DNA of 64,000 nt from assembly GCA_000702085.1 (NCBI GenBank), contig KL370861.1, positions 560,911-624,910 on the forward strand, written 5' to 3'. Positions within the stretch are counted from its first letter, which is position 1, and each line of letters begins with the position of its first letter. Below are positions 1 through 64,000 of this stretch, one piece after another. Below the pieces are notes generated by a model, which ran no database searches, was not told the DNA's origin, and saw nothing but the letters and a program-made list of their open reading frames with translations. The position numbers and the translations under genes were made by a program. Origin of the DNA: Lachnospiraceae bacterium P6A3 (GTDB lineage: Bacteria > Bacillota > Clostridia > Lachnospirales > Lachnospiraceae).

Positions 1-458
1 GCGGATCTCACGGTAAGTATGACAGAGTCGAGAACAAGAGACTGGATGTTACTTATAAATCCGTGGAACCTCATTACGGTCTGATGCCTGTATGGAAGTA
101 TGATTATTCCTATAAGGGAACACCTTATCCCTTCTTCATCAACGGACAGACCGGAAAACTCGTCGGACAGGCACCTGTCGATGCAAAGAGAGTATGGAGC
201 TTTGCCGGAATCGTAGCTGCGGTTATACTTGTTTTGGGTATTGCTGCCGCTTATTTCCTGGAATTCAGCTTTGCTGTTCCCATTATAGCCGCAATTGTGA
301 TCGGACTTATCGTAGGTTTTGTCAATCTTCATCCCGCAGCAGGTACCGTTACCGTAAATGCCGCTACATACGTGGCTTCGGAGAACAAGAAGATAGTGAC
401 TTCTACGGATAAATACCTGGGAAGAGAGACCAAAACCAGGAAGCTTAATAAGAATTAA
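1..458 (+). CDS. C-terminal part of a membrane protein, zinc-ribbon family-like (partial)
   Basis: The frame is open from base 3 and has no start in the window, so only the C-terminal ~152 residues are present. They show a soluble stretch with the pattern LMPVWKYDYSYKGTPYPFFI followed by NGQTGKLVG, then two adjacent hydrophobic segments (about 45-65 and 68-90 residues after the GTG at 63), and a basic tail. The 'LMPVW...Y.F.NGQTGK.VG' block resembles the end of the TFIIB-type zinc-ribbon membrane proteins of Firmicutes, whose function is unknown. The ribbon itself would lie upstream and cannot be seen. The GTG at 63 is an internal codon, not a convincing start, because the frame runs on upstream without a stop. 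Confidence 0.6.
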   Translation, partial: GSHGKYDRVENKRLDVTYKSVEPHYGLMPVWKYDYSYKGTPYPFFINGQTGKLVGQAPVDAKRVWSFAGIVAAVILVLGIAAAYFLEFSFAVPIIAAIVIGLIVGFVNLHPAAGTVTVNAATYVASENKKIVTSTDKYLGRETKTRKLNKN

Positions 459-479
459 CATAATTTAAGTAAAAATCCG

Positions 480-508
480 TTGACAAAAGCGATAGAAATG
501 AGTATATT
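480..508 (+). promoter_or_regulatory. sigma-A promoter for rpsT
   Basis: TTGACA at 480-485 and TATATT at 503-508 are separated by exactly 17 bases, a near-consensus housekeeping promoter as expected for a ribosomal protein gene. The transcript would start near 515 and carry a leader of about 110 bases. Confidence 0.85.
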
Positions 509-544
509 AGCAAAGTGTGTGATGTTTTAGCGTGCGTGTCTCGC

Positions 545-574
545 TTAGATGCAACCGTCATTGCATCCGGCTAA
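545..574 (+). promoter_or_regulatory. hairpin in the rpsT 5' leader
   Basis: GATGCAA (548-554) pairs with TTGCATC (561-567) across a 6-base loop, and outer bases TTAG (545-548) and CTAA (571-574) can extend the structure. It lies between the promoter and the ribosome binding site of rpsT. Ribosomal protein leaders often mediate autoregulation, but that role is inferred here. Confidence 0.45.
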
Positions 575-626
575 AGTCACCGGCACTTATATATTTTCAT
601 TGTTTATAACATTTGGAGGTGTTACT

Positions 627-890
627 TTGGCTAACATTAAGTCTGCAAAGAAGAGAGTACTTGTTGATCGCAGAAACGAAGAGAGAAACAAGGCTATCCG
701 TTCTTCCGCTAAGACTGCAATCAAGAAGGTTTACACTGCAGTAGAGAACGGCGATAAGAATGCAGCAGCTGAAGAACTCAAGGCTGCTACCAAGACTCTT
801 GAGATGGCTGCTACTAAGGGCGTATACCACAAGAATAACGTCGCAAACAAGACTTCTAAGATGGCTAAGGCTGTTAACAAGATGGCTTAA
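627..890 (+). CDS. rpsT: 30S ribosomal protein S20
   Basis: An 87-residue, Lys/Ala-rich, highly basic protein with the S20 pattern: N-terminal NIKSAKKRV, then NKAIRSSAKTAIKK and a C-terminal KGVYHKNNVANKTSKMAK helix. S20 binds 16S rRNA in the body of the small subunit. The start is a TTG at 627 preceded by GGAGGT (615-620), which matches the conserved 'MANIKSAKKR' beginning. The frame is open further upstream to 549 but that part has no family match. A non-ATG start on rpsT is common and may limit expression. The gene is monocistronic, with its own promoter and terminator. The sporulation genes gpr and spoIIP, which often follow rpsT in Clostridia, are absent. Confidence 0.97.
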   Translation: MANIKSAKKRVLVDRRNEERNKAIRSSAKTAIKKVYTAVENGDKNAAAEELKAATKTLEMAATKGVYHKNNVANKTSKMAKAVNKMA

Positions 891-909
891 GCTTTTGCGA
901 GAACATTTC

Positions 910-946
910 AGCCCCTCGGGAATTCCCGGGGGGCTTTGTTTTTTGC
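910..946 (+). terminator. rho-independent terminator of rpsT
   Basis: GCCCCTCGGG and CCCGGGGGGC form a GC-rich stem around an AATT loop (about 911-934), followed by TTTGTTTTTT. Part of the T-run doubles as the -35 region of the lepA promoter. Confidence 0.92.
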
Positions 947-964
947 CGTATTTTCTGATAGAAT
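936..964 (+). promoter_or_regulatory. promoter for lepA-hemW
   Basis: TTGTTT (936-941) lies 17 bases from TAGAAT (959-964), with an extended -10 TG at 956-957. The -35 sits inside the T-tract of the rpsT terminator, so terminator and promoter are fused head to tail. Confidence 0.55.
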
Positions 965-1004
965 CGATAAATGTGGGTTTTGAATTGATATTAAAGAGGT
1001 ATTT

Positions 1005-2813
1005 ATGGACAAGAGTCTTATCAGAAATTTTTGCATAGTTGCTCATATCGATCACGGTAAGTCCACACTTGCCGATCGTATCATAGAGAAAACGGGCCTT
1101 CTTACCGCAAGAGAAATGCAGGAGCAGGTCCTTGATAACATGGAACTGGAGAGGGAGAGAGGAATCACCATCAAATCCCAGGCTGTCCGTACCGTTTATA
1201 AGGCACAGGACGGAAAAGAGTACATCTTTAACTTGATCGATACTCCGGGTCATGTTGACTTTAACTATGAGGTTTCCAGAAGCCTTGCTGCCTGCGACGG
1301 AGCGATCCTTGTCGTTGATGCGGCACAGGGCGTTGAGGCACAGACTCTTGCCAATGTATATCTGGCGCTCGACCATAATCTTGATGTTTTTCCCGTTATC
1401 AATAAGATCGATCTTCCCAGTGCGGAGCCTCAGAGAGTTAAGGATGAGATTGAGGATGTTATAGGCATTGAAGCCCAGGATGCGCCTCTGATCTCTGCAA
1501 AGAACGGAATCGGAATCGATGAAGTGCTTGAAGCAATCGTAAGTAAGATTCCTGCACCCGGCGGAGATGAGAACGCTCCTCTTCAGGCACTTATTTTTGA
1601 CTCTTTATATGATTCGTATAAGGGTGTTATAGTATTCGTCCGCGTTATGAACGGTACTGTTAAGAAGGGTACCAAGATTAAGATGATGGCCACCGGTGCT
1701 TCCGAAGAAGTAGTCGAAGTGGGCATTTTCGGAGCGGGAAGATTTATCCCCTGTGATGAACTTTCAGCCGGAATGGTAGGCTATATTACCGCTTCCATCA
1801 AGACTCTTTCCGAGACCGAAGTCGGTGATACAGTAACCGAGGCAGATAACCCCTGTGCAGAACCGCTTCCCGGTTATAAGAAAGTACAGCCCGTGGTTTA
1901 TTGCGGAGTATATCCCGCAGACAGTGCGAAGTACGAAGATCTTAAGGAGGCTCTCGAAAAGCTTCAGCTTAATGATGCCTCTCTTTTCTATGAACCCGAG
2001 ACATCCCTGGCTCTGGGATTCGGCTTCAGATGCGGATTCCTCGGACTTCTTCATCTGGATATAATTCAGGAAAGACTTGAAAGAGAATATGATCTTGATC
2101 TCGTAACAACCGCTCCTTCCGTTGTATATAAGGTTTATAAGACTGACGGAACCGTGATTGATTTGACCAATCCTTCTAACCTTCCCGATCCCAGTGAGAT
2201 CGAGTATATGGAGGAGCCCATCGTAAATGCCGAGATCATGGTAACCAAGGATTTTGTGGGATCCATCATGGAACTCTGCCAGCAGAGACGCGGACGTTAT
2301 GTCAGCATGGAATATATCGAAGCGGGAAGAGCTCTTATCAAGTACGAACTTCCTTTAAATGAGATTATCTATGATTTCTTTGATGCACTTAAATCAAGAT
2401 CAAGAGGATATGCGTCCTTTGACTATGACCTGAAAGGATATGAGAAGAGTTCGCTTGTTAAGCTGGATATCCTTATCAATAAAGAGCAGGTTGATGCACT
2501 CAGTTTCATCGTTCATTCCGATTCGGCTTATGAGAGAGGACGCAGAATGTGCGAGAAGCTTAAGGATGAGATTCCCAGACACCTCTTCGAAATTCCCATT
2601 CAGGCCTGCGTTGGCGGAAGGGTCATAGCCCGCGAGACCGTTAAGGCTATGAGAAAAGATGTCCTTGCAAAGTGCTACGGCGGTGATATTACACGTAAGA
2701 AGAAACTTCTTGAGAAGCAAAAAGAAGGAAAGAAACGTATGAGACAGGTGGGAAACGTGGAAATCCCGCAGTCCGCGTTCATGAGTGTGCTTAAACTTGA
2801 TGATGATAACTAA
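1005..2813 (+). CDS. lepA: elongation factor 4 (LepA/EF4), ribosome back-translocase GTPase
   Basis: A 602-residue translational GTPase of the usual LepA length. The G1 loop AHIDHGKST is at residues 13-21, followed by the switch region [13 protein letters not shown]3 DTPGHVDF and G4 NKIDLP. The LepA-specific C-terminal domain ends in [17 protein letters not shown], a family hallmark. LepA binds ribosomes, promotes back-translocation and aids initiation and 30S assembly under stress. The ATG is preceded by AAAGAGG. The lepA-hemW order is widely conserved in Firmicutes, and the 3' end overlaps hemW by 14 bases. Confidence 0.98.
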
Positions 2814-3936
2814 GTCTGAGTTATATATACATATTCCTTTTTGCGTCAGGAAGTGTTTGTATTGTGACTTCTTATCTTTTAGTGCGGATGAGAAGACTAA
2901 GGAAAAATATATTGAAGCTCTTTGTACGGAGCTGATGTTTATCGGAAAAGAGAGGTGTAAGACCTCTCTTTCTTCTGTTTTCATAGGAGGAGGAACGCCT
3001 TCTGTTCTTCCTGCGGAAATGATGATTCGCGTGATGGATTGCGTCAAGGAGAACTTCACTTTGGATCAGGATGCGGAAGTTACTATAGAGTGCAATCCCG
3101 GAACGGTAGATGAAGAAAAACTGAAAGCATATTTTGAGTGCGGTATTAACAGGCTCAGCTTCGGACTTCAGTCTGTACATGATGATGAATTGAAAAAGCT
3201 TGGAAGGATTCATTCATTTGATGTTTTTCTGAGCAGTTACAAAGCTGCGGTTAATGCAGGCTTTACCAATATCAATGTAGATCTTATGAGCGATATCCCG
3301 GGGCAGAGCGTAGATTCCTGGACTAAAACTCTTAAGACAATATGCGAACTTAAACCTGCTCCGGCACATATTTCCGCATACAGCCTCATAGTTGAAGAAG
3401 GTACTCCTTTTGCGGAAATGGAAGAAGACGGTAAACTCGATATTCCCGATGAAGATACGGACAGAGAAATGTATCACATGACATCTGAGATTCTCTCGGG
3501 ATACGGATATGAGAGATATGAGATATCCAATTATGCAAAGCCGGGTCACGAGTGCAGGCATAATCTGGGATACTGGACCGGTGTAGAGTATTATGGGGCG
3601 GGATTGGGAGCTGCATCTTATTACGGAGGCTGTAGATTTACCAACACCTCCGAAATGCCTGTATATATGGATGATCCCATTGATTCGTTTAAGCTTGATG
3701 AGAAACTGTCGAATGCCGATAAAATGAGCGAGTTTATGATACTCGGACTAAGGCTTACAAAAGGGGTAAGCGTTGATGAATTCAGGGAAAGATTCGGCAG
3801 AAATCCGGCAGATATCTATGGCAGAGAAATAGACAGATTTAGGTCGGAAGGTCTGCTTATCGAAGAAGCAGGATACATTCGTCTTACCGAGCAGGGACTT
3901 GATCTTGCGAATCATGTAATGCAGGCATTTATCTGA
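2800..3936 (+). CDS. hemW: HemW-like radical SAM protein (coproporphyrinogen III oxidase family)
   Basis: About 378 residues. The radical SAM cluster motif is C15-x3-C19-x2-C22 ([14 protein letters not shown]), followed by GGGTPS for SAM binding and VTIECNPGT. HemW proteins lack coproporphyrinogen oxidase activity and act in heme handling; they are often misnamed HemN. The start is ATG 2800 or 2803, inside the end of lepA, so translation is probably coupled, as no good ribosome binding site is visible. A GTG at 2785 is possible but less likely. An intrinsic terminator follows directly, so the hrcA-grpE-dnaK genes often found next are not here. Confidence 0.93.
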
Positions 3937-3951
3937 ATGATCAATAGTTTT

Positions 3952-3988
3952 AAGTGCTTTCCAATGTAGTTTAGGAAAGCACTTTTTT
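3952..3988 (+). terminator. rho-independent terminator of lepA-hemW
   Basis: AAGTGCTTTCC and GGAAAGCACTT form an 11-bp perfect stem, followed by TTTTTT. Confidence 0.93.
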
Positions 3989-4035
3989 CTAAAGCGGAAA
4001 AAAGCCGGATTATATTGACGGACTCGGTAATATAA

Positions 4036-4064
4036 TTGACGTTATAAATTTAGTGACTTATATT
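4036..4064 (+). promoter_or_regulatory. promoter for the secreted Ser-rich protein gene
   Basis: TTGACG (4036-4041) is 17 bases from TATATT (4059-4064). An overlapping TATAAT at 4031-4036 lacks a properly spaced -35. Confidence 0.7.
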
Positions 4065-4114
4065 TTATTATATTTACAATTCTTATTCATTCAGATACAA
4101 GGAGGTAATGCATA

Positions 4115-5266
4115 ATGAGTTTAAAGAAAGCAGTTTCAAAAGTCCTGGCTCTGGCTACCTGTTTTGGTCTTGTGATGGGTAGCTCAATGTCAGTAATGGC
4201 TGCCACAATTGATATTCCTGGCGGACAGTCGACATTGGGAATTGATGAGAATGGTCAGGTAGTAGATGGCGGCACTGTTATTAACTTTGATTCCGGTATT
4301 AATTCAGGTGGAACAATCGGAGCCGTCAACATAAATGGCCAAACCATTACAATATTGGATATGGTATTTGACGGTACTGTTTCGGTTTGGCAAAGCGGAT
4401 ATACATTATGTTTTGATGGAGAAAATTATCTTAATATGATTGTGCCTGTTGCTCCGTATACTCTTGACGTTACAGCCGGATCTTCACTTACGGTATCATC
4501 CTGGTATGTTGACGATACTGTAACAATATCTTCCGGTGTAGTAACAGATCCCAGTGAATTGGAAGACGGAGAGGAAGCTGTTTTTACAAGAAACGGGTCT
4601 GCATCCTCATCATCAAGCAGTTCATCCGAAGAAGCTTCTTCGTCAGAATCATCAGCTGCAGCATCTGAGGCGGAAGTACCCATCCCCGCACCCGTTCCCA
4701 CATTCTGTAACAACACCGTTACTATGGCTGACGGCTCTAAGGTTGAGAGCGCAGTAGCAGGTCAGTTTGTATCTGCAGAGGCCGTTGCACTTGTTCCTGC
4801 GGGTGCAGCTAAAGATCTTAAACCGGATACTCCCGTTCTCGCACCTCTTTCTGTTTCATTCAGAGCAGCTGTTTCGGATGTAAATGCAGCTAACAGCCCT
4901 GCTTCTACGGCTACACTTAAGGCTTTCGAAACCGCTACCGGACTCAGTACCGCATGTGCACTTAATGTCAATCTGGTGGATTCCGCGACCACCTCACTTG
5001 CAACCCACAATGCATGGAGTGCTGTCGATAATACCGCCGGAACCTATGCTTTTCCGGCAATCTCTGGCGGACAGCTCACAACTCTTTATGCAAATGAAGC
5101 AGCTCTTATGGTTGTTAACCTTGCTGAAGGCGAAGGAGATAACGCAATGGTAGTCGGCGTTACTTCAGGTGGTACCGCATTTGTACAAAACGACCTTGAT
5201 ACCAATCCCGATACCGCAACCTTCATGGTACTTCCCGGAAGCGGCGTTTACGGAGTACTTTCATAA
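4115..5266 (+). CDS. secreted Ser-rich two-domain protein of unknown function
   Basis: 383 residues with a signal peptide (basic KKAVSK, hydrophobic core 8-22, Ala-rich cleavage region near 29-30). An N-terminal Gly/Asp-rich beta-type domain (about 31-155) is followed by a Ser/Glu low-complexity linker (about 160-187), a short PIPAPVP stretch and a C-terminal domain (about 198-383) rich in Ala/Val/Thr. No transmembrane anchor, LPXTG-like motif or catalytic motif is visible, so it is probably released or bound non-covalently. The ATG follows a strong AAGGAGG. It is monocistronic, with its own promoter and terminator, immediately upstream of the sortase operon. I do not recognise the family; the Ser linker suggests a surface or adhesive protein, but that is inference. 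Confidence 0.8.
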   Translation: MSLKKAVSKVLALATCFGLVMGSSMSVMAATIDIPGGQSTLGIDENGQVVDGGTVINFDSGINSGGTIGAVNINGQTITILDMVFDGTVSVWQSGYTLCFDGENYLNMIVPVAPYTLDVTAGSSLTVSSWYVDDTVTISSGVVTDPSELEDGEEAVFTRNGSASSSSSSSSEEASSSESSAAASEAEVPIPAPVPTFCNNTVTMADGSKVESAVAGQFVSAEAVALVPAGAAKDLKPDTPVLAPLSVSFRAAVSDVNAANSPASTATLKAFETATGLSTACALNVNLVDSATTSLATHNAWSAVDNTAGTYAFPAISGGQLTTLYANEAALMVVNLAEGEGDNAMVVGVTSGGTAFVQNDLDTNPDTATFMVLPGSGVYGVLS

Positions 5267-5301
5267 CCGATAAAACTCATCCGATAAAATGATAAAAATA
5301 C

Positions 5302-5335
5302 ACCCCATGGAATGAATTTTCCATGGGGTATTTTT
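5302..5335 (+). terminator. rho-independent terminator
   Basis: ACCCCATGGAA and TTCCATGGGGT form an 11-bp stem (5302-5312 with 5319-5329) followed by ATTTTTAT. Confidence 0.92.
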
Positions 5336-5371
5336 ATGCCGGTTCAAAATGCCGATTTTCCGCGTAAATAC

Positions 5372-5400
5372 TTGAATTCTGAGAAAATAACGCATATAAT
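5372..5400 (+). promoter_or_regulatory. promoter of the sortase-LCP operon
   Basis: TTGAAT (5372-5377) is 17 bases from a perfect TATAAT (5395-5400), about 45 bases before the sortase start. Confidence 0.8.
5375..5389 (+). promoter_or_regulatory. possible CodY box overlapping the sortase promoter
   Basis: AATTCTGAGAAAATA differs from the CodY consensus AATTTTCWGAAAATT at 3 of 15 positions and lies across the -35 and spacer, where binding would block RNA polymerase. Three-mismatch sites occur by chance in AT-rich DNA, so its position is the main support. Confidence 0.35.
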
Positions 5401-5444
5401 TAAATAGATTTATTATGTATAAATATACGATTGGTGAGAGGCAG

Positions 5445-6398
5445 ATGAATTCATCCGAAAAAAGTAAAAATTCCGGTTCCGGAAACGGCTGGCTTATCGC
5501 GTGTATTGCCTTTCTGTTAATTGCAGTCGCAGGCTGCGTCTGGATAGTCGTTCACTTTAAGAATTCATCGGCTGCCAACACTACGTATGAAACTCTTGCG
5601 GAAAGTAACAACACGTCGGAACAAAGCGAGAATAATACATCCGGTGAAGACTCATCCGATCTCGGACAGAGTGATGCTTCCGAACTATCCGGCACTCAGG
5701 GCGGCTTATCCCCTGAAGGACTTGCCCAGGCATCCGGCGAAGACGGATCTGAAGAAACGGAAGAGATTACGGATGCAAGAAATTTGGAAGCAGTGGATGA
5801 AGCCCCCGATAAAGGAATCGACTGGGATAAGCTTCACGATACCAATCCCGATATCTATGCATGGATAAATGTTCCCGGTACATCCGTTGATTATCCCGTA
5901 CTTCAGCATGCGAGTGACAACGAATATTACCTGATGCACAATCTCGACGGCTCTTACGGCTATCCCGGAGTTATTTATACCGAGAATTACAACAGTAAGG
6001 ACTTTACGGATCCCAACACTGTCCTCTACGGACACAACATGGATAACACCACCATGTTCTCGACACTACATAAATTCAGTGATCCCGAGATGGTTGAGAA
6101 TCCGCATTACATATACATCTATACCGAAGACGGAAGGACTCTGGTGTATGAGATATTTGCCGCATATGAATATCCTTCGATACACCTTCTCATCAACTTC
6201 GATGTGAAAAACGAATATATCTACGAACAGTATTTGAGAAATATCCAGAACATTGACATCACCGGAACGGGCGTTGCCAATATCCGCCATGACATTGAAC
6301 CGACTGTTAATGACAGGATAATAACTCTTTCTACTTGCACTACGGATCATGACGCTTCGGAAAGATTTCTGGTTGTGGGTGTTTTGCTCAATCCGTAA
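5445..6398 (+). CDS. srtB: class B sortase (cysteine transpeptidase)
   Basis: 317 residues: one N-terminal membrane helix (about 15-37), a long Ser/Glu/Asp-rich spacer (about 41-122) and a sortase domain. The catalytic residues are visible: His197 in LYGHNMD, Cys298 in TLSTCTT and Arg307 in SERFLVVGVL. The TLSTC motif and insertions typify class B. Sortases cleave a C-terminal sorting signal and attach the protein to peptidoglycan. The start chosen is ATG 5445, preceded by GAGAGG; an in-frame ATG at 5415 lacks a ribosome binding site. The ~80-residue acidic spacer is unusually long. A likely substrate with an APKTG motif is encoded two genes downstream. Confidence 0.93.
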   Translation: MNSSEKSKNSGSGNGWLIACIAFLLIAVAGCVWIVVHFKNSSAANTTYETLAESNNTSEQSENNTSGEDSSDLGQSDASELSGTQGGLSPEGLAQASGEDGSEETEEITDARNLEAVDEAPDKGIDWDKLHDTNPDIYAWINVPGTSVDYPVLQHASDNEYYLMHNLDGSYGYPGVIYTENYNSKDFTDPNTVLYGHNMDNTTMFSTLHKFSDPEMVENPHYIYIYTEDGRTLVYEIFAAYEYPSIHLLINFDVKNEYIYEQYLRNIQNIDITGTGVANIRHDIEPTVNDRIITLSTCTTDHDASERFLVVGVLLNP

Positions 6399-6412
6399 CG
6401 GAGCAGGCTGAT

Positions 6413-7513
6413 TTGATAGAAGATAAGATAATAACAGAAAAGAAAAAGATAAGCATCACGGCCAAACTGATCACCACTCTGGTAATGATATTGCTTGTGA
6501 TTGTCGGAATCTTCGTTGTACTCCGCACCGTCGGAAAAAGCAACCTGTATGAGCTCAGTTCGGGTCTGGACGGAATTGTATCGGATTTAGGCGATGTGGT
6601 ATTGCCGGAAGAAAACGCTCAGTTGCCCGAAGGACATATTCTGTACGACGGAAAAGAATACGCACCCAATTCCGACCTTGTATGCATATTGGTGATGGGA
6701 ATAGATACCGAGACTGTCACCGAAATAGGCGGACAGAGCTGGGACTTGGATGAGGCTTCGGCAAATAATGGCGGTCAGGCAGATGCACTTTTCCTTCTTT
6801 TGCTTAATCCTCATAACGAGAAAATCTCGATTGTGAGTATAAACAGAAATTCCATGGCTGATGTGGATGTGTGGGATGCTTCGGGAACTTACAGAGGGAT
6901 TCTTACTCAGCAGATAGCTCTCCAGCACGGATACGGGACGGATCAGGTCGCGTGTGCAGAGCATCAGGTTAAAGCTGTATCAAGGCTGATGCATAATATA
7001 CCGATCCACGCATATGCTGCCATAAGTATGGATGCAATCCCGGAATTAAACGATGCTGTCGGCGGGGTTACTGTAGAAGTCCTGGAGACAATTGTTTATC
7101 CGGAATATGATATGGATCTTCATCAGGGTGAGACCGTTACACTCATGGGAGATAAAGCATATTGGTATGTAAGGCTCAGAGATGAGGATTTGTTTGACTC
7201 CAATTCCATGAGACTTGAGAGACAGAAACAGTATCTGGTTTCTTTTGCTGATAAAGCCAGAGAAACGGCAGGCGGAGATATTTCCGTTGCGATTGATCTG
7301 TTCAATATAATGCAGAAATACATGATAACGGATCTTAATGTAAGCAGCTTTACTTACCTTGCATCCGAAACAATGGATTACGAATTCAGTGCGGATAATA
7401 TGTATTCCGTTGAAGGCGAGACCATACAGGGGGAGAGGTTCGAAGAGTACTACGTAGACGATGATGCACTTCAGGCTCTTATAATAAAACTCTTTTATGA
7501 ACCTGTTAAATAA
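6413..7513 (+). CDS. LytR-CpsA-Psr (LCP) family cell-envelope protein
   Basis: 366 residues. A cytoplasmic basic N-terminus and one membrane helix (about 16-38) are followed by an extracellular LCP domain (about 90-300) with VCILVMGID, ADALFLLLLNP, ISIVSINRNS and YAAISMDAIPELNDAVGGVTVEV. LCP enzymes transfer glycopolymers from lipid carriers to peptidoglycan. The start is TTG 6413, with GGAG at 6400-6403 nine bases upstream. It lies 14 bases after the sortase gene in the same operon. Its placement before the polysaccharide locus suggests that it attaches that polymer. The usual 'RDS' arginine motif reads RNS here, so the activity should be judged with care. Confidence 0.9.
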   Translation: MIEDKIITEKKKISITAKLITTLVMILLVIVGIFVVLRTVGKSNLYELSSGLDGIVSDLGDVVLPEENAQLPEGHILYDGKEYAPNSDLVCILVMGIDTETVTEIGGQSWDLDEASANNGGQADALFLLLLNPHNEKISIVSINRNSMADVDVWDASGTYRGILTQQIALQHGYGTDQVACAEHQVKAVSRLMHNIPIHAYAAISMDAIPELNDAVGGVTVEVLETIVYPEYDMDLHQGETVTLMGDKAYWYVRLRDEDLFDSNSMRLERQKQYLVSFADKARETAGGDISVAIDLFNIMQKYMITDLNVSSFTYLASETMDYEFSADNMYSVEGETIQGERFEEYYVDDDALQALIIKLFYEPVK

Positions 7514-7516
7514 TTG

Positions 7517-7533
7517 TTATCCCGTCGGGATAA
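7517..7533. promoter_or_regulatory. perfect 17-base palindrome, possible operator
   Basis: TTATCCCGTCGGGATAA is a perfect 8-bp inverted repeat around one central base, 55 bases upstream of the next start codon. There is no T-run after it, so it looks more like a protein binding site than a terminator. Confidence 0.4.
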
Positions 7534-7587
7534 ACCGGCTTAAGTTAAATAAATGTTTTACATAGTTTTTTATCAGGAGGAAAGAAA

Positions 7588-8277
7588 ATGAAAAAGAAGG
7601 TACTGGCTCTTATTTCGGCAGCAGCTCTTACTTTGCTCTGCTCCATGACTGTTCGTGCTGACAGCCCTACCGTAGGGAATGCTCAGCCTCCCGTTGGCAC
7701 ACAGACTGCCATCACAACGGTTAACAACACTGCATCTCCCGAACAGTATGCAGTTATCACCGCAACATCAGAAGGATTTAAAGTAACAGCCGTATCACAG
7801 ACTACTTGTGATTCTGCAGTTGTAGCTGCTCAGAATCTTGTTCTTAGAGATGTTGCTTCTCTCGGCCTTTTCCTCGGAGATGCCAATCTTGTTTCCGCTG
7901 CAACAACTCAGGGATCCATCGTTACCGCTACCGTTCTTTCTACCGTAGATGTTGATCCTACAACCGCTACTAAAGATGCAACAGGAATGTACAATGTTGT
8001 TCTCAGCAACGCAATGATCGCTGCAGGAGACACTGTTGCAATTCTTCACTATAATGAATCAACCAAGTCTTGGGAACTTATCAAGCCCGTTGCGGTTGCA
8101 CAGGGTTCTGTTGCTTTCCAGACTTCGTCTCTTTCTCCCATTACCATAGTTAAGGTTAATACAACCGCAGCAGCACAGGCTCCTAAGACCGGAGTTATGG
8201 TTTACGGTGCTATGACCGTAATCCTTGCAGGACTTATGGGCGCGGTAATCTGCTACAAAAAATCTCGCAGAGCATAA
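7588..8277 (+). CDS. small cell-wall-anchored protein with APKTG sorting signal
   Basis: 229 residues. Signal peptide 1-24 (KKK, hydrophobic core, VRA-DS cleavage), an Ala/Thr/Val-rich extracellular domain (about 25-190), then a cell-wall sorting signal: APKTG at 198-202, hydrophobic helix 205-222 and the basic tail KKSRRA. APKTG departs from LPXTG, but class B and clostridial sortases accept variant first residues, and a class B sortase is encoded two genes upstream. The ribosome binding site is AGGAGG. The mid-domain pattern 'AAGDTVAILHYNESTKSWELIKPVAV' resembles short immunoglobulin-like surface modules. The function is unknown; a small abundant wall protein is plausible. Confidence 0.85.
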   Translation: MKKKVLALISAAALTLLCSMTVRADSPTVGNAQPPVGTQTAITTVNNTASPEQYAVITATSEGFKVTAVSQTTCDSAVVAAQNLVLRDVASLGLFLGDANLVSAATTQGSIVTATVLSTVDVDPTTATKDATGMYNVVLSNAMIAAGDTVAILHYNESTKSWELIKPVAVAQGSVAFQTSSLSPITIVKVNTTAAAQAPKTGVMVYGAMTVILAGLMGAVICYKKSRRA

Positions 8278-8290
8278 TTGAGTAGTCTGT

Positions 8291-8316
8291 AACCGGACGG
8301 GCTTCCCCGTCCGGTT
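8291..8316 (+). terminator. strong GC hairpin between surface module and polysaccharide locus
   Basis: AACCGGACGGG and CCCGTCCGGTT form a perfect 11-bp stem with a CTTC tetraloop. No T-tract follows, so it may act as a weak terminator, an mRNA stabiliser, or a control on the next gene, whose likely ribosome binding site (TTAGGA, 8314-8319) overlaps its 3' arm. Confidence 0.55.
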
Positions 8317-8329
8317 AGGACTGTAAACT

Positions 8330-9484
8330 ATGGCAAATATTCTGTTTGTTACAACTATCAGCGGATTTCTTCCGCAATTTGAAATGGGAGACGTAAGATG
8401 CGTTTCCGAACTCGGATGCAAAGTATTTTATGCGTCCAATTTTGACAACCCCGTTTATGTATTTGAAAAAGATGACCTTGTAAAACAAGGCATAAACCTG
8501 AATCAAATTTCCGTCAGGAAAAGCCCCTTAAGTATCAAAGACAATTTCCATGCCATAAAAACACTAAAGGCTTTTATCGACGATAATGACATTGACATTA
8601 TTCATTGCCACAACCCCATGGGCGGTGTTACCGCACGCGTGGCAGGACGATTTAGCAAAAAGCATCCGTATGTCATATATACTGCACACGGATTTCATTT
8701 TTATAAAGGTGCACCTATCAGGAACTGGATTCTTTATTACACAGCAGAAAAGTTTCTGGCGAGATGGACGGACCACATAATAACGATCAACGCAGAGGAC
8801 TATAAAAGAGCACTTCGGTTTAAGGTAAGAGATGAAGACGGAGTTACAAGGATCGGCGGAGTAGGATGCGACGGTAACAGATTTAAACCTATGCCGGAAA
8901 TCCGTACTTTAAAAAGGAAAGAGATAGGAATCCCTGAAGATGCTTTTCACATTGTGACCGCTGCGGAGATTAACGATAACAAGAATCAAAAAATTATCAT
9001 TGAAGCACTTGCCAGAATAAATGATAAGGATGTGTATTACAGCATTTGCGGCAAGGGACCAAATGAAAAATATTTAAAAGATCTGATCACAAAATACGAA
9101 CTTGAAGACAGGGTAAGACTGCTCGGATACAGGACCGATATGGAAGAAATCCTTCAGACTGCGGATGTCTTTGCATTTCCGTCAAAGAGAGAAGGATTTG
9201 GAATTGCGGCTGTCGAAGCCCTTTTATGTGGAGTTCCTCTTATAGCATCCGATACGAGAGGTGCTCATGAATATGCCAAGGATGGTATCAATTCGATAGT
9301 ATGTAAGAGCGGCAAAGCGGAAGAGTATGCTTTCGCCATAAGAAAGCTCAAAAGCAATCCGGAGCTTTTAAAGAGATTTTCAGGTAATTGCAGGGATTCG
9401 GCATTTGATTTTACTGGCGGTGAAGTCAGGAAGATAATGCGTCCCGTGTACGAAAGAGCCATACAGCACTGCGAAAAAAGGTAA
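8330..9484 (+). CDS. glycosyltransferase family 4 (GT-B fold)
   Basis: 384 residues. The N-terminal Rossmann half (MANILFVTTISGFLPQF) includes HCHNPMGGVTARVAGR and YTAHGFHFYKGAP, typical of GT4 enzymes of the EpsD/CapM type. The C-terminal half carries the nucleotide-sugar binding pattern with the EX7E motif, E-GFGIAAV-E in FPSKREGFGIAAVEALLCGVPLIASD. These retaining enzymes add a sugar to a lipid-linked acceptor on the cytoplasmic face of the membrane. It is the first gene of the polysaccharide locus, and its base composition is like the host's. Donor and acceptor cannot be told from sequence. Confidence 0.93.
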   Translation: MANILFVTTISGFLPQFEMGDVRCVSELGCKVFYASNFDNPVYVFEKDDLVKQGINLNQISVRKSPLSIKDNFHAIKTLKAFIDDNDIDIIHCHNPMGGVTARVAGRFSKKHPYVIYTAHGFHFYKGAPIRNWILYYTAEKFLARWTDHIITINAEDYKRALRFKVRDEDGVTRIGGVGCDGNRFKPMPEIRTLKRKEIGIPEDAFHIVTAAEINDNKNQKIIIEALARINDKDVYYSICGKGPNEKYLKDLITKYELEDRVRLLGYRTDMEEILQTADVFAFPSKREGFGIAAVEALLCGVPLIASDTRGAHEYAKDGINSIVCKSGKAEEYAFAIRKLKSNPELLKRFSGNCRDSAFDFTGGEVRKIMRPVYERAIQHCEKR

Positions 9485-9514
9485 TTAATTGATTTCTTCG
9501 GGGGGAGGAGAAAC

Positions 9515-10444
9515 GTGAAGAAACCCTTGATCTCAGTCATAATGGGAGTTTACAACCAATGGGATATCGATGCTCTTAAAAGAGCTGTGAATTCCGTCCT
9601 GTCTCAGACAATATCCGATCTGGAATTTATTATCTGGGATGACGGTTCCGAAAAGTGGGTCTCGGATGAACTCAGGAAATTATGCGTTCTTGATAAGAGA
9701 ATTATTTTAGCGGGACGTAATGAGAACAGAGGACTTGCTTTTTCACTTAACGAATGTATCAAACTTGCAAAAGGCAAATACATAGCAAGAATGGATGCGG
9801 ATGACGAATGTCTTCCCGAACGCTTTGCAAGACAGGTTGAATTTCTTGAAGAGCACAAAGAATATTCATGGTGCGGTACCTGCGCAGAGCTTTTTGATGA
9901 GAAAGGCATTTGGGGATACAGGAATATGCCCGAAGTTCCGGACGTGAAAGATTATTACAGGTTTTCCCCATATATTCACCCTTCCGTAATGTTCAGAAGA
10001 GATGTGTTTGATAAAGATACCGGGTATCTTGAAGAGGAAGAAACCTATAAGTGTGAGGATTATGAGATATTCATGAGACTTATGCAAAAGGGGCTTAAAG
10101 GATATAACATTCAGGAACCGTTATTCAGATATCACGAAACATATGCTTCGTATAGATTGAGAAAACCCTGCTATCGCATCAATGAAGCGAAAGTAAGATT
10201 GAACAATTATCGTAAGATGGGAATCTTGTTCCCGTTTGGCTGGATGTACGTACTCAGACCTTTAGTCGGATGTCTGATTCCCGGATACATGATCGGAATT
10301 ATCAAGAGGACTGAAGGAAGATTTGCAAGAGCAGAGAGGGAGAATATTAATGACCGGTTCGATACCGAAGAAAAGATTATCGAAGTACCGGAGTTACTTG
10401 TCGCAGATTCCCTCGTTCGCCCGAAGTATGGACGTTTGTCTTGA
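9515..10444 (+). CDS. glycosyltransferase family 2 (GT-A fold)
   Basis: 309 residues starting at GTG 9515 after a strong GGGGAGGAG. The GT-A core shows ISVIMGVYNQWD, FIIWDDGSE, an acidic MDADDE metal-binding motif and ARQVEFLEEH. The C-terminal part has weakly hydrophobic stretches (about 235-258) that may associate with the membrane. GT2 enzymes are inverting transferases that extend the polysaccharide chain. The end overlaps the next gene by 17 or 95 bases, depending on which start is used, suggesting coupled translation. Confidence 0.92.
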   Translation: MKKPLISVIMGVYNQWDIDALKRAVNSVLSQTISDLEFIIWDDGSEKWVSDELRKLCVLDKRIILAGRNENRGLAFSLNECIKLAKGKYIARMDADDECLPERFARQVEFLEEHKEYSWCGTCAELFDEKGIWGYRNMPEVPDVKDYYRFSPYIHPSVMFRRDVFDKDTGYLEEEETYKCEDYEIFMRLMQKGLKGYNIQEPLFRYHETYASYRLRKPCYRINEAKVRLNNYRKMGILFPFGWMYVLRPLVGCLIPGYMIGIIKRTEGRFARAERENINDRFDTEEKIIEVPELLVADSLVRPKYGRLS

Positions 10445-11738
10445 AAAAGCGCGTGATGCAGGTTCCGAACTTCTTCCGGAAGATGAAGCATTCATTTACG
10501 TATTTGCACCGGTAATTTGCTCCTATGTGATATATGTGCTTCAGGATGCTAAGAGGCGCGGGATTAAGAGACTTGTGTTTCTTGCCAGGGACGGATATCT
10601 GCCATACAAAGCAGCTTTAAACCTTGGTCTTTCTATAGCACCTGAGATTGAATTGAGTATCATTTCCGTTTCGAGATTTGCGCTTCGAAGTGCCGAATAT
10701 GCACTTATTGAAGAAGAATGTCTCGATACATTATGCCTGGGAGCACTTGACCTGACATTTGAAAGAATGCTTAAGAGGGCATCTCTTACGGATGAAGAGA
10801 TTGCTACTATAGCAGAGAAATGTGGGATGACCGGCAGGATAAATGAGCCGCTTACTCATAAAGAAATCGCCGGCATAAAAGCCAAACTCAGAATTATTCC
10901 GGACTTCTTCGAAGCAGTAAAAAGACATGCATCCGATAAACTTGATGTCGTCCGGGAATATCTTGCTCAGGAAGGACTTACTAAGGAACGTTTTGAAGAT
11001 ACATGTATAGTTGACAGCGGATGGATAGGCACTGTTCAGCAAAGCATAAACAGACTTATATCGGGGGGAGAAAAGAATGGGTTCGAAGGTTATTATTTCG
11101 GACTGTATTCTATTCCCGATAATGCACCGTCTGATGCATATCGGAGTTATTACATCTCTCCCGGATCGGGATTGTCAAATCTCCTGAGAAAAGTACGATT
11201 CAGCATATGCCTTTTTGAAAGCGTTTGTTCATCTCCAGAGTCAATGACTTACGGATATGAACATTTGAATGGGAAAGTTATTCCGTTAACAAGAGAAGCA
11301 GGAAATCCCAATGCCGCATTTATAAGAAGGGCAGAAAGCTACATAGATGAGTTTTCTAAGAAGCTTGCTTCCGAAAATGCAGGATTGGTCGATATTAACG
11401 CTATGCGCAGGATGTGCAAGAAGCTGTTAAAACTATGCATGAGTGATCCTACAAAGGAAGAGAGCGTTGCATTGGGAAAACTTTCGTTTTCCGATGATGT
11501 TGTGGATGACAATATCAGGAAGCTGGCGGCTGACTGGGGAAGAATTGAGCTTAAAGAGAATTCGTTTTTCAGGAAAATGCTCGTCAAAGCAGCTATTAAG
11601 AACGGAATGGTTCCTGTAAGCGGCTGGCCGGAAGGAAGTATTGCCGCTTCTTCATCCGGTTTGAAAAAAAGAATTGGTCTGCTGTCGGAAAGATGGTCCA
11701 AAGCAGTGACAGAGATCAGAAAGACGGTAATTAAGTGA
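10350..11738 (+). CDS. polysaccharide-locus protein with 'FLxRDG ... DSGWxG' domain, function unknown
   Basis: About 462 residues if started at ATG 10350, which has AGAGGGAG upstream; ATG 10428 is an alternative with a shorter overlap. Two motifs stand out: LVFLARDGYLPYKAA and CIVDSGWIGTVQQS. The same pair (LLFLSRDGD and CIDIGWAGSG) occurs in the C-terminal half of the 668-residue protein at 25331-27337, which also carries an N-terminal HAD phosphatase-like domain. The present protein resembles that C-terminal half alone, without the HAD domain. Such COG5610-like proteins occur in capsule and O-antigen loci. The conserved Asp and Gly-Trp suggest a catalytic or nucleotide-sugar site, but the reaction is not known to me. 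It overlaps the permease gene by four bases (GTGA). Confidence 0.7.
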   Translation: MTGSIPKKRLSKYRSYLSQIPSFARSMDVCLEKARDAGSELLPEDEAFIYVFAPVICSYVIYVLQDAKRRGIKRLVFLARDGYLPYKAALNLGLSIAPEIELSIISVSRFALRSAEYALIEEECLDTLCLGALDLTFERMLKRASLTDEEIATIAEKCGMTGRINEPLTHKEIAGIKAKLRIIPDFFEAVKRHASDKLDVVREYLAQEGLTKERFEDTCIVDSGWIGTVQQSINRLISGGEKNGFEGYYFGLYSIPDNAPSDAYRSYYISPGSGLSNLLRKVRFSICLFESVCSSPESMTYGYEHLNGKVIPLTREAGNPNAAFIRRAESYIDEFSKKLASENAGLVDINAMRRMCKKLLKLCMSDPTKEESVALGKLSFSDDVVDDNIRKLAADWGRIELKENSFFRKMLVKAAIKNGMVPVSGWPEGSIAASSSGLKKRIGLLSERWSKAVTEIRKTVIK

Positions 11739-12511
11739 AGGGCAGATTCAGCGACATACTTCAATATGTCTTCGTAATAAGAGAATTAACATCGAGAGAG
11801 ATCAAGCGTAAATATGCCAGAAGTTCCCTTGGAATTATCTGGAGCGTACTTAATCCTCTTTTGATGATGGTGGTAATGTCACTGATTTTCTCAACGATGT
11901 TTAAAAAATCGATTGAGAATTTTCCGATTTATTATCTGACAGGTCAGACGGTTTGGGGATTGTTCAACGGGGCTACTAACTCGGCAATGACTGCTTTAGT
12001 GGATAATAAGACACTTCTTATTAAGGCCAAGCTGCCAAAACATACATTTATCCTTTCAAGAGTATATACGGCACTGGTAAATTTCGGATATACATGCATT
12101 GCATATATACTGATGCTTTTGGTTTTCAGGATTAAGTTTACTTTGACTATGCTTCTGTTTCCAGTGGGTATTTTTTTTGCACTTGTTTTCTCAATCGGAC
12201 TCGGATATTTACTTGCTACTGAATACGTATTCTTCGATGACATTAAATATCTTTATGGGATTTTTCTGACATTGCTTATGTATATGTCGGCTATATTTTA
12301 TCCTGTGGAGAATCTGCCTGAGGTGGTTCAAAAAGTTGTAAATATGAATCCTGTTTATCTGGTGATCTTGTTTTCCAGAGAATGTGTGATGTACGGACAT
12401 GTGCCTGAAGCCTGGGTTTGGGCGAGGCTTTCTGCATGGAGTGTAGCAAGTGTAGTTCTTGGAATGATTATATTCAGGGTTCAGGAAAATAAAATAATGC
12501 AGACCATATAA
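11735..12511 (+). CDS. ABC-2 type polysaccharide exporter permease (Wzm/TagG-like)
   Basis: 258 residues, the usual length, with about six membrane helices. The family N-terminal pattern ELTSREIKRKYARSSLGIIWSVLNPLL is present, together with the later MYMSAIFYPVENLPE. Two copies would form the membrane channel that exports lipid-linked polysaccharide with a Wzt/TagH ATPase. The start is GTG 11735 within GTGA, overlapping the stop of the previous gene. The next gene, its ATPase partner, starts on the last base of this one (TAATG), so the pair is tightly coupled. Confidence 0.94.
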   Translation: MKGRFSDILQYVFVIRELTSREIKRKYARSSLGIIWSVLNPLLMMVVMSLIFSTMFKKSIENFPIYYLTGQTVWGLFNGATNSAMTALVDNKTLLIKAKLPKHTFILSRVYTALVNFGYTCIAYILMLLVFRIKFTLTMLLFPVGIFFALVFSIGLGYLLATEYVFFDDIKYLYGIFLTLLMYMSAIFYPVENLPEVVQKVVNMNPVYLVILFSRECVMYGHVPEAWVWARLSAWSVASVVLGMIIFRVQENKIMQTI

Positions 12512-14409
12512 TGAAGAGTGCAAAGACAAACAACAGAATAGGAAGCATTCTCAGAATTGCCGTAATGATGATATTTACGGCTGTTTGCGTTGTGCTCGTT
12601 CCTTCGTTGGATGCATATGCTGCCGAGGCATATGTTACTTTCGGTTCCGAATCCTACACTCCTAAAGCAGGTAAAGAATTTAAAGTAGGTGTTTATGTAA
12701 AGTGTATGGATGGCGTCGGAGCCAGTTCCCTTACGATAGGATATGACCCCAACTGTCTCGAATATGTGGGTGGGGGATCGGGTTATGATCTTGAAAACGG
12801 TCTGGTTTTCATAGTTGATGATATCGGAAACGGTGCCAATTCAAAGAAGTTCATGCTTGTTTTCAAGGCTAAAACAGAATCTTTCTCTGAGATTCATGCT
12901 GTTGCAAATTTCGTATATACATACGATTTTCCTGATGTGATCATGGAAGACGGAACTGTTGTACCTTGTGCAGATCCCGTGGAGTGTACAATTACCGGAA
13001 GTGCAATGGCTCCCGTCATGATCCAGGGTACAGCTCCCAAGCCTGAAGAAAAACCTGAGGAGAAACCGGAAGAGACAGTGAACCAACAGGAAGAAACCGA
13101 AGATGTTGAAGAACAGACTGAGGAACCTGAAGTGATTGCTGAAGTACCTGTTGAGGAACAGCAGATTGAAGAACAGATTCCCGAAGAACAGGTTCCCGTT
13201 GTAATTGATGCACCTGTTATATCTGAGACGGTTGAAGAAAACACTGAAGAACCGTCAGTACCGGATACTATTGTTGAAGCTAATCCTCTGTATTTTTACG
13301 ACGGTAATAATGATAATGAGCCTGAAAAGCAGGTGGATGAATCAGCTATCCTTATGCTGATACTGGTTGGTTCTGCTATAGCTCTGCTTTTGCTGTTATG
13401 GATGTCCAGAGATGAGTTCAAAGCACGTAAGAAAGAAGCTAAGCTCTATGTGGATGCTTTGGAAGATCCAAACTATGAAGATGAAAACACTGATGAATTT
13501 ATCATAGAGCTTCCCGATGAAAACAAAACTCAGGATGACGGACTGTATTCTGAAGACGATATTATTACCGATATCGGAGAAGATACCACTACATTCAGTG
13601 ATGATGATCTTCAGATCATTAACATGGATGAGAGGCTTGCTGTTGATGACAGAGAAAGAGTTATCTCGGTTAAAGACGTCACTATGGAATTCCATCTTTC
13701 GACTTATAATCCTTCCGGACTAAAAGATTATTTGATCCAGATGGTAAAGCGGAATATCTCTTATCGAAGATTATATGCACTACATCATGTAAGCTTTGAT
13801 GTCTATAAAGGAGAAGTTGTCGGAATAATCGGAACCAACGGATCCGGAAAGAGTACTCTTCTAAAGATTGTATCCGGTGCACTCAGACCTACTTCCGGAA
13901 GTGTTACCGTTGATAGGAAGAAAGTGCAGTTGCTTACTCTCGGAACCGGTTTTGATATGGAGCTTACTGCAAGAGAGAATGTGTATCTCAACGGTTCCAT
14001 AATCGGTTATTCTAGAGACTTCCTTGATAAGCACTATGACGATATCGTAAAGTTTGCCGAACTCGAAGACTTTATGGAAGAAAAGGTTAAGAACTTTTCT
14101 TCAGGTATGGTCTCCAGACTTGGATTTGCCATCGCCACAGCCGGTGATGCAGCAGAAATTCTCATTCTTGATGAAGTTCTTTCCGTAGGTGATGAATTCT
14201 TCAAGAAGAAAAGCCTCGCTCGTATTAGGGAAATGATTCATGGTGGAAGTACTGTTCTTATAGTCAGCCATGGAATAGGTACTATTCTCGATAACTGCAC
14301 AAAATGTGTGTGGATTGAAAAGGGAGAACTTCGAATGGTTGGTAATCCACAAGAAGTTTGTGATGCATATCAGCACATGGAAAATTCAGAAAGTGCTGTT
14401 GGAGCTTAA
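12511..14409 (+). CDS. chimeric exporter ATPase: extracellular cohesin-like domain + TM helix + Wzt/TagH ABC domain
   Basis: 632 residues in one uninterrupted frame. Signal peptide or signal anchor 1-38; extracytoplasmic beta domain about 39-165 with a cohesin-like pattern (GKEFKVGVYVKCMDGVGASS, then LTIGYDPNCLEYVGG); an acidic Pro/Glu/Gln linker 170-275; transmembrane helix 279-297 followed by basic KARKKEAK; an acidic cytoplasmic linker to about 380; ABC ATPase 383-625. The ATPase has Walker A GTNGSGKST (441-449), signature FSSGM (529-533) typical of Wzt/TagH, Walker B EILILDE (549-555) and switch His 587. The usual cytoplasmic Wzt C-terminal sugar-binding domain is missing. It partners with the upstream permease. 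No ribosome binding site supports a separate start for the ATPase half, so I take the fusion as real. Confidence 0.9.
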   Translation: MKSAKTNNRIGSILRIAVMMIFTAVCVVLVPSLDAYAAEAYVTFGSESYTPKAGKEFKVGVYVKCMDGVGASSLTIGYDPNCLEYVGGGSGYDLENGLVFIVDDIGNGANSKKFMLVFKAKTESFSEIHAVANFVYTYDFPDVIMEDGTVVPCADPVECTITGSAMAPVMIQGTAPKPEEKPEEKPEETVNQQEETEDVEEQTEEPEVIAEVPVEEQQIEEQIPEEQVPVVIDAPVISETVEENTEEPSVPDTIVEANPLYFYDGNNDNEPEKQVDESAILMLILVGSAIALLLLLWMSRDEFKARKKEAKLYVDALEDPNYEDENTDEFIIELPDENKTQDDGLYSEDDIITDIGEDTTTFSDDDLQIINMDERLAVDDRERVISVKDVTMEFHLSTYNPSGLKDYLIQMVKRNISYRRLYALHHVSFDVYKGEVVGIIGTNGSGKSTLLKIVSGALRPTSGSVTVDRKKVQLLTLGTGFDMELTARENVYLNGSIIGYSRDFLDKHYDDIVKFAELEDFMEEKVKNFSSGMVSRLGFAIATAGDAAEILILDEVLSVGDEFFKKKSLARIREMIHGGSTVLIVSHGIGTILDNCTKCVWIEKGELRMVGNPQEVCDAYQHMENSESAVGA

Positions 14410-14444
14410 GCACCATAGTAAATTTTTATTGTAACGGATTTATT

Positions 14445-15467
14445 ATGAATCAGGTAAGAATAGCGTTAAATATCTGCACATATAAACGAGAGCAAAACCT
14501 TAAAGCTATTCTTGAGGTTTTGAAAAAATCCGAATTCTTTAATTCATCTAATTTTCATTATTTTAACAAGTTACATATTTTTGTCGTAGATAACGCATCT
14601 GAACTAACATTAGAAGATTTTCCTAATCTTCATTTATTTTATAATCCAAATACCGGCGGCTCGGGTGGCTTCCAAAGGGGAATAGAAGAAATTAGAAAAA
14701 TAAATGATTTTACTCATGTCATATTTATGGATGATGATGTGAAATTTGAAATCAGTTCTTTCTATATTCTCTATGATTTTTTAGAAAATGTTGATGCAGG
14801 AAATGCAGATAGACCCATAGCAGGAAGGATGTTTGATATAGATAATCCAAACATTCAGTGGACCGCTGCAGAAAGATGGAATTCCGGAGTTATTCAGCAT
14901 GTTGAATTTCTTAGAGATATATCAAACCCAGATAATCCATATACACCCGGAAAGGTAATATATGATACAGATGCGGATTATGGTGGTTTTTGGTTTTGCT
15001 GTTATCCGTACCAGTTTGTATTGAAAAATGATATTATTCCTTTTTTTCTTCATTGTGATGATGTTGAATATGGCCTTAGATGTACTAGGAGACCGTTAAT
15101 AATCGAGGGGGTCCATGTTTGGCATAAAACTTGGGAAAAGAAAATAAATTCTGCTTTTGTTTATTATGATTATAGAAATACGCTGTTTGTTAATTCTCTA
15201 TACAACCATTTACTGAAAATAAAAGATCTGGAATCTGAATTTTTTCAGAAAATCAGTGAGTATCATATATGCAAGGAATATCTTAACGAATATATGATAA
15301 TAATAGCGATGCGTGATTTCTTGCGTGGAAAAAAATGGTTATATCGGGTAGATGCATGTAAATACCATAACAAAATATCTAATGTTAAAACTAATAAGGT
15401 AAAAAATGCAATCACTTGGAGATGCGTAATGCTTAGAATGAAATTGAAATATTTTTATTTGAAATAA
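14445..15467 (+). CDS. glycosyltransferase family 2, galactofuranosyltransferase (GlfT2)-like
   Basis: 340 residues. GT-A core with IALNICTYKREQNLKAIL, FVVDNAS, NTGGSGGFQRGI and the DDD triad VIFMDDDVKF, followed by GFWFCCYP, HCDDVEYGLR and HVWHKTWEKK. The combination of a 'GGSGGF' acceptor region, the DDD metal site and a later 'HCDDxEY' and 'W.K' region is characteristic of GlfT2-type galactofuranosyltransferases, which use UDP-galactofuranose. The short C-terminal domain is much smaller than in mycobacterial GlfT2. This is the first gene of the AT-rich block, 35 bases after the exporter ATPase, probably in the same operon. The sugar assignment is inferred. Confidence 0.85.
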   Translation: MNQVRIALNICTYKREQNLKAILEVLKKSEFFNSSNFHYFNKLHIFVVDNASELTLEDFPNLHLFYNPNTGGSGGFQRGIEEIRKINDFTHVIFMDDDVKFEISSFYILYDFLENVDAGNADRPIAGRMFDIDNPNIQWTAAERWNSGVIQHVEFLRDISNPDNPYTPGKVIYDTDADYGGFWFCCYPYQFVLKNDIIPFFLHCDDVEYGLRCTRRPLIIEGVHVWHKTWEKKINSAFVYYDYRNTLFVNSLYNHLLKIKDLESEFFQKISEYHICKEYLNEYMIIIAMRDFLRGKKWLYRVDACKYHNKISNVKTNKVKNAITWRCVMLRMKLKYFYLK

Positions 15468-15517
15468 GCCCACTTTTGCTGCAGTGAATATAACATCGTG
15501 ATAAAAACGGAGAGAAA

Positions 15518-16273
15518 ATGTATATAGACATAGAAAAAAAGGAAGTCAGTGAGTTAAAGGAATATTTCAACTTTACAGGAAATTTAACTATTGGAAATAA
15601 GTTTACTACATGTATTGAAGCTCCATGTTGTTTTAATGGAAATTTGACATTAAATTCGAAAAACGTAGGAGCTTTTTCTTATTTTTCTTCAAATATATTG
15701 ATCAATAAATCTGAAACAATAGGAAGATTTTGTGTAATTAATCGAAATGTGGAGATAGGTTTGGCTAATAGACCTATTGAATCTTTAAGTGTTAGTCCGA
15801 TTTTTGATAGAAGTGATTTGCCTTGGGCTGAAAAATTTCACTCATTAAGTAAGGAATGTAGAGCTGAAAATCATAAAAAACAAAGAATTAAGGAAATGAG
15901 AAAAAAGGAAACAGTAACAATTGGAAATGATGTGTGGATTGGAGCTGGAGCACATATTTTATTGGGTGCAAATATCGAAGATGGAGCTGTGATAGGTGCA
16001 GGAGCAGTTGTTACCAAAGATATTCCGGCATATTCGATTGCAGTTGGTGTTCCTGCGAGAGTGATAAAAACTCGTTTTCCTGAAGAAATTATAAGTGAAC
16101 TGAAAGAAATTAAGTGGTGGGAATATGGCCCTGACATTTTGGCTGATCTTGATATTACAGATATAGAAAATTGCATTAAGATGATAAAAAAACGAATTGA
16201 TGAAGGTTTTCCTAAGTACAGTACCACAAAAGTGAACTTTGATAACAATGGATTCGTTATAGAGGATAGATAA
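15518..16273 (+). CDS. hexapeptide-repeat acyltransferase (CatB-like left-handed beta helix)
   Basis: 251 residues. The C-terminal half carries hexapeptide repeats ([20 protein letters not shown], then [20 protein letters not shown]) followed by [14 protein letters not shown], a pattern of trimeric O- or N-acetyltransferases. The N-terminal third ([20 protein letters not shown], then [17 protein letters not shown]) also looks helical-repeat in nature. Such enzymes acetylate sugars of capsules and O-antigens using acetyl-CoA. The ribosome binding site is ACGGAGAG. The stop codon TAA abuts the ATG of the next gene. Confidence 0.88.
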
Positions 16274-18754
16274 ATGGTTTTTAGTGATATTGAAGAGGCT
16301 AATATAAGAGTTAGACAAGCAGAAAAAGATTGTGAAAGAGCAATAAAAGATAAAGAGATTTTAAGAAATGAAGCGAAAGAAGAACGAGCTCGTACAAGAG
16401 CTTTACTTGAAAAAGTAAAAAAAGAAACCGGAAAAGATTATAAAGAATTTTATGATAGTTTTTCAATTAATAAAATAAGTGATGAAAAAAATATATTGGA
16501 ATATCCTGACAGATTAAAGGATGGTTTGGATTTTTCCGAATTCTGTGGCAAAACTAATTCTATTACCGTTATTGTGTGCGTGCATAATGCATTGAATGAT
16601 GTGGTAGAATGTTTACTTTCATTAACAAATCATTATACTTTTCCATTCAAGTTGATTTTAGTTGATGATGGAAGTGATGCAGATACAAAGAATTATTTAA
16701 CTGCTTTTTCTAAGATAATTGGGTGTGAATTGATTCGAAACGATACATCTAAAGGGTATACTGTTTCGGCGAATATTGGATTAAGTAAATCTAAAACAGA
16801 GTTTTCTGTATTATTAAATAGTGACACTATTGTGACCGAAGGCTGGTTAGAGAAAATGCTGAACTGTATGCTCTTGGATGAGAAAATTGGGATTGTCTCA
16901 CCTTTGTCCAATGCAGCAAGCTGGCAAAGTGTTCCTTATAGATACAATACATCCTCTGGCGATTGGATGATTAATAGTTTAGATTCTGATAAAACGTATG
17001 ATCTTATGTCTTTGACAATTTCAGACCTTTCCATGCATTTATATCCCTCTGTTGAGGTTTTGAATGGTTTTTGCATGATGATAAGAAATTCACTGATTGA
17101 CGAAATAGGTCTGTTGGATGAGAAAAACTTCCCTAGAGGGTATGGCGAAGAAGTTGACTTTTGCTTGAGGGCAAAAAAAGCCGGCTATATTTTAAAAGTA
17201 GTTGATGATGCATATATTTTTCACGAAAAATCAAAAAGCTTCACACATGAGACAAGAAAAATTCTGGGTAAAGAATCAAAAGATGTTTTGATGAAAAAAT
17301 ATGGTGCTGAATCATATGGAAAATTAAATGCATTAATGGAGAAAAATGGTGAACTTAATTCTGTTAGAGATAATATCCGTATAAATAAAGATTCTTATAG
17401 CTCTATGCCAATAATGAAAATGAAGATTGCGTTCTTGTTAACCACCAGAGGAGGAAATGGAGGGGCTAATTCTGTGGTTCAAGAAGTGCTTGGAATGAGA
17501 AAACTTGGTGTTCAAGCATATATTATTAATAGTTCAAATTACTCCGATTCATTTAATTCTTTTTATCCGGAATTATCTAAATACGTATTATATTTTGATA
17601 AAAACGACGAAGAATCGTTATATAGATTGGCTGTAGATTTTGATTACATTATTGCGACAGTTTTTACTACGGTTAAGTTATTACATAAAATATCTTTAGT
17701 CTTTCCCGATATTTATCTTGGATATTATATACAGGATTATGAACCTTATTTTTTCGAAAAAACAGATGAGTTATATAAAGAGGCCGAGGAGTCTTATTCT
17801 CTGATTCCTAATATGTGTCGTTTTGCAAAGACACGATGGATTTCAGATATGGTCAAGGAAAAACATAAACAAAATGTTTATTTAGTTAAGCCTAGTGTTG
17901 ATATAAGCATTTATAACCCATATATCATTGAAAAAAAAGAAATATCTGATTCGATTGTCGTTTCTGCGATGATTAGACCTAAAACCCCCAGGAGGAACGC
18001 ATTAGGGACTCTAAAATTATTAAAAAAAATAAAAGAAAAATATGGAGATTTAGTAGAAATAAATATATTCGGATGCAGTATATCTGACTTGGATCCCTAT
18101 AAAGAAGTTCTTGATTATGAATACGTAAATCATGGGATTTTGACAAGGATAGAAGTTGCAAATGTGTTATTGCATTCTAATATGTTTGTTGATATGTCTA
18201 CATATCAAGCGTTTGGGAGAACGACTTTGGAGGCTATGGCGCTTGGCTGCATTTCGGTTATCCCTCAAAAAGGAGGAGCTTGTTTGTATGCAAAGGATAA
18301 TGTGAATTCAATTGTTGTAGATACTGGCAACATAGAAGAAACATACTTAAGAATAATAGAAATACTGTCTGATAAAAACAAATATTATTCTATGCAAAAA
18401 GAAGCTCTTATTACTGCAAGGGGTTATGATGTTTTAGGCGCGTCAATTTCTGAATTGATTGTTCTTAACAATCATCTTGAAAATGAACTGCATAATCCGC
18501 AGGTGCTGATTAACCGATTGATGAACCAATTGAAAGAAAGCAAATATGAAAACACGATTTTACGAAATCAAAATGAGGATTTAATTAAGAAACAATCTAA
18601 ATGTGATGCATATATAGATTACCAAAATGAAATAATAGAGAATTTGCGGAATGAAGAGAGCATTTATAAAAAATGCTATGAGGATATATCCAATGCTACT
18701 TTTTGGAAAATATCAAGTCCTGTAAGACATATCCTGGATTATATAAAAAAATAA
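16274..18754 (+). CDS. two-domain glycosyltransferase (GT2 + GT4) with coiled-coil ends
   Basis: 826 residues. The N-terminal ~65 residues are Glu/Lys/Arg-rich and probably coiled coil. A GT2 domain begins near residue 97 (ITVIVCVHNALNDV, LVDDGSD, LLNSDTIV, a GYGEEVDFCLRAKKAGY acceptor-site region). A GT4 domain starts near 383 (MKIAFLLTTRGGNGGANSVV) and contains GRTTLEAMALGCISVIPQ. The last ~80 residues form another coiled coil ending in TFWKISSPVRHILDYIKK, a tail seen in rhamnan-type polymerising transferases. Two active sites suggest synthesis of a disaccharide repeat. The N-terminal ATG directly follows the preceding stop codon. Confidence 0.87.
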   Translation: MVFSDIEEANIRVRQAEKDCERAIKDKEILRNEAKEERARTRALLEKVKKETGKDYKEFYDSFSINKISDEKNILEYPDRLKDGLDFSEFCGKTNSITVIVCVHNALNDVVECLLSLTNHYTFPFKLILVDDGSDADTKNYLTAFSKIIGCELIRNDTSKGYTVSANIGLSKSKTEFSVLLNSDTIVTEGWLEKMLNCMLLDEKIGIVSPLSNAASWQSVPYRYNTSSGDWMINSLDSDKTYDLMSLTISDLSMHLYPSVEVLNGFCMMIRNSLIDEIGLLDEKNFPRGYGEEVDFCLRAKKAGYILKVVDDAYIFHEKSKSFTHETRKILGKESKDVLMKKYGAESYGKLNALMEKNGELNSVRDNIRINKDSYSSMPIMKMKIAFLLTTRGGNGGANSVVQEVLGMRKLGVQAYIINSSNYSDSFNSFYPELSKYVLYFDKNDEESLYRLAVDFDYIIATVFTTVKLLHKISLVFPDIYLGYYIQDYEPYFFEKTDELYKEAEESYSLIPNMCRFAKTRWISDMVKEKHKQNVYLVKPSVDISIYNPYIIEKKEISDSIVVSAMIRPKTPRRNALGTLKLLKKIKEKYGDLVEINIFGCSISDLDPYKEVLDYEYVNHGILTRIEVANVLLHSNMFVDMSTYQAFGRTTLEAMALGCISVIPQKGGACLYAKDNVNSIVVDTGNIEETYLRIIEILSDKNKYYSMQKEALITARGYDVLGASISELIVLNNHLENELHNPQVLINRLMNQLKESKYENTILRNQNEDLIKKQSKCDAYIDYQNEIIENLRNEESIYKKCYEDISNATFWKISSPVRHILDYIKK

Positions 18755-18775
18755 AACAATTTACATGAGCGAGAG

Positions 18776-19684
18776 ATGATGCAAAAAAAAATACTATTAA
18801 TATCACCGTGTTCACAAGATAGCCACCAATATAACGGAGATTATTATTTTTCACTGTCTTTAATGCATGCTTTCATAGATAAAGGGTATGATGTTGATTT
18901 TAGATTTGTGGAAAGATGGTATGATCAATACGATGGAGATATTGTATTTGTTATAAGAGGCCCTTTTAAGTATGTGTGTAATCCTAGCAAGAAAAACTAC
19001 ATGTGGATAATCTCGCATCCTTTCGACGTGGAATTGGATGAATACAAGCAATATCAATGGATTTTTGTTGCTTCCTCACAATGGGTTGAGTCATTAAGGA
19101 AAATTTTTATCAAATATGGTATTTCGTGTGGCTTGTCCTTGGCATATCCGTGCTCGGATAAAAAACTTTTTTTCAGTAAAGCAAATTATAATTGTAATAA
19201 TCGATTACTATTTGTTGGTATTAATCATACTGAGGGTAGAAAAGTCATATCTCAGTTGTTTCCGTTTAAATTTGATTTGGATATATATGGCGGTGGATGG
19301 GATAAAAGTTATGCGTGCCTTTCTTGCAAAGGAGATGGCATTGAGAATGCAGAATTGAAAACGTATTACAATATAACCGGTATTGTTTTAAATGATACCA
19401 GAAAAGAAATGCTTGATTGCGGATTTGTTACAAATCGTCCATTTGATGTTTTTATGTCAGGTGGCTTTGTTCTTTCTGAAAAATGTAATGCTTTATATGA
19501 AATATTTGATGATTCTGTTGCTTTATATGATGGAACAAAACAGGATCTTGAAGAAAAAATAAACTATTATCTTTACAATAAAAAAATAAGATATGAAATG
19601 ATTGAATCCGGACAGAAAATCGTTCTAGAAAAACATACTTTTGAAAATAGAGTTGCATTTTTTGCCCAATTTTTTGATGATTAG
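18776..19684 (+). CDS. CgeB-like glycosyltransferase (GT-B type)
   Basis: 302 residues. The C-terminal part has the pattern LNDTRKEMLDCGFVTNRPFD followed by VFMSGGFVLSEKCNALYEIF and a late KHTFENRVAFF, which match the CgeB/spore-maturation-type glycosyltransferase domain (Glyco_trans_1_2 like). The N-terminal half is a degenerate Rossmann domain. Despite the CgeB name, these proteins decorate surface glycans in many non-spore-formers. It is compactly placed after the 826-residue transferase, 21 bases apart. The sugar specificity is unknown. Confidence 0.82.
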   Translation: MMQKKILLISPCSQDSHQYNGDYYFSLSLMHAFIDKGYDVDFRFVERWYDQYDGDIVFVIRGPFKYVCNPSKKNYMWIISHPFDVELDEYKQYQWIFVASSQWVESLRKIFIKYGISCGLSLAYPCSDKKLFFSKANYNCNNRLLFVGINHTEGRKVISQLFPFKFDLDIYGGGWDKSYACLSCKGDGIENAELKTYYNITGIVLNDTRKEMLDCGFVTNRPFDVFMSGGFVLSEKCNALYEIFDDSVALYDGTKQDLEEKINYYLYNKKIRYEMIESGQKIVLEKHTFENRVAFFAQFFDD

Positions 19685-19693
19685 GTAAAGAGT

Positions 19694-21766
19694 ATGATTT
19701 TATCTATTATCCTTCCCGTGTATAATCCGGGTGCAGTTCTTGATGATTGTATAAATAGACTTGTGCAATCAATTGATGAAGAGAATAAACAAGAAATCGA
19801 AATTTTGATTATTGATGATGGATCAACAGACGGTTCTGTGGAAAATCTCGATGATTGTATTAGCGATTGTTTCCCTCAATTACGTATTATTCACATCTCA
19901 CATATGGGCGTCGCAAAAGCAAGAAACTATGGACTGGCGAATGCTCTGGGTGAGTATGTTCAGTTTATTGACGTTGACGATGTCTATGTTGGATCAGCTG
20001 TTTTTCATAAGCTATTTCCATTAATGAAAAACCATGAGTATAGTGTTTTCGCCGGTTCGTTCTCAGATGAAAATAATTTCAAATATACAACTTCTTTTTC
20101 CGGAGATTTAGATGGGTATACTTTTAAGAATGATGGGATAATTTTATACAGAGATTATCAGTTCGATTATGGCTTCCATCGTTTCATTTTCGAACGTGAT
20201 TTTTTGATTGACAATAAAATTCTATTTCCTGATTTAATTAGATTTCAAGATCCCCCTTTTTTGGTAAACGCATTATATTGTGCGGAAAAGTTTTATGCTA
20301 TAAAAGATGTGATTTATTGCTATAGAGTTCACGATGATATTAAGTGGGACGAAAAGAAAATTGCGGATTGCATTAGCGGAATAGCTCTCAATGTCGATTT
20401 TTCATTAAAGAAGCTTTTGCCACGTCTATATTGGTATTCCTTAAGCAGGTTAGTAAGGCTACTATATGATCATTTGATTCAACCTGAATGGCAAACTAAT
20501 AAATTGATAATTCCGTTAGTGAAGCAATTTGGGATTGCAATTAATAATGGTTTTAATGACAGGCTTTTAAATGACGAAGATTTTTGTAAACTTAGTCAGA
20601 TTATTCATTTATATTCTCTAAATAGAAACTCGGATATTACCATCGTGATTCCTGTATACAACGTTGGTAAATATTTGAGACAGTGTTTGGAAAGCATAGT
20701 TTTCCAAACGGATTCTTTGTGTAGAACTATTATTGTTAATGACGGATCTACAGATAATTCTCAGGAAATATGCGAGGAGTTTTTGCTTCATTTCCCGTGT
20801 ATGTTTGAATTGATAAATACAGATAACCACGGACTTGGAGCTGCAAGGAATATTGGTTTAAAAAAGGTGAACACTAAGTATGTGTCTTTTTTGGACAGCG
20901 ATGATTGGTTGGATGCATATTTTATAAAAAATGTATCGGAAAATCTAGAGAAATATAATCCGGATTTATTGTTTACCCTGCCAAAGTGCTATGACAATCA
21001 GAAACATACAGTTTATGAATGGATGGATCATGAAAACTACATTAGCACGTTTTGCTTGAATGAAAATGATTCTTCTATATTTACTGGCGATAAAGGTAAA
21101 CTCTATAAACTTGAAGTGAATGCAAACAGAAAGGTATACAGGGTTGAATTTCTTAATGAATTAAATTTTACTTTTCCTGAAGGGACTAAATGGGAGGATT
21201 TACGCCCTCATATTCAGTTGTGTCATTTTGCTGGTCGAATAGTTGGCATATCTAATACGGGCATGTATTATAGGACTAATTTGCCTAATCAAATCACTTC
21301 TCGCAGAGGTGCGGAAAGACTTGATTTTATAGATGTGGTTGAGGACTTCCTGTCATGTATTAATGATGACTATTCAAATAATGAAATATCAGAAATAATG
21401 TCTTTGATTATCAAGTATTCCCTTTGGATGATTGAAATGACAGATGTTGATTACATTTATGAGTTGATTGCAAAATTGCATTTGCTGTATTTAAACATTC
21501 CACAACATTATTATAAAGCATATTTATCTTCGGAAAATATCAAGATTGAAGACAAATCAATAGGCAAGGGATTTTTTTGTTTGATTACCGGACATCAGTA
21601 TATGAAATTGACAGATTATGATAAAAGGAATGGGCTATATAAATATTGGCTTTTAAATAATGGCAAAAGAAAGAATATAGTTGGCGGAGCTCTTCAATGT
21701 ATTAAAGATAGTGGGTTTAAGTATTTTCTTATTCATGCATATAAAAAAATAATATTTAAGGTATGA
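19694..21766 (+). CDS. tandem family 2 glycosyltransferase (two GT2 domains)
   Basis: 690 residues with two GT-A domains. The first starts at residue 2 (LSIILPVYNPGAVLDD, ILIIDDGSTDGS, FIDVDD); the second begins near 314 (ITIVIPVYNVGKYLRQCLES, TIIVNDGSTDNSQE, FLDSDDWLD). Both keep the DDGS/NDGS nucleotide site and an acidic metal motif (DVDD and DSDD), so both may be active. Tandem GT2 proteins often build alternating linkages in capsules. The remaining ~190 C-terminal residues are helical and unassigned. It starts 9 bases after the previous gene. Confidence 0.9.
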   Translation: MILSIILPVYNPGAVLDDCINRLVQSIDEENKQEIEILIIDDGSTDGSVENLDDCISDCFPQLRIIHISHMGVAKARNYGLANALGEYVQFIDVDDVYVGSAVFHKLFPLMKNHEYSVFAGSFSDENNFKYTTSFSGDLDGYTFKNDGIILYRDYQFDYGFHRFIFERDFLIDNKILFPDLIRFQDPPFLVNALYCAEKFYAIKDVIYCYRVHDDIKWDEKKIADCISGIALNVDFSLKKLLPRLYWYSLSRLVRLLYDHLIQPEWQTNKLIIPLVKQFGIAINNGFNDRLLNDEDFCKLSQIIHLYSLNRNSDITIVIPVYNVGKYLRQCLESIVFQTDSLCRTIIVNDGSTDNSQEICEEFLLHFPCMFELINTDNHGLGAARNIGLKKVNTKYVSFLDSDDWLDAYFIKNVSENLEKYNPDLLFTLPKCYDNQKHTVYEWMDHENYISTFCLNENDSSIFTGDKGKLYKLEVNANRKVYRVEFLNELNFTFPEGTKWEDLRPHIQLCHFAGRIVGISNTGMYYRTNLPNQITSRRGAERLDFIDVVEDFLSCINDDYSNNEISEIMSLIIKYSLWMIEMTDVDYIYELIAKLHLLYLNIPQHYYKAYLSSENIKIEDKSIGKGFFCLITGHQYMKLTDYDKRNGLYKYWLLNNGKRKNIVGGALQCIKDSGFKYFLIHAYKKIIFKV

Positions 21767-21770
21767 ATTT

Positions 21771-23150
21771 ATGGAAGAACTGCTTTTATATTTATCTTCA
21801 TTAAAATCTAAAATTAATGTGGGTATTTTCTTACGTGAATACAATTATGAGTTAATTTCAAAAATATGTAAATATGGGTATTTTAATAAATGTATATTTG
21901 TTCTTCCAACAATAAATGATGATTATATTGAAAAGAAACGTATAGATAATTTGAATTATGAAATTATGTCATATGATTCATTTGGAGGTTTTGATGATTG
22001 CTGGCAAATGATTTTGTGTGATTGTGAAATATACCACATTTTTCTGGGACTACATTTTCATCCTAATTCTATTGTTGGATATATATCGGCAGAACTTCAC
22101 CCTTTCGATATTTGGAAAGTTTCCAGAAAATTTGTTGATTATTATAATATTGTTACATATAGAAATGATAATCAAAAATTTTGTTTTATATGGAATAAAG
22201 GAAAAAATGAAATAGAACTAAGTGTTATTATTCCGGTTTATAATGTCGAGAAATATATAGATCGTTGTATTAAAACATTGTTGGCTTGGAAGGCCTCATA
22301 TGTAGAATTTATTTTTGTGAGTGATGGATCCACAGACAATTCAGTAGATATAATAAAAAAGTATATGGTTCTAGACCATAGAATAAAATTGTATGAAAAA
22401 GAAAATGGAGGATGTGCTTCTGCTAGGCAATTTGGATTAGATGTTGCAATTGGACGCTATATTGGTTTTGTTGACCCGGATGACTTCATTGATGAACGTA
22501 TGTTTTATATGCTGTTATCGTCGGCAATGAATGGAGGTTATGATATTTCTTATTGCGGATATAACGAATATTATGATGATGATCAACATATTGCTCATGC
22601 CATTGATGCCATTTGGTATCCATATATTGATGGATGTTATTGCACAGAAGATATCATAAAATTAATTGTATATTCTAGAGTAGCTATATGGAGAGCAATT
22701 TATAGAAGAGAATATTTGATTGAATCGAATATTCATTTTTACAAAGAATTACCAAGATTTGATGATTTGCCTTTTAAAGTTGAAACACTTGCTTATGCCA
22801 AATCAATTGTTTGTGTGCCTGAATACTTATATTATTATCGCTTGAATCGTGAAGGGCAAGATGTATCTGCTAATGACGAGAGGTTATTTATTCACTTTGA
22901 TATTTTTAATATTTTGAATAGATCTATTGGTAGGATGAAGAATGCAAAGATCATTGATTGCCTTCAAATGTGTAAAGTTCAGACGCACAGGTATGCTTTA
23001 TCAAAGATAAAAAAAGATTTATATGAGGATTATCGAAGCCTTGCAAAAAAAGATTTACTATTCTTAAGTGATTCAAATCGTTTGTATAAGATAACTAATC
23101 AGATGCTGGGAAATGAAGCATTAAGAGAGTTGAAACTTATACTACAATAG
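21771..23150 (+). CDS. family 2 glycosyltransferase with extra N-terminal domain
   Basis: 459 residues. A GT2 domain begins near residue 148 (LSVIIPVYNVEKYIDRCIKT, FVSDGSTDNSVD, NGGCASARQFGLD, FVDPDDFIDE). The first ~145 residues form a separate, unrecognised domain with 'DDCWQMILCDCEIYHIFLGL'. It is the last gene of the AT-rich block, starting 4 bases after the tandem transferase; 33 bases separate it from the AmmeMemoRadiSam B gene, where composition returns to normal. Confidence 0.87.
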   Translation: MEELLLYLSSLKSKINVGIFLREYNYELISKICKYGYFNKCIFVLPTINDDYIEKKRIDNLNYEIMSYDSFGGFDDCWQMILCDCEIYHIFLGLHFHPNSIVGYISAELHPFDIWKVSRKFVDYYNIVTYRNDNQKFCFIWNKGKNEIELSVIIPVYNVEKYIDRCIKTLLAWKASYVEFIFVSDGSTDNSVDIIKKYMVLDHRIKLYEKENGGCASARQFGLDVAIGRYIGFVDPDDFIDERMFYMLLSSAMNGGYDISYCGYNEYYDDDQHIAHAIDAIWYPYIDGCYCTEDIIKLIVYSRVAIWRAIYRREYLIESNIHFYKELPRFDDLPFKVETLAYAKSIVCVPEYLYYYRLNREGQDVSANDERLFIHFDIFNILNRSIGRMKNAKIIDCLQMCKVQTHRYALSKIKKDLYEDYRSLAKKDLLFLSDSNRLYKITNQMLGNEALRELKLILQ

Positions 23151-23183
23151 GATTTGTGTAAATATATATTGTGGAGTCGAACT

Positions 23184-23987
23184 ATGCCTCTTCTTGCAGG
23201 ATACATGGTGCCGCATCCTCCGATAGCTGTTTCTGAGATCGGACGCGGCGAAGAACTGAAGATAGCAGATACTTTGGCCTCATTCGATGAGGTTGCTTCT
23301 GATATTGCCGCCTTAAAGCCTGACACCATTATTCTGACTTCTCCTCATTCAATTCTTTACCGTGATTATTTTCATATTTCTCCCGGAAGATCCGCAATAG
23401 GAGACTTCAGCAGGTTCGGGGCACGAAATGTAACATTCAGCACTCAATATGATGAAGAACTTGCGGAAGTTATCTCAATAGAAGCGGAAAATGCAGGCAT
23501 ACCCGCAGGTACGGAGGGAGAACGTGATCCTTTGCTTGACCACGGAACCACAGTTCCAATGTATTTTATTAACAAGAGATTCTCGGATTACAGACTGGTT
23601 CGCATAGGTTTATCCGGTTTCAATCTTCAGACACATTATGATTTCGGAAAAGCAATCAAAAAAGCAATCGATAAAACAGACCAAAGAGTAGTCTTTGTAG
23701 CCAGCGGGGATCTCAGCCATTGCCAGAAAGAAGACGGCCCCTACGGTTTCCACAAGGAAGGCCCCGTTTATGATGAGAAGATCATGGAGACTATGGGAGC
23801 CGGAGATTTTAAATCGTTGGTGAATTATGATGAAAGACTTCTTGATGCATCGATGGAATGCGGTCACAGATCCTTTACCATAATGGGAGGAGCTTTTGAC
23901 GGCATAAAATACAGTACTAAAAAGCTTTCGCACGAAGCAACATTTGGAGTGGGTTACGGTTTTTGCATTTATCATACGGAGGTTTGA
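23184..23987 (+). CDS. amrB: AmmeMemoRadiSam system protein B (Memo/LigB-like)
   Basis: 267 residues. The class III extradiol dioxygenase/Memo fold is suggested by [35 protein letters not shown] and GDLSHC, with His and Asp residues positioned for a metal site. The start is ATG 23184, with GGAG at 23173-23176. In many Firmicutes this domain is fused to the AMMECR1 domain; here the two are separate adjacent genes, one base apart. The three-gene set is conserved across bacteria and archaea and predicted to modify a small molecule, but its reaction is not firmly known to me. It is cytoplasmic. Confidence 0.88.
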
Positions 23988-23988
23988 T

Positions 23989-24504
23989 ATGGACAAATAC
24001 GTAGAGCTTGCTAAGAACACCATCGAGAAATTCATCACTCATGGAGAGACCTATGAACCGTCAGATGATGAACTGACGGATGAGATGAAGGATAGAAGAG
24101 CCGGTGCCTTTGTTTCCATTCATGAAAAGGGTCAGCTTCGCGGCTGTATCGGAACTATTGCTCCTACCTGTAAGAACATTGCGTACGAGATAATTTCAAA
24201 TGCCATTGCCGCGTCTACAAGAGATCCCCGTTTTGAGCCCATCAGAACCGAGGAACTGGACAGCCTTGAGATAAACGTTGATATCCTCAGCCCGGAAGAG
24301 CCTATAGCTTCACCTGCTCAGCTTGATGTTAATCGTTACGGTGTCATAGTTGAAAAGGGATTTAAGAGAGGGCTTCTTTTGCCTGATCTTGACGGAGTGG
24401 ATTCCGTTGAAGAACAGATTGCCATTGCAAAGCGCAAAGCCGGTATAGATCCCAATGAAGGCGGAGTGAAGATGTATCGTTTTGAGGTTGTGCGTCATGT
24501 CTGA
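23989..24504 (+). CDS. amrA: AmmeMemoRadiSam system protein A (AMMECR1 domain)
   Basis: 171 residues matching a complete AMMECR1 domain: [19 protein letters not shown] with the LRGCIG hallmark, [48 protein letters not shown] and a C-terminal [13 protein letters not shown] precedes ATG 23989. Human AMMECR1 is linked to a developmental syndrome, but its biochemical role is unresolved. The 3' end overlaps the radical SAM gene by 8 bases, so the three proteins are probably made in fixed ratio. Confidence 0.93.
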
Positions 24505-25330
24505 GACGTCTGTTTGTCCGGTATGTCCGCATCACTGCAGATTGTTTGAAGGCAGTATCGGACTTTGCCGTGCAAGGATTAACCGTGACGGTAAGATTGT
24601 TGGTTCCAATTACGGTAAGCTTACTTCCATCGCATTGGATCCCATCGAAAAGAAACCGCTGGCCTTTTTTCATCCTGGGAGCATGATTTTATCCGTGGGA
24701 AGCTACGGATGTAATCTGTCATGTCCTTTTTGCCAGAATTACGATATAGCAGCTGCAGGGGAACAGCATTTTACAGATCTTCGCTCAGTTGCTCCGGAAA
24801 AGCTTCTGGAAATTGCAAAGGATACGATTTCTGAAGGCAATATCGGAATAGCCTATACATATAATGAAGCGCTTGTTGGTTATGAATTTGTCCGTGATAC
24901 CGCAAAACTTGTTCATGAAGCGGGAATGCTGAACGTTCTTGTTACCAACGGCAATGCATGTCTTCCGATTCTTGAAGAAATCCTGCCCTATATCGATGCG
25001 ATGAACATCGATCTTAAGTGTTTTACCGGCGAAGGGTACAGGAAGCTTGGCGGAGATCTTGATACGGTTATGGATTTCATCAAGGCGTCGTATCAACAGA
25101 GTCATGTTGAAATTACTTCACTGATAGTGCCCGGTCTGAATGACAGTCTTGATGATATGGAAAAGGAAGCAGCATGGATTGCTTCTCTTGACCCCGATAT
25201 TCCACTTCATATAACGAGATATTTCCCGAGATATAAATACAGGGAAGCACCCACTGATATTAATCTGATGAAGGAACTGAAAGCGGTTGCCGGAAAATAT
25301 CTGAACCGGGTTCTTCTTGGAAATGTTTAA
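24497..25330 (+). CDS. amrS: AmmeMemoRadiSam system radical SAM enzyme
   Basis: 277 residues. An N-terminal [21 protein letters not shown] zinc or cluster motif precedes the radical SAM motif C-x3-C-x2-C in [16 protein letters not shown]. Further hallmarks are [43 protein letters not shown] and [16 protein letters not shown]. It is homologous to pyruvate formate-lyase activating-like AmrS proteins. The start chosen is ATG 24497 with GAGG at 24484-24487. The stop TAA is followed at once by the ATG of the next gene, so that gene is likely coupled too. Confidence 0.93.
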
Positions 25331-27337
25331 ATGAGACTTGCCATATATAATGCGCTTGTAAATCGCAAGCCCGGAATTGCATACAGATATCATAAATTCC
25401 ATGACGGTACTTCAGGTATTAAGAAGTTTGTATCATGGCTTTATTTGCTTTGGCTGAATTTCGCATATTACATTTTGTTATGTCATTTTCTCGGTGTTAA
25501 GCCTCAGGCTGAATATTACGAAAGCAAAAATCTTCCCATTAAAAAAAGCGAATCAGAGAATGCCGTAAAGTCCGGCCCCATGCCTGCTTCGAATCTTATA
25601 AATAAGGTAAAAGAATACGACATTATATCCTTCGACGTATTCGATACGCTTATCTTCAGGCCCTTTTCGGAACCTGCGGATCTGTTTTATTTTGTCGGAG
25701 AGAAATTGGGAATTCAGGATTTTAAGAATCTTCGTATAAATGCCGAGAGCAGGGCTAGGCAGATCGTACATAAAACTTCCGAAGGATACGAGGTTACTCT
25801 TGAGCAGATCTGGGAAGAACTGGAAAAAGAAACTGGATTGAATGCGAAAGAAGGCATCAGGATTGAGACGGAGACTGAGGAAAAACTTTGCTTTGCCAAT
25901 CCATATATGCTTGAGGTCTGGAATGCTCTTAAAGATGCCGGCAAGGAATTGATCATCGTTTCGGATATGTACCTGCCTTCTTCCGTCATAAAGGGGATTC
26001 TTGATAAAAACGGTTTTACCGGTGCACAGCGTATTTATATATCCAATGAATATGGCATCAATAAATACGAAGGCCGTCTTTACGGGAAGGTAAAAGATGA
26101 CCTTTTGAAAGCATCACCTTCAGCAAGAATGATACATGTCGGAGATAATCCGAGAAGCGACGGGAAGATGGCAATAAAGAACGGATTTGATTCGATTCTT
26201 TATCCAAATGTAAACCGTATGCAGCTGTCTTATCGTCCTTATGATATGTCAGCCATCATAGGAAGTGCATATCGCGGAGCAGTCAATTCCCATATTTACA
26301 AAGGGCTTGAGACATACTCAATGGAGTATGAATACGGATTTATCTACGGCGGATTATTTGTAATTGGATATTGCAACTATATCAGGGATTATTTCCTTAA
26401 CGAAAAACCTGACAAGCTTCTGTTTCTGTCCAGGGACGGAGATATCCTGAAGAAGGTCTATGATTATCTGTATCCCGGTGATCCCACCGAATATGTTCTG
26501 TGGTCAAGAAAAGCTGCGGTCAAGCTGATGGCTTCATATGACAAGCATGATTATTTCAGAAGGTTCATAGATCATAAGATTTCCGGCGGGATTACCGTAG
26601 GCGAAGTTCTTGATTCAATGGAGCTTCCGGAACTGAAGACAGAACTTCCGGATAAAATATCGGAACAAGTCATTCTGGATAATAAAAATGCAAAAGACCT
26701 CAAAGAATTCCTTAATAAGAATTGGAATGTCGTAAATGAGGCATATAAAGAGCAGGAGATTGCAGCAAAAGCTTATTTTACCGAACTTCTTTCAAACTGT
26801 TCGAAAGCTGTATGCATTGATATCGGCTGGGCCGGAAGCGGAGCGCTTTCAATATCTTATCTGTGTGAAAAGGTATGGAATATTCCGTGCAGCATCACCG
26901 GGCTGATTGCAGGTACAAATACGCCATATAATTCCGAACCCGACGCATCCGAACCGTTCCTTCAAAGCGGAAAGCTTAAGAGTTATCTTTTCTCACAGAG
27001 TCACAACAGGGATCTTCTCAAGAAGCATAATCCTTCGGCGGATTACAATGTGTTCCTGGAACTATTGTTATCGTCCCCCAATCCTTGCTTTGACGGATAT
27101 TATCCTGATGGTCCCAGGTACGGAAGTGCGGATATAGATATCCGAAAAGCAGAGGAGATTCAGAAGGGAATTACTGATTTTGTTCGTAAATATGCGGACA
27201 GATTCAGTGCTTATCCGTACATGTTCCGTATAAGCGGCCGGGATGCTTATGCACCTGTTCTTGCGGCATCCGGAAGAGGTGAGAAATACCTTCGAAAAAT
27301 CGCATCGGGATTTGACCTGGAAAAAGGCGTTAAGTAA
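25331..27337 (+). CDS. HAD-superfamily protein with C-terminal 'FLxRDG/GWxG' domain (COG5610-like)
   Basis: 668 residues. A short hydrophobic stretch (about 33-53) may bind the membrane. The HAD domain (about 95-300) keeps motif I DVFDT (Asp102 and Asp105), motif II LIIVSDMYLP, a Lys before it, and motif IV HVGDNPRSD. The C-terminal half has LLFLSRDGD and CIDIGWAGSG, shared with the protein at 10350-11738. COG5610 proteins sit in polysaccharide loci, so a phosphatase acting on a sugar-phosphate or lipid carrier is plausible but unproven. Start ATG follows the amrS stop directly, so the AmmeMemoRadiSam genes lie inside what may be one glycan-related transcript. Confidence 0.82.
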   Translation: MRLAIYNALVNRKPGIAYRYHKFHDGTSGIKKFVSWLYLLWLNFAYYILLCHFLGVKPQAEYYESKNLPIKKSESENAVKSGPMPASNLINKVKEYDIISFDVFDTLIFRPFSEPADLFYFVGEKLGIQDFKNLRINAESRARQIVHKTSEGYEVTLEQIWEELEKETGLNAKEGIRIETETEEKLCFANPYMLEVWNALKDAGKELIIVSDMYLPSSVIKGILDKNGFTGAQRIYISNEYGINKYEGRLYGKVKDDLLKASPSARMIHVGDNPRSDGKMAIKNGFDSILYPNVNRMQLSYRPYDMSAIIGSAYRGAVNSHIYKGLETYSMEYEYGFIYGGLFVIGYCNYIRDYFLNEKPDKLLFLSRDGDILKKVYDYLYPGDPTEYVLWSRKAAVKLMASYDKHDYFRRFIDHKISGGITVGEVLDSMELPELKTELPDKISEQVILDNKNAKDLKEFLNKNWNVVNEAYKEQEIAAKAYFTELLSNCSKAVCIDIGWAGSGALSISYLCEKVWNIPCSITGLIAGTNTPYNSEPDASEPFLQSGKLKSYLFSQSHNRDLLKKHNPSADYNVFLELLLSSPNPCFDGYYPDGPRYGSADIDIRKAEEIQKGITDFVRKYADRFSAYPYMFRISGRDAYAPVLAASGRGEKYLRKIASGFDLEKGVK

Positions 27338-27367
27338 ACGCTTAAGTCCGATAAAATCGGCATAGTT

Positions 27368-27395
27368 TTGCTTGTTATTTAACTACTAATATAGT
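27368..27395 (+). promoter_or_regulatory. possible promoter of the HD-domain/pilT operon
   Basis: TTGCTT (27368-27373) is 16 bases from TATAGT (27390-27395), about 54 bases before the GTG start. The gap 27338-27448 is very AT-rich and otherwise holds only a weak CCGAT/ATCGG inverted repeat at 27348-27360. Confidence 0.45.
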
Positions 27396-27448
27396 ATTAT
27401 TAGAAAGTATTAATTTTTTATTAAATTTGGTTTTGCTTGGGGGTAACA

Positions 27449-28555
27449 GTGAAATTCGTTAAGTGGGAAGACCTTAAAAGCGGAATGAGACTCGCGCGTC
27501 CCATTTATTCCAAAAGCGGGGTTCTTCTTTATGAAAGAGATGCGAAACTCACTGCGGCAAGTATCGAATCCGTTAAAAATTTCGGGCTCCTCGGAATATA
27601 TATCTTAGAGCCCGCAGAACCTCTGCCTCCCATGTCAGAGGAAGATCTTGCTTTTGAAAAGTTCGAGATCAAGACGGTATCGTCACTTCAGGATGAGATC
27701 TCGAGAATCCTCAATACCAAAAAACAGCGTAATCTCCCTACAATCGTAAGCCAGATAATCCGTCAGTACGGACATTTGGAAGGAAAGGTTCATTTCTATC
27801 AGAACCTCCGCAGTAAGGATGATTTCGTATGCAGACACATGTTTAATACGGCAATACTTTGTGCGATGATGGGAAGCCGTATGAATATTTCTGTTGAAGA
27901 CAGGCTTGTACTTGTAACCGCAGCTCTTATACATGACATCGGAAAACTCGGTTCCGCAAATCCTGCAGTTTTCGGCGGAGAAACGGACAAGGGCACTCTC
28001 GAGGCAATGTATAATGACGCAATACATGGAGCGGACATAATCGAGGAATGCTTCAGTGCCGACGGAAGCAGGCTTAAGAGAATTTCCCAGCAGGCATTAA
28101 GAGCCGAGAAAGCAGCAGCTCTCGAGGAGGAACTTGACACCAGAAAGATGTCTGTTGAAGCTAAGATCCTTCAGGTTGCAAGCCGCTATGATGCCATAAC
28201 CGGAATGAGCCTTACCGGTGAAAGTCTTTCCGAAGTCAAGGCTGTCATGGAGTTCCAGGATAAGGATGACTTGTACGATCAAAACGTCGTAAAAGCTCTG
28301 ATGGACAGTGTGTATATTCTTTTCCCCGGAGTCAGCGTTGTGCTTAATTCCGGAGAGAAAGCACTTATCATCAACGAAAACGAAGAGAATATCCTGAAGC
28401 CCACCGTCATTACTTTCAGACAGAACTCAATAATGGATCTGTCACTTCATGAATATTCGGATATGAGAGTAGTAGATGTAATGAAGACTCTCGATAACCG
28501 TTACATTATGGACCAGACAGCCATTGCTCAGGCAGGTATCAGCGTTCCCGAATAA
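27449..28555 (+). CDS. degenerate HD-GYP-type (HD domain) protein
   Basis: 368 residues from GTG 27449, with GGGGG just upstream. The N-terminal region (LKSGMRLARPIYSKSGVLLY ... ASIESVKNFGLLGIYI) is that of HD-GYP c-di-GMP phosphodiesterases. The HD core keeps His130, His162-Asp163 (IHDIGK), His193 and Asp248 (SRYDAIT). However, the HHExxDGxGYP loop that defines HD-GYP is replaced by QQALRAEKAAALEEELD. It could be a divergent phosphodiesterase with other specificity or a signalling protein. It precedes pilT by 44 bases in the same direction, suggesting joint regulation of motility or surface appendages. Confidence 0.85.
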   Translation: MKFVKWEDLKSGMRLARPIYSKSGVLLYERDAKLTAASIESVKNFGLLGIYILEPAEPLPPMSEEDLAFEKFEIKTVSSLQDEISRILNTKKQRNLPTIVSQIIRQYGHLEGKVHFYQNLRSKDDFVCRHMFNTAILCAMMGSRMNISVEDRLVLVTAALIHDIGKLGSANPAVFGGETDKGTLEAMYNDAIHGADIIEECFSADGSRLKRISQQALRAEKAAALEEELDTRKMSVEAKILQVASRYDAITGMSLTGESLSEVKAVMEFQDKDDLYDQNVVKALMDSVYILFPGVSVVLNSGEKALIINENEENILKPTVITFRQNSIMDLSLHEYSDMRVVDVMKTLDNRYIMDQTAIAQAGISVPE

Positions 28556-28599
28556 GGAACGAGGTATATACAAACAAATTTTTTTTAGGGGTGAATAGT

Positions 28600-29655
28600 A
28601 TGGTAGACATTTATGATGTGATGCAAAAGGCTAAAAATGCCGGCGCCAGTGACGTACATATCACTGTAGGCGTACCTCCCAAGATGAGAGTTAACGGCAG
28701 CCTTATTACTGTCGAAGGATATGACAGACTTATGCCTCAGGATACTCTGGACGTAGTCATGTCTATCGCTAACGAAGAGCAGAGACGCAGATTCGAGGAG
28801 ATCGGTGAATACGATATGTCATTCTCCATCCCCGCTCTCGGACGTTACCGTGTTAACATCTTCAAACAGAGAGGTTCTGCAGGCCTTGCACTCAGACTTG
28901 TCGGTACTGAGATCCCTAATCCCGAGAAACTCGGTGTTCCCAAGGCTGTTATCGATCTTCATGAGAGAAAGAGAGGACTTATCCTCGTTACCGGTCCTAC
29001 CGGTTCCGGTAAGTCAACAACCCTCGCTTCGATCATTGACAGGATCAACGAGAACCGTGATGCTCATATCATCACTCTTGAGGACCCTATCGAGTATCTC
29101 CATATGCATAAGAGATCTGTTGTTAACCAGCGTGAGATCGGTATGGACTCCGGTTCATATGCAAACGCACTCCGTGCCGCACTCCGTGAAGATCCCGATG
29201 TTATTCTCGTCGGTGAGATGAGAGACCTTGAGACCATTTCAACTGCCATTACCGCAGCAGAGACCGGTCACTTGGTCCTTTCAACACTGCATACCATCGG
29301 TGCTGCATCAACCGTAGACCGTGTTATCGACGTATTCCCTCCTCACCAGCAGCAGCAGATCAGAATTCAGCTTGCGGGCGTTCTCGAAGCTATCATTTCT
29401 CAGCAGCTCATTCCTACCTATGACGGAAAGGGCCGTGTAGCAGCATTCGAAGTACTCCTTGCAAACCATGCTATCAGAAACCTTATCCGTGAAGGAAAGT
29501 CACACCAGATCATGGGCGTAATGCAGACCAACAAGGCTATGGGTATGATCACCATGGACGAAGCAATCTGCAACTTCTTCTACGAAGGAAAGATCGACCG
29601 CGATCAGGCTATTCACTTCGCACAGGATCCCGATGCAATGGAAATCAAGATCTGA
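28600..29655 (+). CDS. pilT: PilT-family type IV pilus retraction ATPase
   Basis: 351 residues, near the usual PilT length. N-terminal GASDVHITVGVPPKMRVNG, Walker A GPTGSGKST, Asp box RALREDPDVILVGEMRD-type, His box GHLVLSTLHT, and the C-terminal AIRNLIREGK motif that marks PilT rather than PilB. It is a cytoplasmic hexameric ATPase that depolymerises pili. ATG 28600 follows AGGGGTG; the in-frame GTG at 28591 overlaps the ribosome binding site. No other pilus genes occur in the window, so the rest of the machinery must lie elsewhere. Downstream is a strong terminator. Confidence 0.95.
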   Translation: MVDIYDVMQKAKNAGASDVHITVGVPPKMRVNGSLITVEGYDRLMPQDTLDVVMSIANEEQRRRFEEIGEYDMSFSIPALGRYRVNIFKQRGSAGLALRLVGTEIPNPEKLGVPKAVIDLHERKRGLILVTGPTGSGKSTTLASIIDRINENRDAHIITLEDPIEYLHMHKRSVVNQREIGMDSGSYANALRAALREDPDVILVGEMRDLETISTAITAAETGHLVLSTLHTIGAASTVDRVIDVFPPHQQQQIRIQLAGVLEAIISQQLIPTYDGKGRVAAFEVLLANHAIRNLIREGKSHQIMGVMQTNKAMGMITMDEAICNFFYEGKIDRDQAIHFAQDPDAMEIKI

Positions 29656-29676
29656 TCACCCCTACCATATATATTC

Positions 29677-29705
29677 AAGGGCGACGCAATTGCGTCGCCC
29701 TTTTT
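29677..29705. terminator. strong palindromic terminator between pilT and comM
   Basis: AAGGGCGACGCAA pairs with TTGCGTCGCCCTT as a perfect GC-rich palindrome (29678-29702) followed by TTTTTATT on the plus strand. It separates convergent pilT and comM; the T-run favours termination of pilT. Confidence 0.92.
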
Positions 29706-29706
29706 A

Positions 29707-31245
29707 TTACCCCCACTTAAAATATTCCATTGTAGGCCTGAATGATGCCGCTTCCAACAGATGATTTGAATCGATGTATTCTTTTCCGTCTATATCCGCA
29801 ATGGTCCTGGCCACTCTGAGTATCCTGTGATATGAACGCGCGGAAAGGGACAGCTCTTTATAGAGTTTTTCCATAAGTTCGAATTCCTTTTCACCAAGCT
29901 CACAGTATTTTTCCATGTCATCGGCTTTTAAATCCGAATTGAAGCGGTAAGACGTTCCTTTAAACCTTTTGTCCTGCATTTCCCTGGCCTTCATGACCAT
30001 TTCGGACATTTCTGCCGAAGAGATTCCTCCTTTGCCGTCTCTTATTTCGTATATATCTATATTTTTAAGTTCGGTACACAGATCAATTCTGTCCAGAATC
30101 GGTCCGGAGATTTTTGCCAGATAATGTTTGATCTCATTTTCGGTGCATCTGCATTTTCCTCTGTCGGGATAGTATCCGCAGGGGCATGGATTCATTGCAC
30201 ACACAAGTAGGAAATCAGACGGGTAATCCACCGAGTATTTAACTCTGGCTATATGTATTGTTTTATCTTCCAGAGGCTGTCTCAGGCTCTCTATCGTATC
30301 TCTTCCGAATTCCGGAAGCTCGTCCAAAAACAGTACCGATCTGTGTGCCAGACTGATTATTCCCGGTTTCGGATCTGCGCCTCCTCCCACAAGTGCATTT
30401 CGGGATATGGAATGGTGAGGTGACTGAAAAGTCCTGGATGTCACGAGAGCTTTACCTTTAGGCATCTTACCTGCAACACTGTAAATTGCCGTAAGTTCCA
30501 GGCTTTCGGATAGTGAAAGAGGAGGGAGTATCCCCGGTATTCTTTTTGCAATCATGGATTTACCCGCACCGGGAGGCCCCGTCATTATAAAAGAATGAAA
30601 TCCCGAGGCACTTATCACTGCGGCTTTTTTAGCTCTTTCCTGTCCTTTGACCTGATCGAAATCCGGGATTATATCATTACATTTTTCAATGATTGATAAC
30701 GGATCCGTATAAACCGAGGGCAGGATATCTTCATCTTTTGTCATCAGGTACATAATGACTTCCGTTATTGTCCGTGCACCTCTGACTTTTATACCCGGTA
30801 CAATTGAACCTTCTTTGGCGTTATCGATAGGAATAATGCATTCTTTTATGCCGTTTCGGGCTGCCGTTTGTACAATGGGAAGAACTCCTCTTACGGGTTT
30901 GATCTCACCGTCCAGTGATAATTCGCCCAGAAACAGCATGTTTCCGGCACATCCCCCGGGAAGATATTCCATTGCCGTAAGCAGGCCTATAGTCATGGGA
31001 AGATCGAAAGCGGTTCCGTCTTTTCTGAGATCTCCCGGTGAGAGGTTAACGGTTATTCTGGATGCGGGTATTGTAATATCATTATTCTTGAGCGCCGCCC
31101 TGATCCTGTCTCTGGCCTCTTTGACTTCGGGGCCCGGAGATCCCACTATGTTGAACATCGGAAGTCCGTTTGACATATCCGTTTCGACGTTGATTATCTG
31201 TGCATTAATTCCCTGAATGGCAGCTGATAATATATTGCTGAACAT
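29707..31245 (-). CDS. comM: ComM/YifB-like Mg-chelatase-related AAA+ ATPase
   Basis: 512 residues, the usual length. N-terminal LonB/Mg-chelatase-like region with SNGLPMFNIVGSPGPEVKEA (family signature), the AAA+ Walker A GPPGAGKSMIAK, Walker B-region SVLFLDELPEF, a zinc-binding CPCGYYPDRGKCRC segment and a C-terminal ARSYHRILRVARTIAD. ComM is a branch-migration helicase that aids integration of DNA during natural transformation. It starts at ATG 31245 with AAGGAG, 9 bases after dprA, forming a two-gene competence-related operon. Confidence 0.95.
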   Translation of the reverse strand: MFSNILSAAIQGINAQIINVETDMSNGLPMFNIVGSPGPEVKEARDRIRAALKNNDITIPASRITVNLSPGDLRKDGTAFDLPMTIGLLTAMEYLPGGCAGNMLFLGELSLDGEIKPVRGVLPIVQTAARNGIKECIIPIDNAKEGSIVPGIKVRGARTITEVIMYLMTKDEDILPSVYTDPLSIIEKCNDIIPDFDQVKGQERAKKAAVISASGFHSFIMTGPPGAGKSMIAKRIPGILPPLSLSESLELTAIYSVAGKMPKGKALVTSRTFQSPHHSISRNALVGGGADPKPGIISLAHRSVLFLDELPEFGRDTIESLRQPLEDKTIHIARVKYSVDYPSDFLLVCAMNPCPCGYYPDRGKCRCTENEIKHYLAKISGPILDRIDLCTELKNIDIYEIRDGKGGISSAEMSEMVMKAREMQDKRFKGTSYRFNSDLKADDMEKYCELGEKEFELMEKLYKELSLSARSYHRILRVARTIADIDGKEYIDSNHLLEAASFRPTMEYFKWG

Positions 31246-31254
31246 TTTATCTCC

Positions 31255-32442
31255 TTATTTTTTGCAAAAGCATCCGGGGCTTACCTGTACTGCATATCCT
31301 TCAAGGCACAGTTCCATAAGTATCAGACATATGCCTGTTTCGCCCGGAGATGTTTCTCCATTTTCTCTCAAGTGAATATCGATTTCTTCCGCACTCTGCG
31401 GGAAAAGAGTGAGTTCTCTGTAGATCTCAAGAAGCCTTTCCTCAATGTCCGGTTCTTTATCTTTCTTTCCCTCAAATTTCCTGTGTCTTTTATCCGCTTC
31501 GGAATTAAATGCAGGCTTCAAAAGTGCTCCATCGGAAATTACGGAAAATCCTGATTCCAGATCCTTCAAATGGTCATCAAGCAGATCGCTCATAAATATT
31601 GAAGGAGACAGATATATCTTGGCACCGTGACCGATAAGGCCGTTACACCCCGCTGATAATTCATCATCCAGTCTTCCGGGAACCGCGTATATATCCTTGC
31701 CCTGATCGAGAGCCATATCAACGGTGATCAGAGTTCCGCTCCTTATTCTTGCTTCAACTACAACAATTGCATCCGCAAGACCGCTTACTATACGGTTTCT
31801 GGGCGGAAAAAATCTGGATACCGCAGGCGTTCCGGGAGGATATGTAGAAAGAATCCCACCGTTTTCTTTGAGCATTTCATAAAGATCGCTGTTTGAGTCG
31901 GGATAGCAGATATCTGCGCCGCTTCCAAGTACTGCGCAGGAATATCCGCCGGCCTCAATCGCAGCTTTCTGACTGATGCCGTCAATGCCGAATGCCATTC
32001 CGCTGATTACATTCACGTCATTTTCACCCAGCTTTACGCCCAGTTCGTGTGCCGTTTTTACACCATATGGAGAACATTGTCTCGCTCCGATTATGGCAAC
32101 GGATAGCTTGTTATTTTCGGGAAGACGTCCGTAGTAAAAGAGTGCGTAAGGAGGATCCGGGATGTATTTGAGTCTTTCCGGATAGTCTTCATCCCATATG
32201 AAACTAAGCTTCATGCCGCTTGACATGAATTCGTCGTATTTACGGAATATATTGTTTTCTTTTCTGAATTTGATAAGTTCGGAGACTTGCTTAGAACCTG
32301 TTTTTCTCATCAGTTCTTCATCGGAAGCAAGAAAAGCTTCTTTGGGAGAACCGAATGCATTTAAGATTTTCGGAACCGGTCCCTGTCCGATCCAGGGCAC
32401 TGAAACAAGCCAGAACGCATAAGGTCTGTCGTTAATATCCAA
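31255..32442 (-). CDS. dprA: DNA-processing protein DprA
   Basis: 395 residues with a TTG start at 32442 (AAGGA upstream). The N-terminal SAM-like helical region is followed by the Rossmann DprA core: YPERLKYIPDPPYALFYYG, IIGARQCSPYG, VISGMAFGIDGISQKAA, CAVLGSGADICYP, FPPRNRIVSGL, VVVEARIRSGTLITVD, DIYAVPG. The C-terminal part is longer than usual and should hold a winged helix. DprA loads RecA on incoming single-stranded DNA. With comM it suggests natural competence, or its remnants. Confidence 0.96.
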   Translation of the reverse strand: MDINDRPYAFWLVSVPWIGQGPVPKILNAFGSPKEAFLASDEELMRKTGSKQVSELIKFRKENNIFRKYDEFMSSGMKLSFIWDEDYPERLKYIPDPPYALFYYGRLPENNKLSVAIIGARQCSPYGVKTAHELGVKLGENDVNVISGMAFGIDGISQKAAIEAGGYSCAVLGSGADICYPDSNSDLYEMLKENGGILSTYPPGTPAVSRFFPPRNRIVSGLADAIVVVEARIRSGTLITVDMALDQGKDIYAVPGRLDDELSAGCNGLIGHGAKIYLSPSIFMSDLLDDHLKDLESGFSVISDGALLKPAFNSEADKRHRKFEGKKDKEPDIEERLLEIYRELTLFPQSAEEIDIHLRENGETSPGETGICLILMELCLEGYAVQVSPGCFCKK

Positions 32443-32508
32443 ACCTGTCCTTTCTGTCTTCTTTCACATGGGAAAAGAGGGCGAATGCCCAAGATAATGC
32501 GTGAGTTG

Positions 32509-32538
32509 ATTTTATGTCACACGGCTTTCTTATGTCAA
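32509..32538 (-). promoter_or_regulatory. promoter for dprA-comM
   Basis: On the minus strand TTGACA (32538-32533) is 18 bases from TAAAAT (32514-32509). It faces away from the ispG promoter, which lies 12 bases to the right. Confidence 0.7.
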
Positions 32539-32549
32539 GACCAAAACAG

Positions 32550-32558
32550 TGGTATAAT
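32550..32558 (+). promoter_or_regulatory. extended -10 promoter for ispG
   Basis: TGG TATAAT (32550-32558) gives a consensus extended -10; the -35 region (around 32530-32535, TTATGT) is weak. It lies 24 bases before the ispG ATG, whose ribosome binding site is GGAGGAA. Confidence 0.6.
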
Positions 32559-32581
32559 ACCTTTACACGAACGGAGGAAAT

Positions 32582-33640
32582 ATGTCATACAGAGATAATA
32601 CCAAAGAGATAAACATCGGCGGAGTAAAGATCGGTCACGGTAATCCGATAGCGATACAGTCGATGACAAATACCAAGACTGCGGATGTAAAAGCCACCGT
32701 GGACCAGATACACGCACTTGAAAAAGCGGGATGCGAGATCATCAGATGTACTGTTCCCGATGAGGCTTCCGCCAAAGCGATTACGGAGATCAAAAAGCAG
32801 ATCTCCATACCTCTTGTTGCGGACATTCATTTTGATTACAAGATGGCCATTATGGCTATGGAGAACGGAGCGGACAAGATCCGTATAAATCCCGGAAATA
32901 TAGGATCGAGCGACAAGGTTAAGGCCGTTGTAGACTGCGCCAAAGAGCGTAACATTCCCATCAGAGTAGGCGTTAATTCCGGATCTCTTGAGAAGAATCT
33001 CGTTGAAAAATACGGCGGAGTTACAGCTGACGGAATCTGTGAAAGCGCGCTTGATAAAGTAAAACTGATAGAGGATATGGGCTATGACAATCTGGTCATC
33101 AGCATTAAATCTTCCGATGTTATGATGTGCGTTAAGGCTCATGAAATCCTTGCGGGAAAAACTCCTTACCCTCTTCATGTTGGAATCACTGAATCGGGTA
33201 CCGTAAGAAGCGGAAGCATTAAATCTTCCGTCGGACTCGGGCTTATTCTGGGTCAGGGAATAGGAGATACAATCAGAGTTTCTCTTACCGGAGACCCCTG
33301 CGAAGAGATAACCGCCGCAAGGCTTATTCTCAAGACTCTCGGCCTCAGAAAAGGCGGAATAGATGTTGTATCCTGCCCCACATGCGGAAGGACAAATATC
33401 GATCTTATATCCCTTGCGGGACAGGTTGAAAAGATAGCGGAAAATTACCCTTATGACATTAAACTTGCCGTCATGGGATGTGCAGTAAACGGTCCCGGAG
33501 AGGCCAAGGAAGCAGACCTCGGAATAGCGGGAGGAATCGGAGAAGGGCTTCTTATGAAGCACGGTGAAATAATCAGGAAAGTCCCTGAAAATGAGCTTCT
33601 GGATGCACTGAAAGACGAATTGGATAACTGGGGAAAATAA
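32582..33640 (+). CDS. ispG: 4-hydroxy-3-methylbut-2-en-1-yl diphosphate synthase (IspG/GcpE)
   Basis: 352 residues. TIM-barrel domain with PIAIQSMTNT and VADIHFDYKMA, and the C-terminal 4Fe-4S cluster domain with Cys residues in VVSCPTCGRTN and VMGCAVNGPGEAKEADLGIAGG. IspG converts MEcPP to HMBPP in the MEP isoprenoid pathway, which supplies quinones, carriers and undecaprenyl phosphate. It is monocistronic with an intrinsic terminator downstream. In many Lachnospiraceae ispG is near polC; that order holds here. Confidence 0.97.
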   Translation: MSYRDNTKEINIGGVKIGHGNPIAIQSMTNTKTADVKATVDQIHALEKAGCEIIRCTVPDEASAKAITEIKKQISIPLVADIHFDYKMAIMAMENGADKIRINPGNIGSSDKVKAVVDCAKERNIPIRVGVNSGSLEKNLVEKYGGVTADGICESALDKVKLIEDMGYDNLVISIKSSDVMMCVKAHEILAGKTPYPLHVGITESGTVRSGSIKSSVGLGLILGQGIGDTIRVSLTGDPCEEITAARLILKTLGLRKGGIDVVSCPTCGRTNIDLISLAGQVEKIAENYPYDIKLAVMGCAVNGPGEAKEADLGIAGGIGEGLLMKHGEIIRKVPENELLDALKDELDNWGK

Positions 33641-33651
33641 AAAAATTGCAG

Positions 33652-33686
33652 AAAATGATGTCACATTTTTGTGACATCATTTTTTA
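33652..33686 (+). terminator. rho-independent terminator of ispG
   Basis: AAATGATGTCAC and GTGACATCATT form a long perfect stem around ATTTTT, followed by TTTTTATT. Confidence 0.93.
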
Positions 33687-33699
33687 TTATTTGTGATAA

Positions 33700-33794
33700 G
33701 ATTTTAATGCACGGGTGACCGGCGATAAATTTTTGTGTACCTGTTCGGGAAGGCGAGAGCGCCACGGCAGGACCTCTTTTGAAAGGAACCGAAT
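33700..33794 (+). promoter_or_regulatory. structured leader before polC
   Basis: GC-rich stretch in an otherwise AT-rich gap. CCTG (33750-) and CAGG (33777-) can bracket GGCG-AGAG-CGCC, and CCTCTTTTGAAAGG forms another hairpin just before the ribosome binding site. No known riboswitch consensus was recognised. Confidence 0.3.
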
Positions 33795-36700
33795 ATGAGC
33801 TTTATATTTAAGGATGCTTTTCCTCAGCTGAAGCTAAAAAGCAAAGCTTCCCTTTTGCTGGAAGATACCACCGTCACCAAGGTTACGGTGCCTAAAAATC
33901 ATGAATTCTTTAACGTCTATATCGAAAGTGATCATATAATCACCAAAGATATCATCGAAGAACTCGAACGCGAGATCACCAATCAGGTCATAAATAATCC
34001 CAGGACCAAGGTCAAAGTTTTTGAATCTTTCAAACTTCCTTCAGCTCCTTCGCTTCAAAAAGTATATGAAGAATACGTTGATTCCGCTCTCGTCGAGATA
34101 GAGAAAAACAGTATTCTTTTCTTCAATATGATCAGGACCGCAAAGGTCTCATTTGAGTCCCCGGATAAAATGATTATCTCTCTCGGGGATATTCCCGTTT
34201 ATCATGCCAAAGAGAAGGAATTTGCGGATCTTCTTAATGAAATATATATCAAAAGATTCGGCACAAACGGTTCGATTGAATTCACATATCATGAAGTAAA
34301 AATAGAACAAAAAGACGACGCCGCATTCCTTCAGATGATCAAAAATGCGACGGAGAATGCCTACAGGACCGAAGAGAAATTCCTCGGTGCAGAGGTACCT
34401 TCCGATAAAGATAAGGGTGATAAGAAACAGGAGGAGCCTTCCGAAAAGAAGGACAAGCCCGAACGTAATGCTGCGGAAAATCCCAAGCCCCAGTCCGGCG
34501 GAGGAGGCTTCAAAGGAGGATACTCGGGACAGGGCAATTTCAGAAACAATTCATACAGAAAAGAAGCTCCCAAGATGAATGATCCGAATGCAATTTACGG
34601 ATCCGTTTATCCTGATGAAAAGACTGTTCCATTAAGCGAACTCAACGAAGGAATGAGCACTGTTTCCGTAAAGGGCATGGTCTTTTCGAACAAATCCATC
34701 GATATCAAAGAAGGACGATCGATCATTTCTTTCAACATTGCGGATTTCACGGATGCAATCAGCTGCAGGATATATGTTCCCACCCCGGAATGCGCTACTT
34801 ATATGGAGAAACTCGATCCCGGAACTTTTATCAGACTTACGGGATTTGTATCCGTAAGTAACGGTAAATTCGACAGAGGCGACCTTACCATCGGTAATAT
34901 AAAAGGTATCGTCAAGATTGATGACTTCCGTTCATCCCGTAAGGACAGTTCATCCAAAAAGAGAGTAGAGCTCCGCTGCCACACCAAGATGAGTGACATG
35001 GACGGAGTATCCGAGACCAAGGATATCGTTAAGCGTGCTTTCAAATGGGGTCACAGGGCCGTAGGACTTACGGATAACGGTGTGGTCCAGGGCTTTACCG
35101 ATGCCGGACATGTCTGGGATGATATGTGGGGCGGTAAAAAAGGAGAGAAGGCTAAGCGTATAGAAGCCGGAGATCCCAATCCCGACAGACAGGACTTTTT
35201 CAAGATTCTTTACGGCGTTGACGCATACCTTGTAGACGACCTGCATAAGATAGTAACAGGTAATGCGGACCTTCCTCTGATGAACAATGATTATGTTGTT
35301 TACGATATAGAGACGACAGGTCTTTCGCCCGTTAAGAATAAGATCATAGAGTTCGGTGCTGTAAAGGTTTCAAACGGAAAGATTGTAGACAGGCTTTCTA
35401 CTTTTGTTAATCCCGAAGAACCTATTCCTTATGAGATTACAAAGCTCACATCCATCACCGATGATGATGTAAAAGACGCCGATAACATATCCGTTGTGAT
35501 GCCCAGATTCCTGGATTTTTGCGAGGGATGTGTATGGGTTGCCCACAATGCGGAATTCGACGTTAACTTCGTAAAGCAAAAATGCCGTGAACTTGGTATG
35601 CCTCAGGATCCGGTATATATCGATACCCTTCCTCTTTCAAGAGTCCAGCTTCCCGGTCATTCCAAGTTTACTCTCGATGCCGTGGCAAAGGCTCTGGGAG
35701 TAGACCTGGGTCATCACCACAGAGCTGTGGACGATGCCGAGTGTACCGCCGGTATTTTCATCAAGATGCTTGAACAGCTTGAAGCCGAGGGCATGCAGAC
35801 TCTTGCGGATATTAATAAGAAGGGATCCTCCAGTGCATCCGCAATATCCAAACTCAGACCCAGCCGCTGTACTATTTTTGCGAAGAATGAGCTTGGAAGG
35901 ATACATCTGTATCATCTGATATCCGAATCGCATATCACATACTTCAACAGGTTCCCGAAGATACCCAAGTCTCTGGTTGAAAAATACAGGGAAGGACTTA
36001 TCGTCGGAAGCGGAACCTACAGGGGAGAACTTATGGATGCTCTCCTTGAAGGTCATACCGATGAACAGATTTCATCCGTTGTCGGCTTCTATGATTATCT
36101 GGAAGTACAGCCGCCTGCAGTTATGGAATTCATGGTTGAGGATACTCATTATGAATCGGTTACTTCCACCGATGACATCAAAGACCTGATCAGAAATGTT
36201 ATTGAGCTGGGCAAGGATTTCAATAAGCCGGTTGTCGCAACAGGTGATGTTTATTTCCTTGATCCCGATGATTCCCTATACAGAGATGTTATCTACGATT
36301 CAAAGAGCGAGAACAGAGACAGGATACTTCCTCCGACTCCGCCTTTATATTTCAGAACCACGGAAGAGATGCTGGAAGATTTCTCGTTCCTGGGAAGTCA
36401 GAAAGCGGAAGAGATAGTCATTACAAATACGAATATGATCGCGGACATGTGCGAAACTATCTCGCCGGTAAGACCCGATAAATGTCCTCCCGTTATTCCC
36501 GATTCCGACAAGCTTCTTACGGATATCTGTTATAACAGGGCACATGAGATCTACGGTCCCGAACTTCCGCCCATCGTTACGGAGAGGCTTGAAAGAGAGC
36601 TTAAGTCCATCATCACAAACGGATTTGCCGTCATGTACATCATTGCACAGAAACTTGTATGGAAATCCGTTGAGGACGGATATCTGGTAGGATCCAGAGG

Positions 36701-38453
36701 CTCCGTAGGAAGTTCGTTTGTCGCGACAATGGCGGGAATCACTGAGGTTAATCCTCTGGTTCCTCATTATTACTGTGCAAAGTGTCACTTCTACGATTTT
36801 GATTCGGAAGAGGTTAAGAAATTCCGCGGAAAAGCGGGAGTGGATATGCCCGACAGGGTATGTCCCGTTTGCGGTGAAAATCTATGTAAAGAAGGCTTTG
36901 ATATCCCTTTCGAAACATTCCTCGGATTCAAGGGAAACAAAGAGCCCGATATTGACCTTAACTTCTCCGGTGAGTATCAGTCAAAGGCACATAAATATAC
37001 GGAAGTAATTTTCGGAACGGGACAGACATTCAGAGCCGGAACCGTTGGTACCGTTGCGGAAAAAACCGCGTTCGGATTTATCAAGAAATTCTATGAAAAG
37101 CGCGGTGTCAGAAGACGTAACGCGGAAGTTGAGTTTCTTCAGAAGGGCTGCGAGGGCGTTAAGCGTTCAACAGGCCAGCATCCCGGCGGAATCGTTGTTC
37201 TTCCAAACGGTGAGGATATCAATACCTTCACTCCCGTTCAGCATCCCGCAAATGATATGACGACCGATACTATAACGACTCATTTCGATTATCATTCGAT
37301 CGATCATAACCTGCTCAAGCTTGATATTCTGGGACACGATGATCCTACCATGATAAGAATGCTTCAGGATCTCATCGGATTTGATCCCATCAAGGATATT
37401 CCGCTTGACGGACAGGATGTCATGAGTCTTTTCTGGGGAACGGAAGCACTTGGTATAACTCCGGAAGATATCGGCGGATGCAAACTGGGATGTCTGGGTA
37501 TCCCCGAGTTCGGTACCGACTTTGCGATAAACCTTGTTCTTCAGGCAAAACCCAAAATGTTCTCTGACCTGGTCAGAATATCCGGTCTTTCACACGGAAC
37601 CAATGTATGGCAGAACAATGCTGAAGTACTGATATCAAACGGAACCGCGGATATTTCCACCGCAATCTGTACCCGTGACGATATCATGACCTATCTTATA
37701 GGTAAGGGCGTTGAATCCGAAGAGTCCTTCAATATTATGGAAGCAGTCCGTAAAGGTAAGGTTGCGGGAAGCCGCAATGCCCAGGGCGAGATAACCTTTA
37801 AGGACTGGCCTGAGTGGAAGGCGGATATGGTAAAGTGCGGTGTTCCCGACTGGTACATATGGTCCGCAGAGCGAATCGAGTATATGTTCCCCAGGGCACA
37901 TGCGGCAGCATACGTTATGATGGCCTGGAGAATCGCATACTGTAAGGTACATTATCCGCTTCAGTACTATGCCGCATATTATTCCATCAGAGCAAAAGCC
38001 TTTAACTATGAACTTATGTGCAGAGGTAAGGCAGCTCTTGAGGATGAACTTAATAAACTGAAAAAGAAAAAAGAACTTTCCGAAAAAGATAAGAATGCGG
38101 AGAAGCTTTCCAATACTGAAGTCGACCAGATGTCCGATATGAGGATCGTACAGGAGATGCATGCGAGAGGCTATGAATTCATGCCCATCGATCTGGCTCT
38201 TGTAAAAGCAAATCAATTCCAGGTGCTTGACGGAAAGATAATGCCCGCACTTACAAGTATCGTAGGACTGGGTGCATCCGTAGCCGAAGCTATAGCTTTT
38301 GAAGGTAAGAAAGGACCTTTCCTCAGCTGTCAGGATTTCAGGGACAGGACAAGGGCTTCAGGCACCATAACCGAAAAGCTTAAAGAGCTCGGAATACTCG
38401 GCGATATCCCCGAATCGAACCAGATGAGTATTTTCGATATGTTCGGTGCATAA
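33795..38453 (+). CDS. polC: DNA polymerase III PolC-type alpha subunit
   Basis: 1552 residues. N-terminal domain, a low-complexity charged/Gly linker (about 205-260), OB-fold, PHP domain (from about 391), a DnaQ-like 3'-5' exonuclease inserted in it (DIETTG at 504-509), then palm/finger catalytic region with PDIDLNF Asp residues and thumb/tail. It is the main leading-strand replicase of low-GC Gram-positives. Within the PHP domain, three His positions conserved in B. subtilis-type PolC appear as Arg394 (LRCHT), Asn428 (LTDNGVVQ) and Tyr820 (TGDVYFLD), so that site is probably inactive. ATG 33795 follows AAAGGAACC. Confidence 0.97.
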   Translation: MSFIFKDAFPQLKLKSKASLLLEDTTVTKVTVPKNHEFFNVYIESDHIITKDIIEELEREITNQVINNPRTKVKVFESFKLPSAPSLQKVYEEYVDSALVEIEKNSILFFNMIRTAKVSFESPDKMIISLGDIPVYHAKEKEFADLLNEIYIKRFGTNGSIEFTYHEVKIEQKDDAAFLQMIKNATENAYRTEEKFLGAEVPSDKDKGDKKQEEPSEKKDKPERNAAENPKPQSGGGGFKGGYSGQGNFRNNSYRKEAPKMNDPNAIYGSVYPDEKTVPLSELNEGMSTVSVKGMVFSNKSIDIKEGRSIISFNIADFTDAISCRIYVPTPECATYMEKLDPGTFIRLTGFVSVSNGKFDRGDLTIGNIKGIVKIDDFRSSRKDSSSKKRVELRCHTKMSDMDGVSETKDIVKRAFKWGHRAVGLTDNGVVQGFTDAGHVWDDMWGGKKGEKAKRIEAGDPNPDRQDFFKILYGVDAYLVDDLHKIVTGNADLPLMNNDYVVYDIETTGLSPVKNKIIEFGAVKVSNGKIVDRLSTFVNPEEPIPYEITKLTSITDDDVKDADNISVVMPRFLDFCEGCVWVAHNAEFDVNFVKQKCRELGMPQDPVYIDTLPLSRVQLPGHSKFTLDAVAKALGVDLGHHHRAVDDAECTAGIFIKMLEQLEAEGMQTLADINKKGSSSASAISKLRPSRCTIFAKNELGRIHLYHLISESHITYFNRFPKIPKSLVEKYREGLIVGSGTYRGELMDALLEGHTDEQISSVVGFYDYLEVQPPAVMEFMVEDTHYESVTSTDDIKDLIRNVIELGKDFNKPVVATGDVYFLDPDDSLYRDVIYDSKSENRDRILPPTPPLYFRTTEEMLEDFSFLGSQKAEEIVITNTNMIADMCETISPVRPDKCPPVIPDSDKLLTDICYNRAHEIYGPELPPIVTERLERELKSIITNGFAVMYIIAQKLVWKSVEDGYLVGSRGSVGSSFVATMAGITEVNPLVPHYYCAKCHFYDFDSEEVKKFRGKAGVDMPDRVCPVCGENLCKEGFDIPFETFLGFKGNKEPDIDLNFSGEYQSKAHKYTEVIFGTGQTFRAGTVGTVAEKTAFGFIKKFYEKRGVRRRNAEVEFLQKGCEGVKRSTGQHPGGIVVLPNGEDINTFTPVQHPANDMTTDTITTHFDYHSIDHNLLKLDILGHDDPTMIRMLQDLIGFDPIKDIPLDGQDVMSLFWGTEALGITPEDIGGCKLGCLGIPEFGTDFAINLVLQAKPKMFSDLVRISGLSHGTNVWQNNAEVLISNGTADISTAICTRDDIMTYLIGKGVESEESFNIMEAVRKGKVAGSRNAQGEITFKDWPEWKADMVKCGVPDWYIWSAERIEYMFPRAHAAAYVMMAWRIAYCKVHYPLQYYAAYYSIRAKAFNYELMCRGKAALEDELNKLKKKKELSEKDKNAEKLSNTEVDQMSDMRIVQEMHARGYEFMPIDLALVKANQFQVLDGKIMPALTSIVGLGASVAEAIAFEGKKGPFLSCQDFRDRTRASGTITEKLKELGILGDIPESNQMSIFDMFGA

Positions 38454-38483
38454 AAAAGTTTTTTAAAATAAAAAAATTATTTC

Positions 38484-38512
38484 TTGCATTTTATTTATTT
38501 GTATTGTAATAT
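38484..38512 (+). promoter_or_regulatory. promoter for tRNA-Glu
   Basis: TTGCAT (38484-38489) is 17 bases from TAATAT (38507-38512), with TG just before the -10. It lies about 30 bases upstream of the tRNA. Confidence 0.6.
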
Positions 38513-38514
38513 AA

Positions 38515-38541
38515 GCAAGTCGCACGTAAGAAGCGACTTGC
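38515..38541 (+). promoter_or_regulatory. hairpin in the tRNA-Glu leader
   Basis: GCAAGTCGC (38515-38523) pairs perfectly with GCGACTTGC (38533-38541) across a 9-base loop, ending four bases before the tRNA. It could affect RNase P processing or transcript stability. Confidence 0.55.
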
Positions 38542-38545
38542 AAAT

Positions 38546-38617
38546 GGCTGGTTGGTCAAGCGGTTAAGACGCCGCCCTCTCACGGCGGAAACAGGGGTTC
38601 GATTCCCCTACCAGCTG
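38546..38617 (+). tRNA. tRNA-Glu (anticodon CTC)
   Basis: Cloverleaf is complete: acceptor GGCTGGT/ACCAGCT (with a G1-U72 wobble), D arm, anticodon stem CCGCC/GGCGG around loop CTCTCAC (anticodon CTC), T arm AGGGG/CCCCT with GTTCGATTC, discriminator G. No CCA is encoded; it would be added enzymatically. The TTC-reading partner is not in the window. A terminator follows nine bases later. Confidence 0.95.
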
Positions 38618-38625
38618 CGAAAGAA

Positions 38626-38655
38626 GAGTCGAGGTTTTATACCTCGACTTTTTTG
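38626..38655 (+). terminator. rho-independent terminator of tRNA-Glu
   Basis: AGTCGAGGT and ACCTCGACT form a 9-bp stem around TTTAT, followed by TTTTTTG. Confidence 0.93.
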
Positions 38656-38695
38656 TTGCCCCGATGTACCGAATAATTTCCGGACAACTCAATAT

Positions 38696-38724
38696 TTGCT
38701 TTTTTAATTTTTTTGTTGTATATA
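38696..38724 (+). promoter_or_regulatory. promoter for topA
   Basis: TTGCTT (38696-38701) is 17 bases from TATATA (38719-38724), with TG directly before the -10; about 50 bases before the start. Confidence 0.6.
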
Positions 38725-38772
38725 TCTTTACGTTTGGTTTTAGTAGAGAAAAAAAGTCCTAAGGAGACATTC

Positions 38773-40848
38773 ATGGCAAAAAATCTTGTAATAGTGGAGT
38801 CACCCGCGAAGGTCAAGACCATAAAGAAGTTTCTCGGTTCAGGATATGAAGTAACCGCATCCCAGGGACATGTAAGGGATCTTCCCAAGAGTTCCATGGG
38901 AGTGGATATCGATAATGATTTCGAGCCTAAATATATTACTATAAGAGGAAAGGGCGAGATTCTTGCTTCTCTTAGAAAGGAAGTCAAGAAAGCGGATAAT
39001 ATATATCTCGCAACGGACCCTGACCGTGAGGGAGAGGCAATCAGCTGGCATCTTCAGGCAGCGCTTTCCCTTGCCGATAAGAAATGTTACAGAATCACCT
39101 TTAATGAGATCACCAAGAATGCGGTCAAAGAATCTCTCAAGCACCCCAGAGAGATCGACATGAATCTTGTTGATGCTCAGCAGGCCAGACGTGTAATCGA
39201 CCGTATTGTAGGATACAGCATTTCTCCCGTTATGTGGGCAAAGGTTAAGCGCGGACTTTCCGCAGGCCGTGTCCAGTCCGCCGCCCTTCACATGGTTTGC
39301 GACAGAGAAGCGGAGATTGATGCATTCATACCCGAAGAGTACTGGACTCTTGATGCCGTACTCGGAATAAAAGGTGAGAAGAAACCTCTTACCGCAAAAT
39401 ATTACGGAACAGGTTCCGAGAAAGCCAAGCTCTCATCCAAGGCAGATGTTGATAAGATCATCAAAGCCGTAGAGAAAGAGAAGTTTGTTGTTAATGATGT
39501 AACCAAGGGAACCAGACAGAAGAAAGCACCTCTTCCTTTTACTACATCAACTCTTCAGCAGGAAGCAGGCAAGAGCCTTAACTTCTCGACTTCCAAAACC
39601 ATGAGCGTTGCTCAGCAGCTTTACGAAGGAATCGAGATCAAAGGAGAGGGAACAGTAGGTATCATCACCTACCTCAGAACCGATTCCACCAGAGTTTCAG
39701 ATGAAGCAATGGCTCAGGCCGAGAATTATCTTAAGGATAATTTTTCCGCAGAATATGCTGCAGGAAAGAATGCTTCGGAAGGAACCGGCAAAAGAATACA
39801 GGATGCTCACGAAGCCATCAGACCCACGCTCCTTACAAGAGAGCCCGAGTCTATAAAGAGCCAGCTTTCCAGAGATCAGTACAGACTTTACAAGCTTATA
39901 TGGCAGAGATTCCTTGCGAGCTGCATGACTCCCGCCGTTTATGAGACGCTTTCAATCAAGATCGGTGCAGGAGAGCATATCTTTACTGTTTCATCCAGCC
40001 GTCTTGTTTTTGACGGATACAGAAAAGTATACGTACAGTCCGATGATGTTGAAGATGAAAAGAGTCTTGATCAGGCAGTAACCGAAAATTCGGATCTTAA
40101 GCTTAACGAGCTTGATCCCAAACAGCACTTTACACAGCCTCCCGCACACTATACCGAGAGTTCACTTGTAAGGGCACTTGAAGAACAGGGAATCGGACGT
40201 CCCAGCACTTACGCACCTACGATCACAACTCTTATCAAGAGAAGATATATTACCAAGGAACAGAAGAACCTTTATGTCACAGATATCGGACATGCCGTTG
40301 ACGATCTTATGGGTCAGGCGTTCCCTCAGATCGTTGATGCTAAGTTCACCGCAAATATCGAGAGCCTTCTCGACGGAGTTGAAGAGGGCGATGTAAAGTG
40401 GAAGACCATTATCAGGAATTTCTATCCCGATCTTAAGGAATCCGTTGACGTAGCAAATGCGGAGCTTGAGAAAGTTGAGATTCGTGATGAGGAATCCGAC
40501 GAGATCTGCGAAAAGTGCGGACGCAGGATGGTTATCAAATACGGTCCCAGCGGAAAATTCCTTGCTTGTCCCGGTTATCCCGATTGTAAGAATACCAAGC
40601 CTTATTACGAGAAGACCGGTATTGCCTGCCCTTCATGCGGCAGTGAAGTCGTTATCAAGATCACCCGTAAGGGAAGAAAATATTACGGCTGTCTCGGATA
40701 TCCCGATTGTGAGTTCATGAGCTGGGATAAGCCTGCAGGAAAGATGTGCCCCAAGTGCGGTAAATACATGGTTACCAAAGGAAAGAAGAATGTATGCTCC
40801 GACAAAGAATGCGGCTATTCCGAGAACATTCCTCAGACCGAAGAATAA
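38773..40848 (+). CDS. topA: DNA topoisomerase I
   Basis: 691 residues from ATG 38773 (AAGGAG upstream; the open frame extends further 5' but without a ribosome binding site). The TOPRIM domain begins NLVIVESPAKVKTI with LATDPDREGEAISWH. The active-site Tyr is in IITYLRTDSTRVS. Three C-terminal Cys4 zinc ribbons follow (CEKCGRRM...CPGYPDC, CPSCGSEV...CLGYPDC, CPKCGKYM...CSDKEC). It relaxes negative supercoils. The topA-codY order is conserved in Lachnospiraceae and many Firmicutes. Confidence 0.98.
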   Translation: MAKNLVIVESPAKVKTIKKFLGSGYEVTASQGHVRDLPKSSMGVDIDNDFEPKYITIRGKGEILASLRKEVKKADNIYLATDPDREGEAISWHLQAALSLADKKCYRITFNEITKNAVKESLKHPREIDMNLVDAQQARRVIDRIVGYSISPVMWAKVKRGLSAGRVQSAALHMVCDREAEIDAFIPEEYWTLDAVLGIKGEKKPLTAKYYGTGSEKAKLSSKADVDKIIKAVEKEKFVVNDVTKGTRQKKAPLPFTTSTLQQEAGKSLNFSTSKTMSVAQQLYEGIEIKGEGTVGIITYLRTDSTRVSDEAMAQAENYLKDNFSAEYAAGKNASEGTGKRIQDAHEAIRPTLLTREPESIKSQLSRDQYRLYKLIWQRFLASCMTPAVYETLSIKIGAGEHIFTVSSSRLVFDGYRKVYVQSDDVEDEKSLDQAVTENSDLKLNELDPKQHFTQPPAHYTESSLVRALEEQGIGRPSTYAPTITTLIKRRYITKEQKNLYVTDIGHAVDDLMGQAFPQIVDAKFTANIESLLDGVEEGDVKWKTIIRNFYPDLKESVDVANAELEKVEIRDEESDEICEKCGRRMVIKYGPSGKFLACPGYPDCKNTKPYYEKTGIACPSCGSEVVIKITRKGRKYYGCLGYPDCEFMSWDKPAGKMCPKCGKYMVTKGKKNVCSDKECGYSENIPQTEE

Positions 40849-40898
40849 ATTTAGTCAAAAATTTAACTAATTTTTTTAAAGATTAAGATATTTTTGCA

Positions 40899-40913
40899 AA
40901 ATATCTGAAAATT
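40899..40913 (+). promoter_or_regulatory. CodY box upstream of codY
   Basis: AAATATCTGAAAATT differs from the CodY consensus AATTTTCWGAAAATT at only 2 of 15 positions and lies 4 bases upstream of the -35 of the codY promoter. Autoregulation by CodY is known in several Firmicutes. Confidence 0.65.
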
Positions 40914-40917
40914 CGAA

Positions 40918-40946
40918 TTGAAATACCTGATTTTATCTGATATCAT
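40918..40946 (+). promoter_or_regulatory. promoter for codY
   Basis: TTGAAA (40918-40923) is 17 bases from TATCAT (40941-40946), about 40 bases before the ATG, whose ribosome binding site is CGGAGG. Confidence 0.75.
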
Positions 40947-40985
40947 TCTTTCGTAGGCGTAATTGTTTATTCCTCGGAGGCCGAT

Positions 40986-41774
40986 ATGAGTAGTGTACAG
41001 CTTCTTGATAAAACCAGGAAAATAGGAAGACTGCTTCACAACAACAATTCGAGCAAAGTGGTCTTCAATGATATCTGTCAGGTAATGAGAGATATTCTTT
41101 CTTCGAGCGTTATTGTCATCAGCCGCAAGGGTAAACTTCTCGGACGCGGAATTCTTCCCGATGAAGATCCCATCACGGAACTGATAGGCGGCGAAGTCGG
41201 AGAGTTCATCGACAAGATGCTCAACGAAAGACTGCTTTCCGTTCTTTCGACCAAAGAGAATGTCAATCTTGATACCCTCGGATTTGAGAAGACGGATACC
41301 AAGGTCTACAAAGCTATCGTAACTCCCATTGAAATTGCGGGAGAGCGTCTCGGTACTCTTTTTGTATACCGTATGGACAAAGAGTACGACATAGACGATA
41401 TCATTCTGCTTGAGTACGGCACCACGGTTGTCGGACTTGAGATGCTCAGAAGTGTCAGCGAGGAAAGCGCGGAAGAGAGCAGAAAGATTGCAGTCGTAAA
41501 ATCAGCTATCAGCACTCTTTCTTTTTCCGAGATGGAGGCTATCGTTCATATCTTCGATGAGCTTGAAGGTGACGAGGGAATACTTGTTGCCAGCAAGATA
41601 GCTGACAGAGTCGGCATTACCAGAAGTGTTATCGTAAACGCACTCAGGAAGTTTGAAAGTGCCGGCATAATCGAGTCCAGATCATCCGGTATGAAGGGTA
41701 CATATATCAAGATCCTTAACGAGTATGTTTTCGATGAGATCGAATCCATGAGGATTTCACAGGGGATCAGATAA
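40986..41774 (+). CDS. codY: GTP- and branched-chain amino acid-sensing global repressor CodY
   Basis: 262 residues, the usual length. N-terminal GAF domain (SSVQLLDKTRKIGRLL ... IVTPIEIAGERLGTLFVYR) binds branched-chain amino acids; the C-terminal winged helix-turn-helix is the strongly conserved ILVASKIADRVGITRSVIVN followed by ALRKFESAGIIESRSSGMKG. It is a cytoplasmic dimer that controls amino-acid metabolism, motility and surface genes when nutrients run out. It lies just upstream of the flagellar operon; in several Firmicutes CodY represses flagellin and motility genes, so the placement may have regulatory meaning. Confidence 0.98.
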   Translation: MSSVQLLDKTRKIGRLLHNNNSSKVVFNDICQVMRDILSSSVIVISRKGKLLGRGILPDEDPITELIGGEVGEFIDKMLNERLLSVLSTKENVNLDTLGFEKTDTKVYKAIVTPIEIAGERLGTLFVYRMDKEYDIDDIILLEYGTTVVGLEMLRSVSEESAEESRKIAVVKSAISTLSFSEMEAIVHIFDELEGDEGILVASKIADRVGITRSVIVNALRKFESAGIIESRSSGMKGTYIKILNEYVFDEIESMRISQGIR

Positions 41775-41777
41775 AGG

Positions 41778-41807
41778 TTGAAATCGGAACCTGCCCCGTG
41801 GTATAAT
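41778..41807 (+). promoter_or_regulatory. promoter after codY, possibly for a small RNA
   Basis: TTGAAA (41778-41783) is 18 bases from TATAAT (41802-41807), which also has an extended -10 TGG. No gene begins before the terminator at 41854-41886. Confidence 0.7.
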
Positions 41808-41813
41808 GCACTC

Positions 41814-41886
41814 AAGGAAAAGATTAGATAAAAGATTATAGGAGTGATTTATAAAAGGATTTGCTTTCGGGCAGGTCCTTTTTGTT
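41814..41886 (+). ncRNA. candidate small RNA (promoter to terminator)
   Basis: A good promoter and an intrinsic terminator enclose about 70 bases with no convincing coding frame; a GTG frame at 41845-41907 would overlap its own ribosome binding site and run through the terminator. The RNA would be about 70 bases. It could equally be a terminated leader of the flagellar operon (attenuator). It is a prediction only. Confidence 0.4.
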
Positions 41887-41890
41887 TTAC
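41854..41890 (+). terminator. rho-independent terminator downstream of codY
   Basis: AAAAGGA (41854-41860) pairs with TCCTTTT (41878-41884), with inner TGC/GCA pairs, followed by TTGTTTT. Confidence 0.75.
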
Positions 41891-41964
41891 ACGGTTTTGG
41901 TTATAACGCATGTTATATATCTACACCATATTTAGTGGGTGAACAGTCTTTTCCTAAAAACATA

Positions 41965-41992
41965 TTGTGTTTTTGGACGATTTAAGTATAAT
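41965..41992 (+). promoter_or_regulatory. probable promoter of the flagellar operon (flgB)
   Basis: TTGTGT (41965-41970) is 16 bases from a perfect TATAAT (41987-41992), 35 bases before flgB. It overlaps an inverted repeat AAAAACA/TGTTTTT (41956-41974). A sigma-28 reading (TAAA 41955, GACGATTT 41976) has a poor -10 and 17-base spacing, so sigma-A is favoured. An IR ATAAC-GCAT-GTTAT lies at 41903-41916. Confidence 0.6.
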
Positions 41993-42027
41993 TAATATTT
42001 GGTGAGGTATCATAAAAAGGAGCATTT

Positions 42028-42417
42028 ATGATTAATACAAATGCATTCGATTATATCAATGTTCTCGACAAGGCGGCAGATGCTGCCTGGCTTCGTGACC
42101 AGTGCATTGCCAATAATATTGCCAATGTGGATACTCCCGGTTATAAGAGACAGGATGTTGATTTCGAATCCGTTCTGGAAAAAGAACTCGGATACCGCAG
42201 ATCGGAATCAATGGACGAGAAGGTTGCCAATCTTAAGCTCAGAAGACTTAATGTGGGAGCTTATACCGATGCGTCTTCTTTTTCGTACAGAACCGACAAG
42301 AACAATGTTGATATAGAGAACGAGAATGTTCTTCTTGCCAGAAACCAGCTTAAATATCAGGGCCTTATGAAGGCTCTTACCGCAGAATTTACAAACTTCA
42401 AGAAAGTCATGAAGTAA
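42028..42417 (+). CDS. flgB: flagellar basal-body rod protein FlgB
   Basis: 129 residues. The N-terminal rod-protein helix carries AADAAWLRDQCIANNIANVDTPGYKRQ (conserved NNIANxxTPGYK motif), and the C-terminal helix ends FTNFKKVMK. FlgB forms the most proximal rod segment above the MS-ring and export gate and is exported without a cleaved signal. It is the first gene of a compact operon to the window end. The ribosome binding site is AAAGGAG. Confidence 0.95.
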   Translation: MINTNAFDYINVLDKAADAAWLRDQCIANNIANVDTPGYKRQDVDFESVLEKELGYRRSESMDEKVANLKLRRLNVGAYTDASSFSYRTDKNNVDIENENVLLARNQLKYQGLMKALTAEFTNFKKVMK

Positions 42418-42432
42418 TGAAAGGAGTATGCT

Positions 42433-42888
42433 ATGGGAATGTTTACGGCTTTTGATATAAGCGCATCCGGACTTACCGCCCAGCGTTACAGAATGGATAT
42501 CATATCCCAGAATGTAGCCAACGCCAATACCACGCGTACTCAGGACGGCGATCCTTATGTCAGAAAGGTTGTTTATTTCGAGGAGAAGGGAGTCCGCGGA
42601 AGCGACACCTTCAGTCATGTTCTTAACAGCGTAAGTAAGAATTATGCCGGAAAGGGTGTTAAGGTTGCCAGAGTTCTTGAAGACAAAGTCACTCCTCAGA
42701 ACATGGTCTACGATCCTTCACATCCCGATGCGGATGAAAACGGATATGTAATGTATCCCAATGTAAATATCATTACGGAGATGACCAATCTTATCGATGC
42801 GAGCCGTTCTTATGAAGCTAACGCAACCGCATTTGATGCGGCCAAGTCAATGGCTCAGCAGGGACTTCAGATAGGACAGGGAAGCTGA
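42433..42888 (+). CDS. flgC: flagellar basal-body rod protein FlgC
   Basis: 151 residues: MGMFTAFDISASGLTAQRYRMDIISQNVANANTTRT with the N-terminal coiled-coil and anchor motif of axial proteins, and a C-terminal helical NVNIITEMTNLIDASRSYEANATAFDAAKSM signature. It builds the proximal rod together with FlgB. The 15-base gap from flgB holds the AAAGGAG ribosome binding site. Confidence 0.96.
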   Translation: MGMFTAFDISASGLTAQRYRMDIISQNVANANTTRTQDGDPYVRKVVYFEEKGVRGSDTFSHVLNSVSKNYAGKGVKVARVLEDKVTPQNMVYDPSHPDADENGYVMYPNVNIITEMTNLIDASRSYEANATAFDAAKSMAQQGLQIGQGS

Positions 42889-42908
42889 TCATAGTTTGAG
42901 GTGAACAG

Positions 42909-43238
42909 ATGAATGCATCGCTTGTACATGAACTGACCGGTGCCGGTGATTACAGGAAGATCGGAGGAGCTACCGGTGTCAGGTCTATAGAGGGAGAATC
43001 ATCGGACGGTACTCTTTTTTCGTCCGTATTTAACAGTGCGGTCGAAGGTATCAAAACCACGAACGCATACTTGTCCGATGCGGAGAATCAGGAAATTCTC
43101 TTTGCACTCGGTCAGTCCGATTCAACTCATGATCTTACAATTGCTCTTCAGAAAGCCGAGACCGCGTTGCAGTACACGGTAGCAATAAGGGATAAACTTC
43201 TCGAAGCTTACAAAGAGCTTATGCAGATTCAGATTTAA
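42909..43238 (+). CDS. fliE: flagellar hook-basal body protein FliE
   Basis: 109 residues with the C-terminal helical motif HDLTIALQKAETALQYTVAIRDKLLEAYKELMQIQI typical of FliE, which joins the MS-ring to the rod. The gap to fliF (43239-43297) contains a small CCTGC/GCAGG hairpin and the fliF ribosome binding site CGGAGG. Confidence 0.93.
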   Translation: MNASLVHELTGAGDYRKIGGATGVRSIEGESSDGTLFSSVFNSAVEGIKTTNAYLSDAENQEILFALGQSDSTHDLTIALQKAETALQYTVAIRDKLLEAYKELMQIQI

Positions 43239-43297
43239 ATTATTTTGATCCTGCTTGCAGGGATGAGCGACGAAATTTTTTTCGGAGGCGGGAATAA

Positions 43298-44899
43298 ATG
43301 CCTGAGAGAATAAAGGAATTATTGAACAGGATTAAAGAGTGGTGGAACAAATTCACCTCGAGACAGAAAGGCATAATCATAGGCCTTGCTGTCTTTTCCG
43401 TTGTTGTATTTGCACTTATCGTCTTTTTCGTATCGAGACCCAAGTACAAGGTGCTGATAACCGCAAGCTCCACCAAAGAAGCATCCGAGATCATCGCGGT
43501 TCTCGATGAAGCGGCTATCGCTCATATCGAATCCCAGGATGCACTTACCATCAGCGTAGAGACCAATCAGTATACGGCTGCGGAACTTGCTCTCGGTTCA
43601 TCAGGATTCGTTCCCGATGATTACAGCCTTGAAGATGCTCTTACAAGTTCTCTTTCCACCACCACCGGTGATACCGCAAAGAGATATCAGCTTTATCTGG
43701 AAAACAAACTCAAAGCCGTCATCATGTCCATAGAAGGAGTTGATGACTGCAAGGTTAACCTGAACATTCCCGAAGATACCGGAACTCTTATATCCAACGA
43801 AGAGGAAGCGTCCGCATATATTCAGATCGAGCATGACGGAAGCTTTACCGCCAATAAGGCAGCTAATCTTGCAAAGGCTGTTCAGACATTCCTCGGAAAC
43901 AGCAATACCGCAAATATTACGATTCTTGACTCCGACGGAACACTTCTTTTTGCGGGCGGAGATGATTATTCTTCATCCGGTATCGCAAATTCCATGCAGG
44001 AACTCAGAAACCAGGCTGAGGCAATGATCGCCAACCAGGTTAAAAAAGTTCTCCTCGGAACTCCCAATTACAATAACGTAGAAGTTACCAGCCATCTCGA
44101 TATGGATTACTCCAATTACGAGAAGACTGTTAAAGAGTATTATGCAAATTCCGACCGTACCGAAGGTATGCTTTCACACGAAGAGACTTACGAGTCCTCG
44201 TCCGAAAACGGTGTCGGCGGTGTTCCCGGAACCGATTCTAACGGTGAGAGTACCACTTATGTAACCAGTGATTACGGTCAGAGCTCCTCATCATCCGCTG
44301 AGACCGAGAGAGATTATCTTCCCAACGAATCATCTGAATATAAGGTTACTCCTGCGGGCGCAATCAATTATAACAACTCTTCGATGTCAATCGCTGCCAT
44401 CACATATAAAGAGATTCATGAGGAAGATGTGGAGGCACAGGGACTTCTCGACGGAACCACATGGGAAGAGTATAAGCTTGCCAATTCCGCAGACCGTAAG
44501 CTTGAGGTTGACGAAGATCTCTATTCCGTAGCGGCGAACGCAACGGGTATTCCCGTATCAAATATCACTATTGTTGCATACGAATCCCCGATATTCTATG
44601 ACAAAGAAAGTCTTCAGATCAGCTGGACTACGGTTCTTTCCGCATTCCTTATTATCCTGATCCTCGGCCTTCTTGCATTTGTCATCTTAAGGAGCATGGG
44701 TTCCAAGAAGGAAGAGCAGGAGACTGCTCCCGAACTTTCCGTCGAGGATCTTCTTCAGTCCAGTCCCGAGCCTCAGCTTGAGGATATTGATGTCGAGAAT
44801 AAATCCGAGACCAGAAAGATGATTGAAAAGTTTGTTGATGAAAATCCCGAAGCCGCAGCAGCGCTACTGCGTAACTGGCTGACCGACGACTGGGGTTGA
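43298..44899 (+). CDS. fliF: flagellar M-ring protein FliF
   Basis: 533 residues, the usual length. Two transmembrane helices (about 24-46 and 448-470) flank a large periplasmic region with the DxDTGDTAKRYQLYLENKLKAVIMSIEGVDDCKVNL ring-building motif region. The C-terminal cytoplasmic tail with ETRKMIEKFVDENPEAAAALLRNWL binds FliG. It forms the MS-ring in the membrane that is the base of the motor. The region 275-360 is Ser/Gly/Glu-rich and probably flexible. Confidence 0.96.
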   Translation: MPERIKELLNRIKEWWNKFTSRQKGIIIGLAVFSVVVFALIVFFVSRPKYKVLITASSTKEASEIIAVLDEAAIAHIESQDALTISVETNQYTAAELALGSSGFVPDDYSLEDALTSSLSTTTGDTAKRYQLYLENKLKAVIMSIEGVDDCKVNLNIPEDTGTLISNEEEASAYIQIEHDGSFTANKAANLAKAVQTFLGNSNTANITILDSDGTLLFAGGDDYSSSGIANSMQELRNQAEAMIANQVKKVLLGTPNYNNVEVTSHLDMDYSNYEKTVKEYYANSDRTEGMLSHEETYESSSENGVGGVPGTDSNGESTTYVTSDYGQSSSSSAETERDYLPNESSEYKVTPAGAINYNNSSMSIAAITYKEIHEEDVEAQGLLDGTTWEEYKLANSADRKLEVDEDLYSVAANATGIPVSNITIVAYESPIFYDKESLQISWTTVLSAFLIILILGLLAFVILRSMGSKKEEQETAPELSVEDLLQSSPEPQLEDIDVENKSETRKMIEKFVDENPEAAAALLRNWLTDDWG

Positions 44900-44917
44900 T
44901 CATAGGAGATTACTGAA

Positions 44918-45934
44918 ATGGCTTTCGGCTCATCATCTGAAATAAGCGGACTTCAGAAGGCCGCAATACTGCTTATCACATTGGGGCCCGAGAGAAGTGC
45001 GGGCATATTTAAGCATCTCAAGGAAGAGGAGATTGAAGAGCTTACTCTTGAGATTGCCAATACCAGAACCGTCGGCCCCGATGTCAAGGAAGCTGTTCTA
45101 GAAGAGTTCTATGGCGTATGTCTTGCTCAGCAGTATATCGCAGAAGGCGGTATCGGATATGCGAGGGAGCTTCTTGAGAAATCGCTCGGCAGTGAAAAGG
45201 CAATGGATGTCATCGGCAGACTCACCGCGTCACTGCAGGTTAAGCCTTTTGAGTTTGTGCGTAAGACAGATGCTTCACAGCTCATCAACTTCATTCAGGA
45301 TGAGCATCCTCAGACCATAGCACTTATTCTGTCGTACCTTGCTCCTCAGCAGGCCGCACAGATCATATCCGGTCTTGCACCTGACAGACAGGCGGATGTA
45401 GCGCGAAGAATTGCAGTCATGGATAGAACCAGTCCCGATGTTATCAAAGAAGTCGAATCCATCCTCGAGCAGAAGCTTGCTTCGCTTGTTAACCAGGATT
45501 ACACCATCATCGGCGGTGTCGATTCCGTTGTTGAGATCCTCAACTCTGTTGACCGCGGAACTGAAAAGCACATCATGGAATCCCTCGAAATCGAAGAGCC
45601 CGAACTTGCGGACGAGATCAGAAAGAAGATGTTCGTATTCGAAGACATCCTGCTGCTTGACGACAGATCAATTCAGAGAGTTCTTCGTGATGTAGATAAT
45701 AATGATCTCGGTATCGCTCTTAAGGCTGCCAACGAACAGGTACAGAATGCCGTATTCAACAACCTGTCCAAGCGTCTTGCTACGATGATCAAGGAAGATA
45801 TGGAGTTCATGGGTCCTGTCCGTATGAAGGATGTTGAAGAAGCTCAGCAGAAGATTGTTAATATTATCCGTAAACTGGAAGATTCCGGCGAGATCGTAAT
45901 CTCCAGAGGCGGTGGAGACGAGATAGTTGTCTAA
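44918..45934 (+). CDS. fliG: flagellar motor switch protein FliG
   Basis: 338 residues: N-terminal FliF-binding domain (LQKAAILLITLGPERSAGIF), middle domain with EHPQTIALILSYL, and C-terminal torque helix with charged EDILLLDDRSIQRVLRDVDNNDLGIALK. FliG is the rotor part that interacts with MotA. The 3' end overlaps fliH by 8 bases. Confidence 0.97.
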   Translation: MAFGSSSEISGLQKAAILLITLGPERSAGIFKHLKEEEIEELTLEIANTRTVGPDVKEAVLEEFYGVCLAQQYIAEGGIGYARELLEKSLGSEKAMDVIGRLTASLQVKPFEFVRKTDASQLINFIQDEHPQTIALILSYLAPQQAAQIISGLAPDRQADVARRIAVMDRTSPDVIKEVESILEQKLASLVNQDYTIIGGVDSVVEILNSVDRGTEKHIMESLEIEEPELADEIRKKMFVFEDILLLDDRSIQRVLRDVDNNDLGIALKAANEQVQNAVFNNLSKRLATMIKEDMEFMGPVRMKDVEEAQQKIVNIIRKLEDSGEIVISRGGGDEIVV

Positions 45935-46841
45935 TTTATATAAAACATCTTACATGAATATGGGTAGCGACAAGCGCGTTATCGATATGAACGAGCTTGT
46001 CAAAAAAAGGATCGATGCACTCGGCTATAAAATGCAAAGACCGGAGAATTCGGGCTTTGTCGATGGAATAAATGCCGACAGTGTAGGAGTCGAAGAGCTT
46101 GTTCAGGGAGTTACTTTTGACAGCGATCTTTATCCCGAAGGTGAAGCCGGCGGAGAATTTCAGGAGTTTTCCGAAGGCCTTTCGGGTAATGTCATAAAAA
46201 GCGAGCCCCATGTCGATACACAGGCAATGCTTGATGCGGCACATATGGAAGCCGAGAGGATAATAGATACCGCAAAAGCATCCGCCGCCAAGATAGAAGG
46301 AGATGCATTGGCCAAAGCCGATTCCGTTACGGAAGAGGCCAGAAACAAGGGCTTTGAATCCGGTTATTCCGAGGGCATGAGTAAAGCTGCTCAGGAAATG
46401 CAGGATATGAGGGAAGCTCTCGACAAAGAAAAGGAAGAACTTGAGGAGCTGTATCAGAAGCGACTCAATGATATGGAACCTGAGCTGGTCGAGACCATCA
46501 CCGATGTATATGAGCATATCCTTAAGACCGATCTGAAGATTCACAAGACCATTGCCGGACATCTTGTGGCAAACGCGCTCAGAAACATTGAAGGTGCAAG
46601 AAGCTTTTTTATACATATCAGCAAAGATAATTTTGATTACGTAAATTCCAGAAAGGGACTTCTCGAAGAAGCGGTAAAGGTTCCCGGAAGCATCATCGAG
46701 ATAATGGAAGACATTTCTCTTCCTCCCGATTCATGTATGATCGAGACTGACGGAGGAATATTTGACTGCAGTCTCGGCACGGAATTGTCCGAGCTTTCAA
46801 CCAAGCTCAGAATGCTGTCTTACAGCAGGGATGATTCGTAA
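45927..46841 (+). CDS. fliH: flagellar assembly protein FliH
   Basis: 304 residues. The start is TTG 45927 (GGAG 10 bases upstream), because it gives the conserved SNLYKTSYMNMGSDKRVIDM beginning; ATG 45954 and 45960 are alternatives. A long acidic and Ala/Glu coiled coil (about 85-180) precedes a conserved C-terminal domain (LKIHKTIAGHLVANALRN). FliH regulates the export ATPase FliI. It is followed by an intrinsic-terminator-like hairpin. Confidence 0.92.
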   Translation: MSNLYKTSYMNMGSDKRVIDMNELVKKRIDALGYKMQRPENSGFVDGINADSVGVEELVQGVTFDSDLYPEGEAGGEFQEFSEGLSGNVIKSEPHVDTQAMLDAAHMEAERIIDTAKASAAKIEGDALAKADSVTEEARNKGFESGYSEGMSKAAQEMQDMREALDKEKEELEELYQKRLNDMEPELVETITDVYEHILKTDLKIHKTIAGHLVANALRNIEGARSFFIHISKDNFDYVNSRKGLLEEAVKVPGSIIEIMEDISLPPDSCMIETDGGIFDCSLGTELSELSTKLRMLSYSRDDS

Positions 46842-46845
46842 TTTA

Positions 46846-46875
46846 AAAGGCCGGGACTGCCGGCCTTTGTTTATA
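46846..46875 (+). terminator. terminator-like hairpin between fliH and fliI
   Basis: AAAGGCCGG (46846-46854) pairs perfectly with CCGGCCTTT (46860-46868) across GACTG, followed by GTTTAT. It lies within the operon, so it may attenuate transcription or protect the 5' or 3' RNA. Confidence 0.65.
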
Positions 46876-46884
46876 TGATAAGTC

Positions 46885-48231
46885 ATGGTAAGCGTTAAGG
46901 ATGTCGACTATTCAAAATATAATAAAGCCGTACAGTTTACCTTTTTCAAAAAGATGGGAAAGGTTATTAATGTTGTCGGGCTTACCATTGAATCCGCGGG
47001 CCCCGATGCGAAGCTCGGAGACCTGTGCAGGATAATACCCAAGAACGAAGAGACGGGTGAAACTTCATCCGCGGAGATTCTTGCGGAAGTCGTAGGATTT
47101 AAAGACAAAAGAACACTTCTGATGCCCTATGGCGTTACCGACGGTATAGGACTGGGAAGCGTGGTTATCAATACGGGTTATCCTCTTGCCGTTACCGTAA
47201 GCAGACAGCTCCTTGGCAAAACTCTTAATGCCCTCGGAGAACCTGCAGACGGAACCGAGATCACGGGAGAAAGGTATTCCGTTGAGAATGCACCTCCCGA
47301 TCCCATGAGCAGAGCAATCATCGATTCAGTTCTTCCTCTGGGTGTAAAAGCCGTAGACGGAATGATCACTCTCGGTAAGGGACAGAGAATCGGAATCTTT
47401 GCCGGATCCGGTGTCGGAAAATCTACCCTTATGGGTATGTTTGCACGTAATACAAAAGCTGATATCAACGTCATTGCTCTTATCGGAGAGCGAGGCAGAG
47501 AGGTCAGGGAATTCATAGAAAGAGACCTTGGAGAAGAGGGTATGAAGAGGAGCGTTGTTGTTGTCGCTACCTCCGACAGACCCGCACTCGAAAGAAAGAA
47601 AGCGGCGCTTACTGCCACTGCTATAGCGGAATATTTCAGGGATCAGGGTGAAGACGTTCTTTTGATGATGGACTCCCTCACCCGTTTCTCCATGGCACAG
47701 CGTGAGATAGGACTTGCCAGCGGAGAACCGCCCGTCACCAGAGGATATCCTCCTTCGGTTTATTCCGAGATGCCCAAGCTTCTGGAAAGGGCAGGTAATT
47801 CCGACAAAGGTTCCATCACCGGTCTTTATACCGTCCTGGTAGACGGAGATGATTTTAACGAGCCCATAACGGATACTGCCAGAAGTATTCTCGACGGACA
47901 TATAATGCTGGACAGAAAGCTGGGACATAAGAACCATTATCCCGCTATAGATGTACTCATGAGCATTTCCAGATGTATGAGTTCCATCTGCGATAAAAAG
48001 CATAAGCAGGCTGCCAGCAAGCTTAAGACTGTTCTGGCAACCTATAACGAAGCCGAAGACCTTATTAATATCGGCGCATATAAAAGCGGATCGAACCCCA
48101 ACATCGACTATGCAATCAGCAAGATCAATGCCGTTAACGATTTCCTTTGTCAGGATACGGATGCGAAATACACGTTTGAAGAGAGCGTTAATCTGCTGGA
48201 AGAGCTGTTTAAAGACGATGCATCCAAATAA
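46885..48231 (+). CDS. fliI: flagellum-specific ATP synthase FliI
   Basis: 448 residues, F1-beta-like hexameric ATPase. Walker A GSGVGKST (in GIFAGSGVGKSTLMGMF) and Walker B LLMMDSLTR are present, along with the conserved ERGREVREFIE and GEPPVTRGYPPSVYSEMPKLLER. It energises export of flagellar proteins with FliH and FliJ. The ATG lies 17 bases after the hairpin; its ribosome binding site is weak, which may limit expression. Confidence 0.97.
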   Translation: MVSVKDVDYSKYNKAVQFTFFKKMGKVINVVGLTIESAGPDAKLGDLCRIIPKNEETGETSSAEILAEVVGFKDKRTLLMPYGVTDGIGLGSVVINTGYPLAVTVSRQLLGKTLNALGEPADGTEITGERYSVENAPPDPMSRAIIDSVLPLGVKAVDGMITLGKGQRIGIFAGSGVGKSTLMGMFARNTKADINVIALIGERGREVREFIERDLGEEGMKRSVVVVATSDRPALERKKAALTATAIAEYFRDQGEDVLLMMDSLTRFSMAQREIGLASGEPPVTRGYPPSVYSEMPKLLERAGNSDKGSITGLYTVLVDGDDFNEPITDTARSILDGHIMLDRKLGHKNHYPAIDVLMSISRCMSSICDKKHKQAASKLKTVLATYNEAEDLINIGAYKSGSNPNIDYAISKINAVNDFLCQDTDAKYTFEESVNLLEELFKDDASK

Positions 48232-48265
48232 GCCCTGTATGATTTTTCTTTGCACGGAGGCATAA

Positions 48266-48721
48266 ATGGCCAGATTCCGATACAAAATGCAAAACATCCT
48301 GAGTATCAAGGAGAAAATGGAGACTCAGGCCAAGCAGGCTTTCGGTGATGCGAAGAGAAGGCTTGATCAGGAGATCGATGCCCTGGATGCACTTCTTGAA
48401 CGTAAAAAAGAAATCGAGCGCCATGCGGTTGAAGTGCTTAAGGGTGATCTTGATATGCACGAGATAGAAGATTCCCAGATGGCCCGTATCATAATCGATC
48501 AGAAGATTGCCGAGCAGAGATTGAATGTCAGCAGAGCGGAAACAGCTCTGGAAAACGCAAGATCCCAGCTTGAGGAAGCGGTCAAAGAAAGAAAGACCCA
48601 CGAAAAACTCAAAGAAAAACAGTTTGACGAATTCATACGTGAAGAAAACAGAGCCGAGAGTAAGACCATAGACGAACTGACAACTTACACTTACGGACAG
48701 AAGGTGACAGAAAATGGCTAA
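48266..48721 (+). CDS. fliJ: flagellar export protein FliJ
   Basis: 151 residues, almost entirely coiled coil: FRYKMQNILSIKEKMETQAK at the start and DALDALLERKKEIE inside. FliJ is the central stalk of the export ATPase. The 3' end overlaps the next gene by 8 bases. The ribosome binding site is GGAGG. Confidence 0.9.
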   Translation: MARFRYKMQNILSIKEKMETQAKQAFGDAKRRLDQEIDALDALLERKKEIERHAVEVLKGDLDMHEIEDSQMARIIIDQKIAEQRLNVSRAETALENARSQLEEAVKERKTHEKLKEKQFDEFIREENRAESKTIDELTTYTYGQKVTENG

Positions 48722-49595
48722 AGAACTTACACCTGAAGAAAAAGCGGCGCAGGAAGAAAAAAAGCGCCTCCAGGAAGAGAAGAAAAAGCTGAAAAAAGAG
48801 CAGGCAGCTCAGAAAAAAGAAGCCAAAAAGCGTGCCAAGGAAATCGCCAAGCAGGAGGAAGAACTTGAGGCTGATGAAGAGGGAGGCGGATTTGTTACAT
48901 TTATCGCCACTTTATTTATCGTGCTGTTGTGGCTGGTTGTTGCTATTGTAATGATCAAGATAGATGTGGGAGGCTTCGGAAGCTCCGTTCTTACTCCCAT
49001 ACTTAAGGATGTGCCTGTACTTAACAAGATCCTTCCCAAGAGTGCGGTGTCCGAAACTCTCGATCCCGAGATGTACGGAGGCTATACCAATCTTCAGGAT
49101 GCCGTTAACAGAATCTATGCTCTTGAAACCGAACTCGATGCCATTAAGAATGCTTCGGTTACCAAGGATGAGAGAATAACCGCTCTGGAAGCCGAGGTTA
49201 CCAGACTTTCCGAGTTTGAGACGATGCAGGTTGATTTCCAGCGTATCAGAAATGAGTTTTATGAGGAAGTTATCTATGCGGAGAACGGTCCGGGAGCCGA
49301 GGAGTATGTAAAATACTACGAAACTATGGATCCCACCACTGCGGAATTCCTTTACAAACAGGTTATAGAGGAGCTCCAGGAGTCTGCCGAGATACAGAAT
49401 TATGTCAGCGCATACTCAAGCATGAAGCCCAAAGAGGCGGCCGCTCTTTTCGAGCAGATGACGGACACGGAGGGAATACAGCTTGCCGCCAGAATACTCG
49501 GTGCCATGAATCCCGAGGACAGGGCAGCCATATTCAACGAAATGGATAAAGAAATAGCTGCAAGGATCACCAAAATACTCGATCCCGAAAGCTAA
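48714..49595 (+). CDS. MotE-like flagellar protein (MgtE-N domain)
   Basis: 293 residues. N-terminal cytoplasmic Lys/Glu-rich region (1-55), one membrane helix (about 60-82), a coiled coil (about 120-170), and a C-terminal helical domain with YSSMKPKEAAALFEQMTDTE and LGAMNPEDRAAIFNEMD, typical of MgtE-N/FliG-N repeats of MotE/YlxF. These chaperones are found next to fliJ and stabilise or position stator components outside the membrane. In this position (fliJ-fliK) it matches ylxF of B. subtilis. The stop codon TAA is part of a sigma-28 promoter. Confidence 0.85.
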   Translation: MAKELTPEEKAAQEEKKRLQEEKKKLKKEQAAQKKEAKKRAKEIAKQEEELEADEEGGGFVTFIATLFIVLLWLVVAIVMIKIDVGGFGSSVLTPILKDVPVLNKILPKSAVSETLDPEMYGGYTNLQDAVNRIYALETELDAIKNASVTKDERITALEAEVTRLSEFETMQVDFQRIRNEFYEEVIYAENGPGAEEYVKYYETMDPTTAEFLYKQVIEELQESAEIQNYVSAYSSMKPKEAAALFEQMTDTEGIQLAARILGAMNPEDRAAIFNEMDKEIAARITKILDPES

Positions 49596-49620
49596 AGAAT
49601 TTTGTTCATCCTACCGATAT
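49593..49620 (+). promoter_or_regulatory. sigma-28 (SigD/FliA) promoter before fliK
   Basis: TAAA (49593-49596) is separated by 16 bases from ACCGATAT (49613-49620), one base off the GCCGATAT consensus. The TAA of the upstream gene forms part of the -35. It would drive fliK, flgD and later hook genes in addition to read-through. A GCAG/CTGC hairpin follows at about 49634-49650. Confidence 0.75.
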
Positions 49621-49679
49621 ATATCCCAGCAGGGTATACTCTGCGATAACCCCTATGGGAGAAAGGAAGGAATTGCATA

Positions 49680-51185
49680 ATGGGCATCACACCTATCACG
49701 GATGCCTCGGGTCTGATGGATCAGCTGACCTTAACCGGTGTGAATTCCGTGCAGCCTGTTCCGGGCGGAAGCGATTTTAAATCAATCTGGAACGATCAGG
49801 CGGCAAATGCGGGAAAGGCCGACAATCTTACCACTTATGTGGCTAAGGATAACAGCGGAACCGATCTTCGCAAGGATGTAAATTCGGGTAATGACAATAT
49901 TACCGATAAGTCATCCGAACAGACACCTGTTAAAACGGACAAAGCATCCAAAGACGACGAAGCGTCAAAGACAGATGTGAAGGGCAAGGAAAGCCCTGAC
50001 GAAGCCGGAGATACCAAAGCAGCGGATAATGCTGAGGCCGGCGGAGTGCTCAAGGATGAGGATATTGTAAGTGCACAGGAAGTTCTGGCTGTTCAGATAG
50101 CGGAACTTGTGCAGAAGATCACCGAGATTCTCGGAATCGACCCTGAAGAACTTGAAGGCATTCTTCAGCAGAATGGCATCGACAAGATGCAGCTTTTGGA
50201 CGGAGAAGTTCTTTCTCAGGTATTGGTTCAGGCACTCGGTGCGGATTCAAGGTTATCACTTCTTACCGATGAAACGAATTACGATCTTTTCAACCGCTCG
50301 ATGGAAGCTCTTAACGAGATCCTCGGAAAAGAAAGCGGTATCGAAGACCTTAATATCGGAGAACTGAAAGAACTTGTTTCCGAAACTCTTTCCAAGGAAG
50401 GAAACGAAATTCCCGAAGGTGTCATTGTTGAAACTGATGATAAGATTTCCGCAGAGACACCCAAGGCATCTGACAGACCCGAAACGGTCAGATACGAGAG
50501 AGATTCAAACGGCAATTTCATCCGTACGGATGTATCCGAAAACGGTAAGGAAGTCGGAAGTGAAACTCTTGTCATGAAGGCTGAAAAGCCCGAGAATCAA
50601 AACAGGAATTTCGAAGCGAAAAAAGACGGAAATACCGAAGATCATATGATGAGCAATATGTCTTCTTTTGAGGAGATCAAGACAGAAGGCGAAGCACCGG
50701 TTCAGGAAACGCCTTTTACTTATTCGACTTCTGCTCAGGAGATTGCAGATCAGATACTCGATCATATGAAGACGGTTACGGACGGAGATTATTCCGATGT
50801 CGAGATGCAGCTTCATCCCGCATCACTCGGAACACTTCATATCCATGTTACCAATAACGCAGGAGTTCTGACCGCAAGCTTTGTAACCGAAAACGAAGCG
50901 GTAAGAAGCGCAGTTGAAAGCCAGATGACCAGACTGATCGAACAGTTTGAATCTCAGGGCATCAAGATCGAAGCGGTTGAAGTTACTGTTGCATCCCATG
51001 CGTTTGAACAGGGCAGCGATACCGGAAGATCCAATGAATCCGGAGACGGAAATCCCAAGCGCACCAGAAGAATTAATCTTGGAGATTATGCGGATGACGA
51101 CGATATGGAAGACATGGAAGAGGACGAGAAGATTGCGGCTCAGATGATGGCGGCTAACGGAAATACCGTTGATTTCATGGCTTAA
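49680..51185 (+). CDS. fliK: flagellar hook-length control protein FliK
   Basis: 501 residues. The N-terminal two thirds are low-complexity Asp/Lys/Glu/Asn-rich, as in FliK rulers; the C-terminal domain has DVEMQLHPASLGTLHIHV, LTASFVTENEAVRSAVESQM and LIEQFESQGIKIEAVEVTV, the FliK-C signature that switches export specificity. AAGGAAGG precedes ATG 49680. Its length sets the hook length; here it is fairly long. Confidence 0.92.
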   Translation: MGITPITDASGLMDQLTLTGVNSVQPVPGGSDFKSIWNDQAANAGKADNLTTYVAKDNSGTDLRKDVNSGNDNITDKSSEQTPVKTDKASKDDEASKTDVKGKESPDEAGDTKAADNAEAGGVLKDEDIVSAQEVLAVQIAELVQKITEILGIDPEELEGILQQNGIDKMQLLDGEVLSQVLVQALGADSRLSLLTDETNYDLFNRSMEALNEILGKESGIEDLNIGELKELVSETLSKEGNEIPEGVIVETDDKISAETPKASDRPETVRYERDSNGNFIRTDVSENGKEVGSETLVMKAEKPENQNRNFEAKKDGNTEDHMMSNMSSFEEIKTEGEAPVQETPFTYSTSAQEIADQILDHMKTVTDGDYSDVEMQLHPASLGTLHIHVTNNAGVLTASFVTENEAVRSAVESQMTRLIEQFESQGIKIEAVEVTVASHAFEQGSDTGRSNESGDGNPKRTRRINLGDYADDDDMEDMEEDEKIAAQMMAANGNTVDFMA

Positions 51186-51201
51186 CCCGGAAGGAGAATG
51201 T

Positions 51202-52032
51202 ATGTCATCAATATCAGCTACAGTTAAAAACGGTGAGATAATCACATCGGCATCACAGGATTCCCTTTCAACCAAATCAAGCGAGAGCAATTCCGGCATG
51301 GATAAGGACGCGTTCCTCCAGCTGCTTGTTGCTCAGATGAAGTATCAGGATCCTTTGGAGCCCACATCCAACACCGAATATATTTCACAGTACGCACAGT
51401 TCTCACAGGTTGAAGCTCTTAACAATATGTCCACCACCATGGAACTTTCAAGATACAGTTCCTATGTCGGCAAAGAAGTTGTTATCGAGAGTACCGACTC
51501 GAGCGGAAAATCGACACAGACCAGAGGCTTTGTGGATTATGTTACTTTCGAAGAAGGAAAGGCATATTTCTCAATCGAAGGAAATCTTTATAAAGCTGAG
51601 GATATGGTAACCGTAATCAGCAATGAATACAGCAATGCGGAAGATATTGCCGAGCAGTTTGCAAAGACCATCAAAGATCTTCCCGGCGTTGATTCCATCA
51701 ATGTAAGCAATCACGGAAATACCATCACCAATCTTTATAATCTCTACAATTCCATCGGAGATTATGAGAAGGGCTTCCTTGATGATGACGATGTAAAGGC
51801 AATGAACTCTTATGTTGCCAAACTCAATGAACTTCTTGTACAGCTTGCCAATGAAGCAGCCAAGGAACAGGAAGAGAAGGCGGCGGCTCAGGCAGAAAAC
51901 GAAAAGACCGCAGAAGAGACCGCACCTGCAGGTAACGAGACAACCGAGGACAATACGGCAGCATCCGAGGATGATACCGCACTTGCCGAAAATGCAGCGG
52001 CTCAGGGAGCGGTTACACCCGAGGAAGATTAA
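51202..52032 (+). CDS. flgD: flagellar hook assembly protein FlgD
   Basis: 276 residues from ATG 51202 (AAGGAG upstream); an in-frame GTG at 51169 would overlap fliK. MDKDAFLQLLVAQMKYQDPLEPTSNTEYISQYAQFSQVE is the strongly conserved FlgD scaffold motif. The C-terminal ~50 residues (from about 225) are Ala/Glu-rich low complexity, an unusual tail, probably disordered. FlgD forms the temporary cap for hook assembly. Confidence 0.95.
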   Translation: MSSISATVKNGEIITSASQDSLSTKSSESNSGMDKDAFLQLLVAQMKYQDPLEPTSNTEYISQYAQFSQVEALNNMSTTMELSRYSSYVGKEVVIESTDSSGKSTQTRGFVDYVTFEEGKAYFSIEGNLYKAEDMVTVISNEYSNAEDIAEQFAKTIKDLPGVDSINVSNHGNTITNLYNLYNSIGDYEKGFLDDDDVKAMNSYVAKLNELLVQLANEAAKEQEEKAAAQAENEKTAEETAPAGNETTEDNTAASEDDTALAENAAAQGAVTPEED

Positions 52033-52046
52033 TTTTGTCCGAGACT

Positions 52047-52073
52047 TAAGAAAAGTGAGGTAAGTGCCGATAT
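52047..52073 (+). promoter_or_regulatory. sigma-28 (SigD/FliA) promoter before the flgE block
   Basis: TAAG (52047-52050), 3 of 4 matches to TAAA, is 15 bases from a perfect GCCGATAT (52066-52073). It lies 24 bases before the TIGR02530-type gene and could supply extra hook transcript after SigD is active. Confidence 0.75.
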
Positions 52074-52097
52074 AAGTAATTGAAGGAGGAAAGTCAT

Positions 52098-52484
52098 ATG
52101 GAAATGAACGTGCAGACATTATATGCAGCCGGATTATCCAAGAATCTGACTTCCAGAACTTCGGTCACTTCGTCCGTAAATCCTTCGGGAAAAGCTTTCG
52201 GAAATATCCTCGCGGAAAAAGAAAATGAGGCAAGACAGGTAAAGTTTTCAAAGCATGCATCTTTAAGGATGAGCGACCGGGGACTTGAAATGTCTGACGA
52301 ACAGCTCGGAAGACTTTCGAACGGAACGGATATGGCGGCAGACAAGGGCATAAACGATTCACTGGTTATGATCGACGATCTCGCATTTATCGTAAATGTA
52401 CCTTCCCGCACGGTGATCACGGCATTGGAAGCCGGAAATGATACAAATGTATTTACCAACATAAACGGAGCGGTTATAGCGTAA
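52098..52484 (+). CDS. flagellar operon protein of the TIGR02530 type
   Basis: 128 residues from ATG 52098 (GGAGGA upstream). Conserved core FSKHASLRMSDRGLEMSDEQLGRLSNG and a late DDLAFIVNVPSRTVITALEAGN. This family lies between flgD and flgE in Firmicutes and spirochaetes; the ylxG/ylzI-type role is unclear, perhaps as an assembly chaperone of the hook. The 'KHASxRMxxR' motif recalls FlgM-free regulatory proteins, but I would not assign a function. Confidence 0.85.
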   Translation: MEMNVQTLYAAGLSKNLTSRTSVTSSVNPSGKAFGNILAEKENEARQVKFSKHASLRMSDRGLEMSDEQLGRLSNGTDMAADKGINDSLVMIDDLAFIVNVPSRTVITALEAGNDTNVFTNINGAVIA

Positions 52485-52618
52485 GGCCGGACCTGGATGG
52501 AGGCCGGGGTACCCGAATGACAGAAGGACCCCTCTTAAATAACCGGAAGCATTCGCTTCATGCGGAATATTCTTTCGCAACTCTCCAATTTTTATAAAAA
52601 AATGGAGGAAACTGTCTT
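52485..52618 (+). promoter_or_regulatory. structured 134-base leader before flgE
   Basis: The longest gap in the fliK-flgE stretch. GGCCGG (52485-52490) recurs at 52501-52506, GGGGT/ACCCC and GAAGC-ATTC-GCTTC hairpins are possible, and a terminal hairpin sequesters the flgE ribosome binding site. No known riboswitch was recognised. Confidence 0.45.
52582..52608 (+). promoter_or_regulatory. hairpin sequestering the flgE ribosome binding site
   Basis: TCTCCA (52582-52587) pairs with TGGAGG (52603-52608), the ribosome binding site of flgE, and A/T bases in between (TTTTT/AAAAA) extend the stem around a 2-3 base loop. It could act as a translational switch. Confidence 0.5.
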
Positions 52619-54403
52619 ATGATGAGATCTCTCTACTCTGGTGTTGCAGGTCTTAAGACCCACCAGACCAAAATGGACGTTATCGGTAACAATATCGCTA
52701 ACGTTAACACTACTGCGTTCAAATCCAGTTCTGTTACATTTGCGGATCTTATGTCACAGACCACTCAGTCTGCATCAGGTGCCAACGCACAGACCGGAGT
52801 CGGAGGCGTAAATGCCCGTCAGATCGGTCTCGGTGTTAAGTCCGGTGCAATCAATGTAAACATTACTTCTCAGGGTTCCGCGCAGTCTACCGGAAACCCC
52901 TTCGATATCATGATCACCGGAGATAACTTCTTCGTAGTTTCCGACGGTCTTGCCAATTACTTCACCCGTGACGGTTCTTTCTATGTAGACGGTGTAGGAA
53001 ACCTCTGCATGACTTCGACCGGTTATAACGTAATGGGTTGGGGCGTTGATCCCGAGACTATGGAGATCAAGCAGGATACTGTTCAGGCTCTCCGTATCAT
53101 GAGCTCGGATAATCTTACTTATCCCCCCGAAGCTACTTACAGAGGAACCGTATCAGGTATTCTCGATAAGAATGATACCGATGTTAATTCCGAATCCGGA
53201 AAGAGCATTAACCTTAATCTTTACGATGCACTCGGATATGAGTACACCGCAAGATTTATCCTTAAGTCCACCGACAGTGACGGAGTATATTCCGCAGAGC
53301 TTACTAAGCTCCTTGATGCAAAGGGAAACGAAATCGATATTTCCGGCGCATCCGAATTATTCGGTTCCGGAACATCCGTAGCGGATGAGACTCCCGTTAC
53401 TTTTAACAGCAACGGTTTCCAGTGGGCCAATACCGGAAGCCCCACTCATCTTGAGCTTCAGGATAAGAACGGAACCACGATCGTTGATTTCAGCGCTCTT
53501 GATTTCACCGCAACCAAGGATACCAACGAAACCGCATACAATGCAGTAATGAAGGCATATGATGATATCGCCGCAGCATACGGATACGAGGGATCTACCG
53601 AGGATTTCCTCAACCTTTATATCAATGACGGTGCCACTCCTCCCGTTCCTCATACCATTCAGGATCTGATCATTGCGGCAAAGAACGGACTTGCATCCGG
53701 AACCGCAAGCATAGCTGACCTTGATGCAGACGGAACCATCGGAATGGCTAAGACAGGATCGACCACCCAGACATCCGATTTTACCGCAAGCGGAAGAAAT
53801 TTCGAAGGTATGGTTCTTAAGTTTGATACCGATACCGGTCTTTTTGACAGCATTAACGGATCCATAACCGGAGATTCCAAGATTTATCTTTCCAAGCTTA
53901 TTGCAAATGCTGATGATAATACTTCGAATTTCTCCGATATATCTCTTAACTGGTCCGGAATTTCAATGTTCAACAATAACGGAACTTCAACCCTCACCGC
54001 TACTTACGGCGATAAGGACGGAATCGGAACCGGACGTAAGCTCGGCGATATGATCGGCGTTTCAATCCAGAGAGACGGAATGATCTACGCAAGCTATGAC
54101 AACGGTATGACAAAGCTTCTCGGTCAGATCGCTACCGCAAACTTCCCCAATGCTTCCGGTCTTCAGAAGCACGGAGATAACCTCTATGAGGCAACCATGA
54201 ACTCCGGATCCTTCGACGGAATCGGTGTTGATGTAACCGCATCCGGCGGATATATGTCAACCGGTGTTTTGGAAATGAGTAACGTAGACCTGTCAAGAGA
54301 ATTCACCGAGATGATCACCACTCAGAGAGGATTCCAGGCTAACTCACGTATCATTACCGTATCTGACACACTTCTCGAAGAACTTACAAATCTGAAGAGA
54401 TAA
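52619..54403 (+). CDS. flgE: flagellar hook protein FlgE
   Basis: 594 residues. Axial N-terminus MRSLYSGVAGLKTHQTKMDVIGNNIANVNTTAFKS and C-terminal NVDLSREFTEMITTQRGFQANSRIITVSDTLLEELTNL are the flagellar rod/hook anchors; GDNFFVV is a hook feature. The middle (about 190-480) is Asp/Thr/Ser-rich and variable, as the outer domains of hooks are. The start is the first of two ATGs. An intrinsic terminator follows. Confidence 0.96.
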   Translation: MMRSLYSGVAGLKTHQTKMDVIGNNIANVNTTAFKSSSVTFADLMSQTTQSASGANAQTGVGGVNARQIGLGVKSGAINVNITSQGSAQSTGNPFDIMITGDNFFVVSDGLANYFTRDGSFYVDGVGNLCMTSTGYNVMGWGVDPETMEIKQDTVQALRIMSSDNLTYPPEATYRGTVSGILDKNDTDVNSESGKSINLNLYDALGYEYTARFILKSTDSDGVYSAELTKLLDAKGNEIDISGASELFGSGTSVADETPVTFNSNGFQWANTGSPTHLELQDKNGTTIVDFSALDFTATKDTNETAYNAVMKAYDDIAAAYGYEGSTEDFLNLYINDGATPPVPHTIQDLIIAAKNGLASGTASIADLDADGTIGMAKTGSTTQTSDFTASGRNFEGMVLKFDTDTGLFDSINGSITGDSKIYLSKLIANADDNTSNFSDISLNWSGISMFNNNGTSTLTATYGDKDGIGTGRKLGDMIGVSIQRDGMIYASYDNGMTKLLGQIATANFPNASGLQKHGDNLYEATMNSGSFDGIGVDVTASGGYMSTGVLEMSNVDLSREFTEMITTQRGFQANSRIITVSDTLLEELTNLKR

Positions 54404-54423
54404 TAAGGTGATGTAACATGACT

Positions 54424-54456
54424 GCGGGCAGGGTTTTATACTCTGCCCGCTTTTTT
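54424..54456 (+). terminator. rho-independent terminator after flgE
   Basis: GCGGGCAG and CTGCCCGC form an 8-bp stem (54424-54431 with 54443-54450) around an 11-base loop, followed by TTTTTT. It splits the flagellar region into a flgB-flgE and a flbD-flhA part. Confidence 0.9.
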
Positions 54457-54529
54457 ACCGTTTTTGTCATATGGTTTACATAAGTCTAAAAATTCGCATT
54501 ATTGTAGCAATTGTTTGAAAATATTTAAC

Positions 54530-54543
54530 CACAATATATTGTG
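54530..54543. promoter_or_regulatory. palindrome at the flbD promoter, possible operator
   Basis: CACAATATATTGTG is a perfect 14-base palindrome that occupies the -35 region of the flbD-motA promoter. Its right half (ATATTGTGTTT, 54536-54546) recurs at 41962-41972 upstream of flgB, ten bases (one helical turn) further from the -10. Confidence 0.5.
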
Positions 54544-54547
54544 TTTA

Positions 54548-54556
54548 TGATATAAT
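54548..54556 (+). promoter_or_regulatory. extended -10 promoter for flbD-motA
   Basis: TGA TATAAT (54548-54556) gives a consensus extended -10; no good -35 is visible because the palindrome occupies its place. It starts the second half of the flagellar operon after the flgE terminator. Confidence 0.6.
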
Positions 54557-54597
54557 TCAAATGTCCGTTTCCGGACTCTTTGCGGGGGTATTTTTTT

Positions 54598-54786
54598 ATG
54601 ATCGAAGTTACCAGACTAAATGGAAGCAAACTACTCATAAATCCACATCTGCTCGAGATTGTGGAAGAGACTCCCGACACCGTTTTAACCCTTACTACAG
54701 GGCACAAGATAATAGTAAAAGAAAGTAGACAAGAGATTAAAAATCTTGTAAAATCGTATAGAAAAGGTATCATGGCTGACGATTGA
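54598..54786 (+). CDS. flbD: flagellar protein FlbD
   Basis: 62 residues from ATG 54598 (GGGGG upstream): MIEVTRLNGSKLLINPHLLE with IVEETPDTVLTLTTGHKIIVKES, the whole FlbD family (about 60 residues). It lies next to motA in many bacteria and swarmers (SwrD in B. subtilis, which raises motor torque). The 33-base gap to motA includes GAGGTAA. Confidence 0.93.
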   Translation: MIEVTRLNGSKLLINPHLLEIVEETPDTVLTLTTGHKIIVKESRQEIKNLVKSYRKGIMADD

Positions 54787-54819
54787 CGTTAGCCCGATTT
54801 TTATTGAGGTAAACTTTTA

Positions 54820-55614
54820 GTGGATATAGCGTCGCTGATAGGATTCATAATGTGTCTGGGCATGCTCGTATTCGGTATTATCTCCGCTGCGGGTATTGGC
54901 GGTTTCCCCAGTTATATTGACGTCCCTTCTGCAATCATCACTTTCGGTGGTGCGCTGGCTGCGGTTATGACCTCATACAGTATGGGCGATTATATCGCGG
55001 GCCTTAAGAGTATAGGCCTTATTTTCAAAGCTCCCTCAGTAAATACTTCGGACCTTATCCGTAAGATTATCGATCTGTCAAATGTCGCACGTAAAGAGGG
55101 ACTTCTGTCTCTCGAAGAATCAGCTGCCGACATGGATGAACCCTTCCTGAAAAAGGGAATTCTTCTCGTTGTCGACGGTACCGATCCCGACCTTGTTCGC
55201 GGCATTCTCGAGACCGAAATGGAATGCATTGATTCAAGACATAAAGGAACCGCAGGCTTCTGGGAAACGCTCGGTGCCATGGGACCTGCATGGGGAATGA
55301 TCGGTACGCTGGTTGGTCTTGTTAACATGCTCAACAACATGTCGGACGCATCGTCCATTGGACCTTCCATGGCGGTTGCTCTTATTACGACCCTGTACGG
55401 TTCACTGCTTGCAAACTGGATATGCGCGCCTACCGCTGCAAAGCTCAAGGCCGATAATGCTATTGAGATGATGCAGAAGCAGGTTATGATTGAGGGCCTT
55501 CTGTCCATTCAGGCAGGAGAAAACCCCCGCGTTATCGAAGAGAAACTTAAGTCCTTCCTTTCGCCTAAAGACAGAGATTCTGCAGGTGGCGGAGAAGAGG
55601 GCGAAGGCGAATAA
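54820..55614 (+). CDS. motA: flagellar stator protein MotA
   Basis: 264 residues starting at GTG 54820. Four membrane helices (two near residues 3-50, two near 145-200) and a cytoplasmic loop with the conserved LEESAADMDEPFLKKGI region; the GMIGTLVGLVNML helix and PSMAVALITTLYGSLLAN follow. MotA and MotB form the proton- or sodium-driven stator; the ion is not decided here. The acidic tail SAGGGEEGEGE is unusual. Confidence 0.96.
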   Translation: MDIASLIGFIMCLGMLVFGIISAAGIGGFPSYIDVPSAIITFGGALAAVMTSYSMGDYIAGLKSIGLIFKAPSVNTSDLIRKIIDLSNVARKEGLLSLEESAADMDEPFLKKGILLVVDGTDPDLVRGILETEMECIDSRHKGTAGFWETLGAMGPAWGMIGTLVGLVNMLNNMSDASSIGPSMAVALITTLYGSLLANWICAPTAAKLKADNAIEMMQKQVMIEGLLSIQAGENPRVIEEKLKSFLSPKDRDSAGGGEEGEGE

Positions 55615-55650
55615 ACGATTATTTTATATTGATCAATATAGGTTTATAAA

Positions 55651-56520
55651 ATGGGCAAGAAGAAAGAAGAAGCCCCACCACCGGGGTCCCCGGCTTGGAT
55701 GGCGACTTTCTCCGACCTGATGAACCTGCTGCTTTGCTTTTTCGTATTGTTGTTCTCGATGTCGACGATTGACGAGGCAAAACTCAATGAGATCATCGCT
55801 TCGATGAGCAGTTCGTTCAGCGTTTTCAGCAGCGGCGCCACATCCATCGGTGAAGGTATCCTCATAAGCAACGGGGTCAGCCAGCTCAATGAATTGGCTG
55901 AATATATAAACAGCACAGGCGCGGCCGCGGATTCGGATTCCGATACGGAACAGATCCAGGTTTATGATACACAGTCCGGCGGTAAGGAAGATACCACCGC
56001 AACCGAGGATGCTCAGCAGATGTCACTTGCTGAGGCAGCCGAGCAGCTTGAAGCAGCTAACCTCAGATCAAATGAGGAGCTTGCGGAAGTTATCGGCGAA
56101 GCGGTTTCGGAAAGCCAGCTCTCGGATCAGATCGATGTATCATTCACTTCGCAGTATGTAATGCTTACCATGAAGGGATCTATCCTTTTCAGTCCCGGTT
56201 CGGCAACTCTTAACGAAGATTGCAAACCCGTACTCGACAAGGTGGCCATGATCCTTGAAAGATATGCCAGGGGCGAGATTGAAATAAACGGTCATACAGA
56301 TAACGTCCCCATGAACAGTGTACAGTTTCCTTCAAACGAGGAACTGTCGGATGCAAGGGCCCTTTCGGTTTTCTACTATCTGGTGGAAACCTCAAGCCTT
56401 AACCCTTCTCTCATCAAGCATTCAGGCTACGGAGAGAGGATGCCCATAGCGGACAATTCTACCGAAGCGGGCAGAGCACGAAACAGAAGAGTTGAGATCA
56501 GGATTTACAATAACAACTAA
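55651..56520 (+). CDS. motB: flagellar stator protein MotB
   Basis: 289 residues. One membrane helix (about 20-40) with the conserved ion-carrying Asp22 (MATFSDLMNLLLCFF), a plug/linker rich in Glu/Ser, and a C-terminal OmpA-like peptidoglycan-binding domain (INGHTDNVPMNS, LSDARALSVFYYL, GYGERMPIADN, NRRVEIRI). It anchors the stator to the cell wall. The gap to motA is 36 bases. Confidence 0.96.
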   Translation: MGKKKEEAPPPGSPAWMATFSDLMNLLLCFFVLLFSMSTIDEAKLNEIIASMSSSFSVFSSGATSIGEGILISNGVSQLNELAEYINSTGAAADSDSDTEQIQVYDTQSGGKEDTTATEDAQQMSLAEAAEQLEAANLRSNEELAEVIGEAVSESQLSDQIDVSFTSQYVMLTMKGSILFSPGSATLNEDCKPVLDKVAMILERYARGEIEINGHTDNVPMNSVQFPSNEELSDARALSVFYYLVETSSLNPSLIKHSGYGERMPIADNSTEAGRARNRRVEIRIYNNN

Positions 56521-56537
56521 AGGATGAGAATGATCCG

Positions 56538-57059
56538 ATGAAGAAAAATCTACTTTCAGTTCTTATACTTGCTCTGATGATCGTTAATGTGGCTATCTCG
56601 GTGATCACCATGATCAGCATTACCGGAACCAACAAGAAAACCGCAGCTCTTGTAGATACAATTGCCACGGTTCTTAATCTTGAACTGGTATCCGATGACG
56701 AGGATGAGGCAAATGCTATTTCTCTCGCCGATACAGAGATCTATACCATAGCCAATGACATGACTATCCCTCTTAATACCAACGGTGACAGCAAACAGGT
56801 CTATATGGTCTGCAAGATCTCACTGTCGATCAATATGAAGGATGAGGATTACAAGACATATAACTCCGAAACCATCGGTACTTACGAGCCTTATATCAAA
56901 CAGGCGGTTGAAGGCGTTATCTCGTCATATGACATGGAATACCTCAGCAATTCAGCAAACCGCGAAGAAGTCAAAAAGGAAGTTCTTGAAGCTATTCAGA
57001 AGTGGCTTGATTCAAAGGTTGTATATGACATATCCATCAGTGATGTGAAGTTCGGATAA
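56538..57059 (+). CDS. fliL: flagellar basal body-associated protein FliL
   Basis: 173 residues: N-terminal membrane helix (about 5-25), then an extracellular stomatin-like domain (YMVCKISLSINMKDEDYKTY ... ISSYDMEYLSN), ending KWLDSKVVYDISISDVKFG. FliL surrounds stator units and supports torque. It follows motB by 17 bases. Confidence 0.85.
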   Translation: MKKNLLSVLILALMIVNVAISVITMISITGTNKKTAALVDTIATVLNLELVSDDEDEANAISLADTEIYTIANDMTIPLNTNGDSKQVYMVCKISLSINMKDEDYKTYNSETIGTYEPYIKQAVEGVISSYDMEYLSNSANREEVKKEVLEAIQKWLDSKVVYDISISDVKFG

Positions 57060-57080
57060 TTTTAGCCGGAGGTTAGCTTC

Positions 57081-58061
57081 GTGGGTGAAGTCCTTTCGCA
57101 AAACGAAATAGATGCCCTCTTAAACCAACTTTCGTCCGGTGAATTGGATGTGGAATCAATATCCAATGCCGAAGAAAAGCCGGTTAAGGATTATGACTTC
57201 AGCCGTCCTACCAAGTTCTCCAAAGAGCATCTTCGTACACTCGAGATTATCTTTGAGCATTACAGCAGACTTGTATCGACCAACCTGCCTGTAATCCTGA
57301 GAAAGAATGCACAGGTTACGGTTGCCAGTTCCGAGACGGTTACATTCAGTGAATTTACCAATGCACTTTCCAATCCCAGTGTTCTCGGCATTGTATCCTT
57401 TGAACCTCTGGGCGGAAATATCATTATAGATCTTGCCACCAATATAGCATTTGCCATGATAGACAGAATGCTCGGCGGCGAGGGAGAACCTCTCGACAAG
57501 ACCAGAGAGTTTTCGGATATCGAGCTGTCCATTATGCAGAAGATCATGGTTATGCTCACACAGCTTTTGAGAGATCCCTGGAAGAACGTTCTTGAGGTTT
57601 CACCCGTACTTACCAGACTTGAGACGAATCCTTCATTCGCACAGATCATTGCTCCCGGAGAAATGATCGCGGTCATAACCCTTAATATTAAGATCGGTGA
57701 TGTAGAAGGATTTATGAATATGTGTCTTCCTTTCATTACTCTGGAAGACGTTATGGACAGACTCAATACCAAGTACTGGTTCTCCACCATGCAGGAGAAC
57801 AGAGATGAGGATGCTCAGGAGAACATTGAAGCAATGCTCAAGAGAGTTGATATCCCTGTCAAGGCGGTTCTTGGTACGAGCAAGATCACGGTAAATGACT
57901 TCATGAATCTTCAGATCGGAGATTGCATAAGACTTGACGCCAAAGTCGATTCCGATATGAACATCTATGTTGGCAATATAAAGAAATTCACCGCACTTCC
58001 CGGTGCAAGCGATGATTCGTATGCAGTAAGGGTTACATCGGTGATTAGAGAGGAGGAGTAA
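57081..58061 (+). CDS. fliM: flagellar motor switch protein FliM
   Basis: 326 residues from GTG 57081 (CCGGAGG upstream). The N-terminal VLSQNEIDALLNQL is the CheY-P binding peptide; the CheC-like middle domain contains LRTLEIIFEHYSRLVSTNLP and IIDLATNIAFAMIDRMLGG; the C-terminal SpoA domain has VLGTSKITVNDFMNLQIGDCIRLD. It forms the C-ring with FliG and FliY. Confidence 0.97.
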   Translation: MGEVLSQNEIDALLNQLSSGELDVESISNAEEKPVKDYDFSRPTKFSKEHLRTLEIIFEHYSRLVSTNLPVILRKNAQVTVASSETVTFSEFTNALSNPSVLGIVSFEPLGGNIIIDLATNIAFAMIDRMLGGEGEPLDKTREFSDIELSIMQKIMVMLTQLLRDPWKNVLEVSPVLTRLETNPSFAQIIAPGEMIAVITLNIKIGDVEGFMNMCLPFITLEDVMDRLNTKYWFSTMQENRDEDAQENIEAMLKRVDIPVKAVLGTSKITVNDFMNLQIGDCIRLDAKVDSDMNIYVGNIKKFTALPGASDDSYAVRVTSVIREEE

Positions 58062-58064
58062 CAG

Positions 58065-59381
58065 ATGGATGGAATGCTGTCGCAGGATGAGATAAACGCT
58101 CTCCTTAGCGGTATGGATCTGTCTGGGGATGAAGCTCCGGATATGAGTGGCATTGAGTTGCCGACGGCTGAGGAAAAACCGCCTACGGATCCTTATCTCA
58201 TCAATACACAGCCTGTTACCGGCGGTGATGAACTTCTTTCCGAAGTTGAGAGAGATGCTATCGGTGAAGTGGCCAATATCAGTATGGGCTCTTCGGCAAC
58301 GACTCTTTATTCTCTCGTAAACAGGAAAGTAAACATCACTACACCTGTTGTAACGCTTTGCAACTGGCAAAACCTTCTCGAGGAATTTGAAAGACCCTGT
58401 GTTTTCATCAGGATCAAATATACCAAGGGACTTGACGGAACGGATATCCTGGTCCTCAAGGAAAATGACGTTAAAGTCATTACCGACCTTATGATGGGCG
58501 GCGACGGTACCAATACTGAAGGAGAGCTCGGAGAACTGCACTTGTCGGCTATATCCGAGGCGATGAACCAGATGATGGGTTCATCCGCAACTTCGCTCTC
58601 TACCATGCTTGGCACGATGATCGATATTTCACCGCCGGAAAGTTCACTCCTTAATCTTCAAAACTTTGAAGACGGATCGGAGATATCTCCTTTCCTCGGC
58701 GGAACATTCTGCAGGATCCAGTTTAGAATGCAGATCGGAGAAGATCTTGTGGATTCCACGATCATGCAGCTGTATCCCATAGAATTCGCCAAGAAGATTG
58801 TTGAGACATTCATGGGATCTCAGATGGGCGGTTCAGACGCAGCCCCCGAGCCGGAACCCGCTCCTGCACCCGCACCTGCACCTGCACCGGCACCCGGCCC
58901 TGCACCGGGTCCCGCACCTGCAATGGGACAGCCCGCACCGGATATGTCTCAGATGGGATACGGACAGCCGATGCCCGGAATGCCTCAGATGGGATACGGA
59001 CAGCCGATGCCCGGAATGCCTCAAATGGGATACGGACAGCCGATGCCCGGAATGCCTCAAATGGGTTACGCACCCGTTCAGCCCATGAATATACAGCCTG
59101 CTTCCTTCCAGAGCTTCAGCGGAGATCTTTCCGGAGTCCAGGGAGGAGAGAACATCGGCCTTATCATGGACGTTCCTCTCGAGGTTACGGTTGAACTGGG
59201 ACGTACTACCAAATCTATCTCTGATATACTGAACTTCGCGCCCGGCACCATTATCGAACTTGACAGAATTGCCGGTGAACCTATAGATGTTCTTGTAAAC
59301 GGCAAGTTTGTTGCAAAGGGCGAAGTTGTTGTAATCGAAGAGAATTTCGGTATCAGAGTAACAGAAATCATTAAACAGTAA
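58065..59381 (+). CDS. fliY: flagellar motor switch protein FliY (CheC-FliN fusion)
   Basis: 438 residues: an N-terminal EIDALL-like MLSQDEINALLSGM peptide, CheC-type phosphatase domain with two active-site repeats (EVERDAIGEVANISMGSSAT and LSAISEAMNQMMGSSATS), a Pro/Ala-Gly linker (about 263-295) then three 12-residue QMGYGQPMPGMP repeats (296-331), and a FliN C-terminal domain with VPLEVTVELGRTTKSISDIL. In Firmicutes FliY dephosphorylates CheY-P and forms the C-ring. The ATG lies 3 bases after fliM. Confidence 0.95.
   Translation: MDGMLSQDEINALLSGMDLSGDEAPDMSGIELPTAEEKPPTDPYLINTQPVTGGDELLSEVERDAIGEVANISMGSSATTLYSLVNRKVNITTPVVTLCNWQNLLEEFERPCVFIRIKYTKGLDGTDILVLKENDVKVITDLMMGGDGTNTEGELGELHLSAISEAMNQMMGSSATSLSTMLGTMIDISPPESSLLNLQNFEDGSEISPFLGGTFCRIQFRMQIGEDLVDSTIMQLYPIEFAKKIVETFMGSQMGGSDAAPEPEPAPAPAPAPAPAPGPAPGPAPAMGQPAPDMSQMGYGQPMPGMPQMGYGQPMPGMPQMGYGQPMPGMPQMGYAPVQPMNIQPASFQSFSGDLSGVQGGENIGLIMDVPLEVTVELGRTTKSISDILNFAPGTIIELDRIAGEPIDVLVNGKFVAKGEVVVIEENFGIRVTEIIKQ
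58950..59057 (+). repeat. three 36-base tandem repeats inside fliY
   Basis: Units 58950-58985, 58986-59021 and 59022-59057 are near-identical copies encoding QMGYGQPMPGMP, with a partial fourth copy after 59058. In-frame copy change would alter only linker length. Confidence 0.9.
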
Positions 59382-59419
59382 TTTGGCCCACACATTATCA
59401 AATTTCGGAGGTTTAAAAA

Positions 59420-59782
59420 ATGGCAAAGAATATCCTGATATGTGATGACGCTGCATTCATGAGGATGATGATCAAAGATATCCTCAGCAAGAACGGTTAC
59501 AATGTAGCCGGAGAAGCAGAAAATGGTGCTAAAGCCGTCGAGAAGTACAAGGAAGTTAATCCCGATCTTGTTCTCATGGATATCACCATGCCCGAAATGG
59601 ATGGCATTCAGGCTCTTAAGGCCATCAAGGCAGCTGATTCCGGCGCCAAGGTCATCATGTGTTCCGCTATGGGACAGCAGGCAATGGTTATTGAATCTAT
59701 TCAGGCCGGAGCTAAGGATTTCATAGTTAAGCCTTTCCAGGCAGACAGAGTATTGGAAGCTGTCAAGAAGGTTATAGGCTGA
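59420..59782 (+). CDS. cheY: chemotaxis response regulator CheY
   Basis: 120 residues, a single receiver domain. The acidic pocket Asp9/Asp10, phosphoacceptor Asp54 (VLMDITMP), switch Ser82 and Lys104 (FIVKP) are all present. CheY-P binds FliM to change rotation; here it lies in the operon next to FliY, which likely dephosphorylates it. GGAGG precedes the ATG. Confidence 0.96.
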   Translation: MAKNILICDDAAFMRMMIKDILSKNGYNVAGEAENGAKAVEKYKEVNPDLVLMDITMPEMDGIQALKAIKAADSGAKVIMCSAMGQQAMVIESIQAGAKDFIVKPFQADRVLEAVKKVIG

Positions 59783-59786
59783 TGAT

Positions 59787-60140
59787 ATGATCCTTTTATC
59801 ATCTTCCCGGGGATCCGATATTGCTCAGCTTCTGACGATGCTGGTCATATTTGTTGTTGTGCTCGCAGCCAGTATGTGGGTTACAAAATGGATAGGAAAT
59901 TATCAGAAGAATCAGTATGCGTCCGGCAATATCGAGGTTATTGAGAGCGCCAGGGTCGCACCCAATAAATGGGTGGAGATTGTCCGCGTAGGCGATAAGT
60001 TCAAGGTTTTAGCCGTATGCAAAGATACGGTTACTTACCTCGGGGATATTGATGAAAGCGAGCTTAAGAGAGAAGATACTTCGGAAAAGAAGTCTTTTTC
60101 CGATGTACTCTCGAAGGCATTTTCCGAGAAAAAAGAATGA
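59787..60140 (+). CDS. fliO: flagellar biosynthetic protein FliO
   Basis: 117 residues: membrane helix (about 13-33), then a cytoplasmic GNIEVIESARVAPNKWVEIVRVGDKFKVLAVCKDTVTYLG core typical of FliO/FliZ. FliO helps assemble FliP into the export gate. The 3' end lies 20 bases before or overlaps the next gene, depending on the start. Confidence 0.87.
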   Translation: MILLSSSRGSDIAQLLTMLVIFVVVLAASMWVTKWIGNYQKNQYASGNIEVIESARVAPNKWVEIVRVGDKFKVLAVCKDTVTYLGDIDESELKREDTSEKKSFSDVLSKAFSEKKE

Positions 60141-60160
60141 TTCCGGGGGAAGGCATGTTT

Positions 60161-61030
60161 ATGTTGAAAAAGGCTTTAACTGCCGGAAAAAACATTATAA
60201 GAATCATATCAGCAGCATTGACCTTGCTTTTTATGATCTTTATGTTCCATGGTACCGTACTTGCAACTGCTCTTGATCCACAGACAGGCGAGACGGATAT
60301 ATCTACCACGATAGATCCCGCAGGCACATTTGATGAGCCTGAGGATCTTGATACTCTGAATACTTTAAACAGACTTACTATCACATATAATGACGATAAC
60401 GGTTCTCTCAACTCCTCTCTGAGGATTCTGATAACCCTTACTCTTATCGCCATAACACCGCTCCTTTTGATGGTGATGACTTCCTTTACCAGGGTTCTCA
60501 TCGTCCTTCATTTCACCAGAGCGGCCCTTAATACTCAAAACGCACCGCCTAATCAGGTTCTTGTTGCGCTGTCGCTCATTCTGACCTTTTTTATAATGCA
60601 GCCGACCATAGAGGAGATAAACGTGAACGCAGTCGTTCCATTTGAAGCGGGAACGATAGACCAGGATGAATTCCTGGAAAAAGCCATGTCTCCTCTCAGG
60701 GATTTTATGATGCCGCAGACACAGGTTAAGGATGTGCGGCTTTTTTATGATATAGCGGGACTTGAATGGGACGGTACTCTTGAGTCAATCCCCAATTCCA
60801 TCCTGATTCCTGCATTTGTTATTTCCGAACTCAGAATATCCTTCTGGATCGGATTTATGATATATATCCCGTTTATTGTAATAGACATGGTTGTTGCTTC
60901 GACACTTATGAGTATGGGTATGATGATGCTCCCGCCGACAACAATATCGATGCCTTTTAAGATCCTGCTTTTTGTACTTGCTGACGGATGGTCGCTTGTA
61001 ATCGGACAGCTTGTACGAACGTTCTATTAG
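60161..61030 (+). CDS. fliP: flagellar export gate protein FliP
   Basis: About 289 residues from ATG 60161 (GGGGGAAGG upstream); an in-frame ATG at 60137 overlapping fliO is possible. A signal peptide (about 1-35) is cleaved, as usual for FliP. Then an acidic ~40-residue segment and four membrane helices with LLLMVMTSFTRVLIVLHFTR, RAALNTQNAPPNQVLVALSL and MSMGMMMLPPTTISMPFKIL, all hallmarks. It forms the core of the export gate. Confidence 0.95.
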   Translation: MLKKALTAGKNIIRIISAALTLLFMIFMFHGTVLATALDPQTGETDISTTIDPAGTFDEPEDLDTLNTLNRLTITYNDDNGSLNSSLRILITLTLIAITPLLLMVMTSFTRVLIVLHFTRAALNTQNAPPNQVLVALSLILTFFIMQPTIEEINVNAVVPFEAGTIDQDEFLEKAMSPLRDFMMPQTQVKDVRLFYDIAGLEWDGTLESIPNSILIPAFVISELRISFWIGFMIYIPFIVIDMVVASTLMSMGMMMLPPTTISMPFKILLFVLADGWSLVIGQLVRTFY

Positions 61031-61062
61031 CCGTTTTATTTTGAAGATGAGGAGGTTCGCAT

Positions 61063-61335
61063 ATGACACCGGAAGCTGCTGTCGAAATGATAAGAGGCGG
61101 ATTGTTTCTGATACTCAAATGTGCGCTTCCGGTTCTGCTGGTTTCGATGTCCATCGGTCTTATTGTCAGTATTTTTCAGACCATCACCTCGATTCAGGAG
61201 CAGACTCTTACCGTGGTCCCGAAGATTGTAGGGATCTTTTTGACGTTGATGCTGCTCGGTAACTGGATAATGAACAACATCGTGACTTTCACGACGGATC
61301 TTTGGAGTACGTTTGCTTATTATGTGCATAAGTAG
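61063..61335 (+). CDS. fliQ: flagellar export gate protein FliQ
   Basis: 90 residues with two membrane helices: PVLLVSMSIGLIVSIFQTIT and IQEQTLTVVPKIVGIFLTLM. It wraps around the FliP ring. GAGG precedes the ATG. Confidence 0.95.
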   Translation: MTPEAAVEMIRGGLFLILKCALPVLLVSMSIGLIVSIFQTITSIQEQTLTVVPKIVGIFLTLMLLGNWIMNNIVTFTTDLWSTFAYYVHK

Positions 61336-61344
61336 AGGAAGCAG

Positions 61345-62127
61345 ATGATCAATTATGCTTTTTCAATTTATGAACTGGAATATTTCCTCCTGATACTTGT
61401 CAGGGTTTCGTGCTTTGTTTATATATGTCCTTTTTTCAGCATGAATAATACTCCCAGACGTGTCAGGGCTGCCCTGAGTATTTTTATATCGGCTCTTTTA
61501 TATGAATCGCTTCAGCCCATCGAGCCGGTCATCACTAATTCGCTTATAGGGTATGCAATCATAATTTTTAAAGAAGCCGCGGCGGGTCTGCTTATAGGTC
61601 TTTCCGCCAATATATGCGCATCGGTATTTACCTTTGCGGGTACCATTGCAGACATGGAGATAGGTCTTTCCATGGTCAGACTTATGGATCCGGCTACGAG
61701 AAACCAGATCAGTATTACCGGTACATTGTTTAACTATACGTATACTCTGATGCTTATCGGTACCGGCATGTACAGATATCTTCTCGGTGCGCTTGCGGAT
61801 ACCTATACATTGATACCTGTAAACCATGTGAACTTTAACATGGAGGGATTGCTTTCAACCGTTGTTACGTTTCTTGTTGATTATGTATTCATCGGTTTTA
61901 GGATCATACTTCCGATTTTTGCGACTATGATGATGCTTAATGCAATTCTCGGAATAATGGCTAAGGTGTCTCCACAGATGAATATGTTTGCTGTCGGAGT
62001 ACAGCTTAAGGTTATAACCGGTTTATCGATACTCATTCTCCTTACCGCACTTATGCCGGTTGCTTCGGAGATGGTTTTTGAAGAGATGAAGAAGCTGATG
62101 GTTTCGGTGGTTTCGAACCTCATGTAA
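61345..62127 (+). CDS. fliR: flagellar export gate protein FliR
   Basis: 260 residues with about six membrane helices: LILVRVSCFVYICPFFS at the start, a SMVRLMDP motif, then LPIFATMMMLNAILGIMAKVSPQMNMFAVGVQLK. It completes the FliPQR pore. It begins 9 bases after fliQ. Confidence 0.95.
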   Translation: MINYAFSIYELEYFLLILVRVSCFVYICPFFSMNNTPRRVRAALSIFISALLYESLQPIEPVITNSLIGYAIIIFKEAAAGLLIGLSANICASVFTFAGTIADMEIGLSMVRLMDPATRNQISITGTLFNYTYTLMLIGTGMYRYLLGALADTYTLIPVNHVNFNMEGLLSTVVTFLVDYVFIGFRIILPIFATMMMLNAILGIMAKVSPQMNMFAVGVQLKVITGLSILILLTALMPVASEMVFEEMKKLMVSVVSNLM

Positions 62128-62145
62128 ACCTGCGGAGGGTTTCCG

Positions 62146-63246
62146 ATGCTTGAATACAATCTGCAATTCTTTGCGGACAATGCGGATAAAACAGAAGAGC
62201 CTACCGCCAAAAAATTAAGCGATGCCCGTAAGGAAGGCCAGGTTGCCAAGAGCAAAGAGATTTCCAATTGTCTCGGACTTTTTGTTTTCTTTCTGGTTTT
62301 GAGATTTATGGCAGGAAGCATTGCCGAGAAGATAATCAATCTTTTTGACAAAATGTACGGCGCCATTCCTCTTGTTACGGTTTACCCTTCGGGAGAGATG
62401 CCTGTAAGACAGACTGCAATACTGTTCAGAAACGGTCTGATCACTGTTTTGTTAATTGTTCTTCCGATGATGCTTATCGGATACGTGGTGGCGTTTATAG
62501 CGGATCTTGCCCAGGTTAAATGGAAACCTACAACCAAGCCGTTAAAACCTAAGCTTAACAAGATCAATCCCGCAAAGGGATTAAAGAGACTGTTCTCGCT
62601 TAACTCGGTTGTGGAACTGATCAAATCCATACTGAAGCTGGCAATAGTTGTACCCATCGTATATGCGTATGTTAAGGACAAAGTCGGCATCATATACCTG
62701 CTTTATGATATGCCGCTTTTGCAGGCGATAGCCCTTATAGGAACTACCGTAACCAATCTCGGCATCAGGATTTCGGCGGTTTATATTTTCATAGCAGCTG
62801 CGGATTACGGATACCAGAAGTGGAAATTCCATAAGGACATGAAGATGTCCAAGCAGGAAGTTAAAGACGAATATAAGAACGCAGAAGGAGATCCTCAGAT
62901 CAAGGGAAAGATCCGCCGTAAGATGCTGGAAGTATCCCGAAGACGTATGATGCAGGCCATCCCCGAAGCGGATGTTGTTATTACAAACCCTACCCATTAC
63001 GCGGTTGCAATCAAGTACGAACCAACCCAGCGTGATGCACCTTATGTGGTTGCAAAAGGCGAAGGATATCTTGCACAGAAGATCAAAGAGGTAGCGGGCG
63101 AACACGGAGTCGAGATTGTCGAAAACAAGCCCGTGGCCAGAGCTCTTTACCACAATGTTGAGATTGGAGAATCCGTACCTCCCGAACTGTATCAGGCTGT
63201 AGCGGAGATCCTCGCATTCGTATATCACCTGCAGGGTAAGATCTGA
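62146..63246 (+). CDS. flhB: flagellar export switch protein FlhB
   Basis: 366 residues. N-terminal QFFADNADKTEEPTAKKLSDARKEGQVAKSKE is a strong FlhB signature, followed by four membrane helices. The cytoplasmic domain has the self-cleaving motif NPTH in DVVITNPTHYAVAIKY and then KVGEY-type region. Cleavage between Asn and Pro switches export from rod/hook to filament proteins. Confidence 0.97.
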   Translation: MLEYNLQFFADNADKTEEPTAKKLSDARKEGQVAKSKEISNCLGLFVFFLVLRFMAGSIAEKIINLFDKMYGAIPLVTVYPSGEMPVRQTAILFRNGLITVLLIVLPMMLIGYVVAFIADLAQVKWKPTTKPLKPKLNKINPAKGLKRLFSLNSVVELIKSILKLAIVVPIVYAYVKDKVGIIYLLYDMPLLQAIALIGTTVTNLGIRISAVYIFIAAADYGYQKWKFHKDMKMSKQEVKDEYKNAEGDPQIKGKIRRKMLEVSRRRMMQAIPEADVVITNPTHYAVAIKYEPTQRDAPYVVAKGEGYLAQKIKEVAGEHGVEIVENKPVARALYHNVEIGESVPPELYQAVAEILAFVYHLQGKI

Positions 63247-63267
63247 TTTTAGAGAAAGGAGGATGCA

Positions 63268-64000
63268 ATGTTTAAAGCAGTCGGCAAATTTGACATATTT
63301 GTTGCAATGTATCTTGCCGTTGCCATCATCCTCTTTATTATTCCCATCCCTGCCGCAATGCTGGATGTGCTCCTTGCATTTAACATCTCCCTTGCAATGA
63401 CGATCATGTTCGGAGCCCTGTTTTGTAAGGAAGTACTTGATATGAGCTTCTTCCCGACGCTCCTTCTTTTTACGACATTGTTCAGAATATCGATGAACAC
63501 TTCATCGACCAGACTAATCCTTCGTGACGGATATGCGGGAAATGTCGTTGCAACCTTCGGAAGCTTCGTCGGAGGCGGGGACCTCATTATCGGATCCATT
63601 ATTTTCATTATCCTGTTGATCATCCAGTTCATGGTCATCAACAAAGGTTCGGAAAGAGTATCCGAAGTTACCGCAAGATTTACTCTCGATGCTATGCCCG
63701 GTAAGCAGATGGCAATCGACGCCGATCTTAACACCGGTGCCATCGATGATGAGGAAGCCAAATTCAGAAGAGAGAAGATTCAGAAAGAATCAGCTTTTTA
63801 CGGTTCCATGGACGGTGCCGTTAAGTACGTAAAAGGAGACGCTACCGCGGGTCTTCTTATCACCGGAGTTAACCTTATCGGCGGAATAGCGCTTGCCGTA
63901 TTACGAAGAGGCATGAGCATCGGCGATGCACTTAATTCATATGCAATACTTACCATCGGTGACGGTCTGGTTTCCCAGATTCCTTCACTTATGATATCTC
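63268..64000 (+). CDS. flhA: flagellar export gate protein FlhA (partial)
   Basis: The first 244 residues only; the gene runs past the window end. ATG 63268 follows AAAGGAGG. Membrane helices begin near residue 13 (VAMYLAVAIILFIIPIPAAM), and the conserved FHIPEP-type FRISMNTSSTRLIL, ERVSEVTARFTLDAMPGKQMAIDADLN and EEAKFRREKIQKESAFYGSMDGAVKYVKGDA cytoplasmic stretch is present. FlhA is the largest gate protein and docks export substrates. Confidence 0.96.
   Translation, partial: MFKAVGKFDIFVAMYLAVAIILFIIPIPAAMLDVLLAFNISLAMTIMFGALFCKEVLDMSFFPTLLLFTTLFRISMNTSSTRLILRDGYAGNVVATFGSFVGGGDLIIGSIIFIILLIIQFMVINKGSERVSEVTARFTLDAMPGKQMAIDADLNTGAIDDEEAKFRREKIQKESAFYGSMDGAVKYVKGDATAGLLITGVNLIGGIALAVLRRGMSIGDALNSYAILTIGDGLVSQIPSLMIS

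Follow-up and report, generated by a model that had tools for sequence, protein, structure and literature searches.

What does a cohesin-like domain do on the ATPase of a surface-glycan exporter? A gene of Lachnospiraceae bacterium P6A3 raises this question, because it encodes both parts in one protein. To our knowledge, it is poorly understood how Gram-positive bacteria pass a glycan, once exported, to the enzymes that fix it to the wall. We analysed the gene within a stretch of 64,000 nt (GCA_000702085.1, contig KL370861.1, positions 560,911–624,910, forward strand), hereafter called the window, and searched for its counterparts in related genomes.

Results

Layout of the fused gene

Positions 12511–14409 (+) form a single uninterrupted frame of 632 codons, with the ATG at 12511 and the stop at 14407–14409. 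A sequence-only reading had described a continuous frame of this length that encodes a signal peptide, a beta domain, an acidic linker, a transmembrane helix and a full ABC ATPase, and each of these elements was recovered (Table 1), the helix at residues 278–297 instead of 279–297. The best 19-residue hydropathy window begins at residue 280 (mean 2.8), and on this helix the anchoring of the ATPase in the membrane stands as a prediction. The outer linker contains 32% Asp and Glu and 12% Pro. That an assembly or sequencing error had joined two genes, a doubt voiced with the earlier reading, is as good as ruled out: the same fusion recurs in separate genome assemblies from nine genera, and no evidence supporting an error was found.

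Table 1. Features of the fused gene and of its neighbourhood in the window (positions of the window)
Feature	Positions	Strand	Basis
Sortase	5415..6398	+	Pfam, E 1.1e-15
LytR-CpsA-Psr (LCP) ligase	6413..7513	+	Pfam, E 2e-21
Small secreted protein with PKTG-like C-terminal sorting signal	7588..8277	+	Sequence, signal read by eye
GT4-type glycosyltransferase, conserved operon	8330..9484	+	Pfam
GT2 glycosyltransferase, conserved operon	9515..10444	+	Pfam
CriT-like ribofuranosyltransferase homologue, conserved upstream gene	10323..11738	+	Fold and profile matches
ABC-2 permease, one-base overlap with the start of the fused gene	11735..12511	+	Pfam ABC2_membrane, E 1.6e-15
Fused gene: putative signal peptide, residues 1–38	12511..12624	+	Positive N-terminus, hydrophobic core and AYAA cleavage-like end, read from sequence
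Fused gene: predicted extracellular cohesin-like domain, residues 39–165	12625..13005	+	Pfam Cohesin, AlphaFold2, Foldseek
Fused gene: acidic Pro/Glu outer linker, residues 166–277	13006..13341	+	Composition
Fused gene: predicted transmembrane helix, residues 278–297	13342..13401	+	Hydropathy
Fused gene: acidic, predicted cytoplasmic linker, residues 298–379	13402..13647	+	Composition
Fused gene: TagH/Wzt-type ABC ATPase, motifs intact, residues 380–632, and stop	13648..14409	+	Pfam ABC_tran, PDB, NCBIfam
HAD phosphatase and CriT-like region, resembling Bcs3	25331..27337	+	phmmer to Bcs3, E 2.9e-18

The ATPase half belongs to the TagH/Wzt type

Walker A (GTNGSGKST at residue 441), signature (FSSGM at 529), Walker B (ILILDE at 550) and switch His (VSH at 585) are all present, and Pfam ABC_tran matches the protein at E = 3.9e-22. 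The top relatives among PDB sequences include 6amx (1.1e-50, labelled ABC transporter, which we take to be the Wzt of A. aeolicus), TarH 6jbh (1.8e-50) and TagH 7dd0 (1.3e-49), and the RfbE-labelled 9qfx was matched at 9.4e-35. TagH profiles rank first for the ATPase in NCBIfam, with scores that fall short of the curated cut-offs (180 of 320 bits). Of the 549 positions of the long TagH profile NF010065, only 8–236 align, which is the ATPase. The ATPase match in the protein stops 6–7 residues short of the stop codon. These motifs and relatives, together with the ABC-2 permease encoded by the overlapping upstream gene, assign the protein to the TagH/Wzt-type exporter ATPases, as the sequence-only reading had proposed.

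That reading had also held that exporter ATPases of this type are normally soluble, which has to be corrected: TagH of B. subtilis is itself membrane-anchored, with one helix and a linker connecting its ATPase to a C-terminal, SH3b-like outer domain that has been proposed to meet wall polymers (PMC11466899, partial text). In places, the same partial text names the TagH subunit TagG. The window protein shares with B. subtilis TagH the ATPase family and the connection by one helix and linker to an outer domain, but its outer part, which is cohesin-like, stands at the N-terminus behind a signal peptide; no C-terminal helix and SH3b-like domain of the TagH type follows the ATPase, in that NF010065 has no match past position 236. 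Since TagH already joins its ATPase through a helix to an outer domain, the novelty of the window protein lies in a different domain at the other end. The claim that no exporter with this layout had been described thus holds in part: the N-terminal cohesin arrangement on an exporter ATPase has no report among the literature matches listed, whereas TagH provides a C-terminal analogue.

The Wzt of Wzm-Wzt O-antigen exporters likewise has a homologous ATPase and an ABC-2 permease as partner. Many Wzt proteins carry a cytosolic C-terminal carbohydrate-binding domain, whereas the window protein has none and its extra domain is predicted to lie outside. The lack of this domain had been noticed from the sequence, and indeed Wzt_C (PF14524) was not found on the window protein in Pfam at E ≤ 0.1, yet a further Wzt of this genome, paralogue L003, carries it (E = 1.1e-40). 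The outer domain might then recognise the emerged glycan and replace, from outside, the selectivity of the cytosolic domain, for which the carbohydrate-binding domain of Wzt, which recognises the modified end of the glycan (PMC9445017, partial text), would be a precedent. However, the outer domain would act after translocation, therefore too late to choose the substrate that enters; 10 of 27 related exporters carry neither extra domain; and work on TarGH argues that recognition begins with the lipid diphosphate rather than with the chain (PMC7078476, partial text). We thus regard this explanation as unlikely.

The outer domain has a predicted cohesin fold

Pfam is borderline on the outer domain: Cohesin (PF00963) matches the protein at E = 1.5e-4 with 22.5 bits, below the cut-off of 24.1, and reaches 24.7 bits, above it, in the whole-genome search. 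The domain of the window protein, the only one modelled, was predicted by AlphaFold2 from a six-row alignment with moderate confidence (mean pLDDT 75.2, pTM 0.73; model residues 115–127 poor). Foldseek against the PDB returned 47 matches at E ≤ 0.001, all of them chains of cohesin, cohesin-dockerin or scaffoldin entries, with 4dh2 at E = 8.5e-6 and a top TMq of 0.73 among the matches listed. The cohesin-like nature that the earlier reading had attributed to the beta domain is thus borne out by structure prediction, and we assign a cohesin fold on that basis.

Sequence similarity to known cohesins is weak. Phmmer with the single domain sequence gave no convincing cohesin among PDB sequences, the best match being a tryptophan synthase (E = 0.11), with the cohesin chain 5nrk, labelled Endoglucanase, only at E = 0.5; a profile of the domain gave four weak matches to scaffoldin or related sequences (6e-4 to 8e-3). 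No PHROGs match was found. None of the other fused proteins scanned has a cohesin above the Pfam cut-off, and L015 is the sole other intact fusion scanned in which Pfam names one (21.3 bits, below the cut-off, in scans at E ≤ 0.1 or 0.001).

Cellulosomal and non-cellulosomal cohesins share this predicted fold; the window domain differs from them by its weak sequence similarity, by its attachment to an exporter ATPase and by its genomic company. The fold would suit a cohesin of the classical kind, which would bring enzymes with dockerins to the exporter, and two of the 14 genomes with an exporter-attached cohesin (G336 and G072) have one dockerin match each above the Pfam cut-off. Yet the other 12, in a set that includes some incomplete drafts, have none, and the window genome itself yields a single weak one (18.3 of 22.9 bits). 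Dockerin recruitment, which the sequence-only reading had listed among possible roles, is therefore not supported as a general one, and we give it very little chance.

Conservation within the genus

Among the 31 genomes of the genus sample, many of them incomplete, the fusion was found in five besides the window genome, with the permease recurring upstream; one of the five (G013) has an in-frame TAG in the inner linker. The gene is cut by a contig end in G010 and G022, and the fusion is also present in two more diverged records, L028 and L030 (L025, L026 and L027 are on the same contigs as L012, L013 and L014 and were not counted twice).

The outer domain is 87–91% identical to that of three congeners and 71% to that of a fourth; the outer linker is 30–58% identical across the four, and the signal peptide evolves fast. 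With synonymous sites near saturation, dN/dS of the outer domain between the window and its congeners is 0.023 (L013), 0.030 (L014) and 0.088 (L042), and not computable for the saturated L012. The ATPase gives 0.023–0.034 against all four congeners, and the linkers give 0.11–0.68 where computable. Purifying selection on the outer domain is strong. This conservation also bears on whether an internal start could yield a soluble ATPase, the long protein being minor or unused. In-frame Met residues ahead of the ATPase and the TAG of G013 would fit such a start, but by eye no Shine-Dalgarno-like stretch precedes the nearest Met and the outer domain is conserved, making a separately started ATPase very unlikely.

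The operon and its glycan

The gene immediately upstream of the permease has no Pfam family. Its model (pLDDT 64.6) gave seven matches at E ≤ 0.001, all to the Hib capsule enzyme Bcs3 or to a Thermobacillus ribofuranosyltransferase (Bcs3 8a0m, 2.7e-7; 7shg, 4.7e-6), and profile searches by sequence agree (Bcs3, 4.7e-11; 7shg, 6.5e-6). The HAD phosphatase gene further downstream matches the phosphatase of Bcs3 and the start of its transferase part, and in many relatives a homologue of this gene comes directly after the ATPase. The two domains of Bcs3 act by transferring ribofuranose-5-phosphate from PRPP and removing its phosphate (PMC10299916, partial text), and ABC-exporter pathways with such enzymes are known for Klebsiella O4 and O7 (PMC11231755, partial text). 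Compared with Bcs3 and the PRPP-dependent ribofuranosyltransferases, the upstream gene is alike in fold and sequence and the downstream gene in sequence; in the window the functions, assigned by homology, are split over separate genes. Given these neighbours, the exported glycan probably contains ribofuranose.

The small secreted protein of the cluster has no Pfam family at E ≤ 0.01, and its gene adjoins that of the LCP ligase in several relatives.

Gain, loss and relocation of the domain

The order of domains that the earlier reading had proposed to look for in Lachnospiraceae occurs in at least 10 genomes, from nine genera, of the 397 sampled in the family. Twenty-seven genomes of this sample have an ATPase matched at E ≤ 1e-85, and we take these as the closest exporters. 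The fusion occurs in 10 of them (G000, G001, G378, G333, G336, G281, G051, G155, G351 and G114), an ABC-2 permease adjoining the fused gene in all 10. One genome (G072, locus L087) has a similar domain and helix joined to the permease, with a separate ATPase; this sole permease fusion stands on one 3.9 kb contig. Four have an N-terminal hydrophobic anchor without cohesin (G133, G399, G232 and G055; loci L200, L201, L202 and L211), the anchor of L200 being borderline (mean hydropathy 1.8). Two have a C-terminal extension (G091 and G420), and 10 have a plain ATPase with C-tails of 0–7 residues. Altogether, 16 of the 27 lack the cohesin domain and 12 lack both domain and anchor; the domain is therefore not needed for transport as such, and the permease fusion indicates that the conserved feature is attachment to the exporter.

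A permease adjoins the ATPase gene or is fused to the domain (L087) in 26 of the 27 operons, and a homologue of the CriT-like gene was called in 24; gene calls in the relatives are longest-ORF picks (at least 100 aa unless matched, with little overlap), so that real genes may hide, for example in L212, and a contig or region ends near the gene in L078, L085, L087, L213, L214 and L216.

Ten changes of the fused label are required on the ATPase tree, and well-supported branches force at least four of them. The cohesin domains of the fused, permease-fused and degenerate (see below) proteins fail to group as a single clade apart from 26 free-standing ones (p-AU = 0.028, 130 columns). Gain, loss and swapping of the domain therefore recur. 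L201, which has the anchor only, is the sister of the fused L073 (99/95) with a helix that looks similar by eye, a pair consistent with a loss that removed the domain and spared the anchor. This pair and the other three operons with a hydrophobic segment and no cohesin could mean that only the anchor matters, holding the ATPase at the membrane while the cohesin is baggage from the donor of the helix. We think this improbable, because the cohesin domain is itself under strong purifying selection (dN/dS 0.02–0.09) and also occurs on a permease, which needs no anchor.

Outside the family, 28 other genomes of a class sample of 391 have an ATPase at E ≤ 1e-70, and no convincing fusion was found among them, judging by frame length in all but G448. 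The fused-length frame of G448 looks spurious, its upstream part being Arg/Pro-rich and without cohesin match. G458, from another family, has the identical operon order with a plain ATPase. Among plasmid records, 109 match at E ≤ 1e-40 and none covers 80% of the query; the best five of the 109 cover the ATPase half only.

Fusions with a degenerate ATPase

Three proteins of the genus, L036 (G018), L037 (G019) and L038 (G002), which are longer fetches of L021, L023 and L024, keep the cohesin domain and the helix and have an ATPase half without Walker A, signature, Walker B and switch His. TagH/Wzt profiles still recognise this half (best E 4.7e-14, 6.8e-7 and 6.2e-10, respectively), and it is still constrained (pN 0.28–0.33 against a saturated pS of 0.68–0.70). 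The three form one clade (100/100) on a long branch of the ATPase tree. No ABC-2 permease was called within six genes of any of them; an LCP ligase adjoins L036, and the 4.5 kb around L037 and L038 showed none. For this form and for the permease swap, no counterpart appeared among the literature matches listed, from searches aimed at other forms.

The domain elsewhere in the family

A model of the cohesin-like domain matches 153 of the 397 family genomes at E ≤ 1e-4, mostly once per genome. This model (A3) was built partly from the diverged L018–L024, L028 and L030, whose own scores are therefore circular; L073–L086, L207 and L215 are outside it. We classified 100 loci of the stronger matches among those listed: six are fused to the ATPase and 94, including L087, are not. 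Judged by their resemblance to a handful of reference genes (Pfam-checked in L077 and L108 only), the neighbours of the 94 within 4.5 kb are ClpC/McsB/RadA (32), an SH3 protein (27), LCP (19), CpsB/Wzz/CpsD (3) or other (13), so that 59 lie beside ClpC/McsB/RadA or an SH3 protein rather than glycan genes. L077 has as Pfam neighbours CpsB_CapC (8.5e-81), Wzz, LCP, sortase and a ParA-type ATPase that we interpret as CpsD; L039 and L041, outside the 94, also lie beside CpsB/Wzz/CpsD-type genes. The link to glycans thus holds for the closer relatives and not for the whole domain family.

Discussion

By a modest measure, we favour the view that the exporter ATPase is tethered to the membrane and positions a docking module where the glycan emerges, which would hold export and attachment together. 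The protein would serve as the nucleotide-binding subunit in an exporter of type V (TagGH/Wzm-Wzt-like) whose substrate is a lipid-linked surface glycan. By analogy with the family, two copies would pair with two permease subunits, so that long flexible tethers would carry two cohesin-like domains per exporter. At the exit, the outer domain would most likely dock to the emerging glycan or to the wall, or to a partner in assembly, for example the LCP ligase whose gene lies nearby. Such docking would keep export and attachment in one place by proximity rather than by mechanical force. The occurrence of the domain on either subunit of the exporter, together with the LCP ligase and sortase in the window cluster, favours a docking role at the exit, and the long acidic linkers on both sides of the helix fit a tether. 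Since flexible linkers of ~82 and ~112 residues flank the single helix, direct transfer of force is unlikely, and the direct coupling of export to surface attachment suggested by the sequence-only reading is not supported in a mechanical sense.

A broader reading would make the cohesin-like domain, on its membrane tether, a plug-in module for surface-glycan assembly in this family, placed on the ATPase, on the permease or free-standing by Wzy-type capsule/LCP genes, that from outside the cell links export to ligation, with the dead ATPase as a non-catalytic cytoplasmic scaffold of the same module; we consider it less likely than not. Under the docking role that we prefer, the question becomes whether exporters carry their own docking site outside, and a natural series within one operon type, with the domain on the ATPase, on the permease, reduced to an anchor or absent, and with dead-ATPase proteins elsewhere, offers ready-made comparisons for it. 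The variety among relatives, in which the parts are retained, relocated, lost or inactivated, suggests that the export of the sugar can be physically linked to assembly at the surface.

Related proteins and domain arrangements

The copy of the cohesin-helix-ATPase fusion in genome G013 carries an in-frame TAG in the acidic linker between helix and ATPase, which may be either a natural split or a draft-genome error.

Three cohesin-helix proteins (L036, L037, L038) have lost the nucleotide-binding motifs of their C-terminal ABC ATPase, a part that remains under constraint despite this loss, and no ABC-2 permease was found among the gene calls within six genes of them. At L087, known from one 3.9 kb contig, the permease is the fused partner and the ATPase is a separate gene (334 aa). 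Among related ATPases devoid of cohesin, the apparently cytosolic C-terminal extensions of L203 and L204 matched the Choline_bind_4 repeat just above (E 3.1e-6) and just below (E 7.9e-6) the cut-off, respectively, and the N-terminal hydrophobic segment of L029 has a mean hydropathy of 2.99. Free-standing cohesin-helix-acidic-tail proteins are widespread and mostly single-copy; they adjoin a ClpC/McsB/RadA or SH3 protein in 59 of the 94 loci, where no obvious glycan link was found.

Location of the features
Feature	Locus	Coordinates	Strand
G013 fusion copy	L016	577-2511	-
Cohesin-helix, degenerate ATPase	L036	9911-11740	
Same	L037	9896-11695	
Same	L038	9442-11103	
Cohesin, second region, helix, ABC-2 permease	L087	1097-2941	-
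ATPase, C-terminal extension	L203	4303-5379	-
Same	L204	8457-9599	+
ATPase (343 aa, Ruminococcaceae record)	L029	7704-8735	+
Free-standing cohesin protein	L108 and similar loci	8861-10600	
Glycosyltransferase-like block including one hexapeptide transferase	window	14445-23150	
Hexapeptide transferase	window	15518-16273	

Probable glycan genes of the window

The regions 10323-11738 and 25331-27337 resemble the Hib capsule enzyme Bcs3 and are likely PRPP-dependent ribofuranosyltransferase and HAD phosphatase genes. The glycosyltransferase-like block is bounded by the ATPase gene on one side and by conserved LigB/Memo-like and AMMECR1 genes on the other, and its gene content differs in the relatives L025-L027; it looks like a serotype cassette.
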